In this document: one piece after another, positions 1 through 64,000 of the stretch | Layout of the letters: the number at the start of each line of letters is the position of its first letter | Position numbering within the stretch: position 1 is the first letter of the stretch | Program-made: the position numbers and the translations under genes | Notes under the pieces: model-generated | What the model was told of the DNA's origin: nothing | What the model saw: the letters and a program-made list of their open reading frames with translations, nothing else | Databases searched by the model: none | Assembly: GCF_004152935.1 (NCBI RefSeq) | Contig: NZ_SETE01000005.1 | Location: 62,001-126,000 of the forward strand | Source: Brumimicrobium glaciale | Lineage (GTDB): Bacteria; Bacteroidota; Bacteroidia; Flavobacteriales_D; Crocinitomicaceae | Length of the DNA: 64,000 nt | Direction: 5' to 3'

Positions 1-22
1 TGTTCAACTGATAAATAATTCA

Positions 23-595
23 TTAACGGATACGATCTATAGATTTAATAAGTCGTACATCACGACGAATTCCAATGTTTGCCAAGAAAGAAAATGACAA
101 GGCAATAACGATGCAGTAAAAACCAAATGCCAAATGCGTGCTGCTAGTATAATCAGCCGATCCAGGAATGGTGCTCCCGCGTAAAAAGTTGTATAAAACA
201 ATGCTTACACCAAATAAAATGAAGTTTAAAACGAATAATAAGCGCCCTAATTTCAATTGGCGTTTTAAGTTTTTATACCCTAACAAAACCACTGTTGTGA
301 GCATTGCTAATAATATAGTAATAGAATAAAATGGAAAATAAAAAGTTGGAACTCCTTTCATATCTCCATCAATATCAACCTTTCCTGTTGCTTCTCTTAA
401 TAGCTGAATATTTTTATCAGTCAATTCTCCATGAACATGAAGGTCCTTCTGAACTCCATAAACATTCCCATGACTAATTATGTCGAATTGGTCTTTTTGC
501 GCTACTTCAGTAACAAAAACATCCGTTCCGATGCTTAGCATAATCAAAGCTCCTAAAGTCAGCAATAAATAAAGGGATTGAACGCGTTGAATCAT
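23..595 (-). CDS. DUF4293 family membrane protein
   Basis: A 190-residue integral membrane protein that begins MIQRVQSLYLLL, the typical opening of the Bacteroidota-restricted DUF4293 family. There is a hydrophobic segment at about residues 8-30, a soluble loop at about 31-85, and three further hydrophobic segments at about 86-107, 115-138 and 152-172, followed by a basic C-terminus. That gives a four-helix topology with one larger loop, and the length fits the family. The function of DUF4293 proteins is unknown, so none is assigned. The gene ends close to the window edge, so its downstream partner is not visible. The ATG at 595 is directly preceded by AT-rich sequence without a Shine-Dalgarno site, as is usual in this phylum. 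Confidence 0.85.
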   Translation of the reverse strand: MIQRVQSLYLLLTLGALIMLSIGTDVFVTEVAQKDQFDIISHGNVYGVQKDLHVHGELTDKNIQLLREATGKVDIDGDMKGVPTFYFPFYSITILLAMLTTVVLLGYKNLKRQLKLGRLLFVLNFILFGVSIVLYNFLRGSTIPGSADYTSSTHLAFGFYCIVIALSFSFLANIGIRRDVRLIKSIDRIR

Positions 596-1412
596 ATTTT
601 GAAATTTTACGCAAAGATAGTTTTTTTTGGTGAATGTTTACTGTATAATGCATGAGGTGAATTAAAGATTCAAAATTTGAAGGATTCAAAGATTGGAGGA
701 ATAGAATATTTTACCTCAAAGTGTACAGAGTTTTCGTAGAGGAATGTGTGGTAGAGTTGAAAAATGGAACGCGGATGACAAGAATGCAAGCAACGCGGTC
801 CCGAAAGCTTTCGGGATTCGCGGATTTAAAAAAGATTGGAAGATTAAAGAGATATTTAAGATAAACAAATGCTTTGTAATAATGTGAAACTAAATTCATA
901 TGCGATACAGCATTATTCAATTCGTAATTAAACCATTCGTAATTTCTAATTGATTCTTGCGTCCTATATCTGCCTCCACCTCTAATCTGTTGTCTGTTCT
1001 TGCTACGCTTTAAATTACCCAAAAAGGAGCTTCCCGTGGTCGCTCTTTTGGTGTAAACAGCTGTGCAGAACAGTTCAACAGGATTTCCGTTTTTGTCAGG
1101 GCCGGGAGGAGATGCTTCGACTGGAAGAGGAAGCTTAGAATTCATTAGACCAAAAATCACTAAGAAAAAGAAGTTCTAAAAAGCAGATCACGAAGTGGCA
1201 TCGAAGTTAATAACTTAAATGCAAGTAATCCTCTTATTCCTATTTAGCAGATTAATTTCTCTTTTGATGATTACCCGAGTTATTTATTTTTTACTATATT
1301 TACAAAAGAGCAAAGGTAAAACCCCATTCAATAGCCCTAAAACTAGTTTATACTATAAGTTTTACTCCTATTCTTACTCTCCTTATCTTTAACAACTTAA
1401 TATATTACAAAT
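596..1412. other. Gene-free stretch with relic-like sequence
   Basis: I find no convincing gene here. An open frame on the minus strand (711-1160) has no family resemblance I recognise, runs through spacer-type repeats, and has an implausible composition. The spacer repeats include AATTACGAAT motifs near 920-950 and GATTCAAA motifs near 665-695. The segment around 960-1140 is richer in G+C than its neighbours, so it may be a relic of transferred DNA. A perfect palindrome lies at 799-816. Confidence 0.5.
799..816. repeat. Perfect 18-bp palindrome
   Basis: The sequence TCCCGAAAGCTTTCGGGA is a perfect palindrome. It stands out because the surrounding DNA is AT-rich. Palindromes with this CCCGAAAG core occur in spacers of many Bacteroidota genomes. 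It could be a repeat element core or a transcription-stopping hairpin, although no T-run follows. Confidence 0.6.
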
Positions 1413-1982
1413 ATGAAAAAAACTATTCTAATTTTCCTAATAGTAATTTTATCAACAACTTCAACTTTTTCTCAAGACTATTTCATTGCTGATAATGACA
1501 CGACTTACTGCCAAGATTTAGCATATTCTACAACAAGCCAAGGTTATCTAAAAAAAATGAGTTATGAGAGCCTCGATGGCAGCTTGGTTAAATATGAAAA
1601 AAGGAAAAAATGTCCTAACGTAACTACTTTTCACATAAAAGATAAAACCATCGATAGAATTCCTTTAAAAGCAAGCAAACCAAATTCATATGTGAGATTT
1701 ATATCTAGGGCTGTTAATGGAAAAATAAAAACATACTCTAATGCTTCTAGTAAAGCGTACAGTTATTCAATAGGAGAGGAAGTAATGGGTGAATATCACT
1801 ATACTATCCAAATGCCCGATGGCAAATTCTACGATATAAGGAAAAAAAAGAATATGAAAAAGTATATCATACCATACCTTTTAGAATGTAAAGAATTTAA
1901 AAATCAATATAAAGGTGAATTTAAAACTGCTGAGCCACTTTTTAATAAAACAATAGAATTATACAATTCTTTGTGCCAATAG
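1413..1982 (+). CDS. Secreted hypothetical protein
   Basis: A 189-residue protein with a clear N-terminal signal peptide: basic start MKKTI, hydrophobic core to about residue 17, and a likely cleavage after TFSQ at about residue 21. It is therefore exported to the periplasm or beyond. The mature part is rich in lysine and tyrosine and contains Cys33, Cys67 and two more Cys near the end. There is no lipobox and no T9SS sorting domain. I do not recognise the family. It is the first gene of a patch of small accessory genes reaching to about 5.8 kb, each with its own spacer, so it is probably transcribed alone. The ATG is the first codon of the signal peptide and needs no alternative. Confidence 0.7.
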   Translation: MKKTILIFLIVILSTTSTFSQDYFIADNDTTYCQDLAYSTTSQGYLKKMSYESLDGSLVKYEKRKKCPNVTTFHIKDKTIDRIPLKASKPNSYVRFISRAVNGKIKTYSNASSKAYSYSIGEEVMGEYHYTIQMPDGKFYDIRKKKNMKKYIIPYLLECKEFKNQYKGEFKTAEPLFNKTIELYNSLCQ

Positions 1983-2139
1983 TTAAATAATATTGGAATT
2001 TCATCTAAGTACTTTAGTTAACCATATTGCCACGTCTGTTAGATAAACTGAAAGAGTAACCTTCTTATCTTGTTCTACCTGAAAGCCACATACAGATAAT
2101 TGTGATGAAGTAGATTCTTCGGGAAATACATTTGAACCA

Positions 2140-2241
2140 ATGACTAAATCTGAATTGAGTAAACGAATTGACAAATCAGAATCTGACTTTCGAAATAATC
2201 GATTTAAAAGCAGCGCTGAACTTTTAACAAAATACGAATAA
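2140..2241 (+). pseudogene. Short antitoxin-like C-terminal remnant
   Basis: A 33-codon open stretch reads MTKSELSKRIDKSESDF and then NNRFKSSAELLTKYE before a stop. The frame extends open upstream for some codons without a clear start. The pattern of a helix, then a basic turn, then an ELxxKYE end resembles the C-terminus of small helical antitoxins. It sits in an otherwise empty spacer before other accessory genes, including a Fic-type toxin-antitoxin pair. It is best read as a decayed fragment. It could equally be a chance open frame, so confidence is low. Confidence 0.25.
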
Positions 2242-2290
2242 TGTCATTTGAAATTATTTGGTCTGAATTTGCAATCACTTAATAATAAAT

Positions 2291-2770
2291 ATGAAAACAA
2301 TTATAAGGCAATCTGCACTACTATTAATATTGTTTAGTATTCATTATAGTTGTTCAGATGATTCGATTGAATTAGAAACTTCAACAGACAAAATTAAATT
2401 AGCTAAGTACATAAATCTTGAAACATACAAACCATTAAGGGCAGAATGGATATTTATAAAGCAGGGAATTCAAACTGAAACTAGAACACCTGGCCCGAAT
2501 GATTATAAAATTGAAGCTTTACTTGAATTTGATAAAAAGACAATTGAGGAACTAAAGAAAAATTATAATTTACTGTCTGCTTCCATGAATGAATTAAAAA
2601 AAGAATATTTTAGATTTGAATGGCTTAATAATGAGAATTTATTGAAGCTTAAAAACAGTACCAATTTAAAATATTACCAGCCATCTTTCTTCAAGAAAGG
2701 GTCATTCATGCACGGAGGATTTACGATAATTAGTAAAACCACTATCCTACTGCGCTTATACACAATGTAA
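2291..2770 (+). CDS. Small lipoprotein, hypothetical
   Basis: A 159-residue protein whose N-terminus has a hydrophobic core (LLLILFSIHY) ending in Ser-Cys followed by SDDSIE. That is a lipoprotein signal with acidic residues after the Cys, as in the surface-export signal of Bacteroidota lipoproteins. The mature protein is charged, with lysine-rich predicted helices between residues 60 and 110. No family is recognised. The protein stops just after a hydrophobic stretch (TTILLRLYTM), so it may be truncated relative to its relatives. It lies in the accessory patch directly upstream of the Fic module but is separated from it by about 100 bp and a promoter. Confidence 0.6.
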   Translation: MKTIIRQSALLLILFSIHYSCSDDSIELETSTDKIKLAKYINLETYKPLRAEWIFIKQGIQTETRTPGPNDYKIEALLEFDKKTIEELKKNYNLLSASMNELKKEYFRFEWLNNENLLKLKNSTNLKYYQPSFFKKGSFMHGGFTIISKTTILLRLYTM

Positions 2771-2851
2771 TATACGAAATGCCATTATCGTTACACTCTA
2801 TTTACGCTCTATCACAAAACCCAAAGGTTAGAATGATACATCTTTAATTTG

Positions 2852-2859
2852 TATCTTTG
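2852..2859 (+). promoter_or_regulatory. Putative -7 promoter element of the VbhA/Fic-type operon
   Basis: TATCTTTG matches the Bacteroidota -7 consensus TAnnTTTG exactly. It lies 20 bp before the antitoxin ATG at 2879. Transcription would start near 2863-2866, leaving a leader of about 13-16 nt. No clear -33 TTG is seen at ideal spacing. Confidence 0.5.
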
Positions 2860-2878
2860 ATTTCATACTTTTAAAATT

Positions 2879-3100
2879 ATGTACAGAACAATAGAAGTAG
2901 ATAGAGAAAAACTCACATTAATGGGAGTTCAATTTCCCAACATAGAATCATTAGAGAGTACCGCTAATGCATTAGGAACAAATATGTTTGAAGGACTCGA
3001 ACCAACTAAGGAGCTAATTCAGATTTATTTGGATTGGAAAAATGGAGACCTCAATGAATCCGACTTTTTAACACGGCTATATTCTCTTTATGGGAAATAA
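2879..3100 (+). CDS. VbhA-type antitoxin of a Fic module
   Basis: A 73-residue protein that is all helical by appearance. It contains the sequence TNMFEGLEP at residues 34-42, which fits the inhibitory motif (S/T)xxxE(G/N), here Thr34-x3-Glu38-Gly39. In class I Fic modules this glutamate is inserted into the ATP site of the Fic toxin and blocks adenylylation. The C-terminal part (residues 46-70, IQIYLDWKNGDLNESDFLT) matches the second half of VbhA-family antitoxins. The gene overlaps the downstream fic gene by 11 bp in another frame, so the two are co-transcribed and probably translationally coupled, as in toxin-antitoxin operons. Confidence 0.85.
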   Translation: MYRTIEVDREKLTLMGVQFPNIESLESTANALGTNMFEGLEPTKELIQIYLDWKNGDLNESDFLTRLYSLYGK

Positions 3101-3692
3101 TTACAAATACCTTGACCCTAATCATAAATACACCGATAAAAATGGTGTTCTCTATAACCTAGCTAACATTAAAGATGAAAAGGTTCTTGCTGTTTATGAA
3201 AGCTTAAAAGTTTCTAAAAGACTTGAAGAAATTTATGCAACTCCCTTAAAAATTAAAGGTTCAATCTCATTAATTACAATTCATCACTATTTATTTCAAG
3301 ATGTTTATGAGTGGGCAGGAAAAACTCGATCCGTGAACATAAGCAAAGATGGTAAACCATTTTTTCAAGGAGAACGATTCGAGATGGGTTTTAAGTATAT
3401 TGATAATCTCATATTGGAATATAGAAACATCAAGAGTAGAAATAAAAAGGAACTTGCAATAAAATTGGCTGAATTTTTAGATAATGTAAACTTCTTGCAC
3501 CCATTCAGAGAAGGCAACGGAAGAGTACAACGTGAATTTTTACGGGTTTTAGCACTAGAAAAAGGTCTTACTTTAAATTTAAACCCCGCAGATAATAAGG
3601 ATGTTTATGAAAAATACATGAATGGCACCATAAATAGCGACACCAAAATCCTAACAGACCTTATTTTTGAATTATTAGAAAAAGACAGATAA
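3090..3692 (+). CDS. Fic family protein, AMPylating toxin
   Basis: A 200-residue single-domain Fic protein. The active-site motif HPFREGNGRVQR lies at residues 137-148 and matches the canonical HxFx(D/E)GNGRxxR: His137 is the catalytic base, Glu141 the metal ligand, and Arg145 and Arg148 the phosphate ligands. The segment WAGKTRSVNISKDGKPF (75-91) is the usual helix plus flap that clamps the target. The family transfers AMP from ATP to target proteins; class I members often modify DNA gyrase and topoisomerase IV and stop growth. The protein is full length with all key residues intact, so it should be active unless held by the upstream VbhA-type antitoxin. The target is inferred, not visible. 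Confidence 0.92.
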   Translation: MGNNYKYLDPNHKYTDKNGVLYNLANIKDEKVLAVYESLKVSKRLEEIYATPLKIKGSISLITIHHYLFQDVYEWAGKTRSVNISKDGKPFFQGERFEMGFKYIDNLILEYRNIKSRNKKELAIKLAEFLDNVNFLHPFREGNGRVQREFLRVLALEKGLTLNLNPADNKDVYEKYMNGTINSDTKILTDLIFELLEKDR

Positions 3693-3734
3693 GGCTCATA
3701 GCATAATCTTCGTCGCTAAACATTAGTAAAAACA

Positions 3735-3905
3735 ATGACAAACCTACTCAACAACGCATTAACAATAAAACTACTTTTCGTAGGAACTCTAATAGTACTT
3801 TTCCTTTTCCAAAACTTAAACAACAAACGAAATAATTTACATACCAAAGAAGTTCAAATTAAAAATTCTGAAATTGAATTTTCACTAATAGCATCAAAAA
3901 ATTAG
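3735..3905 (+). CDS. Small single-helix membrane protein
   Basis: An open frame of 56 codons starting MTNLLNNALTIKLLFVG, with one hydrophobic helix at residues about 10-26 (IKLLFVGTLIVLFLF) followed by a charged tail. It ends 17 bp before the next ATG at 3923, a spacing that suggests co-transcription with that gene. No family is recognised. The hydrophobic core and the fit between neighbours support it as real, but its size makes this uncertain. Confidence 0.4.
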   Translation: MTNLLNNALTIKLLFVGTLIVLFLFQNLNNKRNNLHTKEVQIKNSEIEFSLIASKN

Positions 3906-3922
3906 AACACAATAAACCAAAT

Positions 3923-4474
3923 ATGAAAAATTCTAAAAAACATGAGCTTAATCAATGGCTCGAAAATTCAATGAAAGCTTTACAAAATAAAGAGAATTTA
4001 CCGAAATATGAAGTTCAAATTATTCAAGAAGAGATAAAAAAGAGAGAAAAGTTGATAGCCGATCTTTCTCTAGTAGTTGCAAATTCAACCGTTACAATTG
4101 AAGATATTGATGGAACATATAATATTATAGGGTTGAATCAAAATGCGGAGCAAAGTACATACAATGGTTTTTTACATCTTACTAAGATAGGCGATAAAAG
4201 AGTGAATGCAGAATGGGTCATTGATGGAGAACAAATACAACAAGGAAAAGGTTTCTATAACGGAGATACTTTAATCATTAACTTCTCTTATGCAGGTGAG
4301 GATGATAATGAAGGGAAAATATACAAAGGAGTTGTCGTGTACAAATTTATAAATGGTGAAATTATTACTGGTTTTTGGTCAGAAAAACATGGTAATGACA
4401 AATATCTAGGTTTTGAAGAAGGTCGGAAATTATCTAATTCTGAATCAATTTCATATCAAGCCAGAATGAACTAA
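3923..4474 (+). CDS. Hypothetical protein with coiled coil and beta domain
   Basis: A 183-residue soluble protein with no signal peptide. Residues 1-45 form a highly charged helical region (KKHELNQWLENSMKALQNKE and beyond) that may be coiled coil. From about residue 58 a beta-rich domain starts with the pattern DGTYNIIG, followed by strands ending in GKGFYNGDTLIINF and TGFWSEKHG. This strand pattern resembles small lipocalin-like or barrel domains that measure a ligand or partner, but I cannot name the family. It follows the small membrane protein gene closely, so the two may form a pair. Confidence 0.65.
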   Translation: MKNSKKHELNQWLENSMKALQNKENLPKYEVQIIQEEIKKREKLIADLSLVVANSTVTIEDIDGTYNIIGLNQNAEQSTYNGFLHLTKIGDKRVNAEWVIDGEQIQQGKGFYNGDTLIINFSYAGEDDNEGKIYKGVVVYKFINGEIITGFWSEKHGNDKYLGFEEGRKLSNSESISYQARMN

Positions 4475-4722
4475 AATTACTGTAAAAAAAGTGCATAATT
4501 ATTTACCAAGCTCTCGCCTACTTTAATAAAAGTTTAAAGATTTTCTATTCAGTTTTTATTTGGTGAATTTATTGCTCATCCACGCAACTAACCAAACACA
4601 ACAACTGTGGGCGATAAACAAACAGTTAAAGGAATCTCAAGAAATTCCCTCTTTAAAATCTTCGTTTATTAAACGAAAAACAATACTTTAACCATTAATA
4701 CCAAACTCGAAAAAAAAACAAC

Positions 4723-5106
4723 ATGAACTCTTCAAGATTTACAATCACAGAAACCCACAATAGCAACATAAGAATCAAAAGTTTAGCTATAAATACTGAC
4801 GCAATTTGCGAATTCTATGTTCGACTTTATTCCTTGCTTGGAACTCAACCCCAAAAGCATTATGAAGGATTTGCATTTCTGATTTATGATACTGAAAATG
4901 ATTTTTATTTTGAGGCAAGTTTAACGGCATTTGGTGCTGGATATTTCGCGGAAGAGGACAACGATAAAACTCAAAAAATAATGAATGAGTTTAATGACAT
5001 TTTATACTCAAATGAGCTAAAATTAAAAGAGTGCTCGTTAACGTATGAACATGATTTTGGAGAATCAACGTTCGCATATAAGGATGGGGAATTTTCTTGT
5101 GAATAA
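4723..5106 (+). CDS. Hypothetical cytoplasmic protein
   Basis: A 127-residue acidic protein with no signal peptide and no membrane segment. It has alternating beta-type segments (for example NDFYFEASLTAFGAGYF at about 66-82) and a charged C-terminal end. I do not recognise it. It begins after a 248-bp spacer with no recognisable gene, and lies 66 bp upstream of a lipoprotein gene on the same strand. Composition is like that of its neighbours in the accessory patch. Confidence 0.6.
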   Translation: MNSSRFTITETHNSNIRIKSLAINTDAICEFYVRLYSLLGTQPQKHYEGFAFLIYDTENDFYFEASLTAFGAGYFAEEDNDKTQKIMNEFNDILYSNELKLKECSLTYEHDFGESTFAYKDGEFSCE

Positions 5107-5172
5107 GAAATATTGACAACGTTAATCATATCATCCTTTGAACAGACTATTACAAAGCAAACATAAATTACC

Positions 5173-5787
5173 ATGTATAAACTTCTATCAAAAACACGAA
5201 TTAAGAAAACACTGGCTTTGGTTCTAATATCCTTAACTTTTCAAGGTTGTTTTAGCGATAAAATTTACAATGAAATCTACATTAAAAATGATGTAGTTTA
5301 CGGTACAAAAAGATTTGAACTCAAACACTATATTCATCCCGAAGATTCCCGATCTGCCATAAAGGTCCTCATACAAGATATCATCAAAGAAATTGATTCA
5401 AATGATAAAGTTTCTTATACAGCCTATGATTATCTTGAACTAACGAGTTCTAGTTTTAAAATAGATGAAAAAGTATTCTACATAATTGACAATGTTGCAT
5501 ATCCTATGACTATTGATCATGTAGAATTTGACAATGTTAGAAAAACGATCGAGAATAAATCAGATGTTTTAACCGCAGATTCTACGACAGTTTCAGTGGT
5601 AACAGGTTACTCAGAACAAAATAAAAAAACAGTCAAATTCAAATACAACATTCCAGTTCTTATGATGGAAAAAATCAAAGAAACCGGACAACTTTCTATC
5701 CGTTATTATTCTGGACCGAGCATGGCAACGTTTAACACTAGACAAATAAGTCTTGGAAAAATGATAGAGATGATTGATAGTAAATAG
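5173..5787 (+). CDS. Lipoprotein, hypothetical
   Basis: A 204-residue protein whose N-terminus has basic residues, a hydrophobic stretch (TLALVLISLTF) and then Gln-Gly-Cys at about residues 24-26, a lipobox-like site. It should be lipid-anchored. The mature part is mixed alpha/beta with no recognised domain, transmembrane segment or sorting tail. Transcription is probably from the spacer shared with the preceding hypothetical gene, since only 66 bp separate them. Confidence 0.65.
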   Translation: MYKLLSKTRIKKTLALVLISLTFQGCFSDKIYNEIYIKNDVVYGTKRFELKHYIHPEDSRSAIKVLIQDIIKEIDSNDKVSYTAYDYLELTSSSFKIDEKVFYIIDNVAYPMTIDHVEFDNVRKTIENKSDVLTADSTTVSVVTGYSEQNKKTVKFKYNIPVLMMEKIKETGQLSIRYYSGPSMATFNTRQISLGKMIEMIDSK

Positions 5788-6006
5788 TGAAAATAAATAT
5801 CAGAAGTTTTGAAAATCTTAATCAATAAATAATTGTCTTTTTTAAATATTTAATTCTCCGCCTACCCAAACATCCTACTTTTCAATACTTTAAAATATTT
5901 CACTACCCAGTTAAAACAAAATAACAGCCTTAATTTTCACAATAAAAGACTATATTTATCAAATAAAAATTATACGTTCCATTACTTACTGTTTATTACC
6001 GAAAAC

Positions 6007-7104
6007 ATGAAAAACTTATACCTTGGCCTATTGATTTCGTTTATCTTTTTCTCTTTTAACACTAGTGTTATTGCTCAATGTGATAACGTTACAGTAGAAA
6101 GCATTACGAATCCAGGTCCTTATGGAGTCGCAATTCTCACTGAATTAGATGGAATTCGTAATGGTCCAGATTATGACGGAGCAACAATTTACTATCCAAC
6201 AAATGCGACACCTCCATTTGCGAGTATTGCAATTGTTCCAGGGTTTGTATCGCTTCCATCAAGTGTTCAAGAATGGGGTCCTTTTTATGCTTCTCACGGA
6301 ATTGTAACCATTATTATCGGTACAAATTCGCTTTTTGATGATCCAGAGACTCGCGCCAATGCACTGCTTGATGCTTTGGAAACTATAAAGCAAGAAAATG
6401 TAAGAAATTCATCTCCAATTGAAGGGCTGCTCGACTTGAGTCAATTGGCTGTGAGTGGCTGGTCGATGGGCGGCGGCGGTGCACAACGAGCTGCAGTACT
6501 TGATAATTCAATTGCTGGTGTGGTTGCTTTATGTCCTTATTTAGAGAATCCTGTTCTTAATCATGATGTTCCTGTGTTAATTTTCAGTGGTCAAAATGAT
6601 GCCGTTGCAACTCCTTCTCAACAGGCGGATGTCCATTATAACGTTACTCCAAGTACTACAAATAAAGTATTGTATGAAATAAAAGGTGGAAATCATTCCG
6701 CTGCAAATACTCCAAATGGAGGCGGTGGTTCAGTTGGGAAAATTGCGCTTTCATGGCTTAAATTATATGTGGAAAACGATAAATGTTATTGCTCTTTATT
6801 AACTGATGATCTTTTGTTGAATCCTTCTGAAGCATCCAAAGTTGAGCAAAGTTTCGATTGCGATTTATTAGCAATAAATGAGCAAGAATTGAAAATAGGT
6901 TATTATCCTAATCCAACAAAAAACACTGTTAATCTAGAAATTTCTAAAGATGTATATTATGAACTAATTTCTCCATTGGGACAAAGAATGTTTGGAGGAT
7001 ACTTAACAGGAAACAACAAACAAATTGACTTGTCGGAATTACCCACTAATATTTATTATTTGCACATAGAAGGTCAAGTTGTTAAACTTGTCAAACTTGA
7101 TTAA
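6007..7104 (+). CDS. Secreted PETase/cutinase-like polyester hydrolase with T9SS tail
   Basis: A 365-residue alpha/beta hydrolase. The signal peptide ends near VIAQ (residue 24). Motifs match the polyesterase-lipase-cutinase family that includes Ideonella PETase: GWSMGGGG with nucleophile Ser153, Asp198 in SGQNDAVA, and His230 in GGNHSAAN. Further matches are VPGF (Phe80 at the PETase Tyr87 oxyanion-hole position), EWGPFYASHG and DTNS-like GTNS at 106-108. The PETase Trp185 position is Tyr178. The PETase disulfide next to the active site (Cys203-Cys239) is absent, while Cys260 or Cys262 could pair with Cys285 as in the conserved C-terminal disulfide. Residues about 296-365 (YYPNPTKNTVNLEI and onward) are a T9SS type A sorting domain, so the enzyme is exported and released or surface-attached. 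Known Bacteroidota relatives, PET27 and PET30, have the same architecture. The natural substrate is probably a plant or microbial ester; activity on PET is inferred. Confidence 0.9.
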   Translation: MKNLYLGLLISFIFFSFNTSVIAQCDNVTVESITNPGPYGVAILTELDGIRNGPDYDGATIYYPTNATPPFASIAIVPGFVSLPSSVQEWGPFYASHGIVTIIIGTNSLFDDPETRANALLDALETIKQENVRNSSPIEGLLDLSQLAVSGWSMGGGGAQRAAVLDNSIAGVVALCPYLENPVLNHDVPVLIFSGQNDAVATPSQQADVHYNVTPSTTNKVLYEIKGGNHSAANTPNGGGGSVGKIALSWLKLYVENDKCYCSLLTDDLLLNPSEASKVEQSFDCDLLAINEQELKIGYYPNPTKNTVNLEISKDVYYELISPLGQRMFGGYLTGNNKQIDLSELPTNIYYLHIEGQVVKLVKLD

Positions 7105-7282
7105 TTGTTAGGGAGAATTAGATGAATTAAATGAATTGGTTTGTCAGCATAAATGAGAGATTGGCGTTTAGCTATGTGGTTAACTAAAATGAACTTTAGA
7201 AAAATTCCAAGAGAATACTAAGGGTATTTATTTTAAAAAAACAAGTTCTTCACATCATTTATAAATAGTCTAAATTGCCATT

Positions 7283-7483
7283 TCAACCAAACAAATTCCT
7301 CTTCACCACTTCATAAAAACTATCACTAACAGGAATCTTAACTTCCCCCAGGAATAATTCTCTCCCTTTTAATCCTGTTACTTTTTCACCATTCACAATA
7401 TACGATCGGTGCACTTGCAAAAACGAACTAGGTAATTTTGAAATAAGTTTACTCAAAGATTGATTCGCTATCAATTCTACTTA
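7283..7483 (-). pseudogene. 5'-truncated LytTR regulator fragment
   Basis: About 65 codons encode the C-terminal half of a LytTR DNA-binding domain. The core PSSFLQVHRSYIVN and the following KVTGLKGRELFLGE and IPVSDSFYEVVKRN are typical of this domain in response regulators of the AgrA/LytR type. The first half of the domain and any receiver domain are missing. An in-frame TAA lies only three codons upstream of the first possible start (a TTG), so this is a remnant, not a full gene. It sits directly beside the large adhesin gene, which may mark an old rearrangement. Confidence 0.75.
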
Positions 7484-7539
7484 AGCGTTATGTTTACAGC
7501 TTGTGATTATATATGATCAACTTCTCGTCTAAACAAGAC

Positions 7540-7573
7540 CAAAAAAAGTCTCACCATACAAGGTGAGACTTTT
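7540..7573 (-). terminator. Rho-independent terminator of the adhesin gene
   Basis: A perfect 12-bp stem (7544-7555 with 7562-7573) closes a 6-nt loop. It is followed on the minus strand by a run of T. It lies 25 bp past the stop codon of the 1463-residue protein gene. Confidence 0.85.
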
Positions 7574-7597
7574 CTATAAAATCAATTTTCGAATATT

Positions 7598-10500
7598 CTA
7601 ATGTATTGTCATTTTCTTAGTATCAGCCAATGTCTGATCAACATAAAGAGAATAATAATATATCCCTGTATTTAAATCTTCAGCATTTACATAACTAGAA
7701 CCATAATCTCCAACTTCTTCAATAGGTAAGTTTGAAACTATTTTACCCATTCCATCCGAAACTACAAGATTTGCAGATGTTGCCCAACTTGGAATGTAAT
7801 ACTTTATAGAAGAAGTATTATTGAAAGGATTTGGAATGTTTTGATATAAAATTGGCTTTTCAAATTCAATTTCAACATCAGTAAAACCTAATGTACCATC
7901 ACAAGCACAATCTTCAATTATATCCACTCGCGATTGAAGGTCATTAATTTGATTTTGTAAACCTTGCAGTAATGGAGCTAAATCGACTGTAACTGACGAT
8001 CCGTTTTCAATTTCAATCTTTAGATTCGTTCCTGATAAAGTAGCAGAAGTTAAATCTTGCTCATCAGTATCTGTATTGATTCCCGAAAGATCAATTGTTG
8101 AACCACTTGTTAATGCTAAATCTGTTCCAGTCAATGAAATATCTTGAATCTCATTGGTAACACTTCCATCGACTTCTGTGAATGAAGTAAGGAAACCATT
8201 GTTGGATACAAATCCGTCAACTTGCGCTTCTGTTAATTGAGTATCTGTATTGATTCCCGAAAGATCAATTGTTGAACCACTTGTTAATGCTAAATCTGTT
8301 CCAGTCAATGAAATATCTTGAATCTCATTGGTAACACTTCCATCAACCTCTGTGAATGTCGTTAAGTAACCGTTGTTGGCTACAAAATTGTCAACTTGAA
8401 CTTCTGTTAATTGAGTATCTGTATTGATTCCCGAAAGGTCAATCGTTGAACCACTTGTCAATGCTAAATCTGTTCCTGTTAATGAAATATCTTGAATCTC
8501 ATTGGTAATACTTCCATCAACTTCTGTGAATGAAGTAAGGAAACCATTATTCGCTACAAAACCATCTACTTGCGCTTCTGTTAATTGTGTATCAGTGTTG
8601 ATACTTGAAAGGTCAATCGTTGAACCACTTGTCAATGCTAAATCTGTTCCTGTTAATGAAATATCTTGAATCTCATTGGTAATACTTCCATCAACTTCTG
8701 TGAATGAAGTAAGGAAACCATTATTCGCTACAAAACCATCTACTTGCGCTTCTGTTAATTGTGTATCAGTGTTGATACTTGAAAGGTCAATCGTTGAACC
8801 ACTTGTCAATGCTAAATCTGTTCCTGTTAATGAAATATCTTGAATCTCATTGGTAATACTTCCATCAACTTCTGTGAATGAAGTAAGGAAACCATTATTC
8901 GCTACAAAACCATCTACTTGCGCTTCTGTTAATTGAGTATCTGTATTGATTCCCGAAAGGTCAATCGTTGAACCACTTGTCAATGCTAAATCTGTTCCTG
9001 TTAATGAAATATCTTGAATCTCATTGGTAACACTTCCATCGACTTCTGTGAATGAAGTAAGGAAACCATTGTTGGATACAAATCCGTCAACTTGCGCTTC
9101 TGTTAATTGAGTATCTGTATTGATTCCCGAAAGATCAATTGTTGAACCGTTTGTTAATGCTAAATCTGTTCCAGTCAATGAAATATCTTGAATCTCATTT
9201 GTAACACTTCCATCTACTTCTGTGAATGAAGTTAAGTAACCGTTGTTGGCTACAAAATTGTCAACTTGCGCTTCTGATAATTGTGTATCTGTATTGATTC
9301 CCGAAAGATCAATTGTTGAACCACTTGTTAATGCTAAATCTGTTCCAGTCAATGAAATATCTTGAATCTCATTGGTAACACTTCCATCAACCTCTGTGAA
9401 TGTCGTTAAGTAACCGTTGTTGGCTACAAAACCATCTACTTGCGCTTCTGACAATTGAGTATTTGTGTTGATTCCCGAAAGATCTACTGTTGATCCGTTC
9501 GTTAATGCTAAGTTAGTTCCCGTTAATGAAATATCTTGAATCTCATTGGTAATACTTCCATCAACTTCTGAAAATGAAGTTAAGTAACCATTGTTCGCTA
9601 CAAAACCATCAACTTGCGCTTCTGTTAATTGAGTATCCGTATTGATTCCCGAAAGATCAATTGTTGACCCACTAGTCAATGCTAAATCTGTTCCAGTCAA
9701 TGAAATATCTTGAATCTCATTGGTAATACTTCCATCAACTTCTGTGAATGAAGTAAGGAAACCATTGTTGGATACAAAACCATCAACTTGCGCTTCTGAC
9801 AATTGTGTGTTTGTGTTGATTCCTGAAAGATCTACTGTTGAACCGTTCGTTAATGCTAAGTTAGTTCCAGTCAATGAAATATCTTGAATCTCATTGGTAA
9901 TACTTCCATCAACTTCTGAAAATGAAGTTAAGTAACCATTGTTCGCTACAAAACCATCAACTTGCGCTTCTGTTAATTGAGTATCCGTATTGATTCCCGA
10001 AAGATCAATTGTTGACCCACTAGTCAATGCTAAATCTGTTCCAGTCAATGAAATATCTTGAATCTCATTGGTAATACTTCCATCAACTTCTGTGAATGAA
10101 GTAAGGAAACCATTGTTGGATACAAAACCATCAACTTGCGCTTCTGACAATTGTGTGTTTGTGTTGATTCCTGAAAGATCTACTGTTGAACCGTTCGTTA
10201 ATGCTAAGTTAGTTCCAGTCAATGAAATATCCTGAATCTCATTGGTAATACTTCCATCAACTTCTGAAAATGAAGTTAAGTAACCATTGTTCGCTACAAA
10301 ACCATCAACTTGTGCTTCTGACAACTGTGTATCAGTATCAAGACCTGAAAGATTAATTGAATTCCCATTAGATATTTGAAGAGATGTTCCAGTCAAAGCT
10401 AAAGTTTGTTCATCTGTATTAGAGTTTGAATTCCAAGCTGTTCCATTCCAAGAATACAAAGCGTTAAGATCAGTATCATAAACAACCATTCCTTGTTCAC

Positions 10501-11989
10501 TAGCAGCAAGAGTTCCTCCAAAAGTAGTTCTTTGAGTGGTTGTCATTTTATTAATCATGAATCCTTTATCAGCATCTTCAAGTGTTAAAGAAGCTTTGTT
10601 GTTAGGAGTAGAAGTACCAATTCCAACTGACATTCTGTTTGCTGCAGTTGAACCACCTAAAACCATACTGTTATTCTGGGAAGTTGTTGCACCATTTCCA
10701 ATTGCAACAGAATTTGAACCTGAAACATTAGTATTAGCACCAATCGCTATTGCTGAATCTGAAGATACAACTGAAAAAGCGCCTATTCCGATTGATCTCT
10801 TTCCTTTAATCGAATCATTATATCCTACTCCAACACTGTATATATCTGAAAGATAACTTTTTGCTCCAATAGACACACCATAATCTCCTTCATTGGTTGT
10901 AATTAAATCCTGACCAAGTGCAACTGAATATATTCCTCTTTGAAAAATATTATTTCCTATTGCAATTCCAAATTGTCCTGAATTTTGCGCTTTGTACCCC
11001 ATTACAATCACATCGCTAGCCCTAACCATTCCGAATCCACGATACCATCCTGTGTTGTCAAAACCTTCACCACCGCTTCCGATAAAAATACTTCGGGAGT
11101 AATTAAGACCACTAAAATTTGCGAAAGTACCTAAACCAACGTTATCAGAACCTTCTCGATTAATAGAGCCTGCCTGTGTTCCCACGTAAGTATTTCTCTG
11201 GGCATTATTGATGCTGCTATTATTTGTTCTGTTATTGTCTCCACCTGCTTTGTATCCAATAAAAGTATTGTTGCTAGCAAACTCGGTAGCAGACCCAGCA
11301 CCTTGTCCTATAAAAGTATTTTTAAACCCTGAAGAATTATCTACACCAGCTGAATCACCGACAAATGTATTCCAAAATCCAGTTGTATTATCGCGACCTG
11401 CATCTGATCCAAAAAATGCATTTCGAAAACCGGTTGTCAAACCTCTACCCGATTCAGATCCTACAGCGGTATTATCTGATCCTGTCGCAGGAATTATTAT
11501 ATAATTAGTTGCTGTTGTTAATGTAGTAGTAGAAAAACCAGGTCCTGCTTTATGTCCTATATAGGTGTTATCACTACCAGAAGTAACACAAGAACCAGCT
11601 TCATCTCCAATAAAAGTATTATCTACTCCATTGGAATTCCTGAAACCAGCTCCGTTACCAATAAATGTATTTTCACTTCCGGTATTGTAAAAACCAGCTC
11701 GAAAACCAATCATTGTGTTGTCAAATCCATCGTCATCTGAGTATCCAGCTTGGTAACCAATATAAACTCCTTCCCTACTAGTTGTCAAATTATACCCAGA
11801 TTTCCAACCAATGGCTGTATTGTGAGATCCGGAAGTTAGATTTGGCATTGAAGAATCACCCAGTGCGGTATTAAAATCTCCAGTAGTTATGGATGACCCA
11901 GAACCTGCGCCGAGCGTTTCATTTCCTGTTTGTGCGTTTACCCCAAATGCTAATACACAAAGGGCCAATGATTTTATAATTAGTTTCAT
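7598..11989 (-). CDS. Repeat-rich adhesin / tail-fibre-like T9SS protein
   Basis: A 1463-residue exported protein with a signal peptide ending at NAQ (residue 20). Residues about 25-460 are YadA-head-like repeats of the form NTFIGxxAG and SVAIG, the kind that builds left-handed beta-roll stalks in trimeric adhesins. Then comes a neck (VGIGTSTPNNKASLTL, YDTDLNALYSWNG). From about 553 to 1307 follow 13 tandem 58-residue repeats with the core TNEIQDISLTGT. A short coiled coil (LQNQINDLQSRVDIIED) precedes a C-terminal type A sorting domain beginning YQNIPNPFNNTSS. It is likely a long trimeric surface fibre. The ligand is unknown. Such arrays expand and contract by recombination, so length may differ between strains. 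Confidence 0.85.
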   Translation of the reverse strand: MKLIIKSLALCVLAFGVNAQTGNETLGAGSGSSITTGDFNTALGDSSMPNLTSGSHNTAIGWKSGYNLTTSREGVYIGYQAGYSDDDGFDNTMIGFRAGFYNTGSENTFIGNGAGFRNSNGVDNTFIGDEAGSCVTSGSDNTYIGHKAGPGFSTTTLTTATNYIIIPATGSDNTAVGSESGRGLTTGFRNAFFGSDAGRDNTTGFWNTFVGDSAGVDNSSGFKNTFIGQGAGSATEFASNNTFIGYKAGGDNNRTNNSSINNAQRNTYVGTQAGSINREGSDNVGLGTFANFSGLNYSRSIFIGSGGEGFDNTGWYRGFGMVRASDVIVMGYKAQNSGQFGIAIGNNIFQRGIYSVALGQDLITTNEGDYGVSIGAKSYLSDIYSVGVGYNDSIKGKRSIGIGAFSVVSSDSAIAIGANTNVSGSNSVAIGNGATTSQNNSMVLGGSTAANRMSVGIGTSTPNNKASLTLEDADKGFMINKMTTTQRTTFGGTLAASEQGMVVYDTDLNALYSWNGTAWNSNSNTDEQTLALTGTSLQISNGNSINLSGLDTDTQLSEAQVDGFVANNGYLTSFSEVDGSITNEIQDISLTGTNLALTNGSTVDLSGINTNTQLSEAQVDGFVSNNGFLTSFTEVDGSITNEIQDISLTGTDLALTSGSTIDLSGINTDTQLTEAQVDGFVANNGYLTSFSEVDGSITNEIQDISLTGTNLALTNGSTVDLSGINTNTQLSEAQVDGFVSNNGFLTSFTEVDGSITNEIQDISLTGTDLALTSGSTIDLSGINTDTQLTEAQVDGFVANNGYLTSFSEVDGSITNEIQDISLTGTNLALTNGSTVDLSGINTNTQLSEAQVDGFVANNGYLTTFTEVDGSVTNEIQDISLTGTDLALTSGSTIDLSGINTDTQLSEAQVDNFVANNGYLTSFTEVDGSVTNEIQDISLTGTDLALTNGSTIDLSGINTDTQLTEAQVDGFVSNNGFLTSFTEVDGSVTNEIQDISLTGTDLALTSGSTIDLSGINTDTQLTEAQVDGFVANNGFLTSFTEVDGSITNEIQDISLTGTDLALTSGSTIDLSSINTDTQLTEAQVDGFVANNGFLTSFTEVDGSITNEIQDISLTGTDLALTSGSTIDLSSINTDTQLTEAQVDGFVANNGFLTSFTEVDGSITNEIQDISLTGTDLALTSGSTIDLSGINTDTQLTEVQVDNFVANNGYLTTFTEVDGSVTNEIQDISLTGTDLALTSGSTIDLSGINTDTQLTEAQVDGFVSNNGFLTSFTEVDGSVTNEIQDISLTGTDLALTSGSTIDLSGINTDTDEQDLTSATLSGTNLKIEIENGSSVTVDLAPLLQGLQNQINDLQSRVDIIEDCACDGTLGFTDVEIEFEKPILYQNIPNPFNNTSSIKYYIPSWATSANLVVSDGMGKIVSNLPIEEVGDYGSSYVNAEDLNTGIYYYSLYVDQTLADTKKMTIH
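8066..10330 (-). repeat. 13 tandem 174-bp coding repeats
   Basis: Thirteen in-frame units of 174 bp (58 codons) encode the adhesin stalk. Units differ mainly at a few codons (SEAQ/TEAQ, SNNGF/ANNGY, NLALTN/DLALTS). A two-unit block (348 bp) recurs near-identically near the protein N-terminal side, and three almost identical units lie at about 8.42-8.95 kb. This nested similarity shows recent duplication inside the array. Confidence 0.9.
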
Positions 11990-12015
11990 AAAATGAATTT
12001 AAGTTTATAGTTGCT

Positions 12016-12023
12016 CAAATTTA
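12016..12023 (-). promoter_or_regulatory. Putative -7 element of the adhesin gene
   Basis: On the minus strand TAAATTTG matches the Bacteroidota -7 consensus TAnnTTTG. It lies 27 bp before the start codon at 11989, giving a leader of about 20 nt. A run of 12 T (plus strand, 12069-12080) lies about 46 bp further upstream. Confidence 0.45.
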
Positions 12024-12186
12024 AAAATAAAAACGCTATTTTTTTGTATTTTTTTAGCAAAACCTATCTTTTTTTTTTTTGCAAATCACTGTGAATCATA
12101 TTGAAATGAATTCTCTTACAAATAATTCAACAAGTTTACCCATTTAGATATCCTGATTCAATTTAATAATATTCGTTGTAATAAAA

Positions 12187-12480
12187 TTGAGATCCCTCAC
12201 AAATGTATATTCTCATCAAGTTACTAAAGTATCAGTTGCTGATTATAATCAAGAAATGGATTTAAAATATTATCCAAATCCAACAAGGTCAGTTTTAACA
12301 ATTGAAAATCCAGCAGGAAACATCAATTCAATTAAAGTGGTTTCAATGTTAGGAAGAGTATTATTTACAAACGAATATAATAATGCAGAAGCTGTACAAT
12401 TAGATATGTCCAGCTTTTCGAAAGGAACTTATTTTGTGACAATAAACGAAAGTAAAGTCATTAAGATTTTGAAAGATTAG
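12187..12480 (+). pseudogene. Orphan T9SS sorting-domain fragment
   Basis: About 97 codons encode a complete type A sorting domain: YYPNPTRSVLTIEN, then IKVVSMLGRVLF, then the ending FSKGTYFVTINESKVIKILKD. The first 25 residues have no signal peptide, and the frame would have to start at a TTG. A sorting domain has no use without an exported passenger, so this is the 3' remnant of a larger secreted-protein gene. It lies beside the adhesin gene on the side opposite the LytTR remnant. A real but unsecreted small protein is the less likely reading. Confidence 0.75.
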
Positions 12481-12520
12481 TGGTAGGTTAGTTAGTGGTA
12501 GGTTGAAAATGTAATAAAGA

Positions 12521-12550
12521 AGCTTCACAAGTAAATTGTGGAGTTTTTTT
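12521..12550 (+). terminator. Terminator after the T9SS remnant
   Basis: An 8-bp imperfect stem (CTTCACAA with TTGTGGAG) closes a short loop and is followed by eight T. It lies about 40 bp after the stop codon of the sorting-domain remnant, so the 3' end of the old transcript is preserved. Confidence 0.6.
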
Positions 12551-12750
12551 ATTATTGGAAGTTTTGGCTTGACTTCGAAATTGAAGAGATTAAGAAACAC
12601 CTTTTTACTTATTGTAGATTCTTGGGATTCAAACTAAACACAAAAATCCCTATTCGTTGAAAATCTCCCACTGTTCACTGAAAACTCTACTTACAATACA
12701 ACTTACACACTTAAATCAAGTTATTATAGTGAACATTAAAAACAGCAGAA

Positions 12751-13026
12751 ATGAAAAATGAAAATTTAAAATTTGGTTTCGTAGCAATGGTATTTTGCAT
12801 TGGATTCGTAACTTTTTCAAATGCACAACCTCAGCAGAAAGAACGTCCAACTTTTGCGCAATTAGTAGAAAAAATGGACAGTAATAAGGATGGTAAAATT
12901 GCAGAGTCGGAAGTAAAAGGACCACTTAAAAATAACTTCTCGGAAATCGACACAGATAAAGATGGATTTATTTCGGAAGCAGAGTTTAATAACGCACCAA
13001 AAAAAAGAAAATCAAAAAGTGAGTAG
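12751..13026 (+). CDS. Exported EF-hand calcium-binding protein
   Basis: A 91-residue protein with a signal peptide (hydrophobic core FVAMVFCIGFVTF, cleavage near SNAQ, residue 25). Two EF-hand loops follow: DSNKDGKIAESE at residues 43-54 and DTDKDGFISEAE at 67-78, both with Asp at positions 1, 3 and 5, Gly at 6 and Glu at 12, as needed for calcium binding. The basic tail KKRKSKSE ends the protein. It probably buffers or senses calcium in the periplasm or at the surface. It is monocistronic and followed by a strong terminator. Confidence 0.85.
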   Translation: MKNENLKFGFVAMVFCIGFVTFSNAQPQQKERPTFAQLVEKMDSNKDGKIAESEVKGPLKNNFSEIDTDKDGFISEAEFNNAPKKRKSKSE

Positions 13027-13044
13027 TAAATTATTGGTTTTATT

Positions 13045-13075
13045 AAATCCTTCATACTACTATGAAGGATTTTTT
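13045..13075 (+). terminator. Terminator of the EF-hand gene
   Basis: A perfect 12-bp stem (AAATCCTTCATA with TATGAAGGATTT) closes a 4-nt loop and is followed by T residues. It begins 19 bp after the stop codon. Confidence 0.85.
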
Positions 13076-13244
13076 GGTTTTAGATATTTGGTGAGCGTTC
13101 TAAAGAATATTTCATAAGAACCCACGATATTTAATTCTAAGATGTAACTTACAGATTTAATTAATAGCGTTTCCGAATATATTTCTTAGCGCTGAAGAAA
13201 GTATAAAAAACAAAGTCTTAAGAAGGTTAATAAGAACATAAGTA

Positions 13245-14714
13245 ATGACATCAAAACATAATAAGAATTCCGATTTAGCATTTTTAACTGTAACTGAAAT
13301 TGCAAAACGCATCAGAAACAAAGAAATAACATCTGAGTTTATTACGGGTATCTATATTGAAAGAATAAAACGATTTAATCCTCAATTGAATGCTATCGTT
13401 ATTGATATGGAAAAAGATGCTCTTGAACGCGCTAAAGCTGCAGATGTTGCTTTAGCACAAGGCAAATCTCTCGGAAAGCTTCATGGTGTTCCAATTACTG
13501 TAAAAGAGGCTTTCAATATAAAAGGCTATAAAACGACTGTTAATTTCAAGCAGTTAAAAAACAATATTGCGCTGGAACATTCAGACATAGTCAATTTACT
13601 ATATAATGAAGGAGCTATAATTCTTGGTAAAACCAACATTCCAACATTACTTACCGACCACCAAACCCACGGACCATTATATCCGAGAGCGAACAATCCA
13701 TTTGATTTAACACGAACTACCGGCGGAAGTACAGGTGGTGGAGCAAGCGCAGTTGCTTCTGGATTAAGTGGTGTTGAAGTTGGCAGTGATATGGGAGGTT
13801 CGGTGAGAATACCCGCTCACTTTTGCGGAGTTTATAGTTTGAAGACAACCGATGGTGCTGTTTCAGAAAAAGGACATGTTCCACCACTTCCAAAATCTAA
13901 AGGTGCTTTTCAAAAAATGGCAGTATTTGGACCAATTTCCAGAAGTTTAGATGACCTAGAATTGGTTTTTGACATTATTAAAAAAGAAGGAAATGAATCA
14001 AATAAAGACAAACCAAAGTACTTAGCTTTTGAAAATAAAGTTCTATCCGATTATAGTTTAGCATGGACAGATTCGATGAACGATATAAAAGCAGGTGAGG
14101 AAACAATTACTTTATTAAATCAACTAGTAAATGATTTATCGGGTCAAGTTAAGCATATAGAAAAAACTTTACCGATAATTAATTATAAGGAAGCAGAAGA
14201 AAATTGGGCAAATATATTGGGTTATCTCTTAGGGCAAGATTTGCCTTTTATTATTCAAAAAATCGCTAGGTTTCAATTTACTTATGGCTACTCAGCCCGT
14301 GGAAAAGGTCAACATATTTCTAATGGAATATTGGGAAACAACCCTAAAAAACTGGAGAAATTCACATCATTAAGACAAGAGAATATTGAAGTATTTCAAG
14401 AGTTCTTTAAAAACTATTCTTTTATACTAAGTCCAATTGCGGTTGGTCCTGCATTTGAACATTGTCGAACTGGAAAACCTATTCAAGTTGATGGACGAGA
14501 AATCAATTACTGGGACATGTGTCTTCCTTTCGTATATATTGCAAATGTATTGGGATTCCCTGCTCTAATTGCTCCATTGGGACAAACAAAAGATGGGCTT
14601 CCAATAGGAATTCAGATAATTGGCCCTAACAATTCAGAAAAAGAATTGATTCATTTCGGAAAGCTTTTGCTTCCATATATCCAAGGATTTAAGAAACCAG
14701 AAAATTTCAAATAA
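13245..14714 (+). CDS. Amidase signature family enzyme
   Basis: A 489-residue amidase with the Ser-cisSer-Lys triad. Lys87 lies in GVPITVKEAF, the cis-Ser in TTGGSTGGGASAVASG (Ser162), and the nucleophile Ser186 in GSDMGGSVRIPA. The usual GGSSGG is GGSTGG here, a conservative change at the position after the cis-Ser. The family hydrolyses amides (free amides, acyl-amides, sometimes as the GatA subunit). No gatB or gatC is next to it, and the C-terminal sequence GFPALIAPLGQTKDGLPIGIQIIG is of the stand-alone amidase type. There is no signal peptide, so it is cytoplasmic. The true substrate cannot be read from sequence. The gene is monocistronic with a 200-bp upstream spacer. Confidence 0.9.
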   Translation: MTSKHNKNSDLAFLTVTEIAKRIRNKEITSEFITGIYIERIKRFNPQLNAIVIDMEKDALERAKAADVALAQGKSLGKLHGVPITVKEAFNIKGYKTTVNFKQLKNNIALEHSDIVNLLYNEGAIILGKTNIPTLLTDHQTHGPLYPRANNPFDLTRTTGGSTGGGASAVASGLSGVEVGSDMGGSVRIPAHFCGVYSLKTTDGAVSEKGHVPPLPKSKGAFQKMAVFGPISRSLDDLELVFDIIKKEGNESNKDKPKYLAFENKVLSDYSLAWTDSMNDIKAGEETITLLNQLVNDLSGQVKHIEKTLPIINYKEAEENWANILGYLLGQDLPFIIQKIARFQFTYGYSARGKGQHISNGILGNNPKKLEKFTSLRQENIEVFQEFFKNYSFILSPIAVGPAFEHCRTGKPIQVDGREINYWDMCLPFVYIANVLGFPALIAPLGQTKDGLPIGIQIIGPNNSEKELIHFGKLLLPYIQGFKKPENFK

Positions 14715-14792
14715 ATTGGAACATGAAAATGGATCAAGTGTAATTGTTTTCTACATTCCATAATTGAAGTTATTTCCTAATCTAATCTTTTG

Positions 14793-14800
14793 TATATTTG
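14793..14800 (+). promoter_or_regulatory. Putative -7 promoter element
   Basis: TATATTTG matches TAnnTTTG exactly and lies 39 bp before the ATG of the DUF3124 lipoprotein gene. A TTG at 14764-14766 is a possible -33 element, but its spacing is longer than ideal. Confidence 0.5.
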
Positions 14801-14838
14801 ATTAGACAAAACATACTGTTCGACAATCTATATAAAAC

Positions 14839-15354
14839 ATGAAATATTTCAAACTCTTACTTTCTATTCCATTATTAGCGCTTTTAAGCTGTGAAAATCA
14901 CGTTCCCAACAGCGAAACGCAAATTCTTGTTGAGGATCATGCTATTAAAAACTTAGCTACTTCATCAGATAGTCTGCATCAAACGAAGAAAGTTTATGTT
15001 CCTGTTTATTCAAATATTTATCAAAGTACACGTAACGACAGGACTTCATTGACTTCAACTTTGAGTATTCACAACACAAGTGAAACAGATACTTTATTTA
15101 TTACAAGAATAGATTACCACAATACAGAAGGTAAATTGGTGAAGAAATATTTGGAATCGCCTATTTATCTCAACACATTTGAGACTATTGAATATGTCGT
15201 TGACGAGAAAGATGACACTGGAGGTTCTGGTGCAAATTTCGTAATTGAATGGTATGGAAGTAAAAAACTGAATCCATTATTTCAAGCTATCATGATTGGT
15301 GGTTTAGGAAGTAAATCTTTTTCATTTGCCACTGAAGGAATTTATTTTGAATAA
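14839..15354 (+). CDS. DUF3124 lipoprotein
   Basis: A 171-residue lipoprotein with signal sequence LLSIPLLALLSC, the lipid-anchored Cys at about residue 18. The mature protein contains VYVPVYSNIY at about residues 54-63, then SIHNTSETDTLFI and the end motif TGGSGANFVIEW, which together identify the DUF3124 family. The family is of unknown function and has a beta-sandwich appearance. Length is as expected for the family. It is monocistronic, driven by the TATATTTG element just upstream. Confidence 0.8.
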   Translation: MKYFKLLLSIPLLALLSCENHVPNSETQILVEDHAIKNLATSSDSLHQTKKVYVPVYSNIYQSTRNDRTSLTSTLSIHNTSETDTLFITRIDYHNTEGKLVKKYLESPIYLNTFETIEYVVDEKDDTGGSGANFVIEWYGSKKLNPLFQAIMIGGLGSKSFSFATEGIYFE

Positions 15355-15477
15355 TCCTCATTGATTTATAATTCAGCCAATTCATGCACAACGATTAACT
15401 AAATTTAGACAAATCCAACTCACATTTCCACACGAGAACTTTGGGATCAAACGTTAAAAATACCACTCATTTTTTAG

Positions 15478-16662
15478 ATGAAAAAATTAACAATTATAGG
15501 AGGAGGCGCAGCAGCACTTATGCTCGCAGCAGAAATAGACACAAAGAAATATAAAGTAACACTTTGTGAAAAGAAAAAATCTTTGGGTCGGAAATTTTTA
15601 GTTGCTGGTGAAGGTGGTTTGAATTTGACATTTGATTCTCCTCTAGAAGAACTCATCAATCAATATTTTCCGAGTGAGTTTATGGAGAATAGTTTGCGTC
15701 AGTTTAGTAACGTAGATTTAATCAATTGGCTAAACAATCATGAAATCCCAACATTTATTGGTTCAAGTAATCGGGTTTTTCCAGAAATGGGAATCAAGCC
15801 CATCGAAGTACTCAATAAAATTGTAGAATATATATCAGCAAAAGATATAACGTTTAGATTCTCCTCAGAATGGTCGGGTTGGAATAAAAATGGGGATTTA
15901 TACTTTGAAGAAGGCGAAATTATTGAATCTGACATCGTTGTTTTTGCATTGGGTGGAGCAAGTTGGAAAGTGACAGGCTCTGATGGAGAATGGAAAAACC
16001 TATTTGAAGAACGAAATATAAAAATCAATCCTTTCAGAGCAGCCAATTGCGCTTTTGAAGTCGATTGGGACAAAAATTTCATTTCCACTCATGAAGGAAA
16101 ACCATTAAAAAACATTGCATTAGCATTCGAAAATAATTTTTCAAAAGGAGAAATGGTAATCTCTGAATTTGGATTAGAGGGAAATGCAATTTATGCTTTG
16201 AGTCAAAAAATTCAAGATAAATTGCTCATTGATGAAACTATAACGATTTATTTAGACTTAAAACCGACTTTAACAATTGATCAGATTAAATCCAAATACA
16301 AGAATTCAAAACAATCGAAAGTAACTGATATTCTGAATAAAGATTTAAAAATTGACAGAACAGCCATTGGACTTTTAAAGCAATTTTCGAGTAAAGAAAC
16401 CTTTTCAAATCCGGATTTATTAGCCAAAATCATTAAATCTGTTCCAATTGTTATTAAATCAGCGGATGAAATAGATAAAGCAATTTCTACTTTAGGAGGT
16501 GTCGATTTGGAAGAAGTTGATGAAAACTTACAACTCAAGAAAATTCCAAATTCTTATGTAATCGGAGAAATGTTAGACTGGTACGCTCCTACTGGCGGTT
16601 ATTTATTGCAAGGAAGTTTTAGCATGGGGTTTTGGTTGGCGAAACGACTTAATAATTATTAA
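15478..16662 (+). CDS. FAD-dependent oxidoreductase, HI0933/BaiN-like
   Basis: A 394-residue flavoprotein. The N-terminal dinucleotide-binding motif GGGAAALMLAAE (residues 8-19) is followed by the acidic end of the second strand (CEKKKSLGRKFLVAGEGG, 30-47), where GRKFLVAGEGGLNLT is diagnostic for the HI0933-like/TIGR03862 group. The C-terminal motif GEMLDWYAPTGGYLLQGSFSMG closes the FAD site. The enzyme is cytoplasmic. Members of this group reduce varied substrates and most have unknown roles. It is slightly short of the 400-420 residues common for the group but complete at both ends. The start ATG directly precedes the Rossmann strand, which fixes it. Confidence 0.88.
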   Translation: MKKLTIIGGGAAALMLAAEIDTKKYKVTLCEKKKSLGRKFLVAGEGGLNLTFDSPLEELINQYFPSEFMENSLRQFSNVDLINWLNNHEIPTFIGSSNRVFPEMGIKPIEVLNKIVEYISAKDITFRFSSEWSGWNKNGDLYFEEGEIIESDIVVFALGGASWKVTGSDGEWKNLFEERNIKINPFRAANCAFEVDWDKNFISTHEGKPLKNIALAFENNFSKGEMVISEFGLEGNAIYALSQKIQDKLLIDETITIYLDLKPTLTIDQIKSKYKNSKQSKVTDILNKDLKIDRTAIGLLKQFSSKETFSNPDLLAKIIKSVPIVIKSADEIDKAISTLGGVDLEEVDENLQLKKIPNSYVIGEMLDWYAPTGGYLLQGSFSMGFWLAKRLNNY

Positions 16663-17034
16663 TGTTAAATTATTAATGGTTAACGGTAAGACTTGGAGCG
16701 TTATGAATTCGTTAGTAGTGGGACAATTTAGTGAGTTTTGGGATTTTAAGGATTTAAAGTTTGAAAAATTCAAAGATTCAGAAACTGTCGCTTTCTAAAT
16801 AATTGAAATGTTGATGGCAATTATTTTTAGAGATAAAAAAATCCGTGTTTATCTACTTCGACTTCAATCTGCACAAGTAGGGTACTTTCATCCATTGCAT
16901 TGTACAATGGCTAGAATTAAATTATTTATTTCTGAGATTTATCGGGACAACAAAAATCATCATTTTTAGTCGACTCTAGAATCATCCACAATTTGCTTTA
17001 AATATTTAACTTTAGAGATTATTTTTACACGACT
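16663..17034. other. Spacer with degenerate AT-rich repeats, no gene
   Basis: No gene is seen. The first 130 bp carry TTAATGGTTAAC-type repeats and GATTTAAAGTTTG/ATTCAAAGATTC repeats that recur in other spacers of this window. The last 60 bp presumably hold the methyltransferase promoter. Confidence 0.6.
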
Positions 17035-17724
17035 ATGGACGAACTAACACAAGATATATTTGAATGGGATATTTTAAATTGGTCAAAAGCATTAGACTTT
17101 TGGACGAAGGAAATTGACATTAAAGATAAAAACTTTAAATGTTTGGAACTTGGTGGAAGACGAGGTGGATTATCTCTGTGGCTTGCTATGAATAACAATT
17201 CTGTTATCTGTTCGGACTTAGAATCTCCAGAAGAAATTGCTGAAAAATTACACACCAAATACAATTGCACCGATAAAATAGAATATCAAAGTATTTGCGC
17301 CACTGATATTCCTTATGAAAACGCGTTTGATATTGTGGTTTTTAAATCTATAATGGGTGGAATTAGTGGAAACGGTCAAGATCATTTAAAAAAACAGATG
17401 ATAGACCAAATTTATAAATCCTTAAAACCAAACGGTAAGTTATTGTTTGCCGAAAATCTTGAATCATCGTTTATCCATAAAGGTTTTAGAAAGACGTTTA
17501 TTAAATGGGGAGAAAGATGGAACTATTTAAAACACGACGAAATCAAACATGTTTTTAGCTCATTTGATAAAGTAAAGTTCAAAACCGTAGGCTTTTTCGG
17601 AACATTCGGAAGATCAGAAAGCCAAAGAAACTTCTTGAGTAAACTCGATAATGTTGTTACGAAAGTTGTTCCTAAAAGCAAGCGGTATATATTGTTTGGA
17701 GTGGCAGAGAAGACTAATGTTTAA
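17035..17724 (+). CDS. Class I SAM-dependent methyltransferase
   Basis: A 229-residue methyltransferase. Motif I is CLELGGRRGGLSLWLA at residues 36-51, and the acidic residue binding the ribose is Asp61 in VICSDLES. Post I is DIPYENAFDIVVFKS (about 92-106), and the following GKLLFAENLESSF is the usual strand 5 region. The C-terminal half is basic, with no membrane anchor. Substrate is not evident. It could act on a small molecule or lipid. It is followed by 300 bp of spacer repeats, so it is monocistronic. Confidence 0.85.
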   Translation: MDELTQDIFEWDILNWSKALDFWTKEIDIKDKNFKCLELGGRRGGLSLWLAMNNNSVICSDLESPEEIAEKLHTKYNCTDKIEYQSICATDIPYENAFDIVVFKSIMGGISGNGQDHLKKQMIDQIYKSLKPNGKLLFAENLESSFIHKGFRKTFIKWGERWNYLKHDEIKHVFSSFDKVKFKTVGFFGTFGRSESQRNFLSKLDNVVTKVVPKSKRYILFGVAEKTNV

Positions 17725-18037
17725 TGGTTAATTATTAATGGTTAACGGAAAGGAAAAGCAATGTTTAATGGTTAATTATTAATTGTTAACGTGGTTGGAT
17801 ATTGAATTTCTACTGTGTAGAAATTGAGTTTACTAATAAACCACTACTATTAAAAAACCGTCCAGCGCAAAAATCGTTAAACATTAATCATTAAAAGTCC
17901 GTCCAGCGCAAAACCCGTTAAACCTTAAACATTAATAATTAAAAGTCTGTCCAGCGCAAACACACATTAAACATTAAACCTTAAACATTAATCATTAAAA
18001 AAACCGTACCTTGCATGCCTATTAAAAGTTGAAAATT
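17725..18037. repeat. Intergenic repeat cluster
   Basis: Spacer built of two repeat types. The first half carries TTAATGGTTAATTATTAATGG-like units. The second half has GTCCAGCGCAAA three times, starting near 17860, 17901 and 17949 (spacing 41 and 48 bp), each followed by TTAAACATTAATCATTAAAA-like sequence. A TACCTTGC element near 18007-18014, one mismatch from the -7 consensus, may be the promoter of the following gene. Confidence 0.7.
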
Positions 18038-19909
18038 ATGGAGGCAAATAAAATGCGAAATTATATTAAAGATGTACTGGAAAATATGCCAAGTGATTGG
18101 TTGACACTCACAACACATCGTTTAGATATTTATGACGAAAAGTTAGCAAAAACTCAGTTTCTAAATGAGTTAGAAGATTTGTTTAACGACAATAATTCTG
18201 ATTTATCAGTACTAAAAAAACTGCCTACTGCTTATGATTATATTCGTTTAGGTCATCCTTTATCTTGTATTTTGGAATGGGGAATTGCGAATTTATACAA
18301 CATAAATTCAGAAAATGTAATCAGTTTCTCCTCTAAGACAGTTCCTGTTTTAGCTATTTTAAGAACAAATGCATTAAAGAATAAGAAAACTCAGATTGCT
18401 TATACTGGAGAATTACCAGCTCATTTTGATGCTGATAAAATTCGTGAAGTTTATGAATATAACTTCGATTTAAAGAAGGTAGAGAAAGCAGAAGATATTT
18501 CTGAGTATGATGGAACTACAATTTTTATTTCTCATGAAGATAAAATTGGAAATACTGATCTTTCTAAAAATGTAGATTTCTATATCAATTTACATGCTCA
18601 ATTAGGAAGTGTTTTGATTGTGAATGGTGAACAAAACGAAAGCTACATTTCGGATATTCAGCATGTAAGAAGAAGAGAAACTATTGCAATGACGCCAGAA
18701 AATTCTCACGTTGCTTTAAAATCATTTATTGAAGATTCTGCAATTGATTTTGAAGGGAATTTTGACGAAAATCTTGCTCAAAATAAATCAAGCGTTTTAA
18801 AATCATTCAATGAGATTACTGGAACAACAATAAAACCATTAGTTGCGTCAAGTGGACTGTCCATGCAATATGCAATTATGATGGGACTTATTGATGATGC
18901 ATTGGAAAATCACAAAGGAAAAGAAATTAAATTTATTGTTCCTCCAAATTGTTATGGTGGAACGAATGATCAAGCCAGACGTGTTGCGGCATGTAACGAC
19001 AACGTGGAAGTTGTAGATTTACCTGTAGATGGTGAAAATGACATGGTTCAGAGTATTGATACTGTGCTTACGAAAATCGCTAATGAAGACGCTATTCCAT
19101 ATATAATTGCTGAAATCCCAACGAATCCTAGAGTTGAGGTTCCTAATTTGGAAGCTTTGAAAGCTGCTTTAAGTAAAGAGCGCAAAACTGCAAATGGTGA
19201 AATCGCTATTGATCCAGTTTTCATTTTAGATCAAACATTTTGTCCAAACGTTCATTTCTTAGGCGAAGGAGAAATTCTATCAACCGTGAGAACAATTTCT
19301 TATGCGAGTGGATCGAAATTTCCTAGTGGTGGAAAATGTACTGCTGGTTATTGTGTTGGAAATGACATGACGCAAACTTTGATGGATAAAATTGAATTGC
19401 ATCTGGAACTTTGCGATAACGAAGCGACACATCTTCAATATGAGATTTTAGCGAAGCAATTGCCTTCAATGAATCAACGAATTATTGATGCTTATAAAAA
19501 CACACGTGAATTCGTGACATTTATACACGATGTTCTGCCAAGCGCAAAAATAAATTTTGTTTCGGAAGAATTAGCAGAGCATGAATTTACACCTTCAGTT
19601 TTCTCATTAGATCTTCCAACAAAAGGAAATAATGCAGAAGAAAAAGAAGCGTATAAAAGAGCATTGAATTTGAAGTTAATCAACATGATGATTACAGAAA
19701 TTCCTAATGAAAGTAAATTCTGTGTAAGTTATGGTCAGTTGAAAGGATGTTATTGGACAATTCCAGCAACATCAACGCAAGGAACAACCAAAGAAGGAGA
19801 TAAAGATTATATTGTTAGGGCATCGCTGTCTGGAAATATGGATTTAGAAAAACACAAAGAGGTATTTTCAGAATTTGTTAAACATTTGTTTAAGGATTTA
19901 AAAGGATAA
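18038..19909 (+). CDS. Long Cys/Met-metabolism PLP enzyme family protein
   Basis: A 623-residue fold-type I PLP enzyme of the Cys/Met metabolism group (cystathionine gamma-synthase/lyase relatives). The PLP lysine is in YASGSKFPSGGKCTAGYC, preceded by the cofactor aspartate in FILDQTFCPN. The substrate-region motif IPTNPRVEVPNLEALK is also typical. Classical members have about 390 residues. This one has an extra N-terminal domain of about 230 residues that resembles none I recognise and carries a second nucleotide-enzyme-like stretch. I cannot say whether it makes cystathionine, cleaves it or uses another thiol. An ATG at 18053, 8 bp after GGAGG, is an alternative start and would use a rare Shine-Dalgarno site; the ATG at 18038 is chosen as the longest ATG form. 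Confidence 0.85.
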   Translation: MEANKMRNYIKDVLENMPSDWLTLTTHRLDIYDEKLAKTQFLNELEDLFNDNNSDLSVLKKLPTAYDYIRLGHPLSCILEWGIANLYNINSENVISFSSKTVPVLAILRTNALKNKKTQIAYTGELPAHFDADKIREVYEYNFDLKKVEKAEDISEYDGTTIFISHEDKIGNTDLSKNVDFYINLHAQLGSVLIVNGEQNESYISDIQHVRRRETIAMTPENSHVALKSFIEDSAIDFEGNFDENLAQNKSSVLKSFNEITGTTIKPLVASSGLSMQYAIMMGLIDDALENHKGKEIKFIVPPNCYGGTNDQARRVAACNDNVEVVDLPVDGENDMVQSIDTVLTKIANEDAIPYIIAEIPTNPRVEVPNLEALKAALSKERKTANGEIAIDPVFILDQTFCPNVHFLGEGEILSTVRTISYASGSKFPSGGKCTAGYCVGNDMTQTLMDKIELHLELCDNEATHLQYEILAKQLPSMNQRIIDAYKNTREFVTFIHDVLPSAKINFVSEELAEHEFTPSVFSLDLPTKGNNAEEKEAYKRALNLKLINMMITEIPNESKFCVSYGQLKGCYWTIPATSTQGTTKEGDKDYIVRASLSGNMDLEKHKEVFSEFVKHLFKDLKG

Positions 19910-19930
19910 ACATTTTACGGAGGTACAATG

Positions 19931-20160
19931 AAGGGACGTTTTGAAAAACGTCCCTTTTATCATTAATGTATTATTTGATTCAAGGATTCAAAAGAAAAAA
20001 CATTTAACGAAGTTACAATGTAGGGACGTTTTGCAAACGTCCTTTACATTATTCAATGATTATTTGGTTAAGGATTCAAAAATTCAATGATTCAAAAAAA
20101 CAAACATTTATCAAAGCCATAATGTTCGTCCATTTTACAAATCGTCCTTTTCAGTATTAA
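19931..20160. repeat. Hairpin repeat cluster, GGACGTTT family
   Basis: Two near-perfect hairpins follow the PLP gene. The first at 19931-19956 has stem AAGGGACGTTTT with its complement and a T-run, and serves as that gene's terminator. The second at 20023-20042 has stem GGACGTTT. A decayed third copy lies near 20124-20145. Spacing is about 90 bp, and each is followed by GATTCAAAAATTCAATGATTC-like sequence. They are related to the 106-bp units at 56.7-57.1 kb. Confidence 0.75.
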
Positions 20161-20199
20161 ATTTTTATTCGAATAAAGATTCAACAAACCCTCCCATTT

Positions 20200-20529
20200 T
20201 CACACCTTGGTTTTTCTATAATCTACATAAACATTTACAAACCAATACAAACTAAAAGTACTGGCGATAAACAATGTAGAAATAACAAAAGTTTGCGATT
20301 GAAATGGATTTCCATCGGTTTGAAAATAGAAATAAGCTGCCAAAATCAATAAGAATAAATACATTACTCTCAAAATGTAGAAGTAACTGCCATTAGAAGT
20401 TTTTACTTTATGGCTTTTTGGAATCAACCCTTTTTCAGCATTAATTTGATGTATAATTCTGTCCTTTAAATTCTCGCTGGCCTTTAGTTTTGATGCCAGC
20501 ATCAATTCTTTTAATTCTTTATCTTCCAT
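20200..20529 (-). CDS. Membrane protein in sigma-factor operon, possible anti-sigma
   Basis: A 109-residue protein with a charged N-terminal cytoplasmic region (MEDKELKELMLASKLKASENL) and two hydrophobic helices at about residues 51-68 and 80-101. It starts 5 bp after the sigma-factor stop codon, so it is co-transcribed and probably coupled. The size, charge and location fit a small membrane anti-sigma or regulator of the sigma factor, but no zinc anti-sigma motif (HxxxCxxC) is present. The role is inferred from position only. Confidence 0.65.
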   Translation of the reverse strand: MEDKELKELMLASKLKASENLKDRIIHQINAEKGLIPKSHKVKTSNGSYFYILRVMYLFLLILAAYFYFQTDGNPFQSQTFVISTLFIASTFSLYWFVNVYVDYRKTKV

Positions 20530-20534
20530 GATAA

Positions 20535-21071
20535 TTATTTTAAAATGTCATGTAATTTTTTTCGCGCTCTAAAAAGTATGATTTTGACATTACTTTTGGT
20601 CAAAGTCATAATTTCAGCTATTTCGCTCACTGAATATTCCTCTAAATAATATAAAGTTACAACGATTGCCTCGTTTTTTGGTAATCTCTCAACCGCTTTA
20701 TTTACAGATTCTTTTCGTTCTTGAAGTTCACTATTTTCGTTGGATTCAAAAACTATCTTTTGTGAATCTTCAGTGAGGTTTTCAATATAATCAGCTTCCC
20801 CCCTTTTCTTAACCTTATTGAATGTTGTTATTGCCGTATTGTAAACGATTCGATAAAACCAAGTTGAAAATTTACTTTTTGAACTATAAGTATGCATGTT
20901 ATAATAGGCTTTTACAAAAGCATTCTGAACAACATCTTCTGCTTCTTGTCTATTATTCAAAATACGAAAAGCAATCGTCAACGCCATATCTTGGTATTGA
21001 TCAACAAAAAAGTCAAAGGAAGATGAATCTCCCTTTAAAACTTGCTTTATTATTTGCTTTTCATTCAACAT
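20535..21071 (-). CDS. ECF-type RNA polymerase sigma factor
   Basis: A 178-residue sigma-70 family extracytoplasmic-function sigma factor. Region 2 is at about residues 20-85 (FDFFVDQYQDMALTIAFRIL and AEDVVQNAFVKAYYN, then FSTWFYRIVYNTAI), and region 4 is at about 120-175 (LPKNEAIVVTLYYLEEYSVS and the helix-turn-helix IAEIMTLTKSNVKIILFRAR). It should direct transcription of its own regulon, perhaps envelope-stress genes. It is translationally coupled: its start overlaps the upstream gene stop at 21071, and the downstream membrane gene begins within 5 bp. Confidence 0.93.
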   Translation of the reverse strand: MLNEKQIIKQVLKGDSSSFDFFVDQYQDMALTIAFRILNNRQEAEDVVQNAFVKAYYNMHTYSSKSKFSTWFYRIVYNTAITTFNKVKKRGEADYIENLTEDSQKIVFESNENSELQERKESVNKAVERLPKNEAIVVTLYYLEEYSVSEIAEIMTLTKSNVKIILFRARKKLHDILK

Positions 21072-21451
21072 TAATCTACTTCGTTTTCATTGTGGTTCTT
21101 TGACATAAAGAAATAGATTAAATGTGAAATCCCTAAGAATAGCAGCACTATTGGTGCAATTACCCAAAAACCTTCGTCTTCACGTAAATTTAAAATTTTG
21201 ACGATCAAGATACCAATTCCAACCCCAACACCTACTCCAATTAACAAAACAGCATTTTTCAATGTTTTCAAACGATTTGGGATTTCTTTATCATCGCTCG
21301 GAGGCATCAAACCCTGATTGATCATTTCCATTCGTTCTTTGTGTTTATGGTTTGCTGTGCGCAAAGCAAAATAAACTCCTAATCCAATTGGTAAAGCAAT
21401 GGTAGAAAGAATTGCAACAATAGCTATTACGCTTCCAAAAATATCATTCAT
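21071..21451 (-). CDS. DUF6249-like membrane protein
   Basis: A 126-residue membrane protein, the first gene of the sigma-factor operon. It has hydrophobic helices at about residues 5-27 and two more near 66-84 and 92-112. The segment HKERMEMINQGLMPPSDD (37-54) resembles the conserved charged loop of DUF6249 proteins. The role is unknown. Its last base overlaps the sigma gene start codon, so the two are coupled. It could sense the envelope and act on the sigma factor together with the third gene of the operon; that is inference. Confidence 0.7.
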   Translation of the reverse strand: MNDIFGSVIAIVAILSTIALPIGLGVYFALRTANHKHKERMEMINQGLMPPSDDKEIPNRLKTLKNAVLLIGVGVGVGIGILIVKILNLREDEGFWVIAPIVLLFLGISHLIYFFMSKNHNENEVD

Positions 21452-21643
21452 CTTTTTTAATTTAAAGTTAATACGAATTTTGTCTCACTAATAAGACTAA
21501 CGATAAAATGATTTGGTTACAAATGGGTAAAATAAATAAACCATTTCGATAACTTGCTTTTACAATAATTTAATAGAAACTCCGTTTGCACTGAATAACA
21601 GATAACTAAGGAAGAGTAACTTATATCAATTAATTTTTGAGAA

Positions 21644-22264
21644 ATGAAAACAATAATTTTATTTACAGTTTTGATCTTCTGTTCTTTGAGTTTAAAAGCA
21701 CAATCGGAAAGTAATTCAGAAGAAAGTAAATTTAGATTTGGATTTAATCTTGGCGCTAATTATTCAATGATCAAACCGGTAAACACACCAACCGCTAATT
21801 ATGAAATCTCAAATGGAATTGGATACAATTTAGGAGTACTCATGGATTATTCAGTTACTGATAATTTTATTATTTCTCCAAAAACAGAATTGGCAATTCA
21901 CAATAGCAGCATGGAATTTAGAAACAATAGCAACGGTTCAAGTTATTCCTACAAAATTCTTCCAATAAGTTTGAATGTAATGACACATTTCAAATACAAG
22001 ATCACAGGCAAGAAGCACATACCTTATATTTTTGTTGGCCCAAATTTAAAATTACCGCTTTCTAGAAATCCAACTATAAACACAGCTTATAAAACCAGTT
22101 ACGATATTGCGCTAGATTTCGGAATAGGATTAGAAAACAAAGTGAAAAATTTTATTTTCGCACCTGAACTGAGATATTCCTATGGTCTGCTGAATATAAA
22201 TGGCAATCCATCTTTAAAAGGTCTGAAATTACACAGTATTTCATTGGTTTTGAATTTTACCTAA
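21644..22264 (+). CDS. PorT-like outer-membrane beta-barrel protein
   Basis: A 206-residue protein with a signal peptide (LFTVLIFCSLSLKAQ, cleavage about residue 19). The mature protein is a series of amphipathic beta strands typical of the PorT/opacity-type small barrels: RFGFNLGANYSMI at the start, YNLGVLMDYSVTDNFIISP in the middle, and a final strand LHSISLVLNFT. This is the usual outer-membrane barrel family seen beside T9SS genes in Bacteroidota. The specific function is unknown. It is convergent with the UbiB-like kinase gene, only 18 bp apart. Confidence 0.75.
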   Translation: MKTIILFTVLIFCSLSLKAQSESNSEESKFRFGFNLGANYSMIKPVNTPTANYEISNGIGYNLGVLMDYSVTDNFIISPKTELAIHNSSMEFRNNSNGSSYSYKILPISLNVMTHFKYKITGKKHIPYIFVGPNLKLPLSRNPTINTAYKTSYDIALDFGIGLENKVKNFIFAPELRYSYGLLNINGNPSLKGLKLHSISLVLNFT

Positions 22265-22282
22265 GTAAAATTCAAACCTCAC

Positions 22283-23947
22283 TTACTTTTGCTTTTTACT
22301 TTCATCAACAAATAAAATTTGATACAATAAATACATTCCAATCAAAGCGGCAATAATGAACAATACAAAAGCAAACGCTGGATATCCAAAAACGGTGAAT
22401 GAACTCGGAATTTGAACTAACATTGCAGCTCCTATGATTAACGCAGCGATAATTAATCCTGCTGTAATTCGATTGGCTACTTTTTGAAATGCTCCTGTAA
22501 ATCGGTCTTCATCAATCGTATCTACTTTAATTCTTATTTTATTTTCGGCTAAGTTTTCTGTGAATTTATTGATTCGATAAGGCAAACTCTCCGTCAAATC
22601 TTTCATTTCTAAGAACAATTCCATCAAGTTTCCCGGCTTCAGGTCCTCTTTCATGCGCTTTTGCATCAAATGTTTAGCATACTCTTTCACCGTTTTCTGC
22701 ATGTCATACTCAGGTGTGAGTGTAGCAACAATTTGATCCATATTCAACAATATTTTCCCTAGTACATTCAAGTCTACAGGAATATGAATGTTCTGTTTTG
22801 CCGCCATTTGATTGATTTCAATAAGGGTTCTCCCCGTCTGTAAATCTTTCGCTTTTTGATTTTGACTTTCTTGAATTTTTCTTTCAATATTCTTTGTAAA
22901 TAGTGCTAAATCGACATCTTTATCATCATATTCACTAATAGAAAGTAAAAGATCAGTCACACGAGAACTGTCGTAATTACTTAATCCTATCATTAATTTA
23001 AGAATCGTTTCTTGCATTTGATTGCTGAACTTGGCTACCATTCCGGCATCCATTAAAGCAATTTTATTGTCTGGTGTTAAGTAAACATTTCCTGGATGTG
23101 GGTCAGCATGAGCGAAACCATCAATAATTATTTGATTCAGATATCCTTTGATCAAATCATCAATTAAAGGCACCATGTCGAGATCCATAATTTTTAACGG
23201 CGAAACCTTTGTAATTTTGTTTCCTTCTACAAAATCCATCGTTAATACTCTTGAAGAGCAATAATCCAATACTGGTGCTGGAATAAATAAATGATGGAAA
23301 GACTTTAAATTTGTTTTTAAAGTAAGCAGGTTTTGCGCTTCTAAATTATAATCTAATTCCTTCAATAAAATATAACGCAATTCTTCAATTACTGTGTGAA
23401 GGCTGTAACTTCTAGCAACTTTACTTATACTTTCAGCCTTTTTAGACAACTCCATTAAGGTATCTAAATCTTCAATAAATCGCTTACGTATTCCAGGACG
23501 TTGAATTTTAACTGCCACAACTTGACCCGATAGCGTAACCGCTTTATGCACTTGTCCGATTGAAGCACTTGCCAGCGGCTCTTTATCGAAAGACAAAAAC
23601 GCTTTTGAAATTCGAACTCCTATTTCTTCCTTGAAAATTTCTTCTACAACTTCGTACTCTACCTCATCGACATCATCTTGCAATGTTGCTAAAGCCTCCA
23701 TAAAATGCGGAGGAAGTAAATCTGGTCGTGTAGAAAGTAACTGACCCAACTTCACATAAGTTGGTCCCATTTTCTTTAAGTCTTCCGTTAATTCTTCAGG
23801 AGTATGATCAAATTCATCAGCAATATTTTCTTTATCCGCTGATTGAATTTCATCGCCAGAAAATGAAAAAACATCACTGTTCCAGTATTTCAACATGAAT
23901 TTGAAAAAGCGAACGTATTTGTCGTATTGATCAGGAAGAATTCCCAT
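22283..23947 (-). CDS. AarF/UbiB family atypical kinase
   Basis: A membrane-associated ABC1/UbiB kinase-like protein of 554 residues. The KxGQ motif is in TYVKLGQLLSTRPDLLPP. The A-rich loop is ASASIGQVHKA, the ATP lysine in VAVKIQRPG, the catalytic region HADPHPGNVYL, and the metal motif DAGM in place of the usual DxG. Two hydrophobic helices at the C-terminus anchor it. The family supports biosynthesis of ubiquinone or menaquinone-type quinones by an ATPase activity. The ATG at 23947 (protein MGILPDQYDKY) is chosen over a TTG at 23971, whose extra eight codons are lysine-rich and A-tract encoded. Confidence 0.9.
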   Translation of the reverse strand: MGILPDQYDKYVRFFKFMLKYWNSDVFSFSGDEIQSADKENIADEFDHTPEELTEDLKKMGPTYVKLGQLLSTRPDLLPPHFMEALATLQDDVDEVEYEVVEEIFKEEIGVRISKAFLSFDKEPLASASIGQVHKAVTLSGQVVAVKIQRPGIRKRFIEDLDTLMELSKKAESISKVARSYSLHTVIEELRYILLKELDYNLEAQNLLTLKTNLKSFHHLFIPAPVLDYCSSRVLTMDFVEGNKITKVSPLKIMDLDMVPLIDDLIKGYLNQIIIDGFAHADPHPGNVYLTPDNKIALMDAGMVAKFSNQMQETILKLMIGLSNYDSSRVTDLLLSISEYDDKDVDLALFTKNIERKIQESQNQKAKDLQTGRTLIEINQMAAKQNIHIPVDLNVLGKILLNMDQIVATLTPEYDMQKTVKEYAKHLMQKRMKEDLKPGNLMELFLEMKDLTESLPYRINKFTENLAENKIRIKVDTIDEDRFTGAFQKVANRITAGLIIAALIIGAAMLVQIPSSFTVFGYPAFAFVLFIIAALIGMYLLYQILFVDESKKQK

Positions 23948-24200
23948 AGTGTATTTATTTTTTTTTTGCAAACTACGAAAAATGAGCTTATGGTAGATTT
24001 ATTTAAGAAAATTTGGAGAAGTGGAGAGTGAGTTTGATGAGCGTAAGGTCTACAAGATTTGTTTTCATAAGTATTTAGTGACTCGTCGGAAACACAACAT
24101 ATTAAAATGACCAGACCAAATCATCAATATAAGTCAAATGCCGTATTTCAAGATGCGCATCACTCGCATAACTTTACAATGAATTTTAAAATCAATTATC

Positions 24201-25475
24201 ATGAAAACAATTTTTACTTTTTTATCTATCGCATTAGCGACGACTTCTTTTAGTCAGAACTGGACTTCAACAGGAGCATTAGCAGCATCAGGAAGTAGTT
24301 ATCTTATTGCTGCTACTAGTATTGGTGACAATGTTTATGCAGTGGGAAGCGACCTCACTTTTGTATATTCTCCAAATAGAGGAGTAACATGGACAGCACC
24401 CGCAATAACGCCACCTCCTGGAGCATACTATGCATTGATAGCTTGCAATAATTATTTATATGCATCTATGAAACTCAACAACTATGACCATGAGCTTCGT
24501 TATAGTTTAAACAACGGATTAACTTGGACTGTAGATACAGTTGGTTTGCCACAAAACTTACCAAATACTGGAAAAGAGGCAATGAATGTGCGTTACATGG
24601 GCAACAATTATGTAATGGCTTTCAATCCTACAAAGGCTTATCACAAAAAACTGGGAACAAGTACATGGATTGCTACAACTATTGATTACACGATTCCAGA
24701 TGTTATTGGAATGAATGACAATTGGTATGCAATTGGAGCAGGAAGAATGTATAAAAGCACGAATCATGGAGGATCATGGTCAGAACTTTCACCAACAGGA
24801 TTGCCAACAGGATTTCAAGGAAATAAATTGGCGAGTAATGGCTTAGACCGTTTATTTGTTTCGAATTCACCAGCAAATGGAGGAACAGACATTTACTTTT
24901 CAGCAGATGGCGGAAACTCATTTACTCTAACAAATTCAGCAGCTCAATACACGTACAACAATGCGTTTATAGGAGCTATGTTTGCAGTTGATGATTTTAT
25001 TTTCGCTTCTGTTTTGCCTGAATCTGGGAATTTTGTGGATGAACCACCATTTATCAGTTCAATGTCAGCTTCACCAAGTTTTAGTGTTGGTGATGGTTCA
25101 GGGCTGCCAACTAACGCAACAATTTCAGATATCCCATTCTACTTCAATTCAGGAAATAAACTATTTACAATGTATGGTGATTTATTCACAAGTATGCCAG
25201 GATTTATTGGGAATCCAGTAATTGTTTCAGTTGATAAAAACGAAGCTTTAGAAGTTGGAATTTATCCAAATCCTGCTCAAAATCAGATTAATATTTCAAC
25301 AAAAGAAATGAGTAATCTAACATCTATTGCTTTATATTCTTCTCAAGGACAATTGATCAGAGAATTTAAGATTAATGAGCAATCAATTAATGTTTCTGAT
25401 TTACCTAGAGGTCATTACATTTTGAAAATTCAGAGTACGACTAATGTAGGGACTAAGCAGGTGATTTTAAATTAG
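24201..25475 (+). CDS. Secreted BNR-repeat-like protein with T9SS tail
   Basis: A 424-residue protein. The signal peptide ends near SFSQ (residue 19). The mature part carries sialidase/BNR-like repeats with the signature SPNRGVTWTAP, SLNNGLTWTVD, STNHGGSWSELS and SADGGNSFTLT, as in WD40/YVTN-type propellers and photosystem II assembly factor-like proteins. This suggests a seven-bladed beta-propeller without obvious catalytic residues. The C-terminus from about 352 (VGIYPNPAQNQINIS) is a type A sorting domain, so the protein is secreted by T9SS. A strong terminator lies between it and the convergent CHRD gene. Confidence 0.8.
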   Translation: MKTIFTFLSIALATTSFSQNWTSTGALAASGSSYLIAATSIGDNVYAVGSDLTFVYSPNRGVTWTAPAITPPPGAYYALIACNNYLYASMKLNNYDHELRYSLNNGLTWTVDTVGLPQNLPNTGKEAMNVRYMGNNYVMAFNPTKAYHKKLGTSTWIATTIDYTIPDVIGMNDNWYAIGAGRMYKSTNHGGSWSELSPTGLPTGFQGNKLASNGLDRLFVSNSPANGGTDIYFSADGGNSFTLTNSAAQYTYNNAFIGAMFAVDDFIFASVLPESGNFVDEPPFISSMSASPSFSVGDGSGLPTNATISDIPFYFNSGNKLFTMYGDLFTSMPGFIGNPVIVSVDKNEALEVGIYPNPAQNQINISTKEMSNLTSIALYSSQGQLIREFKINEQSINVSDLPRGHYILKIQSTTNVGTKQVILN

Positions 25476-25498
25476 GGTTTAACTTTTCAAAACCAAAG

Positions 25499-25536
25499 AA
25501 CCCTGCTCAAAACATTTCTGTTCTGAGCAGGGTTTG
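25499..25536. terminator. Bidirectional terminator
   Basis: An 11-bp stem (AACCCTGCTCA with TGAGCAGGGTT) closes a 14-nt loop. It lies between the convergent BNR-type gene (stop at 25475) and the CHRD gene (stop at 25579), so it probably serves both. Confidence 0.8.
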
Positions 25537-25578
25537 AACTAATCAACCAAGCAAAAAGTTAATTAGATAATTATAATC

Positions 25579-27420
25579 TTATTTTTTAATTACTCTTGTA
25601 ATTTGACTACCTGCTTTCAACATATAAACACCACTTGGTAATTTAGACATGTCGATTGTAGTATTGTTAGCATTAACTGATTTAGTTTGGATGATTTTTC
25701 CGAAAATATCAACTAACTGTACTGTCATTTCACCTTCAAATTTCTCGAATGATAAAGTAATGATATCTGAAGTTGGATTAGGGTAAGCTGTTAAATTGTT
25801 TTCCTCAATTACATTTGAATCATCAAGACCCAAAGTAACTTGCATACACTCAGAACCACGCATCACTTGACCACGAACTTCACCATTTGGATTGTCTGCA
25901 GTATGAACGTTAACATACATTTCGTTGTTTCTGAATTTCGTTTCAGCTGCTGCGTTCATTGGTGAAGCATCGTCAGCCGTAAGGTATCCGTAAGCTCCAT
26001 CATAAGAATTTGTACCTGCAAATAAACCAGATAAATCAAATTCTACTCCTCCATTCATTCCTGCTGCTGCATTGTGAATATGAGACGCTGTGATTGGTCC
26101 TGAAAGATCTTTAGCAACTAACATAACGTGTGCATTGTTTCTTTCTCTTGAAATAGTAATGATACCACCTCCACTAGCTGGAGTTGAAACACCTGGTACT
26201 TCTTGATCACCACTTAAGTTTACAGAGTAACCCTCACGAGCAACACGGTTAATTTGAGCTCTAATTTCACCATTTGGATTTGCTGCAGTATGTACATTTA
26301 AGTAGATATTACTTTCCAATAATTCGATAATTAAAGACTGTGTTAAAGCAGCTCCTGAGATTGTTCCTGAAATTCTGTTTCCAGTTACATCACCTGACAA
26401 GTCAACTACAACTGGACCATTCGCTCCTGCTGCTTCATTATGTAAATGCGCTCCCATGATTGCACCTGACAAACCTTCAACTTGTACAGAATAATCAATA
26501 GATGTAAAATCACTGTTTAAAGAAAACTGTGCAACTCCTGTAGCATTTGTTGTAACTGCTGGTACTTCTTGCATTCCTGAAAGTGCACCATCAAAAGCAA
26601 CTTGGTTATCATAATTCAATTGAGCTCTAATTTCACCATTTGGATTTGCAGCTGTATGAATATTAACATAGATATCATCTGCTTCTAAATTTGCAACAAA
26701 ACCAGGTATTGCTGAAACATCTGCAACTCCTATGATAGAATTACCCATTATAGATGGTGATAAATCAACTACTACTGCTCCGTTTGAACCTGCAGCACCT
26801 ACGTGTAAATGTGCTCCTCCAATTGTTCCACTCAATCCATCAGCTGTAATCCAATACATCAACTTTTTCTTGTCTAAAGAAAGATTGAAAACACCTAATC
26901 CACTTGCAGCTGTAACAACCAATGGCACTTCATTAAGTCCATTTAATTCTGCACGGTATGGGAAATCACTTTCCAATTTAACTTGACCTCTGATCTCACC
27001 ATTTGGATTAGCATCAGTATGTGCATTTACATAAATGTCACCTGTGATCATATCAGAAATTAAAGCAGATGTTAATGCTGCACCAGTAATTACTGTTTTC
27101 ACGTTACCGTTTACTAAAAATGGTGATAAATCAACCACTACTGCTCCGTTTGTTCCTGCTGCACCACTGTGTAAATGAATTCCATTAAGCATTGTTGGTG
27201 AACCTGCTGTATAGATAGAAATACATAAAGTATCTCTTGTTCCGTTTAAAACCATTGTTGCAACTCCTTGTCCTGTTGTTGTAACTGCTGGCACTTCTTG
27301 TTGACCGTTCATTCTAGCTGAGAAAGTAAGCTGATCACCCAAGTGTGCAGCGAAACTCATTGCTGAAGTTGAAAGTGTTAGAACTGCAGCTATTGCAATT
27401 TTTTGTAAATTTTTCATCAT
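25579..27420 (-). CDS. Four-CHRD-domain secreted protein with T9SS tail
   Basis: A 613-residue protein. The signal peptide ends near SFAA (residue 25). Four CHRD domains follow, at about 27-150, 152-270, 273-392 and 396-525. Each repeats the signature GxxEVPxVxT and GxHLHxGAAGxNG, then NPNGEIRGQ or NPNGEIRAQ. CHRD domains were named from chordin, where they occur in proteins controlling BMP signals; bacterial members have unknown function but are widely secreted. The C-terminal sorting domain starts at about 545 (LTAYPNPTSDIITLS). It lies downstream of the fasciclin gene on the same strand, with a hairpin between them. Confidence 0.9.
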   Translation of the reverse strand: MMKNLQKIAIAAVLTLSTSAMSFAAHLGDQLTFSARMNGQQEVPAVTTTGQGVATMVLNGTRDTLCISIYTAGSPTMLNGIHLHSGAAGTNGAVVVDLSPFLVNGNVKTVITGAALTSALISDMITGDIYVNAHTDANPNGEIRGQVKLESDFPYRAELNGLNEVPLVVTAASGLGVFNLSLDKKKLMYWITADGLSGTIGGAHLHVGAAGSNGAVVVDLSPSIMGNSIIGVADVSAIPGFVANLEADDIYVNIHTAANPNGEIRAQLNYDNQVAFDGALSGMQEVPAVTTNATGVAQFSLNSDFTSIDYSVQVEGLSGAIMGAHLHNEAAGANGPVVVDLSGDVTGNRISGTISGAALTQSLIIELLESNIYLNVHTAANPNGEIRAQINRVAREGYSVNLSGDQEVPGVSTPASGGGIITISRERNNAHVMLVAKDLSGPITASHIHNAAAGMNGGVEFDLSGLFAGTNSYDGAYGYLTADDASPMNAAAETKFRNNEMYVNVHTADNPNGEVRGQVMRGSECMQVTLGLDDSNVIEENNLTAYPNPTSDIITLSFEKFEGEMTVQLVDIFGKIIQTKSVNANNTTIDMSKLPSGVYMLKAGSQITRVIKK

Positions 27421-27445
27421 GTTAAATTTTAATTATTCAATTATA

Positions 27446-27480
27446 AGAGCCGATACCTTTTACCGGCTCTGGGCAAACTT
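27446..27480 (-). terminator. Hairpin between the fasciclin and CHRD genes
   Basis: A 7-bp GC-rich stem (AGAGCCG with CGGCTCT) closes a 21-nt loop, starting 4 bp after the fasciclin stop codon. Only TTATAA follows, so the hairpin is a weak or partial terminator or an mRNA-stability element that could set the ratio of the two products. Confidence 0.55.
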
Positions 27481-27483
27481 GTA

Positions 27484-28047
27484 TTACATTTTTGGTAAAA
27501 CTACTTTGTCAATTACGTGAATTACACCGTTTGATTGGTAAACATCGTAAGTAGTGATATTTGCTACACCTCCATTTTCATCTGTAAGTGTAATGTTGTG
27601 CTTTCCGTTCATTTGTGCAGTCAATGTTCCGCCTGCTACAGTTTTTAATTTTGCTGAACCTTTTCCTTTTTTAATTAATCCAGAGATTGCATCGAAATCA
27701 TAACTTCCAGCTACTACATGGTAAGTTAAAATTGTTGCCAATTTACTTTTGTTTGCTGGCTCTAATAAAGATGCTACTGTTCCTTCTGGTAAATTCTCGA
27801 ATGCATCATTAACTGGTGCAAATACTGTGAAAGGTCCTGCAGTTTGTAAAGTCGCTACTAAATCTGCTGCTTTAACCGCTGCTACTAATGTTGTGTGATC
27901 TTTAGAATTTACTGCATTTTCTACAATGTTTTTCTTTGGGAACATTTCCTCTCCACCAACTTTAACTGTTTCTTGTGCAAATGATGCTGTACTCATTAAG
28001 AATATTGATCCTGCAATTAATCCGATTGTTTTGAATGATTTTTTCAT
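27484..28047 (-). CDS. Secreted fasciclin-domain protein
   Basis: A 187-residue protein with a signal peptide (hydrophobic core TIGLIAGSIFLMSTA, cleavage near SFAQ, residue 25) and a single fasciclin (FAS1) domain at about 45-187. The H1 box is PFTVFAPVNDAFENLP and the H2 box is NGVIHVIDKVVLP. FAS1 domains mediate adhesion in many organisms; bacterial ones are secreted adhesion or quorum-linked proteins. The domain is complete. No sorting domain is present, so it stays periplasmic or is exported another way. It is the first gene of a two-gene unit with the CHRD protein, and both proteins look like extracellular matrix parts. Confidence 0.9.
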   Translation of the reverse strand: MKKSFKTIGLIAGSIFLMSTASFAQETVKVGGEEMFPKKNIVENAVNSKDHTTLVAAVKAADLVATLQTAGPFTVFAPVNDAFENLPEGTVASLLEPANKSKLATILTYHVVAGSYDFDAISGLIKKGKGSAKLKTVAGGTLTAQMNGKHNITLTDENGGVANITTYDVYQSNGVIHVIDKVVLPKM

Positions 28048-28533
28048 GTTTAATTTTTTTGCGTTTATTAATTAGTTATTGTTTGCCGAGACATACGCAC
28101 TGGATTGTGTTTTGGATTTTAAAAAATGTAATTAAATTGAAATTAAATCACTACACACTGATTATTAACTATTTAAAAGTGTGTTTTATTTTTAAATAAT
28201 TTTAAATAAAGTGGGATTCCTCCTTAATAAGGTGATTATAGTTGATGAAATCTGGATTGATTAGGAAGTTTGAAATAAGGAGTTACTGCTTTCGTGGTCT
28301 TTACTGCTATCTTATATACTAATTAGTGGTTGAAAAGGAAGCAGCGTGACTAGTTCTCTTAAAACCATACCAGGACAATCCCATAATCGCATACATTAAT
28401 TTAAGAATCAATAGAAGCCCTATTATTTTCAAATCTTGGATTATCTTCGGCTAGAATTTATTAAATTAGGTGCTTAAATAACTTGACACGTTTTTCACAA
28501 CTGGTCATTGATAATATTATAAAACAATAAAAT
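28048..28533. other. Divergent regulatory spacer, no gene
   Basis: This 486-bp spacer separates two divergent transcripts: the fasciclin-CHRD unit and fabV. I see no open frame of note, no convincing hairpin and no RNA gene. It is AT-rich with short A/T runs. Confidence 0.5.
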
Positions 28534-29724
28534 ATGATAATTGAACCAAGAACTCGCGGATTTATCTGTACAACAGCTCACCCAGAAGGATGCGAGCAAG
28601 GTGTATTAAATCAGATTGAATATATAAAATCAAAAGGGAAAATCGATAGTCCAAAAAAAGTCTTAGTAATAGGTGCCTCAACAGGATTTGGTATAGCTTC
28701 AAGAATTACGAGTGCTTTTGGCTCAGACGCTTCCACTATTGGAGTGTTTTTTGAAAAGCCGCCTTCTGAAGGAAGAACAGCTTCTTCTGGTTGGTACAAC
28801 ACAGCAGCTTTCGAAAAAGCAGCGCATAAGGCTGGTTTGTATGCAAAAAGTATTAATGGTGATGCTTTTTCCAATGAAATTAAAGAGCAAACAATTGCAT
28901 TAATCAAGAAAGACCTTGGTCAAATTGACTTGGTTGTTTATAGTCTAGCTTCACCAGTTAGAACTCATCCTGTAACGGGAGTTAAATATAAATCTTCTCT
29001 AAAACCAATTGGTGATGTCTACACAAATAAAACGGTAGACTTCCATACTGGAGAAGTTAAAGAAATTAGTATTGATCCTTCGGTAGAGGGAGATATTGAA
29101 AATACTGTCGCTGTAATGGGTGGTGAAGATTGGGAAATGTGGATTGATGCTTTGAAAAAAGAGAATTTACTTTCTGATGATTTTAAAACTGTTGCCTATT
29201 CATATATAGGACCAAAATTAACTGAACCTGTTTACAGAAACGGAACAATTGGAAGAGCAAAAGACCATTTAGAAGCAACTGCTTTTAAGATTACAGATAA
29301 ACTTAAAGACATTAGCGGAAAAGCATACATTTCTGTTAACAAAGCGCTTGTAACACAATCTAGCTCTGCGATTCCTGTTATCCCTTTGTACATGTCTTTA
29401 TTGTACCGAGTTATGAAAGACAACAATGTTCATGAAGGTTGTATTGAACAAATACAAAGATTGTACACTGAAAGATTATTCTTGGATGAAGTTCCAACGG
29501 ATAATGAAGGAAGAATACGCATCGATGATTTAGAAATGCGTGCTGACATTCAAGAAAAAGTAGCTGAACTTTGGGAAAAAGTTACTACTGAAAATTTAAT
29601 GTCCATTGGAGATTTACAAGGATATAGAAATGAATTCTTTCATCTTTTCGGATTTAATTATGATGAAATAGATTATACAAAAGAAACGGAAGAAGTAGTT
29701 GACATTGCTGGATTACAAGATTAA
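28534..29724 (+). CDS. fabV: Enoyl-ACP (trans-2-enoyl-CoA) reductase FabV
   Basis: A 396-residue protein matching the length of FabV. The N-terminal sequence MIIEPRTRGFICTTAHPEGC and the NAD-binding motif GASTGFGIASR (48-58) identify the family. The Y-x8-K catalytic motif is Tyr234 (YRNGTIGRAK) with Lys243. It reduces the enoyl double bond in the last step of each fatty-acid elongation cycle, using NADH. FabV is also known for low sensitivity to triclosan. The last 83 bp of this gene are repeated 1,192 bp downstream, and the last residues read AGLQD here against AGLQ in the second copy, so the present 3' end may have come with an inserted segment. Confidence 0.95.
   Translation: MIIEPRTRGFICTTAHPEGCEQGVLNQIEYIKSKGKIDSPKKVLVIGASTGFGIASRITSAFGSDASTIGVFFEKPPSEGRTASSGWYNTAAFEKAAHKAGLYAKSINGDAFSNEIKEQTIALIKKDLGQIDLVVYSLASPVRTHPVTGVKYKSSLKPIGDVYTNKTVDFHTGEVKEISIDPSVEGDIENTVAVMGGEDWEMWIDALKKENLLSDDFKTVAYSYIGPKLTEPVYRNGTIGRAKDHLEATAFKITDKLKDISGKAYISVNKALVTQSSSAIPVIPLYMSLLYRVMKDNNVHEGCIEQIQRLYTERLFLDEVPTDNEGRIRIDDLEMRADIQEKVAELWEKVTTENLMSIGDLQGYRNEFFHLFGFNYDEIDYTKETEEVVDIAGLQD
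29636..29718 (+). repeat. Direct repeat copy 1, 3' end of fabV
   Basis: This 83-bp sequence is the functional last part of fabV. A copy with 82 of 83 identical bases lies at 30828-30910 in the same orientation. The stop codon lies just past the repeat. Confidence 0.9.
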
Positions 29725-29841
29725 TTACGGATTATAAATTACGAATTGGGAATTTTCCACTTTAAAAGCAAGCAATTTGGTAACTTCGAAATTGAAGATA
29801 ATTTTAAAGGGATTTAATCAATTGACCAACGGTAATTTCAG

Positions 29842-29876
29842 AAAAGCACCTTTATTCATCATTTTGGTGCTTTTTT
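29842..29876 (+). terminator. Terminator after fabV
   Basis: A 9-bp stem (AAAAGCACC with GGTGCTTTT) closes a 15-nt loop and is followed by T residues. It lies about 120 bp past the fabV stop codon. Confidence 0.75.
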
Positions 29877-29975
29877 ATTTTTCATTGTGTTTTTTAAAGT
29901 TCAATCAATCAGTTTTCATATATTTATATGTTTATACCATTAAATTTATCAGAACTTAAATATAAAACCTAACTC

Positions 29976-30506
29976 TTGAATAATATTCATGCATACAAAT
30001 TTCAAGTTTTAAATAAAGATTCATTAAGCACTCAATTTATTTTTGAAAGTAAAGGTGAGAGAACTATCGTGAAAGCCATAGAATATAGCTTTATTAGAAA
30101 TATTTCAGGTAGAAAAGTTTACAATTTAGGATTTGGAGATTTCAATGAAAAAAATGGCATGCTAATAGATGACATTAATAGTAATAATGGAGACATGCGA
30201 AAAGTATTAAATACGATTCCAAAATTTTTCGCACTTAATAACGAAGCTGCAATTTGGGTACAAGGAAGCGACAGTGCAGAGGACTTTAGAGCTAAATGTG
30301 AAATTAAATGCAAAAAGAAATGTGATGAAATTTGTAAAAATCATAACAGGAGAATAAAAGCATATAAATATTATGTCGACAAAAATTTCGTTCAATTGAG
30401 TAAAGAGTACATCTTTTTTGGTTTCACAAGTGGAAAAAATCCTGACTTTGTGCAGTATATTCCCAATAGTGAATATATAGGAATTTTGGTGTATAAGAAA
30501 AAATGA
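29976..30506 (+). CDS. DUF6934-like protein
   Basis: A 176-residue protein starting at TTG. It contains the region FGDFNEKNGMLIDDINSNNG (about 48-67), then ALNNEAAIWVQGSDS, then a lysine- and cysteine-rich stretch, and an ending with IFFGFTSGKNPDFVQ and GILVYKKK. This pattern resembles the DUF6934 proteins found in Bacteroidota next to a small partner gene. The function is unknown; a role as the toxin of a small toxin-antitoxin pair is my inference from context. Cys residues cluster as KCKKKCDEIC at about 110-119. It lies in the segment between the two fabV-end repeats. Confidence 0.6.
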   Translation: MNNIHAYKFQVLNKDSLSTQFIFESKGERTIVKAIEYSFIRNISGRKVYNLGFGDFNEKNGMLIDDINSNNGDMRKVLNTIPKFFALNNEAAIWVQGSDSAEDFRAKCEIKCKKKCDEICKNHNRRIKAYKYYVDKNFVQLSKEYIFFGFTSGKNPDFVQYIPNSEYIGILVYKKK

Positions 30507-30572
30507 ATTATCTTTGTCTAGTTGAATGTTTAATGAATTTATACATTATTCAAATTTAACTTTTGAAAAAAA

Positions 30573-30743
30573 ATGGAACAAGAAAAACAAATACGTAAAT
30601 CTCAAAAAGCTATTTCAATGTCAAAAGCGACTAAAGAAAGACTAGCTAAAGTTGCCTTAGAATTAAAAGGAAAAGAGTTGTTTCCACAAAAAGTAGAACA
30701 AGCAAAGAGAACATTGAGTAAGATTAAATCACTTCCTATTTAA
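30573..30743 (+). CDS. Small basic protein, possible antitoxin partner
   Basis: An open frame of 56 codons, MEQEKQIRKSQKAISMSKAT and onward, highly charged and helical, with LAKVALELKGKELFPQ in the middle. It starts 66 bp after the DUF6934-like gene on the same strand. Its size and charge fit an antitoxin or small DNA-binding protein. No family is named. Being short, it is a likely but unproven gene. Confidence 0.55.
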   Translation: MEQEKQIRKSQKAISMSKATKERLAKVALELKGKELFPQKVEQAKRTLSKIKSLPI

Positions 30744-30827
30744 TAACGACTATTATTTCATTCTTATTAAATCTTAATCATGAAAAAAAATATAGAATGA
30801 ATTTAATTAAATATTTTCTACTATTTC

Positions 30828-30910
30828 TCTTTCATCTTTTCGGATTTAATTATGATGAAATAGATTATACAAAAGAAACGGAAGAAGTAGTTGACATTGC
30901 TGGATTGCAA
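30828..30910 (+). repeat. Direct repeat copy 2, detached 3' end of fabV
   Basis: The 83-bp copy keeps the fabV reading (HLFGFNYDEIDYT and onward) and ends AGLQ followed directly by a TAG stop. It lies just before the hairpin at 30942-30980, which looks like the original terminator of fabV. The copy has no start codon and is not a gene by itself. Confidence 0.9.
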
Positions 30911-30941
30911 TAGATAATATTGAACTAAAAATACATTAAAA

Positions 30942-30980
30942 AAAGTGCTTAAGGAAATACATTCTTTAAGCACTTTTATT
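30942..30980. terminator. Terminator beyond detached fabV end, bidirectional
   Basis: An 11-bp stem (AAAGTGCTTAA with TTAAGCACTTT) closes a 13-nt loop. It is 31 bp after the second copy of the fabV 3' end and also 38 bp past the stop codon of the minus-strand gene at 31018. Confidence 0.85.
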
Positions 30981-31017
30981 AATTTAACGGAATTAGTAAG
31001 TTATATAGACAACTTGC

Positions 31018-32511
31018 TTAGTAATCGAAATTATAATAAGAAATCATCTTGTTTTTATAAATTAGTACAGATAGTCTGCCTGCTTCATTTTTCAAAACGT
31101 TGAATGATTCAACTTTTTTAATTTTCCCCATTTCGGATTCAATTGGCTCTGATTCTGTGATTAACGCTTCTGTAGTAATATCTGCAATTCCAACCCTTAC
31201 TTTATTTCTATAACCTTCAATAATTGTATAAACCATAGCTGGATTTCCATCACTATTTTCTACCCAGAACTGATAATTACTGATATTTTTACTTTTAAAC
31301 ATACTTGCATACGTATTAACATTAGTAACCATTCCTTCAACAACAATTTTGTTCTCCTCTTTGGTTACAAATTTAATTTTATCTAAACCCAAATCCTTAT
31401 TGAATTTTAAAATTATAAAGTCACCCATCAAGAAAGCAGTATTCACTGTTATTGAACCTCCTGCTCCACCACCACCAACATTGATAGAACCGCCTAATGA
31501 TGGACGTAAACGAATAGTTTCTGTAATCAGATAAAAACCGTCATCTGTTTTAACTACATCGTTCACAATAAATTGAGGGGCATCCTTAACGTTCAATTGC
31601 TCTTCGGTCATTAAGTCTTTTGCAACTGGAATAATATCCATCTCAAAACTCACTTCTTCTTTCATTACAATATCACCATTTGGAGAAAATCCAATTCCGA
31701 AAACACCTTCTGGCTTCACTTTACCTTCTTCAGGATATGAACCAAAAATGTAAGTATTTTCATCGTCGAGCAATATTTTATTTGGGTAATAATAAAAGTT
31801 ATTTGCAAAAACTTCATCAAAAACAACTTCTCCAGAATTATCTAATCGAATCATGTTTTGACTATAATTCTCTATAGACATCCCTTTTCCAGAAGTATAA
31901 ACTACAGCAACGCCGTTTTCAGTAGAAAGAATATCGGTAACAGATATGGCCTTTCCTTTCTCAAATGTTTTGGTCCATAATTTATTCATCTCATTATCAA
32001 CCATAATGATTTCGATTGTTGATTCTGCTGACATCAATTTATGTCTGATTGTATTTGAAATAACAAATCCATTCGGCGACTTGTAAATTTTTGAATCATA
32101 TAGCTTGCCTTTCTCCAAATCTAATTTCCCAGCAATAGATCCATTTTTATCAAAACTATAAACAACATGTTTCTTCTCTTTTAGATCACCGAAAGAAATG
32201 GCCAAATGAGAATCATTACTCTCAGAGTGAATAACATCTGCTCTTTTAGAAAGTTGAATTTTATCCTTTCCTATTGTGTTGTAATCGTAATCTACGAAAT
32301 TTACTGTGTAATTTCTAAATTTTCCTTTTTCACCATCTGCCTGATAAACACTATAAAACCCGATTTTATCAACATCGCCAGCTCCCTCAAAAATTTTCAC
32401 ATCATCAATTGTTAAATCTTGAGCAAATGAAATATTAGAGAGTACTGCCATCCCAAAAAGGAATAATCCTTGCTTAATAAACGTTTTTGTTTTCATTCTG
32501 TTTGTTTTCAT
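31018..32511 (-). CDS. Secreted protein of unknown function
   Basis: A 497-residue exported protein with a signal peptide ending near SFAQ (about residue 31). The mature part is rich in repeated short strand patterns, for example VVYSFDKNGSIAGKL and DNSGEVVFDE, of the kind seen in beta-propeller proteins. A low-complexity glycine run (GGSINVGGGGAGGS) sits at about residues 340-355. No catalytic motif or sorting domain is visible. The family may be DUF6770 or related, but I am not sure. The start may be Met1 or Met6, five codons apart. It is read toward the terminator at 30942. Confidence 0.6.
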   Translation of the reverse strand: MKTNRMKTKTFIKQGLFLFGMAVLSNISFAQDLTIDDVKIFEGAGDVDKIGFYSVYQADGEKGKFRNYTVNFVDYDYNTIGKDKIQLSKRADVIHSESNDSHLAISFGDLKEKKHVVYSFDKNGSIAGKLDLEKGKLYDSKIYKSPNGFVISNTIRHKLMSAESTIEIIMVDNEMNKLWTKTFEKGKAISVTDILSTENGVAVVYTSGKGMSIENYSQNMIRLDNSGEVVFDEVFANNFYYYPNKILLDDENTYIFGSYPEEGKVKPEGVFGIGFSPNGDIVMKEEVSFEMDIIPVAKDLMTEEQLNVKDAPQFIVNDVVKTDDGFYLITETIRLRPSLGGSINVGGGGAGGSITVNTAFLMGDFIILKFNKDLGLDKIKFVTKEENKIVVEGMVTNVNTYASMFKSKNISNYQFWVENSDGNPAMVYTIIEGYRNKVRVGIADITTEALITESEPIESEMGKIKKVESFNVLKNEAGRLSVLIYKNKMISYYNFDY

Positions 32512-32804
32512 AAGTAATATTTAATGGCACAATATAATAAATTACAAGTACACACAAGACTGCTTATTGCTATTAATAATTGAATCAAAAACATCTCATT
32601 CATAATTTATTGAAAATATCAAAAACAGAATAGTATATTTGATTGAATTATATCTTCATTCCGAATAATTCTTAAAAACAATTATTCTAAACATTTGTTA
32701 TTATAGGGTAGAAATTAAAATCTGCAAGGAGAACGAAACTCATTTCAAAAAATAGGGCGGAATCAGAAAAGCCTCATGAGTAAGGAAAATTTAATTTATT
32801 AATT

Positions 32805-33140
32805 ATGGATAACTTTACACATGTAGTACAATTAGCAATCGCAATATCAGTTGCTTTCGTATGGATTCTTAGATTTCATAACGTAGAAAAAGAATTTAAT
32901 CAATTTGGATTAAGTTTGGTCACAAGAAGTTTTGTTGGTTTTTCTAAAACTGTTTTGTCAACATTGCTTGTCGTTGGAATTTGGTATCCAGAATTGGTTT
33001 TCATTCCCGCTGTTCTAATGGCATTTTTTATGTTATCAGCACAATTTTTTCACTTCAAAATAAAGAATCCATTCATCAAGCATTTACCATCACTTATTCT
33101 ATTGATTTTAAGTCTTTATGTAGCCTATCAATCATACTAA
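32805..33140 (+). CDS. DoxX-like small membrane protein
   Basis: A 111-residue protein with four hydrophobic helices at about 8-22, 45-60, 63-80 and 93-108. The layout is typical of the DoxX-like family, small four-helix membrane proteins proposed to work with quinones or oxygen defence. The gene ends 9 bp before a similar small membrane protein gene, so the two form an operon. The DoxX call is by topology and general resemblance only. Confidence 0.65.
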   Translation: MDNFTHVVQLAIAISVAFVWILRFHNVEKEFNQFGLSLVTRSFVGFSKTVLSTLLVVGIWYPELVFIPAVLMAFFMLSAQFFHFKIKNPFIKHLPSLILLILSLYVAYQSY

Positions 33141-33149
33141 AATTTAGAA

Positions 33150-33488
33150 ATGGACATTATTACAATTTGCATTCTAATCTCTAGTTTGTCGTTTTTTGCT
33201 TACACCCTATTCTACTTTACTTCTACCAAAATGAAGGGAGAATTTGAGCGGTTCAAACTAGAGAAATTTGGTTTAATAGTCATTGTCCTGCAATTTTTAG
33301 GAGCATCTGGTTTACTGCTTGGACTAAAGTTCAATCTACTTTTAATTTTGTCTTCTCTAGGTCTGGCACTACTCATGTTTTTTGGAGTGATTGTAAGATT
33401 GAGGTTAAAAGATGGCCTTAAGGTTTCCACACCCGCTCTTTTCTATATGATTTTGAATGCTGTGATTTTTGTGTACGCTATTAAATAG
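33150..33488 (+). CDS. DoxX-like small membrane protein, second of pair
   Basis: A 112-residue protein with four hydrophobic helices at about 3-22, 38-55, 62-80 and 95-110. It has the same length and topology as the gene 9 bp upstream, so the two probably arose by duplication and may act as one complex. No catalytic residues stand out. Confidence 0.65.
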   Translation: MDIITICILISSLSFFAYTLFYFTSTKMKGEFERFKLEKFGLIVIVLQFLGASGLLLGLKFNLLLILSSLGLALLMFFGVIVRLRLKDGLKVSTPALFYMILNAVIFVYAIK

Positions 33489-33720
33489 AGAATTACGAAT
33501 TAAAGAATTACGAATTGTGTATAATAATCAGTTATGGATTATTGGAATTATGAATTACAGGGTTTGTTAAAAATCGTTGGGTAATTTCAAGATTCATTAA
33601 ATAATTCAACTACTATTCCTTAAACTCGTTCATTTGATTAATTTCGAAGTTAGATTATAATTTAAAAAACGTTACAAATAAGGCTAGCTTAGTCTATTAC
33701 TTTTAGAAGCCAATTATGAA

Positions 33721-34356
33721 ATGTTCAAACGCATGAAATCATCAAAATACTTTCTATTATTAATTCTTATTTGGATCATCAATCCTACTCAAGCTCAAAT
33801 AAAGCATTATGATTTCAACATTCTAGCTTATGGTGGAATTGGATTTGGCGTGATGGAAAATGATTCGGATCCCAACTACAATATGAACAGCAATAGCGCT
33901 GATATATTATTAAAATATAGGGTCACCCAGAAATTAGGAATAGCTACAGGTATTGGTTTAAATGAATTGTCAGGTGATGGTTTTAACATAAATGGAAATT
34001 TTCATCATGAAAGAAAGTTGCTCAAAATTCCATTACTGGCTATTCTCGATTACACAATTTCTGATCATTTCAGCATTATTCCCAATCTCGGAGTATATGC
34101 CAACTACATTTTTGAAGATGAATATCGTTTTCTAAATTCCACTCATAAAAACATCTTTGAAGAATGGAATTTCGGAGCACAATTAGGTGTCGGACTTATC
34201 TTTGAATTATACACAAATTTTCATCTCGGATTTAACTACGGATTACAATATGATTTGAGCAAATTCTCATCAAGCAATAAGCAATTGATCATCAATGATA
34301 AACAAAAACTGGGCAGAATGAACTCGCTTGGGATTGTTTTGGTGATGGAGTTGTAA
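33721..34356 (+). CDS. Outer-membrane beta-barrel protein
   Basis: A 211-residue protein with a signal peptide ending at PTQAQ (about residue 26). It consists of amphipathic beta strands separated by loops, with the strands YGGIGFGVM, RVTQKLGIATGIGLN, IPLLAILDYTISDHFSIIP and a last strand LGIVLVMEL. It fits the porin-like outer-membrane beta-barrel group of Bacteroidota, like PorT. Function is unknown. The ATG at 33721 could be replaced by a second ATG four codons later. The spacer before it contains AATTACGAATT repeats. Confidence 0.7.
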   Translation: MFKRMKSSKYFLLLILIWIINPTQAQIKHYDFNILAYGGIGFGVMENDSDPNYNMNSNSADILLKYRVTQKLGIATGIGLNELSGDGFNINGNFHHERKLLKIPLLAILDYTISDHFSIIPNLGVYANYIFEDEYRFLNSTHKNIFEEWNFGAQLGVGLIFELYTNFHLGFNYGLQYDLSKFSSSNKQLIINDKQKLGRMNSLGIVLVMEL

Positions 34357-34493
34357 GAAAGTTGAAAAACTTATAAATCTATTTTTATTTGAACAATAAG
34401 AAAATTGTTTTTTTTGTTTTTTCACCTTAACTTAGTCAACACTTATAACTAACATTACCAATAGTTTAAAAAACTAATAAAACACAACTCACT

Positions 34494-36179
34494 ATGAAAA
34501 TTACAACCCTTATTACGGCACTCTTCATATCCTTAGCTAGTTTTGGTCAAGGATTAAATGGCGAAATAGCACTTAATGACGAATATTCTCAAATGTCAAT
34601 GGGAATGACAGTTGTTGATGAATATTCTTACTTCATTAAATATCAGCCCAATGGAGATAACTATGCCACGACATATACATTAAACAAAGTAGATACCTTA
34701 GAAAATATTGTTTGGAGTAGCCTTATCGAGCCAAACCCTTCAGACGCAATGATTGAATTTAAAATCATTCCATCTGAAAATGGTGGAATTTATCTTTCTG
34801 GTTGGGGCTGGCCTTCATGCGATGTGGGGTCAGAATGTTTTCGATTTATTCAAAAGTTTGATGCAAATGGGAATCTAGGGTGGACAAAAACTTGGTTTGA
34901 TGAGTTCTGTAATGAAGTTATCATAAGTGGTTTGTCATTGAATGATAACAATGAATTACTGTTTAATTACAAAACCGCAACTGAATCTAAGATCTATACC
35001 ATGAGCTCAGGAGGAACCTTAATGGATAGTTTAAGTTTAGCCAATTCAGAGCTAGAAAGTATTTCAGAATTTACTAATTATGATAAAATCGCATATAAAA
35101 AAGATTCGATTTTTGGTTTTGATAATAATGGAAATTTGACAGCTTCGCTTAGATTTAGTACACATATTCAAGGAATGAAAGTGCTAAACGATACGCTTTA
35201 CGCTTTGACTTCGGACAGTATTTTTAGTTTTGATACCAATTTTCAAGAAATCGAAGCGAATAACTTAGTTGGTTACACTGGATATTCGAATTTGAAGGTT
35301 GATAATAATCAAATCGAATTTATAAGTCATGGATTGAATGACCAATTTATAATAACATTGGATCATCAATTTGGATTAATAAATCTCCTTACTATTCCAA
35401 TAAAACTTGATATTGCAACTGAAAAAGATTTTAATGATTTACATTTCACTGTTTCGGAAAACTATGAGCTCACAATGTTTACATCAATTCGCCATTTGGA
35501 TTATTCTAGAAAATCAACTCAAGATGCAATAATTAACACAACTGATATTGGAGTAATTGATATTCAACAAACACAAGTTTCGGCAGTTCCTGCACAAGGA
35601 ATAGAAGGTGTTTTCGAAATAAAATTATGGGCTGATGTATTGATTAAAAATTTTGGAAATAACACCTTAGACGACTGTCGAATCAATCACTACATCGCAC
35701 AAGGATTTTGTGGATCTGCGGTTTATTCAGAACAATTCTCTAATTTAAACCTTGCTCCAAACGACTCAATGTGGATTTCATTGGGATTAATTCATACCAA
35801 TAACAACTATTTCTCGGATAGTTTAATTTCAGCTGGTATCTGTGTTTATACAAGTCACTCAAATTTCAAAACAGACATGAATATTACAAATGATAATTAT
35901 TGTAAAAACATTGTTTTTGGATATTTGGGACTGGAAGAAAATGAAATCAATGAAGTAAACATCTACCCAAATCCGACAAGCTCAATTTTAAATATTGAAA
36001 TAGAAAAAGAGGACTTGCAATATGTAATTTACAATACTCAAGGTTTACTCATCAATAAAGGAGACGTGGAATCAAAACAAATCGATGTAAGTAAATTGTC
36101 AAGCGGAATGTATGTTTTACAGCTGAATTCGAAAGATGGAGATTTGATTCACAGGAAGCAGTTCTTAGTAAAAAACTAA
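34494..36179 (+). CDS. Large T9SS-sorted secreted protein
   Basis: A 561-residue protein with a signal peptide ending near SFGQ (about residue 19). The body is beta-rich with WD/propeller-like strand patterns, then a domain at about 370-460 with spaced cysteines (DDCRINHYIAQGFC) that resembles a CARDB/Ig-like region (NFGNNTLDDCRIN and LAPNDSMWISLGLI). The C-terminal type A sorting domain starts at about 487 (EVNIYPNPTSSILNIE). It is exported by T9SS. The ligand or substrate is unknown. The gene is monocistronic. Confidence 0.7.
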   Translation: MKITTLITALFISLASFGQGLNGEIALNDEYSQMSMGMTVVDEYSYFIKYQPNGDNYATTYTLNKVDTLENIVWSSLIEPNPSDAMIEFKIIPSENGGIYLSGWGWPSCDVGSECFRFIQKFDANGNLGWTKTWFDEFCNEVIISGLSLNDNNELLFNYKTATESKIYTMSSGGTLMDSLSLANSELESISEFTNYDKIAYKKDSIFGFDNNGNLTASLRFSTHIQGMKVLNDTLYALTSDSIFSFDTNFQEIEANNLVGYTGYSNLKVDNNQIEFISHGLNDQFIITLDHQFGLINLLTIPIKLDIATEKDFNDLHFTVSENYELTMFTSIRHLDYSRKSTQDAIINTTDIGVIDIQQTQVSAVPAQGIEGVFEIKLWADVLIKNFGNNTLDDCRINHYIAQGFCGSAVYSEQFSNLNLAPNDSMWISLGLIHTNNNYFSDSLISAGICVYTSHSNFKTDMNITNDNYCKNIVFGYLGLEENEINEVNIYPNPTSSILNIEIEKEDLQYVIYNTQGLLINKGDVESKQIDVSKLSSGMYVLQLNSKDGDLIHRKQFLVKN

Positions 36180-36487
36180 TTGTTATCCGATAGGAATCGG
36201 ACGGTTAATTATTACAGTAAATTTTTAATGATTAACGAGGCAGTTGATTTGGATGATGGATTAATTGAAGGGTTCCCCATTTAAATATCAGGAAATAAAC
36301 CAACTATAATACATGCTATCCAAACCGACAAAAACGGCTATTAATCACTAATTTAAAATAGATCCTTCAATCAAAAAAATGATTTAGAACAAAGCTCTAA
36401 ATATATTTCCTAATAATATTTAAAATCAACCAATAAGCATATCAATTATAAATCTTTTTACCTACTTTCAATCCATTCTAAAAATGC
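36180..36487. other. Spacer with degenerate repeats, no gene
   Basis: No gene is seen. The first 60 bp contain TTAATTATTACAG and TTTTTAATGATTAAC units, relatives of the spacer repeats near 17.7 kb. The end holds CTACTTTCAATCCATTCTAAA just before the next start. A similar sequence lies before the gene at 40184. Confidence 0.5.
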
Positions 36488-37603
36488 ATGAACAGAACAG
36501 TACAAAAATTTAAGAATAGTGGCTTTCGAAAATTCATTCGGAGAAACAATAAATATGCTCCCGTTATATTCTTTATTGGAGGATTTATTTTTGATTCTCT
36601 TACGCTTGGACGAATAGATCGTATTTATGACTTAACCATTTTGTGCGCACACATGACTTTTTTAACTGTTGTGATTTATGTGTATAATCGCGTGGATGAC
36701 GGCAGGTGGAAAAACACACTTTTAGATGGTTATCAAATGTATTTGCCTTTGGCTATTCAGTTCTCATTTGGTGGACTTTCCAGTGCTTACGTGATTTACT
36801 TTTCAAGGAGTGTTTCCCTTTCTAAAACCATAACTTTCTTCGTTATTTTGGTGGCTTTACTTTTCGCCAATGAAATGCTGAAAAAACGGATTTCTAATAA
36901 ATACCTGCAGTTTAGTGTCTACTTTTTTATCAGTTTTACGTTTTTCACGTTTATGATTCCGGTTTTCATAAAACAAATGAATACCAATATCTTTCTCATT
37001 TCTGGTTTTGTGAGTTTGGTTGTTACACTTTCACTTATCACATTTACATATAGAAAAAGTCCAAGCACAAGGGCTGAAATTCGCATTAAAAAGTTGGTTG
37101 CTATTATTTTAACAATGTACGCAACAATCAATTTATTCTATTTCACAAACCTCATCCCTCCTGTTCCATTGGCTTTAGATTCAGGAATGGTCGCACATAA
37201 TGTCGAGAAAGTTAATGGTGACTATGTTGTAATCTACGAACGAGACGATTGGTATATATTTTGGCGAGATCACAGAATAAAATACATTCACAAACCAGAT
37301 GAAAGTGTTTATGTTTTTACCTCAATTTTTGCTCCAACACAAATTACAAAACCAGTCTTCCACCGATGGAAATGGTATAATGAAGCAACAAAAACTTGGG
37401 AAATTACTGATAACATCGGCTATGAAATAACAGGCGGAAGAGATGAAGGTTTTCGTGGTTATACTTTCAAAAACAACGTGAAACCCGGCTTCTGGAAAGT
37501 AGATGTGATCACGGAAGAAAATTTAGTTTTGGGAATTATTGATTTTGAAATTATCATAGATCCAACAAAAGCGCCCAAAAGAGTTGTTGAAAGAAGGTTT
37601 TAA
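36488..37603 (+). CDS. DUF2914 multi-pass membrane protein
   Basis: A 371-residue protein. The N-terminal 225 residues hold about seven hydrophobic helices (for example YAPVIFFIGGFIFDSLTL and ITFFVILVALLFAN). The C-terminal domain at about 250-371 contains YVFTSIFAPTQITKPVFHRW, KTWEITDNIGYEITGGRD and the ending GIIDFEIIIDP, typical of DUF2914, a periplasmic ligand-binding-like domain of unknown role. The order of membrane helices then DUF2914 is the usual one for this family. Confidence 0.85.
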   Translation: MNRTVQKFKNSGFRKFIRRNNKYAPVIFFIGGFIFDSLTLGRIDRIYDLTILCAHMTFLTVVIYVYNRVDDGRWKNTLLDGYQMYLPLAIQFSFGGLSSAYVIYFSRSVSLSKTITFFVILVALLFANEMLKKRISNKYLQFSVYFFISFTFFTFMIPVFIKQMNTNIFLISGFVSLVVTLSLITFTYRKSPSTRAEIRIKKLVAIILTMYATINLFYFTNLIPPVPLALDSGMVAHNVEKVNGDYVVIYERDDWYIFWRDHRIKYIHKPDESVYVFTSIFAPTQITKPVFHRWKWYNEATKTWEITDNIGYEITGGRDEGFRGYTFKNNVKPGFWKVDVITEENLVLGIIDFEIIIDPTKAPKRVVERRF

Positions 37604-37829
37604 AACTTTAAATTCCAAGAGACAGTTATTAAGGTTTTGATTCTGTTAAAAAACACTTCTATTTGGTAAAATTGGAATTGAAACCATACTCCTTTTTATA
37701 GATTTTGTATTTTTAGGATATACTTTTAGTAGATTAATTCACATTATACTCAATTGATTATTTATATTCAGCTAACAATTGATTGAAATCGCACAGCATA
37801 GTAAACTACACCAAAACTAATTAGAAAAA

Positions 37830-38912
37830 ATGGTAGCATTATTTGTCTATTTATTCATCGCTTTATTTATTTCCTTTTTATGCTCGATAATGGAATCTGT
37901 TTTACTCTCCATTCCACAATCTTATCTTATTGTCAAACAAAACGAAGGGAAAGTTTGGGCTCAACCATTCAGTGAGTTAAAAATGAATATCGACAAACCT
38001 TTGTCAGCTATTTTAACTTTAAACACCGTAGCACATACCATTGGTGCGGCAGGAGTTGGTGCTCAAGCAGTCAAAGTATTTGGTGAAGCATCTTTCGGAA
38101 TTGTTTCCGCTGTTTTAACATTATTGATTCTATTTTTAACTGAAATTATCCCAAAAACAATTGGAGCTAGATTCTGGAGAAAGTTAACAAAGCCCGTTTA
38201 CAAAATTATTAAAGTAACAATCTTCATCACTTACCCTTTTGTGATTTTATCTGCATTAATCACAAAAATGTTTTCCAAAAACGATAATGAAAACACAACA
38301 AGTAGAGCCGAAATAGCTGCTTTAGCAAGTATAGGAACAGAAGAAGGTCTATTCTCAAGTAAAGAGAACAAAATCATTCAAAATATTCTAAAATTAAAAA
38401 ATATAAAAGTTAAGGAAATTATGACTCCGCGAGTTGTCTTAGCTACAGCAGATGAAAACATGAATTTAAATGAATTCTTAAAGGATAAAGAATATTTAAA
38501 ATTCTCTAGAATTCCAGTTTACTCTGAAAACATTGAAAACATCACTGGCTACGTTATGAGGCAAGAGGTTTTTGAACATTTGGCTGAAGGAAATCAAAAT
38601 CTAAAACTGAAAGATTTAAAACATTCTATTTTAAAAGTTCCAAACTTCACAGTGCTCTTCACTCTTTGGGAAAGTCTATTGGAGAAAAAAGACCATATCG
38701 CTTTAATCGTAGACCAATATGGCGGTGTGGACGGAATCGTATCTATGGAAGACATTATTGAAACTTTACTTGGATTAGAGATTATGGATGAAAAAGATAC
38801 TGTAACTGACATGCAAAAATTTGCACGTGACAGATGGGAAAATAGACAAGTAAAATATGAAAATATTGAGAAATTCAATAAAGATGATCAGCCCGAAAAA
38901 CCTAAAGAGTAA
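37830..38912 (+). CDS. CNNM/CorC family transporter with CBS domains
   Basis: A 360-residue protein with an N-terminal DUF21/CNNM membrane domain (residues about 1-150, with LCSIMESVLLSIPQSYL and LTEIIPKTIGARFW) and a CBS pair at about 195-320 (IMTPRVVLATADE and YGGVDGIVSMEDIIETLLG). The CorC_HlyC domain usually present at the C-terminus is missing. CNNM proteins export or regulate magnesium. The short form is common in bacteria. The transported ion is inferred from the family. Confidence 0.88.
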   Translation: MVALFVYLFIALFISFLCSIMESVLLSIPQSYLIVKQNEGKVWAQPFSELKMNIDKPLSAILTLNTVAHTIGAAGVGAQAVKVFGEASFGIVSAVLTLLILFLTEIIPKTIGARFWRKLTKPVYKIIKVTIFITYPFVILSALITKMFSKNDNENTTSRAEIAALASIGTEEGLFSSKENKIIQNILKLKNIKVKEIMTPRVVLATADENMNLNEFLKDKEYLKFSRIPVYSENIENITGYVMRQEVFEHLAEGNQNLKLKDLKHSILKVPNFTVLFTLWESLLEKKDHIALIVDQYGGVDGIVSMEDIIETLLGLEIMDEKDTVTDMQKFARDRWENRQVKYENIEKFNKDDQPEKPKE

Positions 38913-39032
38913 AGGATTGAAAACTTAATGTTTATTTGACTAAAATTAAAATCCTTGATGATAATTCAAACGCTATTGCTCTATTTTGCCTTAGCTTTTT
39001 AAAGTATTGGTCAAATTAGCTTCAAACAAATT

Positions 39033-39206
39033 GAACTGAACCACTAGGGACTAAAAGTGCCTGAGGATCATTTGAGAATAGAATTCTATGGCTAGCGATT
39101 TTGATGTTAGATGTTAGACATTAGACATTAGACAAAAATTAGACTTTTTGTCTTTTTCCTAAAATATAATGTTTGATATAAAGGTTTTTAGAAGATAAAG
39201 CTAGAT
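39033..39206 (+). repeat. Imperfect direct repeat upstream of GNAT gene
   Basis: A 170-bp unit starts GAACTGAACCACTAGGG, continues with GATGTTAGATGTTAGACATT units and a TTAGAC/GTCTTTTT hairpin, and ends AATGTTTGATATAAAGG. A related copy lies downstream of the acetyltransferase gene at 39907-40065. Confidence 0.75.
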
Positions 39207-39370
39207 GAACAATTCGAAAGCACTATAATAATCATCAATATTGATAGCATAATTAAATTGAATGGTGCGTATAAAACTTTATACAATAATACGTATATTG
39301 AAGATAAAATGAGAAATTATCTAATAAAAGATTAATAAATCGTCTAATATTACCCAAAATATGCTTCAGA

Positions 39371-39907
39371 ATGAAAATATACGCAGAAACAGATAGATTA
39401 ATTTTAAGAGAAATTATTTCTACTGATATAGATGGATTGTTCGCGTTAGACTCCGATCCAGCTGTACATAAATATTTAGGCAATGAACCTGTAATTTACA
39501 AAGAAAAGCTTGTTGAGGTAATCGATTTTATTAGAAAACAATACGAAGAGAACGGAATTGGGCGATGGGCAATAGTCGACAAGAAAACCAATGCCTTCAT
39601 GGGTTGGGCAGGCCTAAAATTTGTTACAGAAGAAACAAACAATCATATTAATTATTATGATTTAGGTTATCGAATCATTCAAAAATACTGGAATCAAGGA
39701 TTTGCAACTGAAGCTGCATTGGCTTCTTTAAAATATGCTTTCACTAAATTAGATGCAAAGGAAGTTTATGCAATTACAGATTCTAAAAATAGAGCATCAA
39801 ACCATATACTATACAAAATTGGTTTTAGTTGTACTGAGAAGTTTATGTATGATGGAGCAAAACACCATTGGTATAAAATTAAAAAATCAGATTTTGAGAA
39901 AAGATAG
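39371..39907 (+). CDS. GNAT family N-acetyltransferase
   Basis: A 178-residue acetyltransferase of the RimJ/RimL-like (Acetyltransf_3) group. Key parts are IYAETDRLILREI at the N-terminus, and the motif A region YRIIQKYWNQGFATEAALAS, where the acetyl-CoA pyrophosphate loop is in the WNQGFATEA stretch. The end NHILYKIGFSCTEKFMYDG is the usual final strand. It acetylates an amine, perhaps a small molecule or peptide; the substrate is unknown. It is flanked by two copies of a related spacer repeat, and its stop codon overlaps the first base of the downstream repeat. Confidence 0.85.
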   Translation: MKIYAETDRLILREIISTDIDGLFALDSDPAVHKYLGNEPVIYKEKLVEVIDFIRKQYEENGIGRWAIVDKKTNAFMGWAGLKFVTEETNNHINYYDLGYRIIQKYWNQGFATEAALASLKYAFTKLDAKEVYAITDSKNRASNHILYKIGFSCTEKFMYDGAKHHWYKIKKSDFEKR

Positions 39908-40065
39908 AACTGAACCATTAGGTCTTAAAACACTATAGGTTCATTTGAGAATAAAATTTTATTTCTATCAAAAAAATTAAGATGTTAGATATTAGACTTT
40001 CTGTCTTTTTTCTAACATCGCAAATCTAATGTTTGACAAAGGTTTTTAGCAGCTAAAGTGCATAG
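39907..40065 (+). repeat. Imperfect direct repeat downstream of GNAT gene
   Basis: The unit starts GAACTGAACCATTAGG at the stop codon of the acetyltransferase gene, shows ATGTTAGATATTAGAC and TTTTCTAACATCG arms of a hairpin, and ends AATGTTTGACAAAGG. It aligns along its length with 39033-39206. Confidence 0.75.
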
Positions 40066-40183
40066 TTTTAATTATTACTGAGACCAAGAAAAGCCTAAAC
40101 ATATTATGATAAAAGCATAACAACAAGATATTTATATTTAAACCAATTATTTTTTTCCTATTTTCAAACCATTCTAAACCAAC

Positions 40184-41437
40184 ATGAAGAAAATATTTTT
40201 TTTAACCATTTCGAGTTTTTTATTTATACTAAACGATTTAAACGCACAGGTAACTGGTTGTACCGATTCAAAAGCCCTTAATTTCAATTCAGTGGCATCA
40301 GAAAACAATGGCAGTTGTATTTATATTTCAGACACAATAACGCCTAATTCAAGCTCTATTTTAGAAAACGCAATCTCAGAAACATCTGGATTAATAAAGT
40401 GGAATGATAAATTATGGACCCATAATGACAGCGGCGGTCAATCAATAATTTATGGTTTAGATACTTTGAATGGCAATCTGAATGAAACTATCGAATTATT
40501 TAGCACATCAAACCCTCCGATTGCTGGAGAACCTGTTGATTGGGAAGAGATTTCCCAAGACAGTAGTTTTGTATATATTGGTGACTTTGGAAACAATATA
40601 AGTGGAAATCGAACAGATTTAAAAATTTTAAGAATCTCAAAAGTTTCTTTACTTACTAATTTTCCAATTGTCGATACGATATATTTTTCTTATTCAGATC
40701 AAACTGATTTTACAAATACAGGATCCAATATTACTGAATTTGATTGTGAAGCTTTTATTGTCTCAAAAGACAGTATTTACTTATTTACAAAACAATGGAT
40801 AAGTGAAAAGACTAAAATCTATTCCCTTCCTAAAGTCCCTGGTTCCTATAATGCAAGATTAAAATCAACCATAAATGTTGAAGGATTAATCACAGGAGCC
40901 GTTTATCTAGAGTCAAAAAATATTATCGCATTGTCAGGTTATTCAAAATTGCTGAGTCCCTTCATTTATCTGATTTATGATTTTAAAGGAGATTTTTTTA
41001 CTAGGGGAAATAAAAGAAAAATCAATTTATCACTCCCATTCCACCAAGTTGAGGGAATCACCTCTTCAAATGGATTCAAATATTATATTTCTAATGAAAA
41101 ATTTTCACAATCCAACATCATTCAAAAGCTACATATAATAGATTTAACTCCATATTTGGATGAACATTTATCAAATCTCTTGTCCATTTCAGAAATTTAT
41201 ATTAAAAATGACTATTTCATTTATCCTGTTCCAGCAAGTGATTTCATTTATATAAAATCCAAAACCGATCTTCACAATAGAAATTATATTTTGATTAATC
41301 AAATGGGCAAAGTTCTTCGTAAAGGAAAACTGATAAATGATAATCCAAGTATAGATATTTCAAATATTCAAAATGGACTATATTATCTTAAAATTGGTGA
41401 AAACCAAGAACACATATTTAATATAATCAAACGATAA
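40184..41437 (+). CDS. Secreted protein with T9SS-like tail
   Basis: A 417-residue exported protein with signal peptide ending near LNAQ (residue 22). The mature start VTGCTDSKALNFNSVASE followed by GSCIY is the pattern GCTDxxAxNYNxxA, a small extracellular repeat of Bacteroidota. The middle consists of beta-propeller-like strands. The end from about residue 345 (FIYPVPASDFIYIKSK, ending LYYLKIGENQEHIFNIIKR) is a type A sorting domain. Function is not clear. The gene is monocistronic. Confidence 0.75.
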   Translation: MKKIFFLTISSFLFILNDLNAQVTGCTDSKALNFNSVASENNGSCIYISDTITPNSSSILENAISETSGLIKWNDKLWTHNDSGGQSIIYGLDTLNGNLNETIELFSTSNPPIAGEPVDWEEISQDSSFVYIGDFGNNISGNRTDLKILRISKVSLLTNFPIVDTIYFSYSDQTDFTNTGSNITEFDCEAFIVSKDSIYLFTKQWISEKTKIYSLPKVPGSYNARLKSTINVEGLITGAVYLESKNIIALSGYSKLLSPFIYLIYDFKGDFFTRGNKRKINLSLPFHQVEGITSSNGFKYYISNEKFSQSNIIQKLHIIDLTPYLDEHLSNLLSISEIYIKNDYFIYPVPASDFIYIKSKTDLHNRNYILINQMGKVLRKGKLINDNPSIDISNIQNGLYYLKIGENQEHIFNIIKR

Positions 41438-41581
41438 ATTAAAGTTTGTTTGTGAACTATTGGTCTATTAGTTCAATTTCCAGCATAGCCTATAAATTTG
41501 AAACCAATGAATAGTTTTAAAATCATCCAAAAAAAACATTCAAATAGAATAATTAGAACATTCTAATTTCAATCCATTTTC

Positions 41582-41589
41582 TAACTTTG
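41582..41589 (+). promoter_or_regulatory. Putative -7 promoter element
   Basis: TAACTTTG matches TAnnTTTG and lies 27 bp before the ATG of the isoaspartyl peptidase gene. Confidence 0.5.
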
Positions 41590-41615
41590 TATCAATCAAA
41601 TAATAAACTCTTCAA

Positions 41616-42542
41616 ATGAAATTTTCAATAGCAATTCACGGCGGTGCCGGTACACTCGTTAAAGGTATGATGACTCCAGAATTGGAATTACGATACAAAG
41701 CAGACCTAGAAAAAGCGCTTGATGCGGGCTACAAAGCACTCGAAGATGGAAAGTCATCAGTCGATGCTGTTGAAATTGCTGTAAATATTCTAGAAGATTC
41801 CCCACTTTTTAACGCTGGAAAAGGAAGTGTTTTTACCGCCAATGAAACGCATGAAATGGATGCTTCTATTATGGAAGGAAAAAATCTAAACGCTGGAGCA
41901 ATCTCTTTAATTTCTGGAATCAAAAACCCAATTTCTTTAGCTAGAGATGTCATGGAAAAAAGCGAACACGTTTTCCTAGCAGCTGAAGGAGCGATGATTT
42001 TCGCTAAAATGAATGGCTATACGACTGAACCTGATTCATATTTCTACGATGATTTACGTCATAAACAATGGCTAGAAATAAAAGACACGGATAGTTTTCA
42101 ATTGGATCATTCTAAATCTAAAGATTCAAAATTTGGAACTGTTGGAGCTGTTGCTTGCGATAAAAACGGAAACATAGCCGCTGCAACAAGCACTGGTGGA
42201 ATGACCAACAAGAAATTTGGTAGAATTGGAGACAGTCCTATGGTTGGAGCTGGAAACTACGCCAACAATGAAACTTGCGCAATCTCCTGCACAGGAAGTG
42301 GTGAATTCTTCATTCGTGGAGTTGTTGCTTATGACGTAGCGTGTTTAATTGAACACAAAAATTATTCATTAGAAAAAGCGGCTGATGAAGTTATCAATAA
42401 GCGTATTCTAAAAATCGGTGGAGATGGCGGATTGATTGCTGTAAACGCAAAAGGAGATATCGCAATGCCATTTAATACCGAAGGAATGTACCGCGGATGC
42501 AGAGATTCAGAAGGGAAGAAAGAGGTTTTGATTTATAACTAG
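41616..42542 (+). CDS. Isoaspartyl peptidase / plant-type L-asparaginase
   Basis: A 308-residue Ntn-hydrolase of the IaaA family. The precursor is cleaved autocatalytically between Gly174 and the nucleophile Thr175 in KFGTVGAVACDKNGN. Other landmarks are the N-terminal IAIHGGAGTL, VDAVEIAVNILEDSP, and the beta-subunit sequence GGMTNKKFGRIGDSPMVG. It hydrolyses beta-aspartyl dipeptides and L-asparagine. Because the window also contains cyanophycin synthetase and cyanophycinase, cleavage of beta-Asp-Arg dipeptide is a plausible role. There is no signal peptide, so it acts in the cytoplasm. Length is at the short end of the family. Confidence 0.93.
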   Translation: MKFSIAIHGGAGTLVKGMMTPELELRYKADLEKALDAGYKALEDGKSSVDAVEIAVNILEDSPLFNAGKGSVFTANETHEMDASIMEGKNLNAGAISLISGIKNPISLARDVMEKSEHVFLAAEGAMIFAKMNGYTTEPDSYFYDDLRHKQWLEIKDTDSFQLDHSKSKDSKFGTVGAVACDKNGNIAAATSTGGMTNKKFGRIGDSPMVGAGNYANNETCAISCTGSGEFFIRGVVAYDVACLIEHKNYSLEKAADEVINKRILKIGGDGGLIAVNAKGDIAMPFNTEGMYRGCRDSEGKKEVLIYN

Positions 42543-42665
42543 AGTTTTGCTTTAGGATTGCTGCTTTCAGCGTTTGCGTTAACTTCGGCTACCATGAGTC
42601 AACGGATTACTCTTCGTTGACTGAGCATTGTCACAGGTAACAATCAAAGCCAACAACCAATAAAA

Positions 42666-42700
42666 AAACCTCCAAAAGCCAAAACTCTCAGAGGTTTCTA
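42666..42700. terminator. Terminator between convergent genes
   Basis: A 7-bp stem (AAACCTC with GAGGTTT) closes an 18-nt loop. It lies between the isoaspartyl peptidase gene and the first S74-type gene, which converge here. A decayed copy with the same loop type sits at 49838-49868, before the second S74-type gene. Confidence 0.6.
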
Positions 42701-42845
42701 TTCATCAAAAATATATAAATCTAACATATCATATTTACCAGTTTAAAATTAATTTTGAATAACAAAACGGTCTGCAATTGAAGTCTGTACCACAAACAAC
42801 CACCCCTATCGCGTTAATAATTAAACCTTAATAATTAATCATTAT

Positions 42846-44441
42846 TTACCTAACTATCATTCTCTTAGACATTATCTCTTGTCCATTTCTTGTAAGTGAA
42901 TAAATAAACATTCCTTTCCCAACCTCAGAAGCCAAAATTGTAATTTCACCTTTGTTTTCTTCAAGTGGATAATCCTTAACAAATCCTCCGTTTAAGTTAA
43001 AAATAGTAATTGAAGCTTGATTAACCTCAGAAGCTAATTGGTAGCGAATTACGGTTCTATCATTGAATGGATTAGGTGTGTTTTGTTCCATTGAGTAATC
43101 AGATACCTCACGACTGGCTTGAACTAAGCTTTCTCTTATTTTGTCGTTGGCTTTGTATTCTGCTAATTCATCTTTAACAGATGATAATTCCTCGCGAACT
43201 GATTTTATTTCTTCAACTAATTCAGTGTTCAACTCCTGAATTCCTGCGGTTAAAACAGAGATTAAACCTGTATAGTTAATGGCTTTGTAAGAAATATCAG
43301 AAACTATCTTACCGTCTTCATCAAAAACTGGTTGAGTTACGTCTTTGGTTAATTCTGGGAAGACTTCTGCCATTTCTTGTGATATAAAACCGTGTTGGTT
43401 TATCTCTGGAAGTACAAGCCCATCTGTTTTATTGAAATTATAAGTTACCGGTCTAAGTAAAGAAATCTTTTCAAGTACATTAATCTCATTTGAAATTTCG
43501 TTCTTTAATTTGGCGTCAGATATAAGGAATGTACCCGCGGTTGTCATAATATTTCCATTAAAATATCCTGCGAAATTATTACCTGTAGTACTTGCTGCTA
43601 TACCATAAATTCCAGCATTAAAACTAGCAGTGGCATCAGTTTCACCTTTTACTCCATATGAAGCACTTGCATTACTATTTATACTTATACCATGAACACC
43701 TGTTGAAACGTCTCGACCTATAGCTTTACCATAAACACCCGTTGACATTCCTCCATCAGAACATTCACTAAATATTCCATAACCGAAATCTGAAACATGG
43801 CGTACTCTAATTTTTGCACCAAATATTTCAGGTGCAATTAAAGATCCATTAAAATTATTGATGGACAAACCTAGTTGCCCCTTTGTGAAGATACCTACTT
43901 TAGGAGAAGTAACATTATTATCTCCAAAAGGAAAAACTTCATCAACATTTTCTCCAAAATAAGTGTTCGCGCCATTTGGAGTCATAATAGCTACTAATTT
44001 AGTTGTACCTTGAGTTCCAGGATTTCCGCCACTCGGCAAAGATCCAAAACCATTTCCTACGATAAATTCTAATGGTTTAGCAGTTGTGCCGCCATTGTGA
44101 ATCCATTGAATACGAGGTTTCGCTGGACTTGCACTTGTATAGCCCGTTACCAAAGCACTTCCTTTGAATTGGAAACGAGAGCCGTAAAATGTTTGTCCGC
44201 CAGCAGGAACTTTACCTAAGGAAAACCATTCATCAGTATTACCAAATGTAAAATCACTTGTGCCACCTGACAGTTGGGTAACTGCTCCAGCTTGAAAACG
44301 GAAGATTTCATCAAGACCCAAGGAAGACCCTAACGGAGTAGGAAAAGGAACAGCAGTGATATTGTTCTGACTTAGACTATTAGATTGTCCAAAAGAAAAC
44401 GTAATAGTAAATAAACTTGCGAATAAAAGTACTTTTTTCAT
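42846..44441 (-). CDS. S74 tail-fibre-like protein with T9SS tail, copy 1
   Basis: A 531-residue secreted protein with signal peptide ending SFGQ (residue 19). The middle part (about 80-310) is beta-rich tail-fibre-like sequence. The segment LKNEISNEINVLEKI and then VTYNFNKTDG and HGFISQEMAEVFPE at about 313-360 is a Peptidase_S74 intramolecular chaperone domain, as in endosialidase tail fibres. A coiled coil follows (LNTELVEEIKSVREELSSVK), then a type A sorting domain beginning TPNPFNDRTVIRYQLA. It is likely a trimeric surface fibre secreted by T9SS. It is divergent from the giant CHU_C gene next to it. Confidence 0.85.
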   Translation of the reverse strand: MKKVLLFASLFTITFSFGQSNSLSQNNITAVPFPTPLGSSLGLDEIFRFQAGAVTQLSGGTSDFTFGNTDEWFSLGKVPAGGQTFYGSRFQFKGSALVTGYTSASPAKPRIQWIHNGGTTAKPLEFIVGNGFGSLPSGGNPGTQGTTKLVAIMTPNGANTYFGENVDEVFPFGDNNVTSPKVGIFTKGQLGLSINNFNGSLIAPEIFGAKIRVRHVSDFGYGIFSECSDGGMSTGVYGKAIGRDVSTGVHGISINSNASASYGVKGETDATASFNAGIYGIAASTTGNNFAGYFNGNIMTTAGTFLISDAKLKNEISNEINVLEKISLLRPVTYNFNKTDGLVLPEINQHGFISQEMAEVFPELTKDVTQPVFDEDGKIVSDISYKAINYTGLISVLTAGIQELNTELVEEIKSVREELSSVKDELAEYKANDKIRESLVQASREVSDYSMEQNTPNPFNDRTVIRYQLASEVNQASITIFNLNGGFVKDYPLEENKGEITILASEVGKGMFIYSLTRNGQEIMSKRMIVR

Positions 44442-44475
44442 AATGTAATGTTTTTAATTGATTGTTAAAACTCAT

Positions 44476-44487
44476 AAAAAAAAAAAA
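44476..44487. other. 12-nt poly-A tract in divergent promoter region
   Basis: A run of 12 A on the plus strand lies in the 124-bp spacer between the first S74-type gene and the CHU_C gene. It is 35-46 bp upstream of the S74 start codon. An equivalent run lies in the second locus at 51527-51537. Tracts of this kind can change length by slippage. Confidence 0.7.
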
Positions 44488-44552
44488 TGAAATAGCAAAA
44501 TTAAAAACAACTATTTTTAATTTTTCTGTATGGGAGTTCAACTAATTTTCTC

Positions 44553-44560
44553 TATTTTTG
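44553..44560 (+). promoter_or_regulatory. Putative -7 element giving a leaderless start
   Basis: TATTTTTG matches TAnnTTTG and ends only 5 bp before the ATG at 44566. Transcription would start within about two bases of the ATG, so the mRNA would be leaderless or nearly so. The same arrangement occurs at the paralogous gene. Confidence 0.5.
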
Positions 44561-44565
44561 AAGCT

Positions 44566-47500
44566 ATGAGTGTAAATAAACACATCTTTATTTGGTTAAC
44601 GCTACTTGGATTGCTGGTTCCAAACAAGCTTCTTGCACAATTTATCAACACACCAATTACTCTATACCAACAATTCAACGGAAAATACGACTATACAGTA
44701 ATTGGTAACACTCATAATACAGCGGATAATTCTACAAACTCAACATGTCAGTTTTTAACAAGTTCTTCTGCTACTCTAAACCTCAATCCAAACCAGACAA
44801 TAGAAGCAGCATATTTAATTTGGAGTGGTATAAGTGATGGCATGGCCACGTCTGTTTCTTTAAATGGAAATTTGATAACCCCTGATTATACCAATTTAAT
44901 TGCTAGTGGCACACCCCCATTCTCCTTATTTTGGTTTTCTGCTGTCAAAGACATCACTAGTTATGCTCAAAATTTTGGTAACGGAATTTACCAAATCACG
45001 AATTTTGATTTGAATCCATTTACTTCTAGTTATTGTTTTCAGACACTTGACTATTCAGGATGGAATATTATTTTAGTCTATTCTGACAACTCACTACCTA
45101 ATGTTCAAATAAATATTTATGATGGGCTTCAAATCGGTAGTTCTGTTACCTTCCCTGTTAACAACTTGAACGTAACGAATACAAATAATGCCAACATGAC
45201 TTGTCTTTCATGGAACGGCAGTTCAAACATAAATTTTACTCAATCTATTGCAATTAATGGAAATACATTGAGTAATGCGCAAAGCCCCCCAAATAATCCT
45301 TTCAATAGCACAGATAGCTTTACGGGAAGTAACATCAGTTGGAACAGGGATGTAGATTTATTTGACATCAGTGGCTTTATAAATATTGGAGATAATTCTG
45401 CAACAATAGATGTTACTTCTGGTCTTATCCGCTTCATCTCAAACATCATCACTTCTATCCCCTCAGAACTCCCAGACGCCACAATTAATATAGAAACCAT
45501 CACCGGTCAAGACCTCTGCGACAACCAAACTCTATCAATAGATTTCACAGTCCTAAACGTCAACTCCAACGACACTCTACCCCAAGGAACACCCGTTTCA
45601 ATTTTCGCAAACACCAATACATTTCTAGGAACAGTTATCACGCCCTCCGAAATTTTAATTGGAGACAGTTTAGCAATGTCAACTAACGTTACAATTCCAG
45701 CAAATGTTACCAGTCCTTTTGATTTAAGTGTTATTGCCAACCAAGACGCTACTCAATTGGGCGTAATTCAGGAGAGCAATTTAACCAATAATTCAGCAGA
45801 TACAACACTTAGTTTAACAACGGTTATCACTCCAATTTTTGATTCTATTCCGCCTGTTTGTCAAGGAACAAATTTAGTTTTTCCAACTACATCTAACAAC
45901 GGTATTTCAGGAACTTGGTCGCCTACTTTCAATTCTCAAGCAACAACAACCTATACTTTTTCGCCATCAAGTTTATTCTGTGCAGATACAGTTCAACTTA
46001 CCGTGCAAATTGTTCCAGAAATAGTTCCAACATTTACTTTACCAGATTCTATTTGTATCAATGATGCCTTGGTTTTCCCAACAGCTTCCAATAATGGAAT
46101 AGCTGGAGCTTGGTCGCCCGCTTTTGACAACCAAAACACAACAAATTATACTTTTACGCCGGATTCTTCGGGAGTTTCGGCGGGTTGTCCAGTAAGTTTT
46201 CAGCAATTAATTGAGGTTGTTCCACAAAGCATTCCTAGCTTTTCTTTTACAGATTCACTTTGCCCAAATGCTGTTTTTACTTTTCCAACAAGCTCTGACA
46301 ATGGAATAATTGGTACTTGGTCACCAGTATTTGATAATCAATTGACTACCAATTATACTTTTTCTCCTAACAGTAGTAACCTTTCAAATGGCTGCGCAGC
46401 AAGTACTTCAGAAACAATCACAATCATTGATATTGTTAATCCAACTGGAACAGCGCCAGCGAATTTAGTTTTGCAATGTTTTGCTAATGTTCCAGTTGCA
46501 GACATAAACGCAATTACTGATGAAGCAGATAATTGTACAGCAATTCCAACGGTTACTTTTGTTTCTGATGTTTCAAACGGAAATACCTGTCCAGAAATCA
46601 TCACAAGAACTTACAACATTGCAGATGATAACGGAAATGATATTGATGTAATTCAAACCATTATAATCAACGACGATACCGCGCCAACATCAAGTAATAT
46701 TTCAACAATTGTTCAGTGTTTAACAGATGTTCCTGCGGTTGATATTTCTGTAGTTTCAGATGAAGCGGATAACTGCACAGCAAATCCAACAGTTGCTTTT
46801 GTTTCAGAAAGTACAGACGGAAGCTCCTGTAAGGGAGAAATAATTACGAGAATTTACAGCGTTACTGATGATTGCGGAAACAGCATTAATGTTACACATA
46901 CAATTCTTGTAGATTCCTACACGCCAAACTTTACTGTTTCAGGACAAGGAACAACAACTTGTGATGGAAGCGATGGAACAATAACACTTTCAGGATTATC
47001 GCCAAACACAAATTATGAAATGAGTTATAATGGTGGAACGACAAATGCTATCACAACAAATGCAACAGGAGATTACTTAATAACAGGACTTGCAGCAGGT
47101 TCTTACACAAACTACACTGTTTCAGATGCAGATTGTCCAGCTTGCACATCTACAGAAAATGTTTCCATCAACATTAACGACCCAACAGCTGCAATTATTA
47201 ACGCTGGACCAGATCAGCAATATTGCGAAGGTGAAACCATCGTTTTAAATGCAATAAACCCTGAAAATGCGAACATCACTTGGAATAACGGGATAACGGA
47301 TGGCGTTGGATTTATTCAACCCGTCGGCACAACTTTTTATACCATTACCGCAGAAAGAGTAAATTGTTTTTCTTCAGATCAAATGAGTATCACGGTTTCT
47401 CCAGCAATTACAGACATTACTTGTCCGGGAGATTTAACAGCTTCATGTAACATTTCAGAACAAGCACCTTACGCGGATTTTAATGCTTTTATAGCTGCTG

Positions 47501-49662
47501 GAGGTTCTGCAACAATTCCAGTTGGTGGTATAATTGATTCAGCCTCATTTACTTTATTGAGTGAAGTTTCTGATGGAATAACTTGTCCAGAAACAATTAC
47601 AAGAACTTATCAAATAGCAGATACTTGTGGAGTGACGCTTTCATGTACGCAAAATATCGTAATTAGCGAAATAATTTTACCAACAGGGACAGCGCCGAAT
47701 GATACGCTAGTTCAATGTATCGGAGATGTTCCAATTGTAGATGTTAACTCAATCACAGATGAAACTGATAATTGTTCTGCTATTCCAATTGTGACGCACA
47801 TTAGCGATGTTTCAGATGGGAATACTTGTCCTGAAGTAATAACCAGAACTTACAACATTGAGGACAAATGTGGAAACAACATTGATGTGGTTCAAACCAT
47901 TACGATTAACGACGATATTCTACCAACAGCGAGTAATCCCGATACAATATTTGTAGATTGTTTGGTTGATGTTCCTCTAGCAGATATTACAGAAGTAACC
48001 GACGAAGCAGATAATTGTACCGTAAATCCAACGGTAGCTTTTGTTTCAGAAAGTACAGATGCAAATACTTGTAATGGCGAAGAAATCACGCGTATTTATA
48101 GCATTACTGATGATTGCGGAAACATTATTGATGTAACTCAAATCATTGTGATTGAGGTGTATAATCCAGTTTTTACGGTGTCGAGCACAAATCCAACTAC
48201 ATGTCTTGGAAACGAAGGAACAATTACACTTTCAGGATTAGCTCCTTCTGCTATTTATGAACTAAATTATAATGGTGGAGCGATAATTTCAATCACAACT
48301 AATACTGCTGGAGAATACACAATAACAGGACTTGTTGAAGGAACTTATACCGGATTTACTGTTACTGAAGGAACGTGTTTAACGTGTAGTACAACAGAAA
48401 ATGTAACAATGACTTTAACAGATCCTCTTCCACCAATAGTTGATGCTGGAGCTGACTTTGAAGAATGTGAAGCTGAAACTATAACTTTAACAGCGAGTAA
48501 TCCTGATACAGCAAATATCTCTTGGGACAATGGAGTAGTGGACGGCGTTGGTTTTATTCCACCAGTTGGAACAACAATTTATACCGTTACTGCGGAAAAG
48601 TTCAATTGTTTTTCTACAGATGATGTTCAAGTTACTATAAATCCATTACCGATTGTGAATGCAGGAAATGATTTTACAGTTTGTGACGGTGATGAAGCTA
48701 CTCTGTCTGGAAGTGGGGCAGATACTTATGTTTGGGACAATGGAGTTATCGATGGAGTTCCATTTACTCCTTCATTAGGAACAGTAACTTATACTGTAAT
48801 TGGGACATCTATTTTTGGATGTACAGCTTCAGATCAAGTTGATGTTGACGTTATAATTTCTCCAGATGTATCTTTTGTAGCGGATAGAACAATAGGTTGC
48901 GCACCGCAAGAAGTTAACTTTATTAGTACATCACCTGGTGTTTCAAATAAATGTATTTATACTATAAATGGAGGTGAACAAATTTCAGGATGTAATGTAA
49001 ATCACATTTTTACAGAAGCAGGTTGTTATGATATCAATTTACAAGTGGAATTAACAAATGGTTGTGTCGATGATTTAACAAAAACGAAATTCATCTGCAT
49101 CGATGACTATCCAGTTGCTGATTTCACAGTGAATCCAAAAGAGCTAACCAGTATTTATAATATTGCTGATTTCACAAATGAATCGACAGGAGCTACAGAT
49201 TACGACTGGAGTTTTGGAGACGAGAATTTCAGTAATGCGACAGATCCAAGTCATGAATATTCAGTTGATTCTATTGGTCAAAAGTATACTTTCGGAGTAG
49301 AACTTATAGCATACAGCAACTTAGGTTGTCCAGATACAGCAAAATTAGATCTCCCATTCTTTGAAGAATTGATCTACTATATTCCGAATGCGTTTACACC
49401 AGATGGAAATCAGTATAACGAAACATTTAAACCGATTTTCACAACAGGATTCGATCCAATGGAATACAATTTAAAAATCTTTAATCGTTGGGGAGAAGTA
49501 GTATTTGAAAGTAACGATGCAGCAATTGGATGGGACGGAACTTATGGAACGAATAGCTATAAGTTTGCGCCGTCGGGTGCTTATGTTTGGAGAATTAATT
49601 TCAAAAAAGCAAGAAATAAAGATAGAGTTGAAATCGTTGGAAGTGTTAGTTTACTACGTTAA
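44566..49662 (+). CDS. Giant T9SS type B surface protein (CHU_C), copy 1
   Basis: A 1698-residue secreted protein. The signal peptide is at residues 1-25 (ending LLAQ), chosen with the ATG at 44566 over the upstream ATG at 44530. The N-terminal 290 residues form a beta-rich domain (LYQQFNGKYDYTVIGNTHN). Then come Ig-like repeats of the type PTCP/NGNTCPEIITRTYNI with many Asp/Asn (HYR-like, possibly calcium-binding), a metal-like DGGTTN region, and a PKD domain (YDWSFGDENFSNATDPSHEY). The last 90 residues (YYIPNAFTPDGNQYNETF and IFNRWGEVVFES) are the gliding-motility-associated CHU_C domain, the type B T9SS signal. A giant adhesin or surface fibre is the likely role. Confidence 0.9.
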   Translation: MSVNKHIFIWLTLLGLLVPNKLLAQFINTPITLYQQFNGKYDYTVIGNTHNTADNSTNSTCQFLTSSSATLNLNPNQTIEAAYLIWSGISDGMATSVSLNGNLITPDYTNLIASGTPPFSLFWFSAVKDITSYAQNFGNGIYQITNFDLNPFTSSYCFQTLDYSGWNIILVYSDNSLPNVQINIYDGLQIGSSVTFPVNNLNVTNTNNANMTCLSWNGSSNINFTQSIAINGNTLSNAQSPPNNPFNSTDSFTGSNISWNRDVDLFDISGFINIGDNSATIDVTSGLIRFISNIITSIPSELPDATINIETITGQDLCDNQTLSIDFTVLNVNSNDTLPQGTPVSIFANTNTFLGTVITPSEILIGDSLAMSTNVTIPANVTSPFDLSVIANQDATQLGVIQESNLTNNSADTTLSLTTVITPIFDSIPPVCQGTNLVFPTTSNNGISGTWSPTFNSQATTTYTFSPSSLFCADTVQLTVQIVPEIVPTFTLPDSICINDALVFPTASNNGIAGAWSPAFDNQNTTNYTFTPDSSGVSAGCPVSFQQLIEVVPQSIPSFSFTDSLCPNAVFTFPTSSDNGIIGTWSPVFDNQLTTNYTFSPNSSNLSNGCAASTSETITIIDIVNPTGTAPANLVLQCFANVPVADINAITDEADNCTAIPTVTFVSDVSNGNTCPEIITRTYNIADDNGNDIDVIQTIIINDDTAPTSSNISTIVQCLTDVPAVDISVVSDEADNCTANPTVAFVSESTDGSSCKGEIITRIYSVTDDCGNSINVTHTILVDSYTPNFTVSGQGTTTCDGSDGTITLSGLSPNTNYEMSYNGGTTNAITTNATGDYLITGLAAGSYTNYTVSDADCPACTSTENVSININDPTAAIINAGPDQQYCEGETIVLNAINPENANITWNNGITDGVGFIQPVGTTFYTITAERVNCFSSDQMSITVSPAITDITCPGDLTASCNISEQAPYADFNAFIAAGGSATIPVGGIIDSASFTLLSEVSDGITCPETITRTYQIADTCGVTLSCTQNIVISEIILPTGTAPNDTLVQCIGDVPIVDVNSITDETDNCSAIPIVTHISDVSDGNTCPEVITRTYNIEDKCGNNIDVVQTITINDDILPTASNPDTIFVDCLVDVPLADITEVTDEADNCTVNPTVAFVSESTDANTCNGEEITRIYSITDDCGNIIDVTQIIVIEVYNPVFTVSSTNPTTCLGNEGTITLSGLAPSAIYELNYNGGAIISITTNTAGEYTITGLVEGTYTGFTVTEGTCLTCSTTENVTMTLTDPLPPIVDAGADFEECEAETITLTASNPDTANISWDNGVVDGVGFIPPVGTTIYTVTAEKFNCFSTDDVQVTINPLPIVNAGNDFTVCDGDEATLSGSGADTYVWDNGVIDGVPFTPSLGTVTYTVIGTSIFGCTASDQVDVDVIISPDVSFVADRTIGCAPQEVNFISTSPGVSNKCIYTINGGEQISGCNVNHIFTEAGCYDINLQVELTNGCVDDLTKTKFICIDDYPVADFTVNPKELTSIYNIADFTNESTGATDYDWSFGDENFSNATDPSHEYSVDSIGQKYTFGVELIAYSNLGCPDTAKLDLPFFEELIYYIPNAFTPDGNQYNETFKPIFTTGFDPMEYNLKIFNRWGEVVFESNDAAIGWDGTYGTNSYKFAPSGAYVWRINFKKARNKDRVEIVGSVSLLR

Positions 49663-50011
49663 ATAATGAAAAATGAAAAATATTGAATGGTGAATTTTTT
49701 AATCATTGAATTTTTCAATCCTTGAATCCTTTGAATCCTTTGAATTATTAGGTATGAGATTTGACTATTCGCTTCAGGTATCAATATCGCGTTAATCAAT
49801 GATTTGACCATTATTGAATTTTCAATTATCAAGAAAAAACCTCCAAAAGTCTAAACTCTCAGAGATTTTTAATAAAAAATCGAACGACCAACCGTTATCA
49901 GATAAAAATTAACTAAAGAGCTTTGTAGTATTCACCGCAAATAACCACCTCTATCGCGTTAATAATTAAACAACTTGTCCGACCCCTGGCGGATTAATAA
50001 TTAACCATTAT
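49663..50011. other. Spacer with duplicated repeat pieces, no gene
   Basis: No gene is seen. The segment repeats pieces of the corresponding spacer at 42659-42845: the AAAAAACCTCCAAAAGT hairpin arm, CGCAAATAACCACCTCTATC and CGCGTTAATAATTAAAC. It also contains the unusual GC-rich GTCCGACCCCTGGCGG near 49978, and GAATCCTTTGAATCC repeats near 49725-49745. Confidence 0.65.
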
Positions 50012-51493
50012 CTATCTAACAATCATTCGTTTAGACATAATTTCCTGTCCATTTCTTGTAAGGCTGTAAATAAACATTCCTTTACCAATTTCAGATGCCA
50101 AAATCGTAATTTCACCTTTGTTTTCATTAATTGGGTAATCCTTCACAAATCCACCATTTAAGTTGAAAATAGTAATTGAAGCTTGTTCAACATTAGGCGC
50201 TAATTGGTAGCGAATTACGGTTCTATCATTGAATGGATTAGGTATGTTTTGCTCCATTGAGTAATCCGAAACCTCACGGCTGTCTTGAACTAAGCTTTCT
50301 CTTATTTTGTCGTTGGCTTTGTATTCTGCCAATTCTTCTCTAATATCAACCAATTCACTGTTCAATTCTTGAATACCAGCCGTTAAAACAGAAATTAGCC
50401 CAGTGTAGTTAATGGCTTTGTAAGAAATATCAGAAACTATTTTACCGTCTTCATCAAAAACTGGTTGAGTCACATCTTTGGTTAATTCTGGGAATACTTC
50501 TGCCATTTCTTGAGAAACAAAACCATGTTGATTTGTCTCAGGAAGTGCAATTCCTTCTGTTTTGTTGAACGTATATGTAACAGGACGCAACAAAGCAATT
50601 CTTTCGAGTGCGCTTTTTTCATTATTGATGTTTTGTTTTAATTTTTCATCAGAAACAGTAAAAGTACCTGCCGTTACAAGAACGTCTCCATTAAAATAAC
50701 CTGCATGACGATTACTACCTGATAGTTGAGCATCTCCATAAATTGCAGCACTAAACTGGGTGTTTGTATTTGTTGTTGATCTGACACCAATTGAATTTAG
50801 TGAACTAGCCACTTCTGTTCTAATACCTATTGAGCTTTCTCCTCCAACACAATCGATAATCATTCCATTACCATTGTTCGAACCATGCTCCACCCGAATT
50901 GCTGCTCCTATATTATTACCTGTTGTCGAATTTGAATTTTGATTTCTAATACTCAAACCTATTTGCCCTCGTGTAAGAATACCTACCTCAGGGGAATTAG
51001 CATTATCTAGAAATGGATTTCCTAAATTAACTATATCCCCAAAATATGTATTACCTTGAAGTGGAGACATAGAAGCTACTAAGACATTTGTACCAGGACT
51101 ACCTGAGCTACCTAAACTAGTTCCTACACGAAACTCTAGAAATCCAGCAGTTGGTCCACCACTATGAACCCATTCAATACGTGGCTTATTAGGAGCTGCA
51201 CTTGTATAACCCATTGTTAAACCTTTCTTGAATTGTTGAAAACGTAAGCCATAAAAATCTTGAGTACCAGCAGTAATCTTTCCTAAAGCAAACCAGTCCT
51301 CATCAAAATTAAAGCTGGTCCCACTTTGTAATTGTGTTACTAGGCCCGGTTTAAAACGAAAGATTTCACCATTAAGCTGTGTTATTCCAGTATTGTTATA
51401 TGTTTCTACTGGGCCTTCCGATAAATTGTCTTGGGCTTTTAAAATCGTCATGGTTGAAACCAATAGGCATAACACTAAAATTTGCTTTTTCAT
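50012..51493 (-). CDS. S74 tail-fibre-like protein with T9SS tail, copy 2
   Basis: A paralogue of the protein at 42846-44441, 493 residues with the start at MKKQILVLCLLVSTM. The signal peptide ends near LKAQ. It shares the S74 region (LKQNINNEKSALERI, HGFVSQEMAEVFPE) and the sorting domain with almost the same sequence (PNPFNDRTVIRYQLAPNVEQ). The coiled coil is shorter and the N-terminal fibre part differs, as in fast-evolving surface proteins. The upstream ATG eight codons earlier was not used because the signal peptide begins at the internal ATG. Confidence 0.85.
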   Translation of the reverse strand: MKKQILVLCLLVSTMTILKAQDNLSEGPVETYNNTGITQLNGEIFRFKPGLVTQLQSGTSFNFDEDWFALGKITAGTQDFYGLRFQQFKKGLTMGYTSAAPNKPRIEWVHSGGPTAGFLEFRVGTSLGSSGSPGTNVLVASMSPLQGNTYFGDIVNLGNPFLDNANSPEVGILTRGQIGLSIRNQNSNSTTGNNIGAAIRVEHGSNNGNGMIIDCVGGESSIGIRTEVASSLNSIGVRSTTNTNTQFSAAIYGDAQLSGSNRHAGYFNGDVLVTAGTFTVSDEKLKQNINNEKSALERIALLRPVTYTFNKTEGIALPETNQHGFVSQEMAEVFPELTKDVTQPVFDEDGKIVSDISYKAINYTGLISVLTAGIQELNSELVDIREELAEYKANDKIRESLVQDSREVSDYSMEQNIPNPFNDRTVIRYQLAPNVEQASITIFNLNGGFVKDYPINENKGEITILASEIGKGMFIYSLTRNGQEIMSKRMIVR

Positions 51494-51526
51494 AATATAA
51501 TAGTTTTGATAAGTCATAAATCTACT

Positions 51527-51537
51527 AAAAAAAAAAA
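51527..51537. other. 11-nt poly-A tract in divergent promoter region
   Basis: A run of 11 to 12 A lies 34-44 bp upstream of the second S74 start codon, in the same position as the run at 44476-44487. Exact length within the run could be misread by one base. Confidence 0.65.
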
Positions 51538-51610
51538 TGACTAATCAAAATAATCTGATGTTTATTTTTGCTTTAAGTTTTCTATATTTGCGAATACTGA
51601 AAGTTTTCCT

Positions 51611-51618
51611 TATTTTTG
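51611..51618 (+). promoter_or_regulatory. Putative -7 element giving a leaderless start, copy 2
   Basis: TATTTTTG ends 5 bp before the ATG at 51624, exactly as at 44553-44560. The two promoters are therefore copies of one architecture. Confidence 0.5.
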
Positions 51619-51623
51619 AAACT

Positions 51624-54600
51624 ATGAAAAAGTCAAAAAACATAGTTCTATGGGCATTGCTCTTTTCATTGATTATCTCGAACAATTTATTTTCTCAGTT
51701 TACTACACCCTTAACACTTTATAAGCAATTCAATGGGCAATATGATTACACAGTAATAGGTAACACCCACAATGTCTTGGATAATTGGCAAACTCCCAAT
51801 CCACCATGCCAATTGCTAACGAACTCAAGCGCAACATTGAATTTAACCACTAACCAATCTATTGAAGCTGCCTATTTAATCTGGAGTGGAGTTAAAGATG
51901 GTGTTGGAACAACTGTTACCCTAAACGGAAATCTTCAAACCCCAGATATCATTAATACCACGAATGTAAGTGGTCCTAGTAGCAACCCTAGACTATATTT
52001 TTCAGCGGTAAAAGATATTACAACCTATGCTCAAATTACTGGTAACGGCCTTTATAACATTAGCAACTTCGACCTAAATCCTTTCCTCCCGAGTTATTGT
52101 TCAAATGCTATTTACTATTCAGGATGGAATATTGTAGTGGTCTACTCTGAAACTTCACTTCCAAGTGTACAACTAAACATCTATGATGGACTGGAAACCT
52201 TGGGCCTTAGTCCCGTAACTCCTATCAGCTTCTCAATAAACAACTTAAATGTAACAAATACAAATAATGCTACTATGACCTGTCTTTCTTGGAATGGAAG
52301 TGCGAATAAATTTTTAGGAGAATGGATTACAATCAATGGAGATACTTTAAGTAACATACAAAGCCCTGCCAATAACCCATTCAATAGTACAGATAGCTTT
52401 TCAGGAAGCAATACGAGTTGGAATAGGGATGTTGATAAATTTGATATTAGCAATTCTATCAATATTGGAGATATTTCTGCGACAATAGGTGCAAGGTCTA
52501 ATCGTTTTCGCTTTATTTCAAACATTATCACATCCATCCCCTCAGAACTCCCAGACGCCACAGTCACCTTCAACACCATCACAGGTCAAGAACTTTGTGA
52601 AAACCAAACCCTTGCAATAGATTTTACCGTTCTCAATGTCAACTCTAACGACACCTTACCTCAAGGAACTCCCATTTCAATTTATGCAAATAACACTATT
52701 TTTCTAGGAACATTTTTAACACCATCTGAAATTTTTATTGGAGACAGTTTAGCAATGTCAACAAGCGTAACAATTCCAGCAAATGTTACCAGTCCTTTTA
52801 CATTAAGTGTTATTGCCAACCAAGATGCCACTCAATTGGGCGTTATTCCAGAGAGTAATTTCTTAAATAATTCTGCAGACACAACGCTTAATTTAATAAC
52901 GGTTACAGTTCCAATTTTTGATTCTATTCAACCAGTTTGTCAAGGAACAAATTTAGTTTTGCCAACTACATCTAACAACAGTATTTCAGGAACTTGGGCG
53001 CCAGCTTTCAATTCTCAAGCAACAACAACCTATACTTTTTCGCCATCAAGTTTATTCTGTGCAGATACAGTTCAACTTACCGTGCAAATTGTTCCAGAAA
53101 TAGTTCCAACATTTAATTTACCAGATTCTATTTGCATAAATGATGCACTTGTTTTACCAACAGTTTCCAATAATGGAGTTGCTGGTTCTTGGTCGCCTGC
53201 TTTTGATAATCAAAACACAACAACTTATACTTTTTCGTCAGATTCTTCGGGCGTTTCGGCGGGTTGTCCAGTAAATTTTCAGCAATTAATTGAGGTTATT
53301 TCGCAAACTATTCCTAGTTTTTCTTTTACAGATTCACTTTGCCCAAGTGCTGTTTTTACTTTGCCCACAAACTCTGATAATGGCATTTTAGGAACTTGGT
53401 CGCCAGCGTTTGACAATCAAACAACTACCAATTATACATTTACACCAAATTTCAGCAATCTTTCAAATGCTTGTGCAGCGAGTAAAGCAGAAACAATTAC
53501 AATCATTGATATTGTAGACCCAACAGGAACAGCACCTGCAAATTTGACTTTGCAATGTGTTGGAAGTGTTCCTCTTCCAGATGTAAATTCAATTACTGAT
53601 GAAGCAGATAATTGTACTTCAATTCCAACGGTTACTTTTGTTTCAGATGTTTCAGATGGAAACACCTGCCCCGAAATCATCACAAGAACCTACAATATTG
53701 CAGATGATAATGGAAATGACATTGATGTCATTCAAACGATTACAATTAATGACAATACAGCTCCAACAGCGAGTAATATTTCAACAACTGTTCAATGTTT
53801 AACGGATGTTCCGATTGATGATATCGCAGTTGTGACAGATGAGGCTGACAATTGTACAGCGAATCCAATAGTCGCTTTTGTTTCAGAAAGTACTAATGGA
53901 AATTCATGTAACGGAGAAATAATTACACGCATTTATAGCGTAACAGATGATTGCGGAAACAGCATTAATGTTACACATACTATTCTTGTAGATTCTTACA
54001 CACCAAACTTCACCGTTTCAGGACAAGGAACAAATTCTTGCAATGGAACGGATGGAGAAATTACGCTTTCTGGACTTTCTCCAAACACAAATTATGAAAT
54101 GAGTTTTGATGGTGGAACAACAAATCCAATCACAACAAATGCAACAGGAGATTACGTAATAACAGGACTTCCAGCAGGTTCTTACACAAACTACACTGTT
54201 TCAGATGCAGATTGTCCAACTTGTACCTCAACAGAAAATGTTTCCATTAATATCAATGATCCAACCGCTGCAATTATTAATGCTGGTCCAGATCAGCAAT
54301 ATTGCGAAGGTGAAACCATCATTTTAAATGCAATTAATCCTGAAAATGCGAATATCACTTGGAATAACGGAATTACTGACGGCCTTGGATTTATTCAACC
54401 CGTTGGCACAACTTTTTATACCATTACCGCAGAAAGAGTAAACTGTTTTTCTTCAGATCAAATGAGTATTACAGTTTCACCAGCGATTACAGATATTACT
54501 TGTCCAGGAGATTTAACAGCTTCGTGTGATATTTCAGAACAAGCGCCTTATTCTGATTTTAGCGCATTTATAGCAGCTGGAGGTTCTGCAACAATTCCAG

Positions 54601-56741
54601 TTGGTGGAATTATTGATTCTACATCATTTTCATTATTGAGTGAAGTTTCTGATGGAGTAACTTGCCCAGAAACAATCACCAGAACTTATCAAATTGCAGA
54701 TACTTGTGGAGTGACACTTTCATGTACGCAATCGATTGTGATTAGTGAAATTATTCTTCCAACAGGAACTGCGCCGAATGACACAACAGTTCAATGTATT
54801 GGTGATGTTCCAGTTGTAGATATTTTGTCAATAACTGACGAAGCCGATAATTGTTTAGCTATTCCAATTGTGACGCACGTAAGCGATGTTTCAGATGGGA
54901 ATACTTGTCCAGAAATCATCACAAGAACTTACAACATTGAAGACAAATGTGGAAACAATATTGATGTGGTGCAAACGATTACAATTGATGATGATATTCT
55001 GCCAACAGCGAGTAATCCTGATACGATATTTGTAGATTGTTTGGCTGATGTTCCGCTTCCAGATGTTACCGTGGTAACAGACGAAGCCGACAATTGTACA
55101 GTAAATCCAATGGTCGCTTTTGTTTCAGATAACTCAAATGGAAATACTTGTAATGGCGAAGAAATCACCCGAATTTACAGCATTGCGGATGATTGTGGAA
55201 ATACGATAAATGTTTCACAAATTATAAAAATCGAGTTGTTTGATCCTGTTTTTACCGTTTCAAGCACAAATCCTACAACTTGTCAGGGAAACGAAGGAAC
55301 AATTACATTTTCTGGATTAATTCCATCTTCAAATTACGAATTGAATTATAATGGAGGAGTTCCAACTCCCATTACGACAGATGCAATTGGAGAATACACA
55401 ATCACAGGATTAGTTGAAGGAAATTATTCAGGTTTTACTATTACCGAAGGAACATGTCTGACTTGCAGCACAACAGAAAATGTTACGATGACACTAACCG
55501 ACCCGCTTCCACCATTTGTAAACGTAGGAACTGACATCGAAGCTTGTGAAAATGACATTATCACGCTCACCGCTTTCAATCCAGAAATTGCAAATATTTC
55601 ATGGAATAATGGCGTAGTGGATGGAGTTGGTTTTGTTTCTCCGGTTGGAATTTCGACATACACTGTAACTGCTGAAAGAGTCAATTGTTTTTCAACGGAT
55701 GATGTTCAAGTAACAATAAATCCACTTCCAATTGTGAATGCAGGAAATGATTATGCAGTTTGCGATGGCGATGAAACAACACTTTCTGGAAGCGGAGCAG
55801 ATACTTATTTTTGGGATAATGGAGTGATTGATAATGTTCCATTTACTCCAAGTTTAGGACTCGTAACTTACACTGTTGTTGGAACATCTGTTTTTGGATG
55901 TGTGAACACAGGTCAAGTCGACGTTGAAGTAATTATTTCTCCAGATATTTCATTTACTGCAAATAGAACAATTGGCTGTGCACCGCAAGAAATCAACTTG
56001 TTTAGTACTTCGCCTGGGATTGGAAATCAATGTGTTTATACCATAAATGGTGCAGAACAGTTTACAGGATGCAACGTAAATCCTATTTTCACAGAAGCGG
56101 GATGTTTTGATGTTAATCTCCAAGTCGAATTAACAAATGGTTGTACCGATGATTTAACGATTACGGATTACATCTGCATAGACTATTATCCAATTGCTGA
56201 TTTCACAGTAAATCCAGAAGAATTGACAAACATTTACAATAATGCAGACTTCACAAATGAGACTATAGGAGCAACAGATTATGAATGGAATTTCGGAGAT
56301 GGAGATTTCAGTAATGCAATAAATCCAACCCATGAATATTCAGTGGATGAGATTAGCAGAAAATTCATTTTTGATGTGGAATTAGTCGCAACGAGTAATT
56401 TAGGATGTAAAGATACTTTCAATTTGGATCTTCCATTTTTCGAGGAATTAATATACTTCATTCCCAACACATTTACACCAGATGGAAATCAATACAATGA
56501 ATCATTTAAACCACAATTTACTTCTGGATTTGAACCATTAGAATACAAATTACAAATCTATAACCGTTGGGGAGAATTGATTTTTGAAAGCAATAATCCA
56601 GCTTATGGATGGGACGGATCTTACGGTTCAAGCCAGACTATTTATGCTCCTGAAGGAACTTATCTTTATAAAATATATTATAAGAAATTGAGGAATGATG
56701 AGAATTCGGAGATTGTGGGGAGCCTGAATTTACTTAGATAA
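51624..56741 (+). CDS. Giant T9SS type B surface protein (CHU_C), copy 2
   Basis: A 1705-residue paralogue of the protein at 44566-49662. Order of parts is the same: signal peptide (MKKSKNIVLWALLFSLI, ending FSQ), beta-rich domain, Ig/HYR-like repeats, PKD-like domain (YEWNFGDGDFSNAINPTHEY) and CHU_C domain (YFIPNTFTPDGNQYNESF). Long stretches are almost identical to copy 1, for example INDPTAAIINAGPDQQYCEG; others have diverged. It uses the internal ATG at 51624 because the signal peptide starts there and the promoter lies just upstream. It is probably a surface-exposed paralogue with altered binding. Confidence 0.9.
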   Translation: MKKSKNIVLWALLFSLIISNNLFSQFTTPLTLYKQFNGQYDYTVIGNTHNVLDNWQTPNPPCQLLTNSSATLNLTTNQSIEAAYLIWSGVKDGVGTTVTLNGNLQTPDIINTTNVSGPSSNPRLYFSAVKDITTYAQITGNGLYNISNFDLNPFLPSYCSNAIYYSGWNIVVVYSETSLPSVQLNIYDGLETLGLSPVTPISFSINNLNVTNTNNATMTCLSWNGSANKFLGEWITINGDTLSNIQSPANNPFNSTDSFSGSNTSWNRDVDKFDISNSINIGDISATIGARSNRFRFISNIITSIPSELPDATVTFNTITGQELCENQTLAIDFTVLNVNSNDTLPQGTPISIYANNTIFLGTFLTPSEIFIGDSLAMSTSVTIPANVTSPFTLSVIANQDATQLGVIPESNFLNNSADTTLNLITVTVPIFDSIQPVCQGTNLVLPTTSNNSISGTWAPAFNSQATTTYTFSPSSLFCADTVQLTVQIVPEIVPTFNLPDSICINDALVLPTVSNNGVAGSWSPAFDNQNTTTYTFSSDSSGVSAGCPVNFQQLIEVISQTIPSFSFTDSLCPSAVFTLPTNSDNGILGTWSPAFDNQTTTNYTFTPNFSNLSNACAASKAETITIIDIVDPTGTAPANLTLQCVGSVPLPDVNSITDEADNCTSIPTVTFVSDVSDGNTCPEIITRTYNIADDNGNDIDVIQTITINDNTAPTASNISTTVQCLTDVPIDDIAVVTDEADNCTANPIVAFVSESTNGNSCNGEIITRIYSVTDDCGNSINVTHTILVDSYTPNFTVSGQGTNSCNGTDGEITLSGLSPNTNYEMSFDGGTTNPITTNATGDYVITGLPAGSYTNYTVSDADCPTCTSTENVSININDPTAAIINAGPDQQYCEGETIILNAINPENANITWNNGITDGLGFIQPVGTTFYTITAERVNCFSSDQMSITVSPAITDITCPGDLTASCDISEQAPYSDFSAFIAAGGSATIPVGGIIDSTSFSLLSEVSDGVTCPETITRTYQIADTCGVTLSCTQSIVISEIILPTGTAPNDTTVQCIGDVPVVDILSITDEADNCLAIPIVTHVSDVSDGNTCPEIITRTYNIEDKCGNNIDVVQTITIDDDILPTASNPDTIFVDCLADVPLPDVTVVTDEADNCTVNPMVAFVSDNSNGNTCNGEEITRIYSIADDCGNTINVSQIIKIELFDPVFTVSSTNPTTCQGNEGTITFSGLIPSSNYELNYNGGVPTPITTDAIGEYTITGLVEGNYSGFTITEGTCLTCSTTENVTMTLTDPLPPFVNVGTDIEACENDIITLTAFNPEIANISWNNGVVDGVGFVSPVGISTYTVTAERVNCFSTDDVQVTINPLPIVNAGNDYAVCDGDETTLSGSGADTYFWDNGVIDNVPFTPSLGLVTYTVVGTSVFGCVNTGQVDVEVIISPDISFTANRTIGCAPQEINLFSTSPGIGNQCVYTINGAEQFTGCNVNPIFTEAGCFDVNLQVELTNGCTDDLTITDYICIDYYPIADFTVNPEELTNIYNNADFTNETIGATDYEWNFGDGDFSNAINPTHEYSVDEISRKFIFDVELVATSNLGCKDTFNLDLPFFEELIYFIPNTFTPDGNQYNESFKPQFTSGFEPLEYKLQIYNRWGELIFESNNPAYGWDGSYGSSQTIYAPEGTYLYKIYYKKLRNDENSEIVGSLNLLR

Positions 56742-57130
56742 TTACAAAAAACATTGTACGAAGATACAATGTTAGGACGATTTGTAAATCGTCCTTTCCA
56801 TTATCAAAACATTATGTGATTTGAAAATTCAATGATTCAAAAATTCAAATGAAAAAACATTGTGCGAAGATACAATGTAGGGACGATTTGTAAATCGTCC
56901 TTTCCATTATCAAAACATTATGTGATTTGAAAATTCAATGATTCAATTATCCAAATGAAAAAACATTGTACGAAGATACAATGTAGGGACGATTTGTAAA
57001 TCGTCCTTTCCATTATCAAAACATTATGTGATTTGATAATTCAATGATTCAAAAATCTAATTGAAAAAAAAATTACAATAAAAAGGACGATTTGCAAATC
57101 GTCCTTTTCATTATCAAAACATTATGTGAT
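56740..57130 (+). repeat. Tandem 106-bp hairpin repeats
   Basis: Four copies of a unit containing a near-perfect hairpin, with the GGACGATTTGTAAATCGTCC core starting near 56775, 56881 and 56987 (spacing 106 and 106 bp) and a fourth variant near 57085 (98 bp). Each core is followed by TTTCCATTATCAAAACATTA, then TGTGATTTG, AATTCAATGATTC and an ACATTGTACGAAGATACAATG inverted pair. They lie between the giant gene and cphB. The first hairpin could act as a bidirectional terminator. Confidence 0.85.
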
Positions 57131-57155
57131 TTAAAAAAATCATTGAAAATACCAT

Positions 57156-58028
57156 CTACACAAACTCAGCATTCATTGGCAAGACCTTAATTGTTCTTGT
57201 TTCAATTTCGAATTTATCACCATTTGATAAAACATGCGTTAACATATTAACCACTGTCATTGGCGTTCCAAATTCTAGAATATGCTGGTAATTATGAGTT
57301 GCTTCTCTTGTATCAAAAACAATAACCATTCCTGATCCAATCACTTGAAATTCTTTTTCATTTGTAATAATTAAACCAGTATCTTCTGCCAAACCAACTC
57401 CAATCAAGTCAGGATGTTTAGCAACAGCTTCTGTTAGTCTACCAAATCTACCACGGCGAATAAAGTGTGAATCTATAATAAGTTGAGAAATGAATCCCAT
57501 TCCTTTCCCCATGTCCACAACTCCTTTTCTGAAAGAATCTTTATTTGTCCCTCCTGCAATCATTTGGTGCGACATACACATCGCTCCAGCACTTGTTCCT
57601 GCAATTACAAAAGGTTCGTTTCTATATTTATCGAGCATCAAACGGTGCATTGAAGTCCCCAACATCTTTTTAGTGATATTGGATTGATTTCCACCCGAAA
57701 ACATAACTGCATTTGCTGTTCTAATTAACTCAATGTTTTCAGGAATCTCTGAGTCGCTGCGTTCTAAAATTTGTAGGATATGTATATTTGTACATCCCAA
57801 TTTCTTAAAAGCATCTTTATAATTTTCTGCTATTTCTTCAGGAATACTAGATGCAGCTGGGATTACAACAATCTTAGCATCTAATCCCCCGGCTTGTTTT
57901 ACAACATGATAAAGAATTCCGTCGCCTACAAAATCAAAACTGTATGCATCTTCTTTTCCATTTCTGTTGCCTTTGTCCTCATTTCCACCAATTGGAATTA
58001 GAATCCCTTTAACACTACTATTATTCAT
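57156..58028 (-). CDS. cphB: Cyanophycinase
   Basis: A 290-residue serine peptidase of family S51-like cyanophycinases. The opening KGILIPIGGNEDKG, the catalytic Ser146 in GTSAGAM, and FSGGNQSNI at 110-118 match the family. It has no signal peptide, so it acts in the cytoplasm and releases beta-Asp-Arg dipeptides from cyanophycin granules. It is divergent from cphA with 112 bp between their starts. The 290 residues are close to the usual length. Confidence 0.95.
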   Translation of the reverse strand: MNNSSVKGILIPIGGNEDKGNRNGKEDAYSFDFVGDGILYHVVKQAGGLDAKIVVIPAASSIPEEIAENYKDAFKKLGCTNIHILQILERSDSEIPENIELIRTANAVMFSGGNQSNITKKMLGTSMHRLMLDKYRNEPFVIAGTSAGAMCMSHQMIAGGTNKDSFRKGVVDMGKGMGFISQLIIDSHFIRRGRFGRLTEAVAKHPDLIGVGLAEDTGLIITNEKEFQVIGSGMVIVFDTREATHNYQHILEFGTPMTVVNMLTHVLSNGDKFEIETRTIKVLPMNAEFV

Positions 58029-58140
58029 TCAGGTATTAATTTTATATAAAACGACGAAAATAGATGTATTTATTGAATCAAAATCATATATTTAAGAATT
58101 ACTTGAAGAAATCATCAAAAAACTTAAAATTTTACATCTT

Positions 58141-60777
58141 ATGAAAATACGCAGTATCAATGCCATGAGAGGTCCAAATTACTGGTCAATTCGTCGTCAT
58201 AAATTAATTGTAATGGTTTTAGACCTACAAGAAATGGAACAATTACCCACGAACAAAGTAGACGGTTTTCGTGAGCGATTGGAAAAGATGTTTCCTGATA
58301 TGTATGGTCACCGATGTTCGGTTGGAACACCAGGAGGATTCTTTCAGCGGGTAGATGAAGGAACTTGGATGGGGCACGTTATAGAACATATCGCTCTTGA
58401 AATTCAAACCCTTGCTGGAATGGATGTCGGATTTGGTAGAACTCGTGGGTATGGTGAAGAAGGCGTTTATAATGTTGTATTTAATTATATGGAAGAAGAA
58501 GTTGGACGTTTTGCTGCTGAAAGTTCAGTGGCAATTTGTGAAGCTTTAATAAGTGGTGCAGATTATGATTTAGGAGCAGATATTCAGAAAATGCGTGAAT
58601 TACGCGAATCTGTTCGACTTGGACCAAGCACAGGTTCAATAATTGAAGAAGCTGAAGCAAGAAATATTCCTTGGATAAGATTGAATAAATATTCACTTTG
58701 CCAATTGGGTTACGGGGCAAATCAAAAACGTATTCAAGCGACAGTTACTAGCGAAACAAGCAGCATTGGTGTTGAATTGGCTTGCGATAAGGAAGACACA
58801 AAATACATATTAGAACAAGCTGAAGTTCCAGTTCCAAGGGGAGAAATCATCCGAAATGAATCTAGCTTAAAAGATGCATGTGATTATGTGAGATTTCCAC
58901 TTGTTATTAAGCCTATTGATGGAAATCATGGAAGAGGAATTACTGTTAACATACAAAATTATGAAGATGCTGTTGTGGCTTTCAATGCTGCAAAAGAAGT
59001 TTCAAGATCTGTTATTGTTGAGAAATTCGTTGTGGGGGAAGATTACAGATTATTAGTAATTAATAATGTATTGGTAGCTGCAGCAAAAAGAACTCCAGCG
59101 CATGTTATTGGTGACGGCGAACACAATGTTCAACAACTTATTGATAAAGTAAATGCAGATCCTTTACGTGGATACGGACATGAAAACGTGTTGACAAGAA
59201 TAACAATAAACGAACTTACACAAACCATTATAAAAGCAGCTGGCTATACTTTAGAAAGTGTTCTTCCCAAAGATGAAAGACTTATCTTAAAAGACACAGC
59301 AAACCTTTCTACGGGAGGAACTTCAGAAGATGTTACAGATATCGTTCACCCTGCGAATATTTCAATGGTAGAACGTATTTCCAAAATTATTGATTTAGAT
59401 ATTTGTGGAGTTGACATTATGACAACCGATATTTCTCAACCTTTGGATGAAACTGGCGGAGCTGTTCTTGAAGTTAATGCAGGTCCTGGATTCAGAATGC
59501 ACCTTGCTCCTTCTAAAGGATTGGCGAGAAATGTAGCTGCTCCAGTAATTGACAAATTATTTCCACAAGGTACAACAGGTAGAATTCCAATTATTGCAAT
59601 TACAGGAACAAACGGTAAAACAACAACAACTCGTTTAATTGCGCACATTGCTAAATTGAACGGAAAACGAGTTGGATATACTACCAGTGATGGAGTTTAC
59701 ATTCAAAATCGTTTATTAATGACGGGGGATTGCACAGGTCCTTCAAGTGCAGAATTTGTATTGAAAGATCCAACTGTAAACTTCGCTGTTTTAGAATGTG
59801 CCCGAGGTGGATTATTGCGTGCAGGTCTTGGATTTAAAAAATGTGATATCGGAATTGTAACGAACGTTGCAGCTGATCACCTTGGTTTAAAAGGAATTCA
59901 TACTATAGAGCAATTAGCGAAAGTGAAAGGAGTAATTCCAGAAACTGTATTGCCATCAGGATATGCGATTTTGAACGCTGATGATCCTTTGGTTTATGAA
60001 ATGCGCAAGAACATAACTTGTAATTTGGCTTTATTCTCAATGGATGAAAATAACAGTCATATTCAAGCGCTTCAGAAACGTGGTGGAATAACTGCGATTT
60101 ATGAAAATGGATATGTTACGCTTTGCAGAGGTCAATGGAAAATGCGTATCATGAAAGCAGAACATATTCCGCTTACTTATGGTGGAAAAGCTGAGTTTAT
60201 GATTAAGAATGTTTTACCAGCTGTTTTGGCTGCAAATATTCAAGGAATTAGCATTGAAGACACAAGAGCAGCTTTGGAAACGTTTATTCCTTCGCCAACT
60301 CAAACGCCAGGAAGATTGAATGTTTTTGAATTTAATAAATTCACTGTGCTTCTAGATTACGCTCACAATCCAGCAGGAATGAGAGCATTGAAACAATTCG
60401 TTGATTCATTTGATTCTACAGAAAAAGTAGGAATTATTTCAGGAATTGGAGACAGACGTTTAGAAGACAATAGAGAAATAGGAAGCGTTGCTGCCACAAT
60501 GTTTGATAAAATTATCATCCGACAAGACAAGCATTTACGTGGTAAAACTGAGGAACAAATCATTGCGATGGTTCTTGAGGGAATTAACCAAGAAAATTCG
60601 AGTATGGAAACCACAATAATTCCATCAGAGAGAGATGCTATAATTCACGCAGTAGAAAATGCTAAGCCAGGTTCTTTAATCGTAATTAGCAGTGATGTTA
60701 TTCCTGAAGCACTTGAATTAGTTGCGAAATTGAAAGATCAAGAATCTCAAGAGAATGCTAGAACTTTTCAAAAATAG
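58141..60777 (+). CDS. cphA: Cyanophycin synthetase
   Basis: An 878-residue bifunctional ligase with the usual length (about 870-880). The N-terminal domain starts MKIRSINAMRGPNYWS. The ATP-grasp domain is at about 220-470 with KPIDGNHGRGITVN; it adds aspartate to the backbone. The C-terminal Mur-ligase-like domain starts near residue 490 with P-loop GTNGKTTTTR and contains DYAHNPAGMRAL; it adds arginine to the beta-carboxyl. The product is cyanophycin, an Asp-Arg polymer that stores nitrogen. cphB is divergent on the other strand. The gene is followed by a terminator at 60805. Confidence 0.97.
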   Translation: MKIRSINAMRGPNYWSIRRHKLIVMVLDLQEMEQLPTNKVDGFRERLEKMFPDMYGHRCSVGTPGGFFQRVDEGTWMGHVIEHIALEIQTLAGMDVGFGRTRGYGEEGVYNVVFNYMEEEVGRFAAESSVAICEALISGADYDLGADIQKMRELRESVRLGPSTGSIIEEAEARNIPWIRLNKYSLCQLGYGANQKRIQATVTSETSSIGVELACDKEDTKYILEQAEVPVPRGEIIRNESSLKDACDYVRFPLVIKPIDGNHGRGITVNIQNYEDAVVAFNAAKEVSRSVIVEKFVVGEDYRLLVINNVLVAAAKRTPAHVIGDGEHNVQQLIDKVNADPLRGYGHENVLTRITINELTQTIIKAAGYTLESVLPKDERLILKDTANLSTGGTSEDVTDIVHPANISMVERISKIIDLDICGVDIMTTDISQPLDETGGAVLEVNAGPGFRMHLAPSKGLARNVAAPVIDKLFPQGTTGRIPIIAITGTNGKTTTTRLIAHIAKLNGKRVGYTTSDGVYIQNRLLMTGDCTGPSSAEFVLKDPTVNFAVLECARGGLLRAGLGFKKCDIGIVTNVAADHLGLKGIHTIEQLAKVKGVIPETVLPSGYAILNADDPLVYEMRKNITCNLALFSMDENNSHIQALQKRGGITAIYENGYVTLCRGQWKMRIMKAEHIPLTYGGKAEFMIKNVLPAVLAANIQGISIEDTRAALETFIPSPTQTPGRLNVFEFNKFTVLLDYAHNPAGMRALKQFVDSFDSTEKVGIISGIGDRRLEDNREIGSVAATMFDKIIIRQDKHLRGKTEEQIIAMVLEGINQENSSMETTIIPSERDAIIHAVENAKPGSLIVISSDVIPEALELVAKLKDQESQENARTFQK

Positions 60778-60804
60778 TATTAAGTAATTGATAAAATTTT
60801 AAGC

Positions 60805-60838
60805 AACGGCAATACTTCTATAGTGTTGCCGTTTTTGA
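60805..60838 (+). terminator. Terminator of cphA
   Basis: A 12-bp stem with one wobble pair (AACGGCAATACT with AGTGTTGCCGTT) is followed by TTTTT. It lies 28 bp after the cphA stop codon. Confidence 0.85.
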
Positions 60839-60988
60839 TTTCAAACTTTGATCGTTTAAATAGAACTCTGGACATACTCTAATAAAACCCGCTGCATTTA
60901 TATTAGATGTTAAATCATCTTCAAAATATTGAGTTCGTGATTTTAAATAGTAATTTGCTGATTATTAAATACAACCAAATAGATAAAG

Positions 60989-61402
60989 ATGAAACAATTT
61001 CTAACATTATTTATAGCATCGACTTTATTATTCACTATTTCTGTAGGATGCAAAAAAATCTCTACACCAAACGATGAGTCTCGGAAACTGTTTGGCTCAT
61101 GGAACTATCATAGCAATTCAGGTGGATTTACCGGAGCTGGCGGAAGCACAAAATATTGCACTGGAAGTTGGATAGAATTTACCGAAAAAGGTTTTTTCAG
61201 AGTTTATGAAGAATTCAAAGAGAAAAAGAAAACACAAGTGAGATATAAAATAGAAATGAAAGAATCTATTCACTCCGCTGATAAAAGGTCCGCCATCGTA
61301 TACAAAAATGGAAGTTATGATACCTATCAAATTGAAGACAATAAACTTTACATAAGTGATGATAATTACGACGGGTTCTTATATGTTTTTACTCGGAAAT
61401 AA
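60989..61402 (+). CDS. Small lipoprotein, lipocalin-like
   Basis: A 137-residue lipoprotein with hydrophobic core LTLFIASTLLFTISVG ending in Gly-Cys at about residues 20-21. The mature part begins LFGSWNYHSNSGGFTGAGGS and consists of strands (WIEFTEKGFFRVYEEF, RYKIEMK, YQIEDNKLYISDDNYD) that suggest a small lipocalin-like beta-barrel. No ligand is known. It is a common type of Bacteroidota surface lipoprotein. Confidence 0.7.
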   Translation: MKQFLTLFIASTLLFTISVGCKKISTPNDESRKLFGSWNYHSNSGGFTGAGGSTKYCTGSWIEFTEKGFFRVYEEFKEKKKTQVRYKIEMKESIHSADKRSAIVYKNGSYDTYQIEDNKLYISDDNYDGFLYVFTRK

Positions 61403-61653
61403 GGAGTTATCAATTTTACCCCGTTGAAAATTATCGTCGGAAAAGCATTTCATTTAACAGTAATTTCCATAAATCTCAAAACACATCCTAACTCACTTAA
61501 TTCAAAGGAATTACCTCAAAGAAAGATCGTCAGAATGAATTAATATAAATTCTAATTGACAACATTTGAAAAGTTCGATTTTAAATGTAATTTTATGATT
61601 GATATAAAGCAGAAAACGCTACTAATTCATTGCTTTGATATCTTAATACAGAT

Positions 61654-63489
61654 ATGAGATATACACTACTATTTACATTCGTCTTTTTTTTAAACATAGG
61701 TAATACCCAAACAGGACCAGGAGGAGTTGGTTCAAATGACGGAAATTCTAATCTTGTTTTATGGTTAAACGCAAATACTGTAACCGGTACAAACGGCTCA
61801 ACCATAACTTCATGGAATGACCAATCAGGGTATGGAAATGATTTTTCTAGTCCCAATGGTGCTCTATTTAATACATCAGCAATTAATGGATATCCTGCTT
61901 TTAAATTTGATGGGAGTTCTCTTTACTTCGAAAGAGCCTTTACAAGTAAGTTGAATCCTATCAATTATTCAATATTCTCTGCTTCAAATCCAACTTCGAG
62001 TGGTGCATACAAAACAATCGTATCCAATAGAGATGATCCATCAGATGCTAGTCAAAGAACTGGGTTTATGTTATATTGCAGACCATCCTCTAACATTTGG
62101 TCCTTCTGGACTGGTCAATTTGGCACATTTTGGAATACAATTAATGCATTTACAGTAACCGTTGGAAATTGGGCGGATCAACAAATTCATTATGACCATA
62201 ACTCCACTATTAAGAAAAGACTATTTATCAATAATAGCTTAGAAGCTAGTTCATCTAGTAATTCGAATGTCAATACAAAAAAACCATACAGAGTTGGAGC
62301 TGGTAGAAATGAAAGTACTCCTAGTTTTTTCTTTAATGGTGAAATTGGAGAAATAATAATGTTTGATAAAACAGTGAATAGTACTCAAAGAATAATTGTA
62401 GCAAACTATTTATCAGCAAAGTATAATTACACTTTAAGTACAAATGATATTTACGTTCATGACAATAGTCCAAATGGTGATTTTGATCATGACGTTGCCG
62501 GAATCGGAAGAGTAAATGCAGCAAACTTTCACGACGATTCTCAAGGAACTGGAATGGTGAGAATTCTAAATCCTAATAAATTAGAAGATAATGAATTTTT
62601 ATTTTGGGGACACAATAACGGGATTAGAGAAGCTGTTGAAGAAACGGATGTACCACCAACAGTTGGTGCGCGTTTTGACAGAGTTTGGCGAGTAAGTGAA
62701 GTCGACCAAAATGCCGATGCTGTGGATGTTGGAGCAATTGATATGCGATTTGACCTTACAGGCTTAGGACCGGTAACACCTTCAGATTTACGCTTATTGG
62801 TGGATATTAATAATAATGGAAATTTCAATGATGATACTCCGATTACAGGAGCCACTTCAGTTGGAGGAAATATTTACCAGTTTGCAGGAGTTACAGCTAT
62901 CGCAAATAACAGTAGATTTACATTAGGGACGATTAATGTAGCTCAAACACCACTTCCTATTGAATTAATTTATTTTGATGCAAAACCTTATCAAGATTAT
63001 AAAGTAAATTTAGATTGGCAAACTGCTTCGGAAAGAAATAATGATTATTTTACCATTGATAAATCTACAGATGGAATTCAATGGAAAAAGGTAAATAAAG
63101 TTGAAGGTGCTGGAAATTCAGCCAGCTTAATAAAATATTCTTCAATTGACGAGAGTCCATTCAAAGGAATCTCATACTATCGATTGAAGCAAACTGATTT
63201 TGATGGTAAGTTTACTTATTCTGCAACAAAAAGTGTAATTATTAAGGGACAGGAAAATTCGGAAATAGAAGTTTTTCCAAATCCTTCGGAAAGTCAACTC
63301 ACTTTAATTGGAAGTAAATTTGAGTTAGAAAATATTAGTATTTGCAATGTTCTTGGGCAAGATGTTACAAAATTTACCCTACAAAATAAATATTCTTCAA
63401 CAAAATGCACAATTGATTTATCTTTATTAAATGAAGGTATTTATTACATTAATACCAGTTCTCAAACCAAGAAAATAATTAAGCAGTAG
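61654..63489 (+). CDS. Lectin-like secreted protein with T9SS tail
   Basis: A 611-residue protein with a signal peptide ending near NTQT (residue 20). Residues about 30-250 form a LamG/concanavalin-like domain (LVLWLNANTVTG, SWNDQSGYGNDF, FNGEIGEIIMFDKTVNSTQR). From about 265 to 420 a region with DHDVAGIGRVNAANFHDD and DRVWRVSEVDQN resembles DUF8202-type extracellular domains of Bacteroidota. The end from about 540 (IEVFPNPSESQLTLIG and onward) is a type A sorting domain. Carbohydrate binding is plausible from the fold. It is monocistronic. Confidence 0.85.
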   Translation: MRYTLLFTFVFFLNIGNTQTGPGGVGSNDGNSNLVLWLNANTVTGTNGSTITSWNDQSGYGNDFSSPNGALFNTSAINGYPAFKFDGSSLYFERAFTSKLNPINYSIFSASNPTSSGAYKTIVSNRDDPSDASQRTGFMLYCRPSSNIWSFWTGQFGTFWNTINAFTVTVGNWADQQIHYDHNSTIKKRLFINNSLEASSSSNSNVNTKKPYRVGAGRNESTPSFFFNGEIGEIIMFDKTVNSTQRIIVANYLSAKYNYTLSTNDIYVHDNSPNGDFDHDVAGIGRVNAANFHDDSQGTGMVRILNPNKLEDNEFLFWGHNNGIREAVEETDVPPTVGARFDRVWRVSEVDQNADAVDVGAIDMRFDLTGLGPVTPSDLRLLVDINNNGNFNDDTPITGATSVGGNIYQFAGVTAIANNSRFTLGTINVAQTPLPIELIYFDAKPYQDYKVNLDWQTASERNNDYFTIDKSTDGIQWKKVNKVEGAGNSASLIKYSSIDESPFKGISYYRLKQTDFDGKFTYSATKSVIIKGQENSEIEVFPNPSESQLTLIGSKFELENISICNVLGQDVTKFTLQNKYSSTKCTIDLSLLNEGIYYINTSSQTKKIIKQ

Positions 63490-63671
63490 ACTAAGTTAAA
63501 AATTTAATTTCCAAAATATAAACCCATAATTACCCGCTTTTATTGCAGTTTTACTGAATTTGTCGCAGCATATGCGTCATCCGTGATCCAACATATCAAT
63601 GCCATCAGCTATTTATATACTATATCAATTAACCCAAAACCTTCTTTATTTAACAAATCCTAATTATCTTT

Positions 63672-64000
63672 ATGAACATGAAAATCGATAAGATGAATCC
63701 GAATGAAATAATTAGCAAATTCAAAAAGGATTTAGAAAACTTTAAGAATGCGAAAATCAAATGCGGAATCATTGGTCGCAGTGGAACGGGGAAATCATCA
63801 TTGATTAACGCCATTGCTGGTGAAGAAATTGCCGAAGTTGGTGAGATTGAAACTACGATGGACATCAATGAGCCGATTGAACTCAATGGATTACTTTTCT
63901 TTGATCTTCCGGGTTGTTCAACTACAAAATTTCCAAAGGAGAAATACATTGAAGAATTTGAAATTAAGGATTTTGATTGTGTAATTTTAGTTACATCCGA
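63672..64000 (+). CDS. IRG-like GTPase, 5' part, cut by window end
   Basis: The first 109 codons of a GTPase, running off the window. The G1 motif GRSGTGKSS is at about residues 35-43, and G3 is FFDLPGCSTTKFPKEKY at about residues 78-94. The sequence IKCGIIGRSGTGKSSLINAI and DLPGxxTTxFPxxxY resembles the interferon-inducible GTPases (IRG, such as Irga6) of animals more than classical Era-type GTPases. Bacterial relatives exist, with unknown roles. The start may also be the second ATG at 63678. The C-terminal helical domain is not visible, so the fold beyond G3 is inferred. Confidence 0.75.
   Translation, partial: MNMKIDKMNPNEIISKFKKDLENFKNAKIKCGIIGRSGTGKSSLINAIAGEEIAEVGEIETTMDINEPIELNGLLFFDLPGCSTTKFPKEKYIEEFEIKDFDCVILVTS

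Follow-up and report, generated by a model that had tools for sequence, protein, structure and literature searches.

We analysed a stretch of 64,000 nucleotides from the marine bacterium Brumimicrobium glaciale (the window), in which a complete fabV gene on the + strand (28534-29724) encodes an enoyl reductase of 396 aa with the end ...IAGLQD. The gene was assigned by Pfam (PF12241/PF12242/PF07055) and could be aligned to its counterparts in two other members of the genus, G002 and G004. A repeat search of the 64-kb window identified a direct repeat of 83 nt on the + strand, with copy 1 at 29636-29718 and copy 2 at 30828-30910, in which 82 of 83 positions are identical and the sole mismatch is TTA/TTG. 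These are exactly the coordinates at which the first-pass annotation, made from the letters of the window, had seen the fabV end recur with one mismatch at a distance of 1,192 bp. Under independent bases at the composition of the window, approximately 3e-35 such pairs are expected by chance in 64 kb. Copy 1 consists of the final 83 nt of fabV ahead of an altered stop, and copy 2 is, by repeat search and alignment, a displaced fabV end with a TAG behind it, the codon also found there in G002 and G004. On the right, the repeat stops where fabV ends: copy 1 abuts a dispersed ATTACGAATT-type repeat (29719-29754, +), which has further genomic copies and is missing from this position in G002, and copy 2 runs on as in G004. 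The altered last codons of fabV were probably supplied by this dispersed repeat. It was also considered as a recombination seed and rejected, its counts with up to three mismatches (49+67) being close to those in a reversed control (36+65); exact matches numbered 19, a count that stands without a control of its own.

Between the two copies lie the terminator, DUF6934-like gene and 56-codon gene that had been proposed earlier. A strong terminator-like hairpin (29840-29876, +), which resembles the one behind fabV in G002, falls in a region (29838-29885) with a folding energy of -13.2 kcal/mol (z -4.9). It is followed by the DUF6934 gene of 176 aa (29976-30506, +; PF22028, 77.8 bits against a cut-off of 27), which carries an inserted four-cysteine segment, and by the 56-aa partner gene (30573-30743, +), with the motif LFPxKVxxAK..L...LP and counterparts at other DUF6934 loci. 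As the TTG at 29976 and the codons that follow are kept in G002 and at two other DUF6934 loci (L048 and L049), it is most likely the start of the DUF6934 gene. A more distant member of the family (L215) was read from an M codon. The 56-aa protein had no Pfam match and, consistent with the earlier statement that no recombinase lies inside the segment, Pfam profiles detected no recombinase family among its two genes or the 12 neighbouring genes tested.

The segment ends in the truncated 5' end of an outer-membrane-protein gene (30797-30832, +), which is present as a whole gene at the equivalent place in G002. Copy 2 is fused in frame to this gene start, forming an ORF of 38 aa (30797-30913) that reads MNLIKYFLLFLF and then HLFGFNYD..., and because of this fusion to a truncated gene the right junction looks illegitimate, unlike an attachment site. 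The putative junction lies at 30828-30833 (+), where a microhomology of 5-6 nt is possible; TCTTTC fits, and the gene of G002, which stands in for that of the donor, has CTTTC nearby. Behind copy 2 are a second terminator-like hairpin (30935-30983, +; region 30925-30995, -20.7 kcal/mol, z -7.8), which resembles the post-fabV hairpin of G004 by folding and comparison, and a DUF6770 gene on the - strand (31018-32511; PF20559), the neighbour of fabV in G004. Since this hairpin lies inside the stretch aligned to G004, in which a similar one follows the single fabV end, it looks like the old fabV terminator, as had been suggested. Further to the right, a complete outer-membrane-protein-like gene is located at 33721-34356 (+; PF13568, below its cut-off), the orthologue of which comes after the 56-aa gene in G002.

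The locus was then compared within a genus sample of ten genomes including our own, three of which carry fabV: our own, G002 and G004. In G002, the order is fabV, a DUF6934 gene broken by small insertions and deletions, the 56-aa gene and the outer-membrane-protein gene; the module is present without the repeat. In G004, the order is fabV, terminator and DUF6770 on the opposite strand, representing the uninterrupted state; the first-pass annotation had called for relatives with a single fabV end, and G004 has one fabV match followed by the DNA found here after copy 2. The stretch 29843-30833, containing DUF6934, the 56-aa gene and the start of the outer-membrane-protein gene, matches G002 only (83%), and 30830-32544, containing the fabV end, terminator and DUF6770, is an unbroken match to G004 (80%). 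The switch from G002 to G004 coincides with the left edge of the repeat, and the interval 29719-29842, which begins with the dispersed repeat, has no match in G002. At the single mismatch, which is one site only, copy 1 has the base of G002 and copy 2 that of G004. The locus is a chimera of G002-like and G004-like arrangements.

Two features complicate this picture. To the right of DUF6770 the locus departs from G004 with two DoxX-like genes that have no match in G002 or G004, followed by the G002-like whole outer-membrane-protein gene with different upstream DNA, indicating that a further event or an unseen allele is needed. Within fabV, the last 99 bp lean to G004 (7:10 informative sites versus 56:24 in the four preceding windows; p 0.047, with the windows chosen afterwards).

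Copy 1 differs from the fabV ends of G002 and G004 at 16/83 and 11/83 positions, respectively, and copy 2 at 17/83 and 10/83. Compared with these values, the difference of 1/83 between the two copies indicates that the joint is recent and was formed long after the three species had diverged. The identities of the blocks to G002 and G004 lie inside the range of five neighbouring genes (64-85%), and both gene orders may therefore be old in the genus. The same arrangement with diverged copies in all relatives, which had been named as the pattern of an old duplication, was not what we observed: among 84 fabV neighbourhoods tested (the best 80 of the match list and four more, 72 of them reaching 2 kb or further downstream), ours alone has a second fabV end by DNA identity, and the next best value was 52.5%, at chance level.

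We next asked where DUF6934 modules lie in other genomes. Among 299 genomes searched in the order, 52 gave a match, which exceeded the cut-off in 36; among 396 genomes searched in the class, a set that overlaps the first, the corresponding numbers were 77 and 46. From the loci returned and 40 chosen stretches, a subset of the matches, 100 loci were fetched with flanks of approximately 1.5 kb for 60 loci and up to approximately 3.5 kb for 40; they represent 97 distinct places (L194/L031, L195/L052 and L196/L029 being the same place twice). One criterion for a duplicated gene 3' end gave nine rows, all of which were kept and every one of which spans the DUF6934 module; two rows (L194 and L195) duplicate others (L031 and L052), leaving seven distinct cases. 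Besides our own locus (83 bp, 99%), the module is thus flanked by a whole gene on one side and a duplicate of that gene's 3' end on the other at six of 96 other places read. The target families, assigned by Pfam, were aspartate carbamoyltransferase in G187 (255 bp, 94%), a SAM-dependent methyltransferase in G235 (82 bp, 95%, convergent), EngA in G560 (75 bp, 99%, convergent, with a HigB-like PF05973 gene and an HTH gene added to the cargo), methylmalonyl-CoA mutase in G522 (72 bp, 93%), Hsp70 in G591 (61 bp, 92%) and the large chain of ribonucleotide reductase in G623 (84 bp, 81%); we take the first, third, fifth and sixth of these to be pyrB, der, dnaK and nrdA. In the der and mutase cases, the target gene runs into the end of the contig or of the locus.

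Across these cases, the copies are 81-99% identical, the repeats are 58-255 bp long with a spacing of 784-1833 bp, and their right limits fall at the stop codon or within approximately 13 nt of it. The orientation of the module relative to the target gene varies. At dnaK, a small ORF continues into the gene-end copy and seems, by eye, to be truncated. One locus with a duplicated gene start (L172) and other flanking repeats that were intergenic or unclassified (e.g. L043, L044, L160, L161, L164, L168, L177, L215 and L220) were left out of the count.

As a background, the same script was run on 1.09 Mb composed of the fabV neighbourhoods, three other regions and the window. It returned five rows, namely our own locus and four rows at three loci, all of which were dropped by eye: our own locus, L068 as tandem paralogues, and L104 and the two L115 rows as dispersed or palindromic repeats. 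Compared with 0/237 background length-equivalents, 6/96 gives a p value of 5e-4 (crude, own case left out); with no row dropped (3/237 units), the equally crude value is 0.019. The scar is therefore more frequent at DUF6934 modules than in ordinary sequence. A second control with HigB (PF05973), a further family of small toxins, gave six flagged rows at 4 loci, and after L275, L278 and three L321 rows were dropped by eye as short ORFs in repeats, a clear module-spanning gene-end duplication was found at 1/70 loci (L286, 95 bp, 92%). The difference from 6/96 was not significant (p 0.24, or p 1.0 against 4/70 with nothing dropped), and specificity for DUF6934 is therefore not shown. In a protein-level scan of 65 HigB loci at approximate positions, no 3'-end remnant was found, with L286 missed by the scan; on the DUF6934 side (93 modules plus L195), L173 and L177 yielded additional rows that were weak or unclassified.

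The pyrB case allowed a comparison with many relatives. Of the 61 genomes in the genus to which G187 belongs, 58 were found to carry the gene, and a second match was found in G187 only. Among 29 pyrB loci read out of the 57 relatives with pyrB, 25 have the distal flank of copy 2 (65-72% identity) within approximately 180 bp of the single pyrB end, three gave no verdict, and in one (G706) the contig ends after 92 bp of module-like DNA downstream of pyrB. These 25 of the 29 show the empty site. Sorting the two pyrB copies into resident and incoming gave no assignment, as the relatives split at the 16 differing sites; at two of these, copy 2 has a base absent from all 29 relatives. At the G235 methyltransferase, a second and decayed gene end lies approximately 1.9 kb further out, indicating that insertions can stack.

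Taken together, we consider it fairly likely that a foreign piece of DNA entered by recombination in a conserved gene end at one side and by illegitimate joining at the other, as in an insertion-duplication. The incoming DNA would have been a piece from a relative with the order fabV, DUF6934, 56-aa gene and outer-membrane-protein gene, and the recipient cell would have carried fabV followed by its terminator and DUF6770. Recombination in the shared fabV end would link the resident fabV to the incoming downstream DNA, and the other end of the piece, broken approximately 10-12 codons into the outer-membrane-protein gene, would be attached to the resident fabV end with no real homology, whether directly (homology-facilitated illegitimate recombination, HFIR) or by one crossover of a circularised fragment. 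The outcome would be a gain of DNA with an 83-bp fabV remnant left behind the module, and the same process may have put DUF6934 modules behind the other conserved genes. The order of events, a dependence on RecA and an entry by natural transformation are suppositions of this scheme, as is the retention of the module as a toxin-antitoxin-like or otherwise selected pair.

Several observations bear on this scheme. Homology at one end of the added DNA is seen in G002, in which fabV and the module are linked in the same order, the comparison strains being other species of the genus in place of donor and recipient strains of our own species. Recipient DNA of similar length was not deleted, as copy 2 and the G004-like flank are kept, which fits the duplication variant. 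The right limit of the repeat at the stop codon would follow from coding DNA being conserved between donor and recipient and the DNA behind it not. One homologous and one illegitimate event explain the truncated cargo, the variable repeats and the unrelated targets. The simple model does not predict the lean of the last 99 bp of fabV to G004 for copy 1.

A bolder and rather doubtful extension is that DUF6934 modules, and perhaps other tiny gene pairs, are recombinase-free mobile units, which would travel with the end of the conserved gene next to them and, once two copies of that end flank them, could leave as a small circle and enter the same gene in any relative by homologous recombination via this portable homology arm, their remnants stacking at favoured genes.

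Alternatively, the same junction could have arisen from a local tandem duplication whose unit begins at the fabV end and stops at the outer-membrane-protein start, after which the inside of the second unit was replaced by a G004-like allele. Tandem duplications are common, and this one would yield exactly the observed joint between the outer-membrane-protein start and the fabV end. However, a second replacement would be required in which the homology on one side could not exceed 83 bp, the upstream DNA of the complete outer-membrane-protein gene at 33721 is different, and pyrB, with the module missing in 25/29 relatives read, would be unexplained; we regard this course as unlikely. Less likely still is a site-specific mobile cassette with the gene end as attachment site and a recombinase encoded elsewhere. 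The repeated 3' end of a conserved gene, with the gene itself kept whole, the recurrence at seven genes and the empty sites at pyrB are as such a cassette would leave them, but repeats of 58-255 bp at unrelated genes share no common core by eye in the seven junctions, the cargo ends are truncated here and at dnaK, spacing and orientation to the target vary, and no recombinase family was found in the scan, which covered our own locus only. Truncated cargo (at dnaK by eye), variable repeat length and unrelated targets argue against attachment sites, and integration at an attachment site was set aside on the cargo ends and repeat lengths.

An old arrangement is improbable. An ancestor would have held both segments, G002 and G004 would each have lost one by recombination between the repeats, and gene conversion would keep the copies alike; our locus does hold the gene sets of both relatives, and inter-repeat recombination would yield the G004 order, but the copies differ by 1/83 against 10-17/83 between species, and the second fabV end is absent, by DNA identity, from the 83 other neighbourhoods tested. 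An assembly artefact joining two strains is hardly credible: 83-bp repeats can mislead short-read assembly, but the join would have to rest on 5-6 bp, the contig is 429,735 bp long in a 12-contig genome (99.98% complete, 0.45% contamination), and six analogous cases occur in other genomes.

The insertion is thus most likely the product of homology and illegitimate joining and not of an attachment site. Of the integration into a gene 3' end proposed in the first-pass annotation, an added segment behind a whole gene with the old end displaced is borne out by G004, the six other genes and pyrB, whereas integration at an attachment site is at odds with the truncated neighbour gene, the dnaK ORF and the 58-255 bp repeats. 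Likewise, of the two drivers offered there, recombination through homology comes closer than an attachment-site cassette moved from elsewhere.

The module itself was examined further. The 56-codon gene resembles small genes downstream of other DUF6934 genes (alignment of 12). A short ORF starts near the DUF6934 end in 86 of 93 located modules, a few of these being chance ORFs or pieces of DUF6934, and the common motif of our 56-aa protein lies nearby in 45 of 91 distinct modules. In G002, L049 and G623, DUF6934 is broken and the small gene open. The compact pairing, the HigB-like/HTH company (L166) and one attC-like context (L029) suggest a possibly toxin-antitoxin-like pair. The module had no match in PADLOC-DB and none at the cut-off in NCBIfam; searching solved structures with a profile returned a single match at chance level (E 0.31), and single-sequence prediction of our DUF6934 protein gave no usable fold (mean pLDDT 32.6). 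DUF6934 relatives were found neither in phage records nor in viral contigs (two single-protein queries). On plasmids, there were two distant matches (26%). In the open-licence literature, in which absence is weak evidence, DUF6934 was not found named, and no report was found there of toxin-antitoxin modules flanked by gene-end duplications.

The spread of very small gene pairs without a mobility gene is poorly explained. A whole conserved gene with a displaced gene end next to it forms a countable scar that can be searched for across genomes, shows arrival and helps to date it, while a gene-end duplication alone is no proof of an integrase. What is new is the recurrence at seven genes: the same scar behind six other genes in Bacteroidota points to a repeated route for adding tiny gene pairs without a mobility enzyme.

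Finally, we compared the locus with known systems. Integrative elements with a tyrosine recombinase at gene 3' ends restore the whole gene and displace the old end. Our locus shares both features, but the segment has no recombinase inside, no constant core was seen and the cargo is truncated. Like an integron gene cassette, one DUF6934 module (L029 in G269) lies, by inspection, between attC-like repeats; in contrast, no attC-like repeat was found at our own locus, where the flanks are gene ends and the fabV end is the sole long repeat spanning the module.

HFIR in natural transformation was reportedly described by Prudhomme in 2002 and by de Vries and Wackernagel in 2002. In the available parts of a study of E. 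coli (Amarir-Bouhram et al. 2011, PMC3240628), DNA homologous at one end mostly produced partial lacZ duplications: 56/60 clones yielded the diagnostic product, 14 of them were sequenced (109-950 bp), and the outcome was explained by a single crossover of a circular molecule minus part of the lacZ end. As in our case, the added foreign DNA was flanked by a duplicated gene end (109-950 versus 58-255 bp), but that system, as the same excerpts describe it, was a laboratory plasmid under selection, whereas ours are natural insertions with a recurring two-gene cargo. According to these parts of the report, true HFIR is very rare in E. coli (approximately 3.5e-10) and in its classical form usually deletes recipient DNA. 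From what is accessible of two sources (PMC3240628, PMC9711863), HFIR resembles our locus in having one homologous end, mostly 3-10 bp of microhomology at the other and approximately 1 kb of added DNA; it generally removes a similar length of recipient DNA, whereas a duplication is found here. An HFIR-like process has also been proposed, in the accessible text, for arrays of T6SS orphan immunity genes in Vibrio cholerae (Kirchberger et al. 2017, PMC5361080) and for related effector exchanges (PMC9711863; PMC11751169). As far as the V. cholerae account is available (PMC5361080), those arrays share with our loci the addition of modules at one site, displaced gene 3' ends and successive insertions; the arrays, however, occupy a secretion cluster and have lost the displaced effector, whereas here whole conserved genes are kept and the targets differ.

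Within the alignment of DUF6934 proteins, a segment containing four cysteines was found to be inserted in the subfamily made up of the protein of our own locus (window positions 29976-30506, forward strand) and those of loci L048 and L215. This insert was missing from the remaining 21 DUF6934 members in the alignment.

On the reverse strand of locus L195 in genome G235 (1229-5384), two stacked remnants of a methyltransferase gene end were detected together with a DUF6934-type pair, with a short VapC-like ORF close by. At locus L286 (G346), a duplicated gene end of 95 bp, derived from a gene that is 1080 codons long or more, was present on both sides of a HigB-HTH pair; this flanked pair is followed by more small gene pairs, which look toxin-antitoxin-like when judged by eye. 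At locus L172 (G533; 1350-2304), a DUF6934 pair is situated between copies of the start of the downstream gene (108 bp, 93% alike).

Repeats were also observed elsewhere in the window. Approximately 13 units of 174 bp are arranged head-to-tail at 8067-10454; most of them match the reference copy at 88-96%, and the final unit matches it at 71%. Hairpin repeats of the GGACGATTTGTAAATCGTCC type, dispersed and tandem, were located at 19905-20180 and 56746-57137, with a spacing of about 106 bp in the latter. A long repetitive gene region (42828-56208) is present as two adjacent copies about 7.1 kb apart, which are alike in pieces (roughly 70-94%) and contain internal repeats of approximately 1,242 bp. 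In the protein encoded at 25579-27420, four CHRD stretches are present along with a Por secretion tail.

Finally, at a place read as both L029 and L196 (G269, contig 12), two attC-like repeats were observed, with a DUF6934 pair lying between them. The cassette ends carry GTTATCTGAC and GTCAGATAAC, which are complementary to each other, and this DUF6934 pair is possibly an integron cassette.
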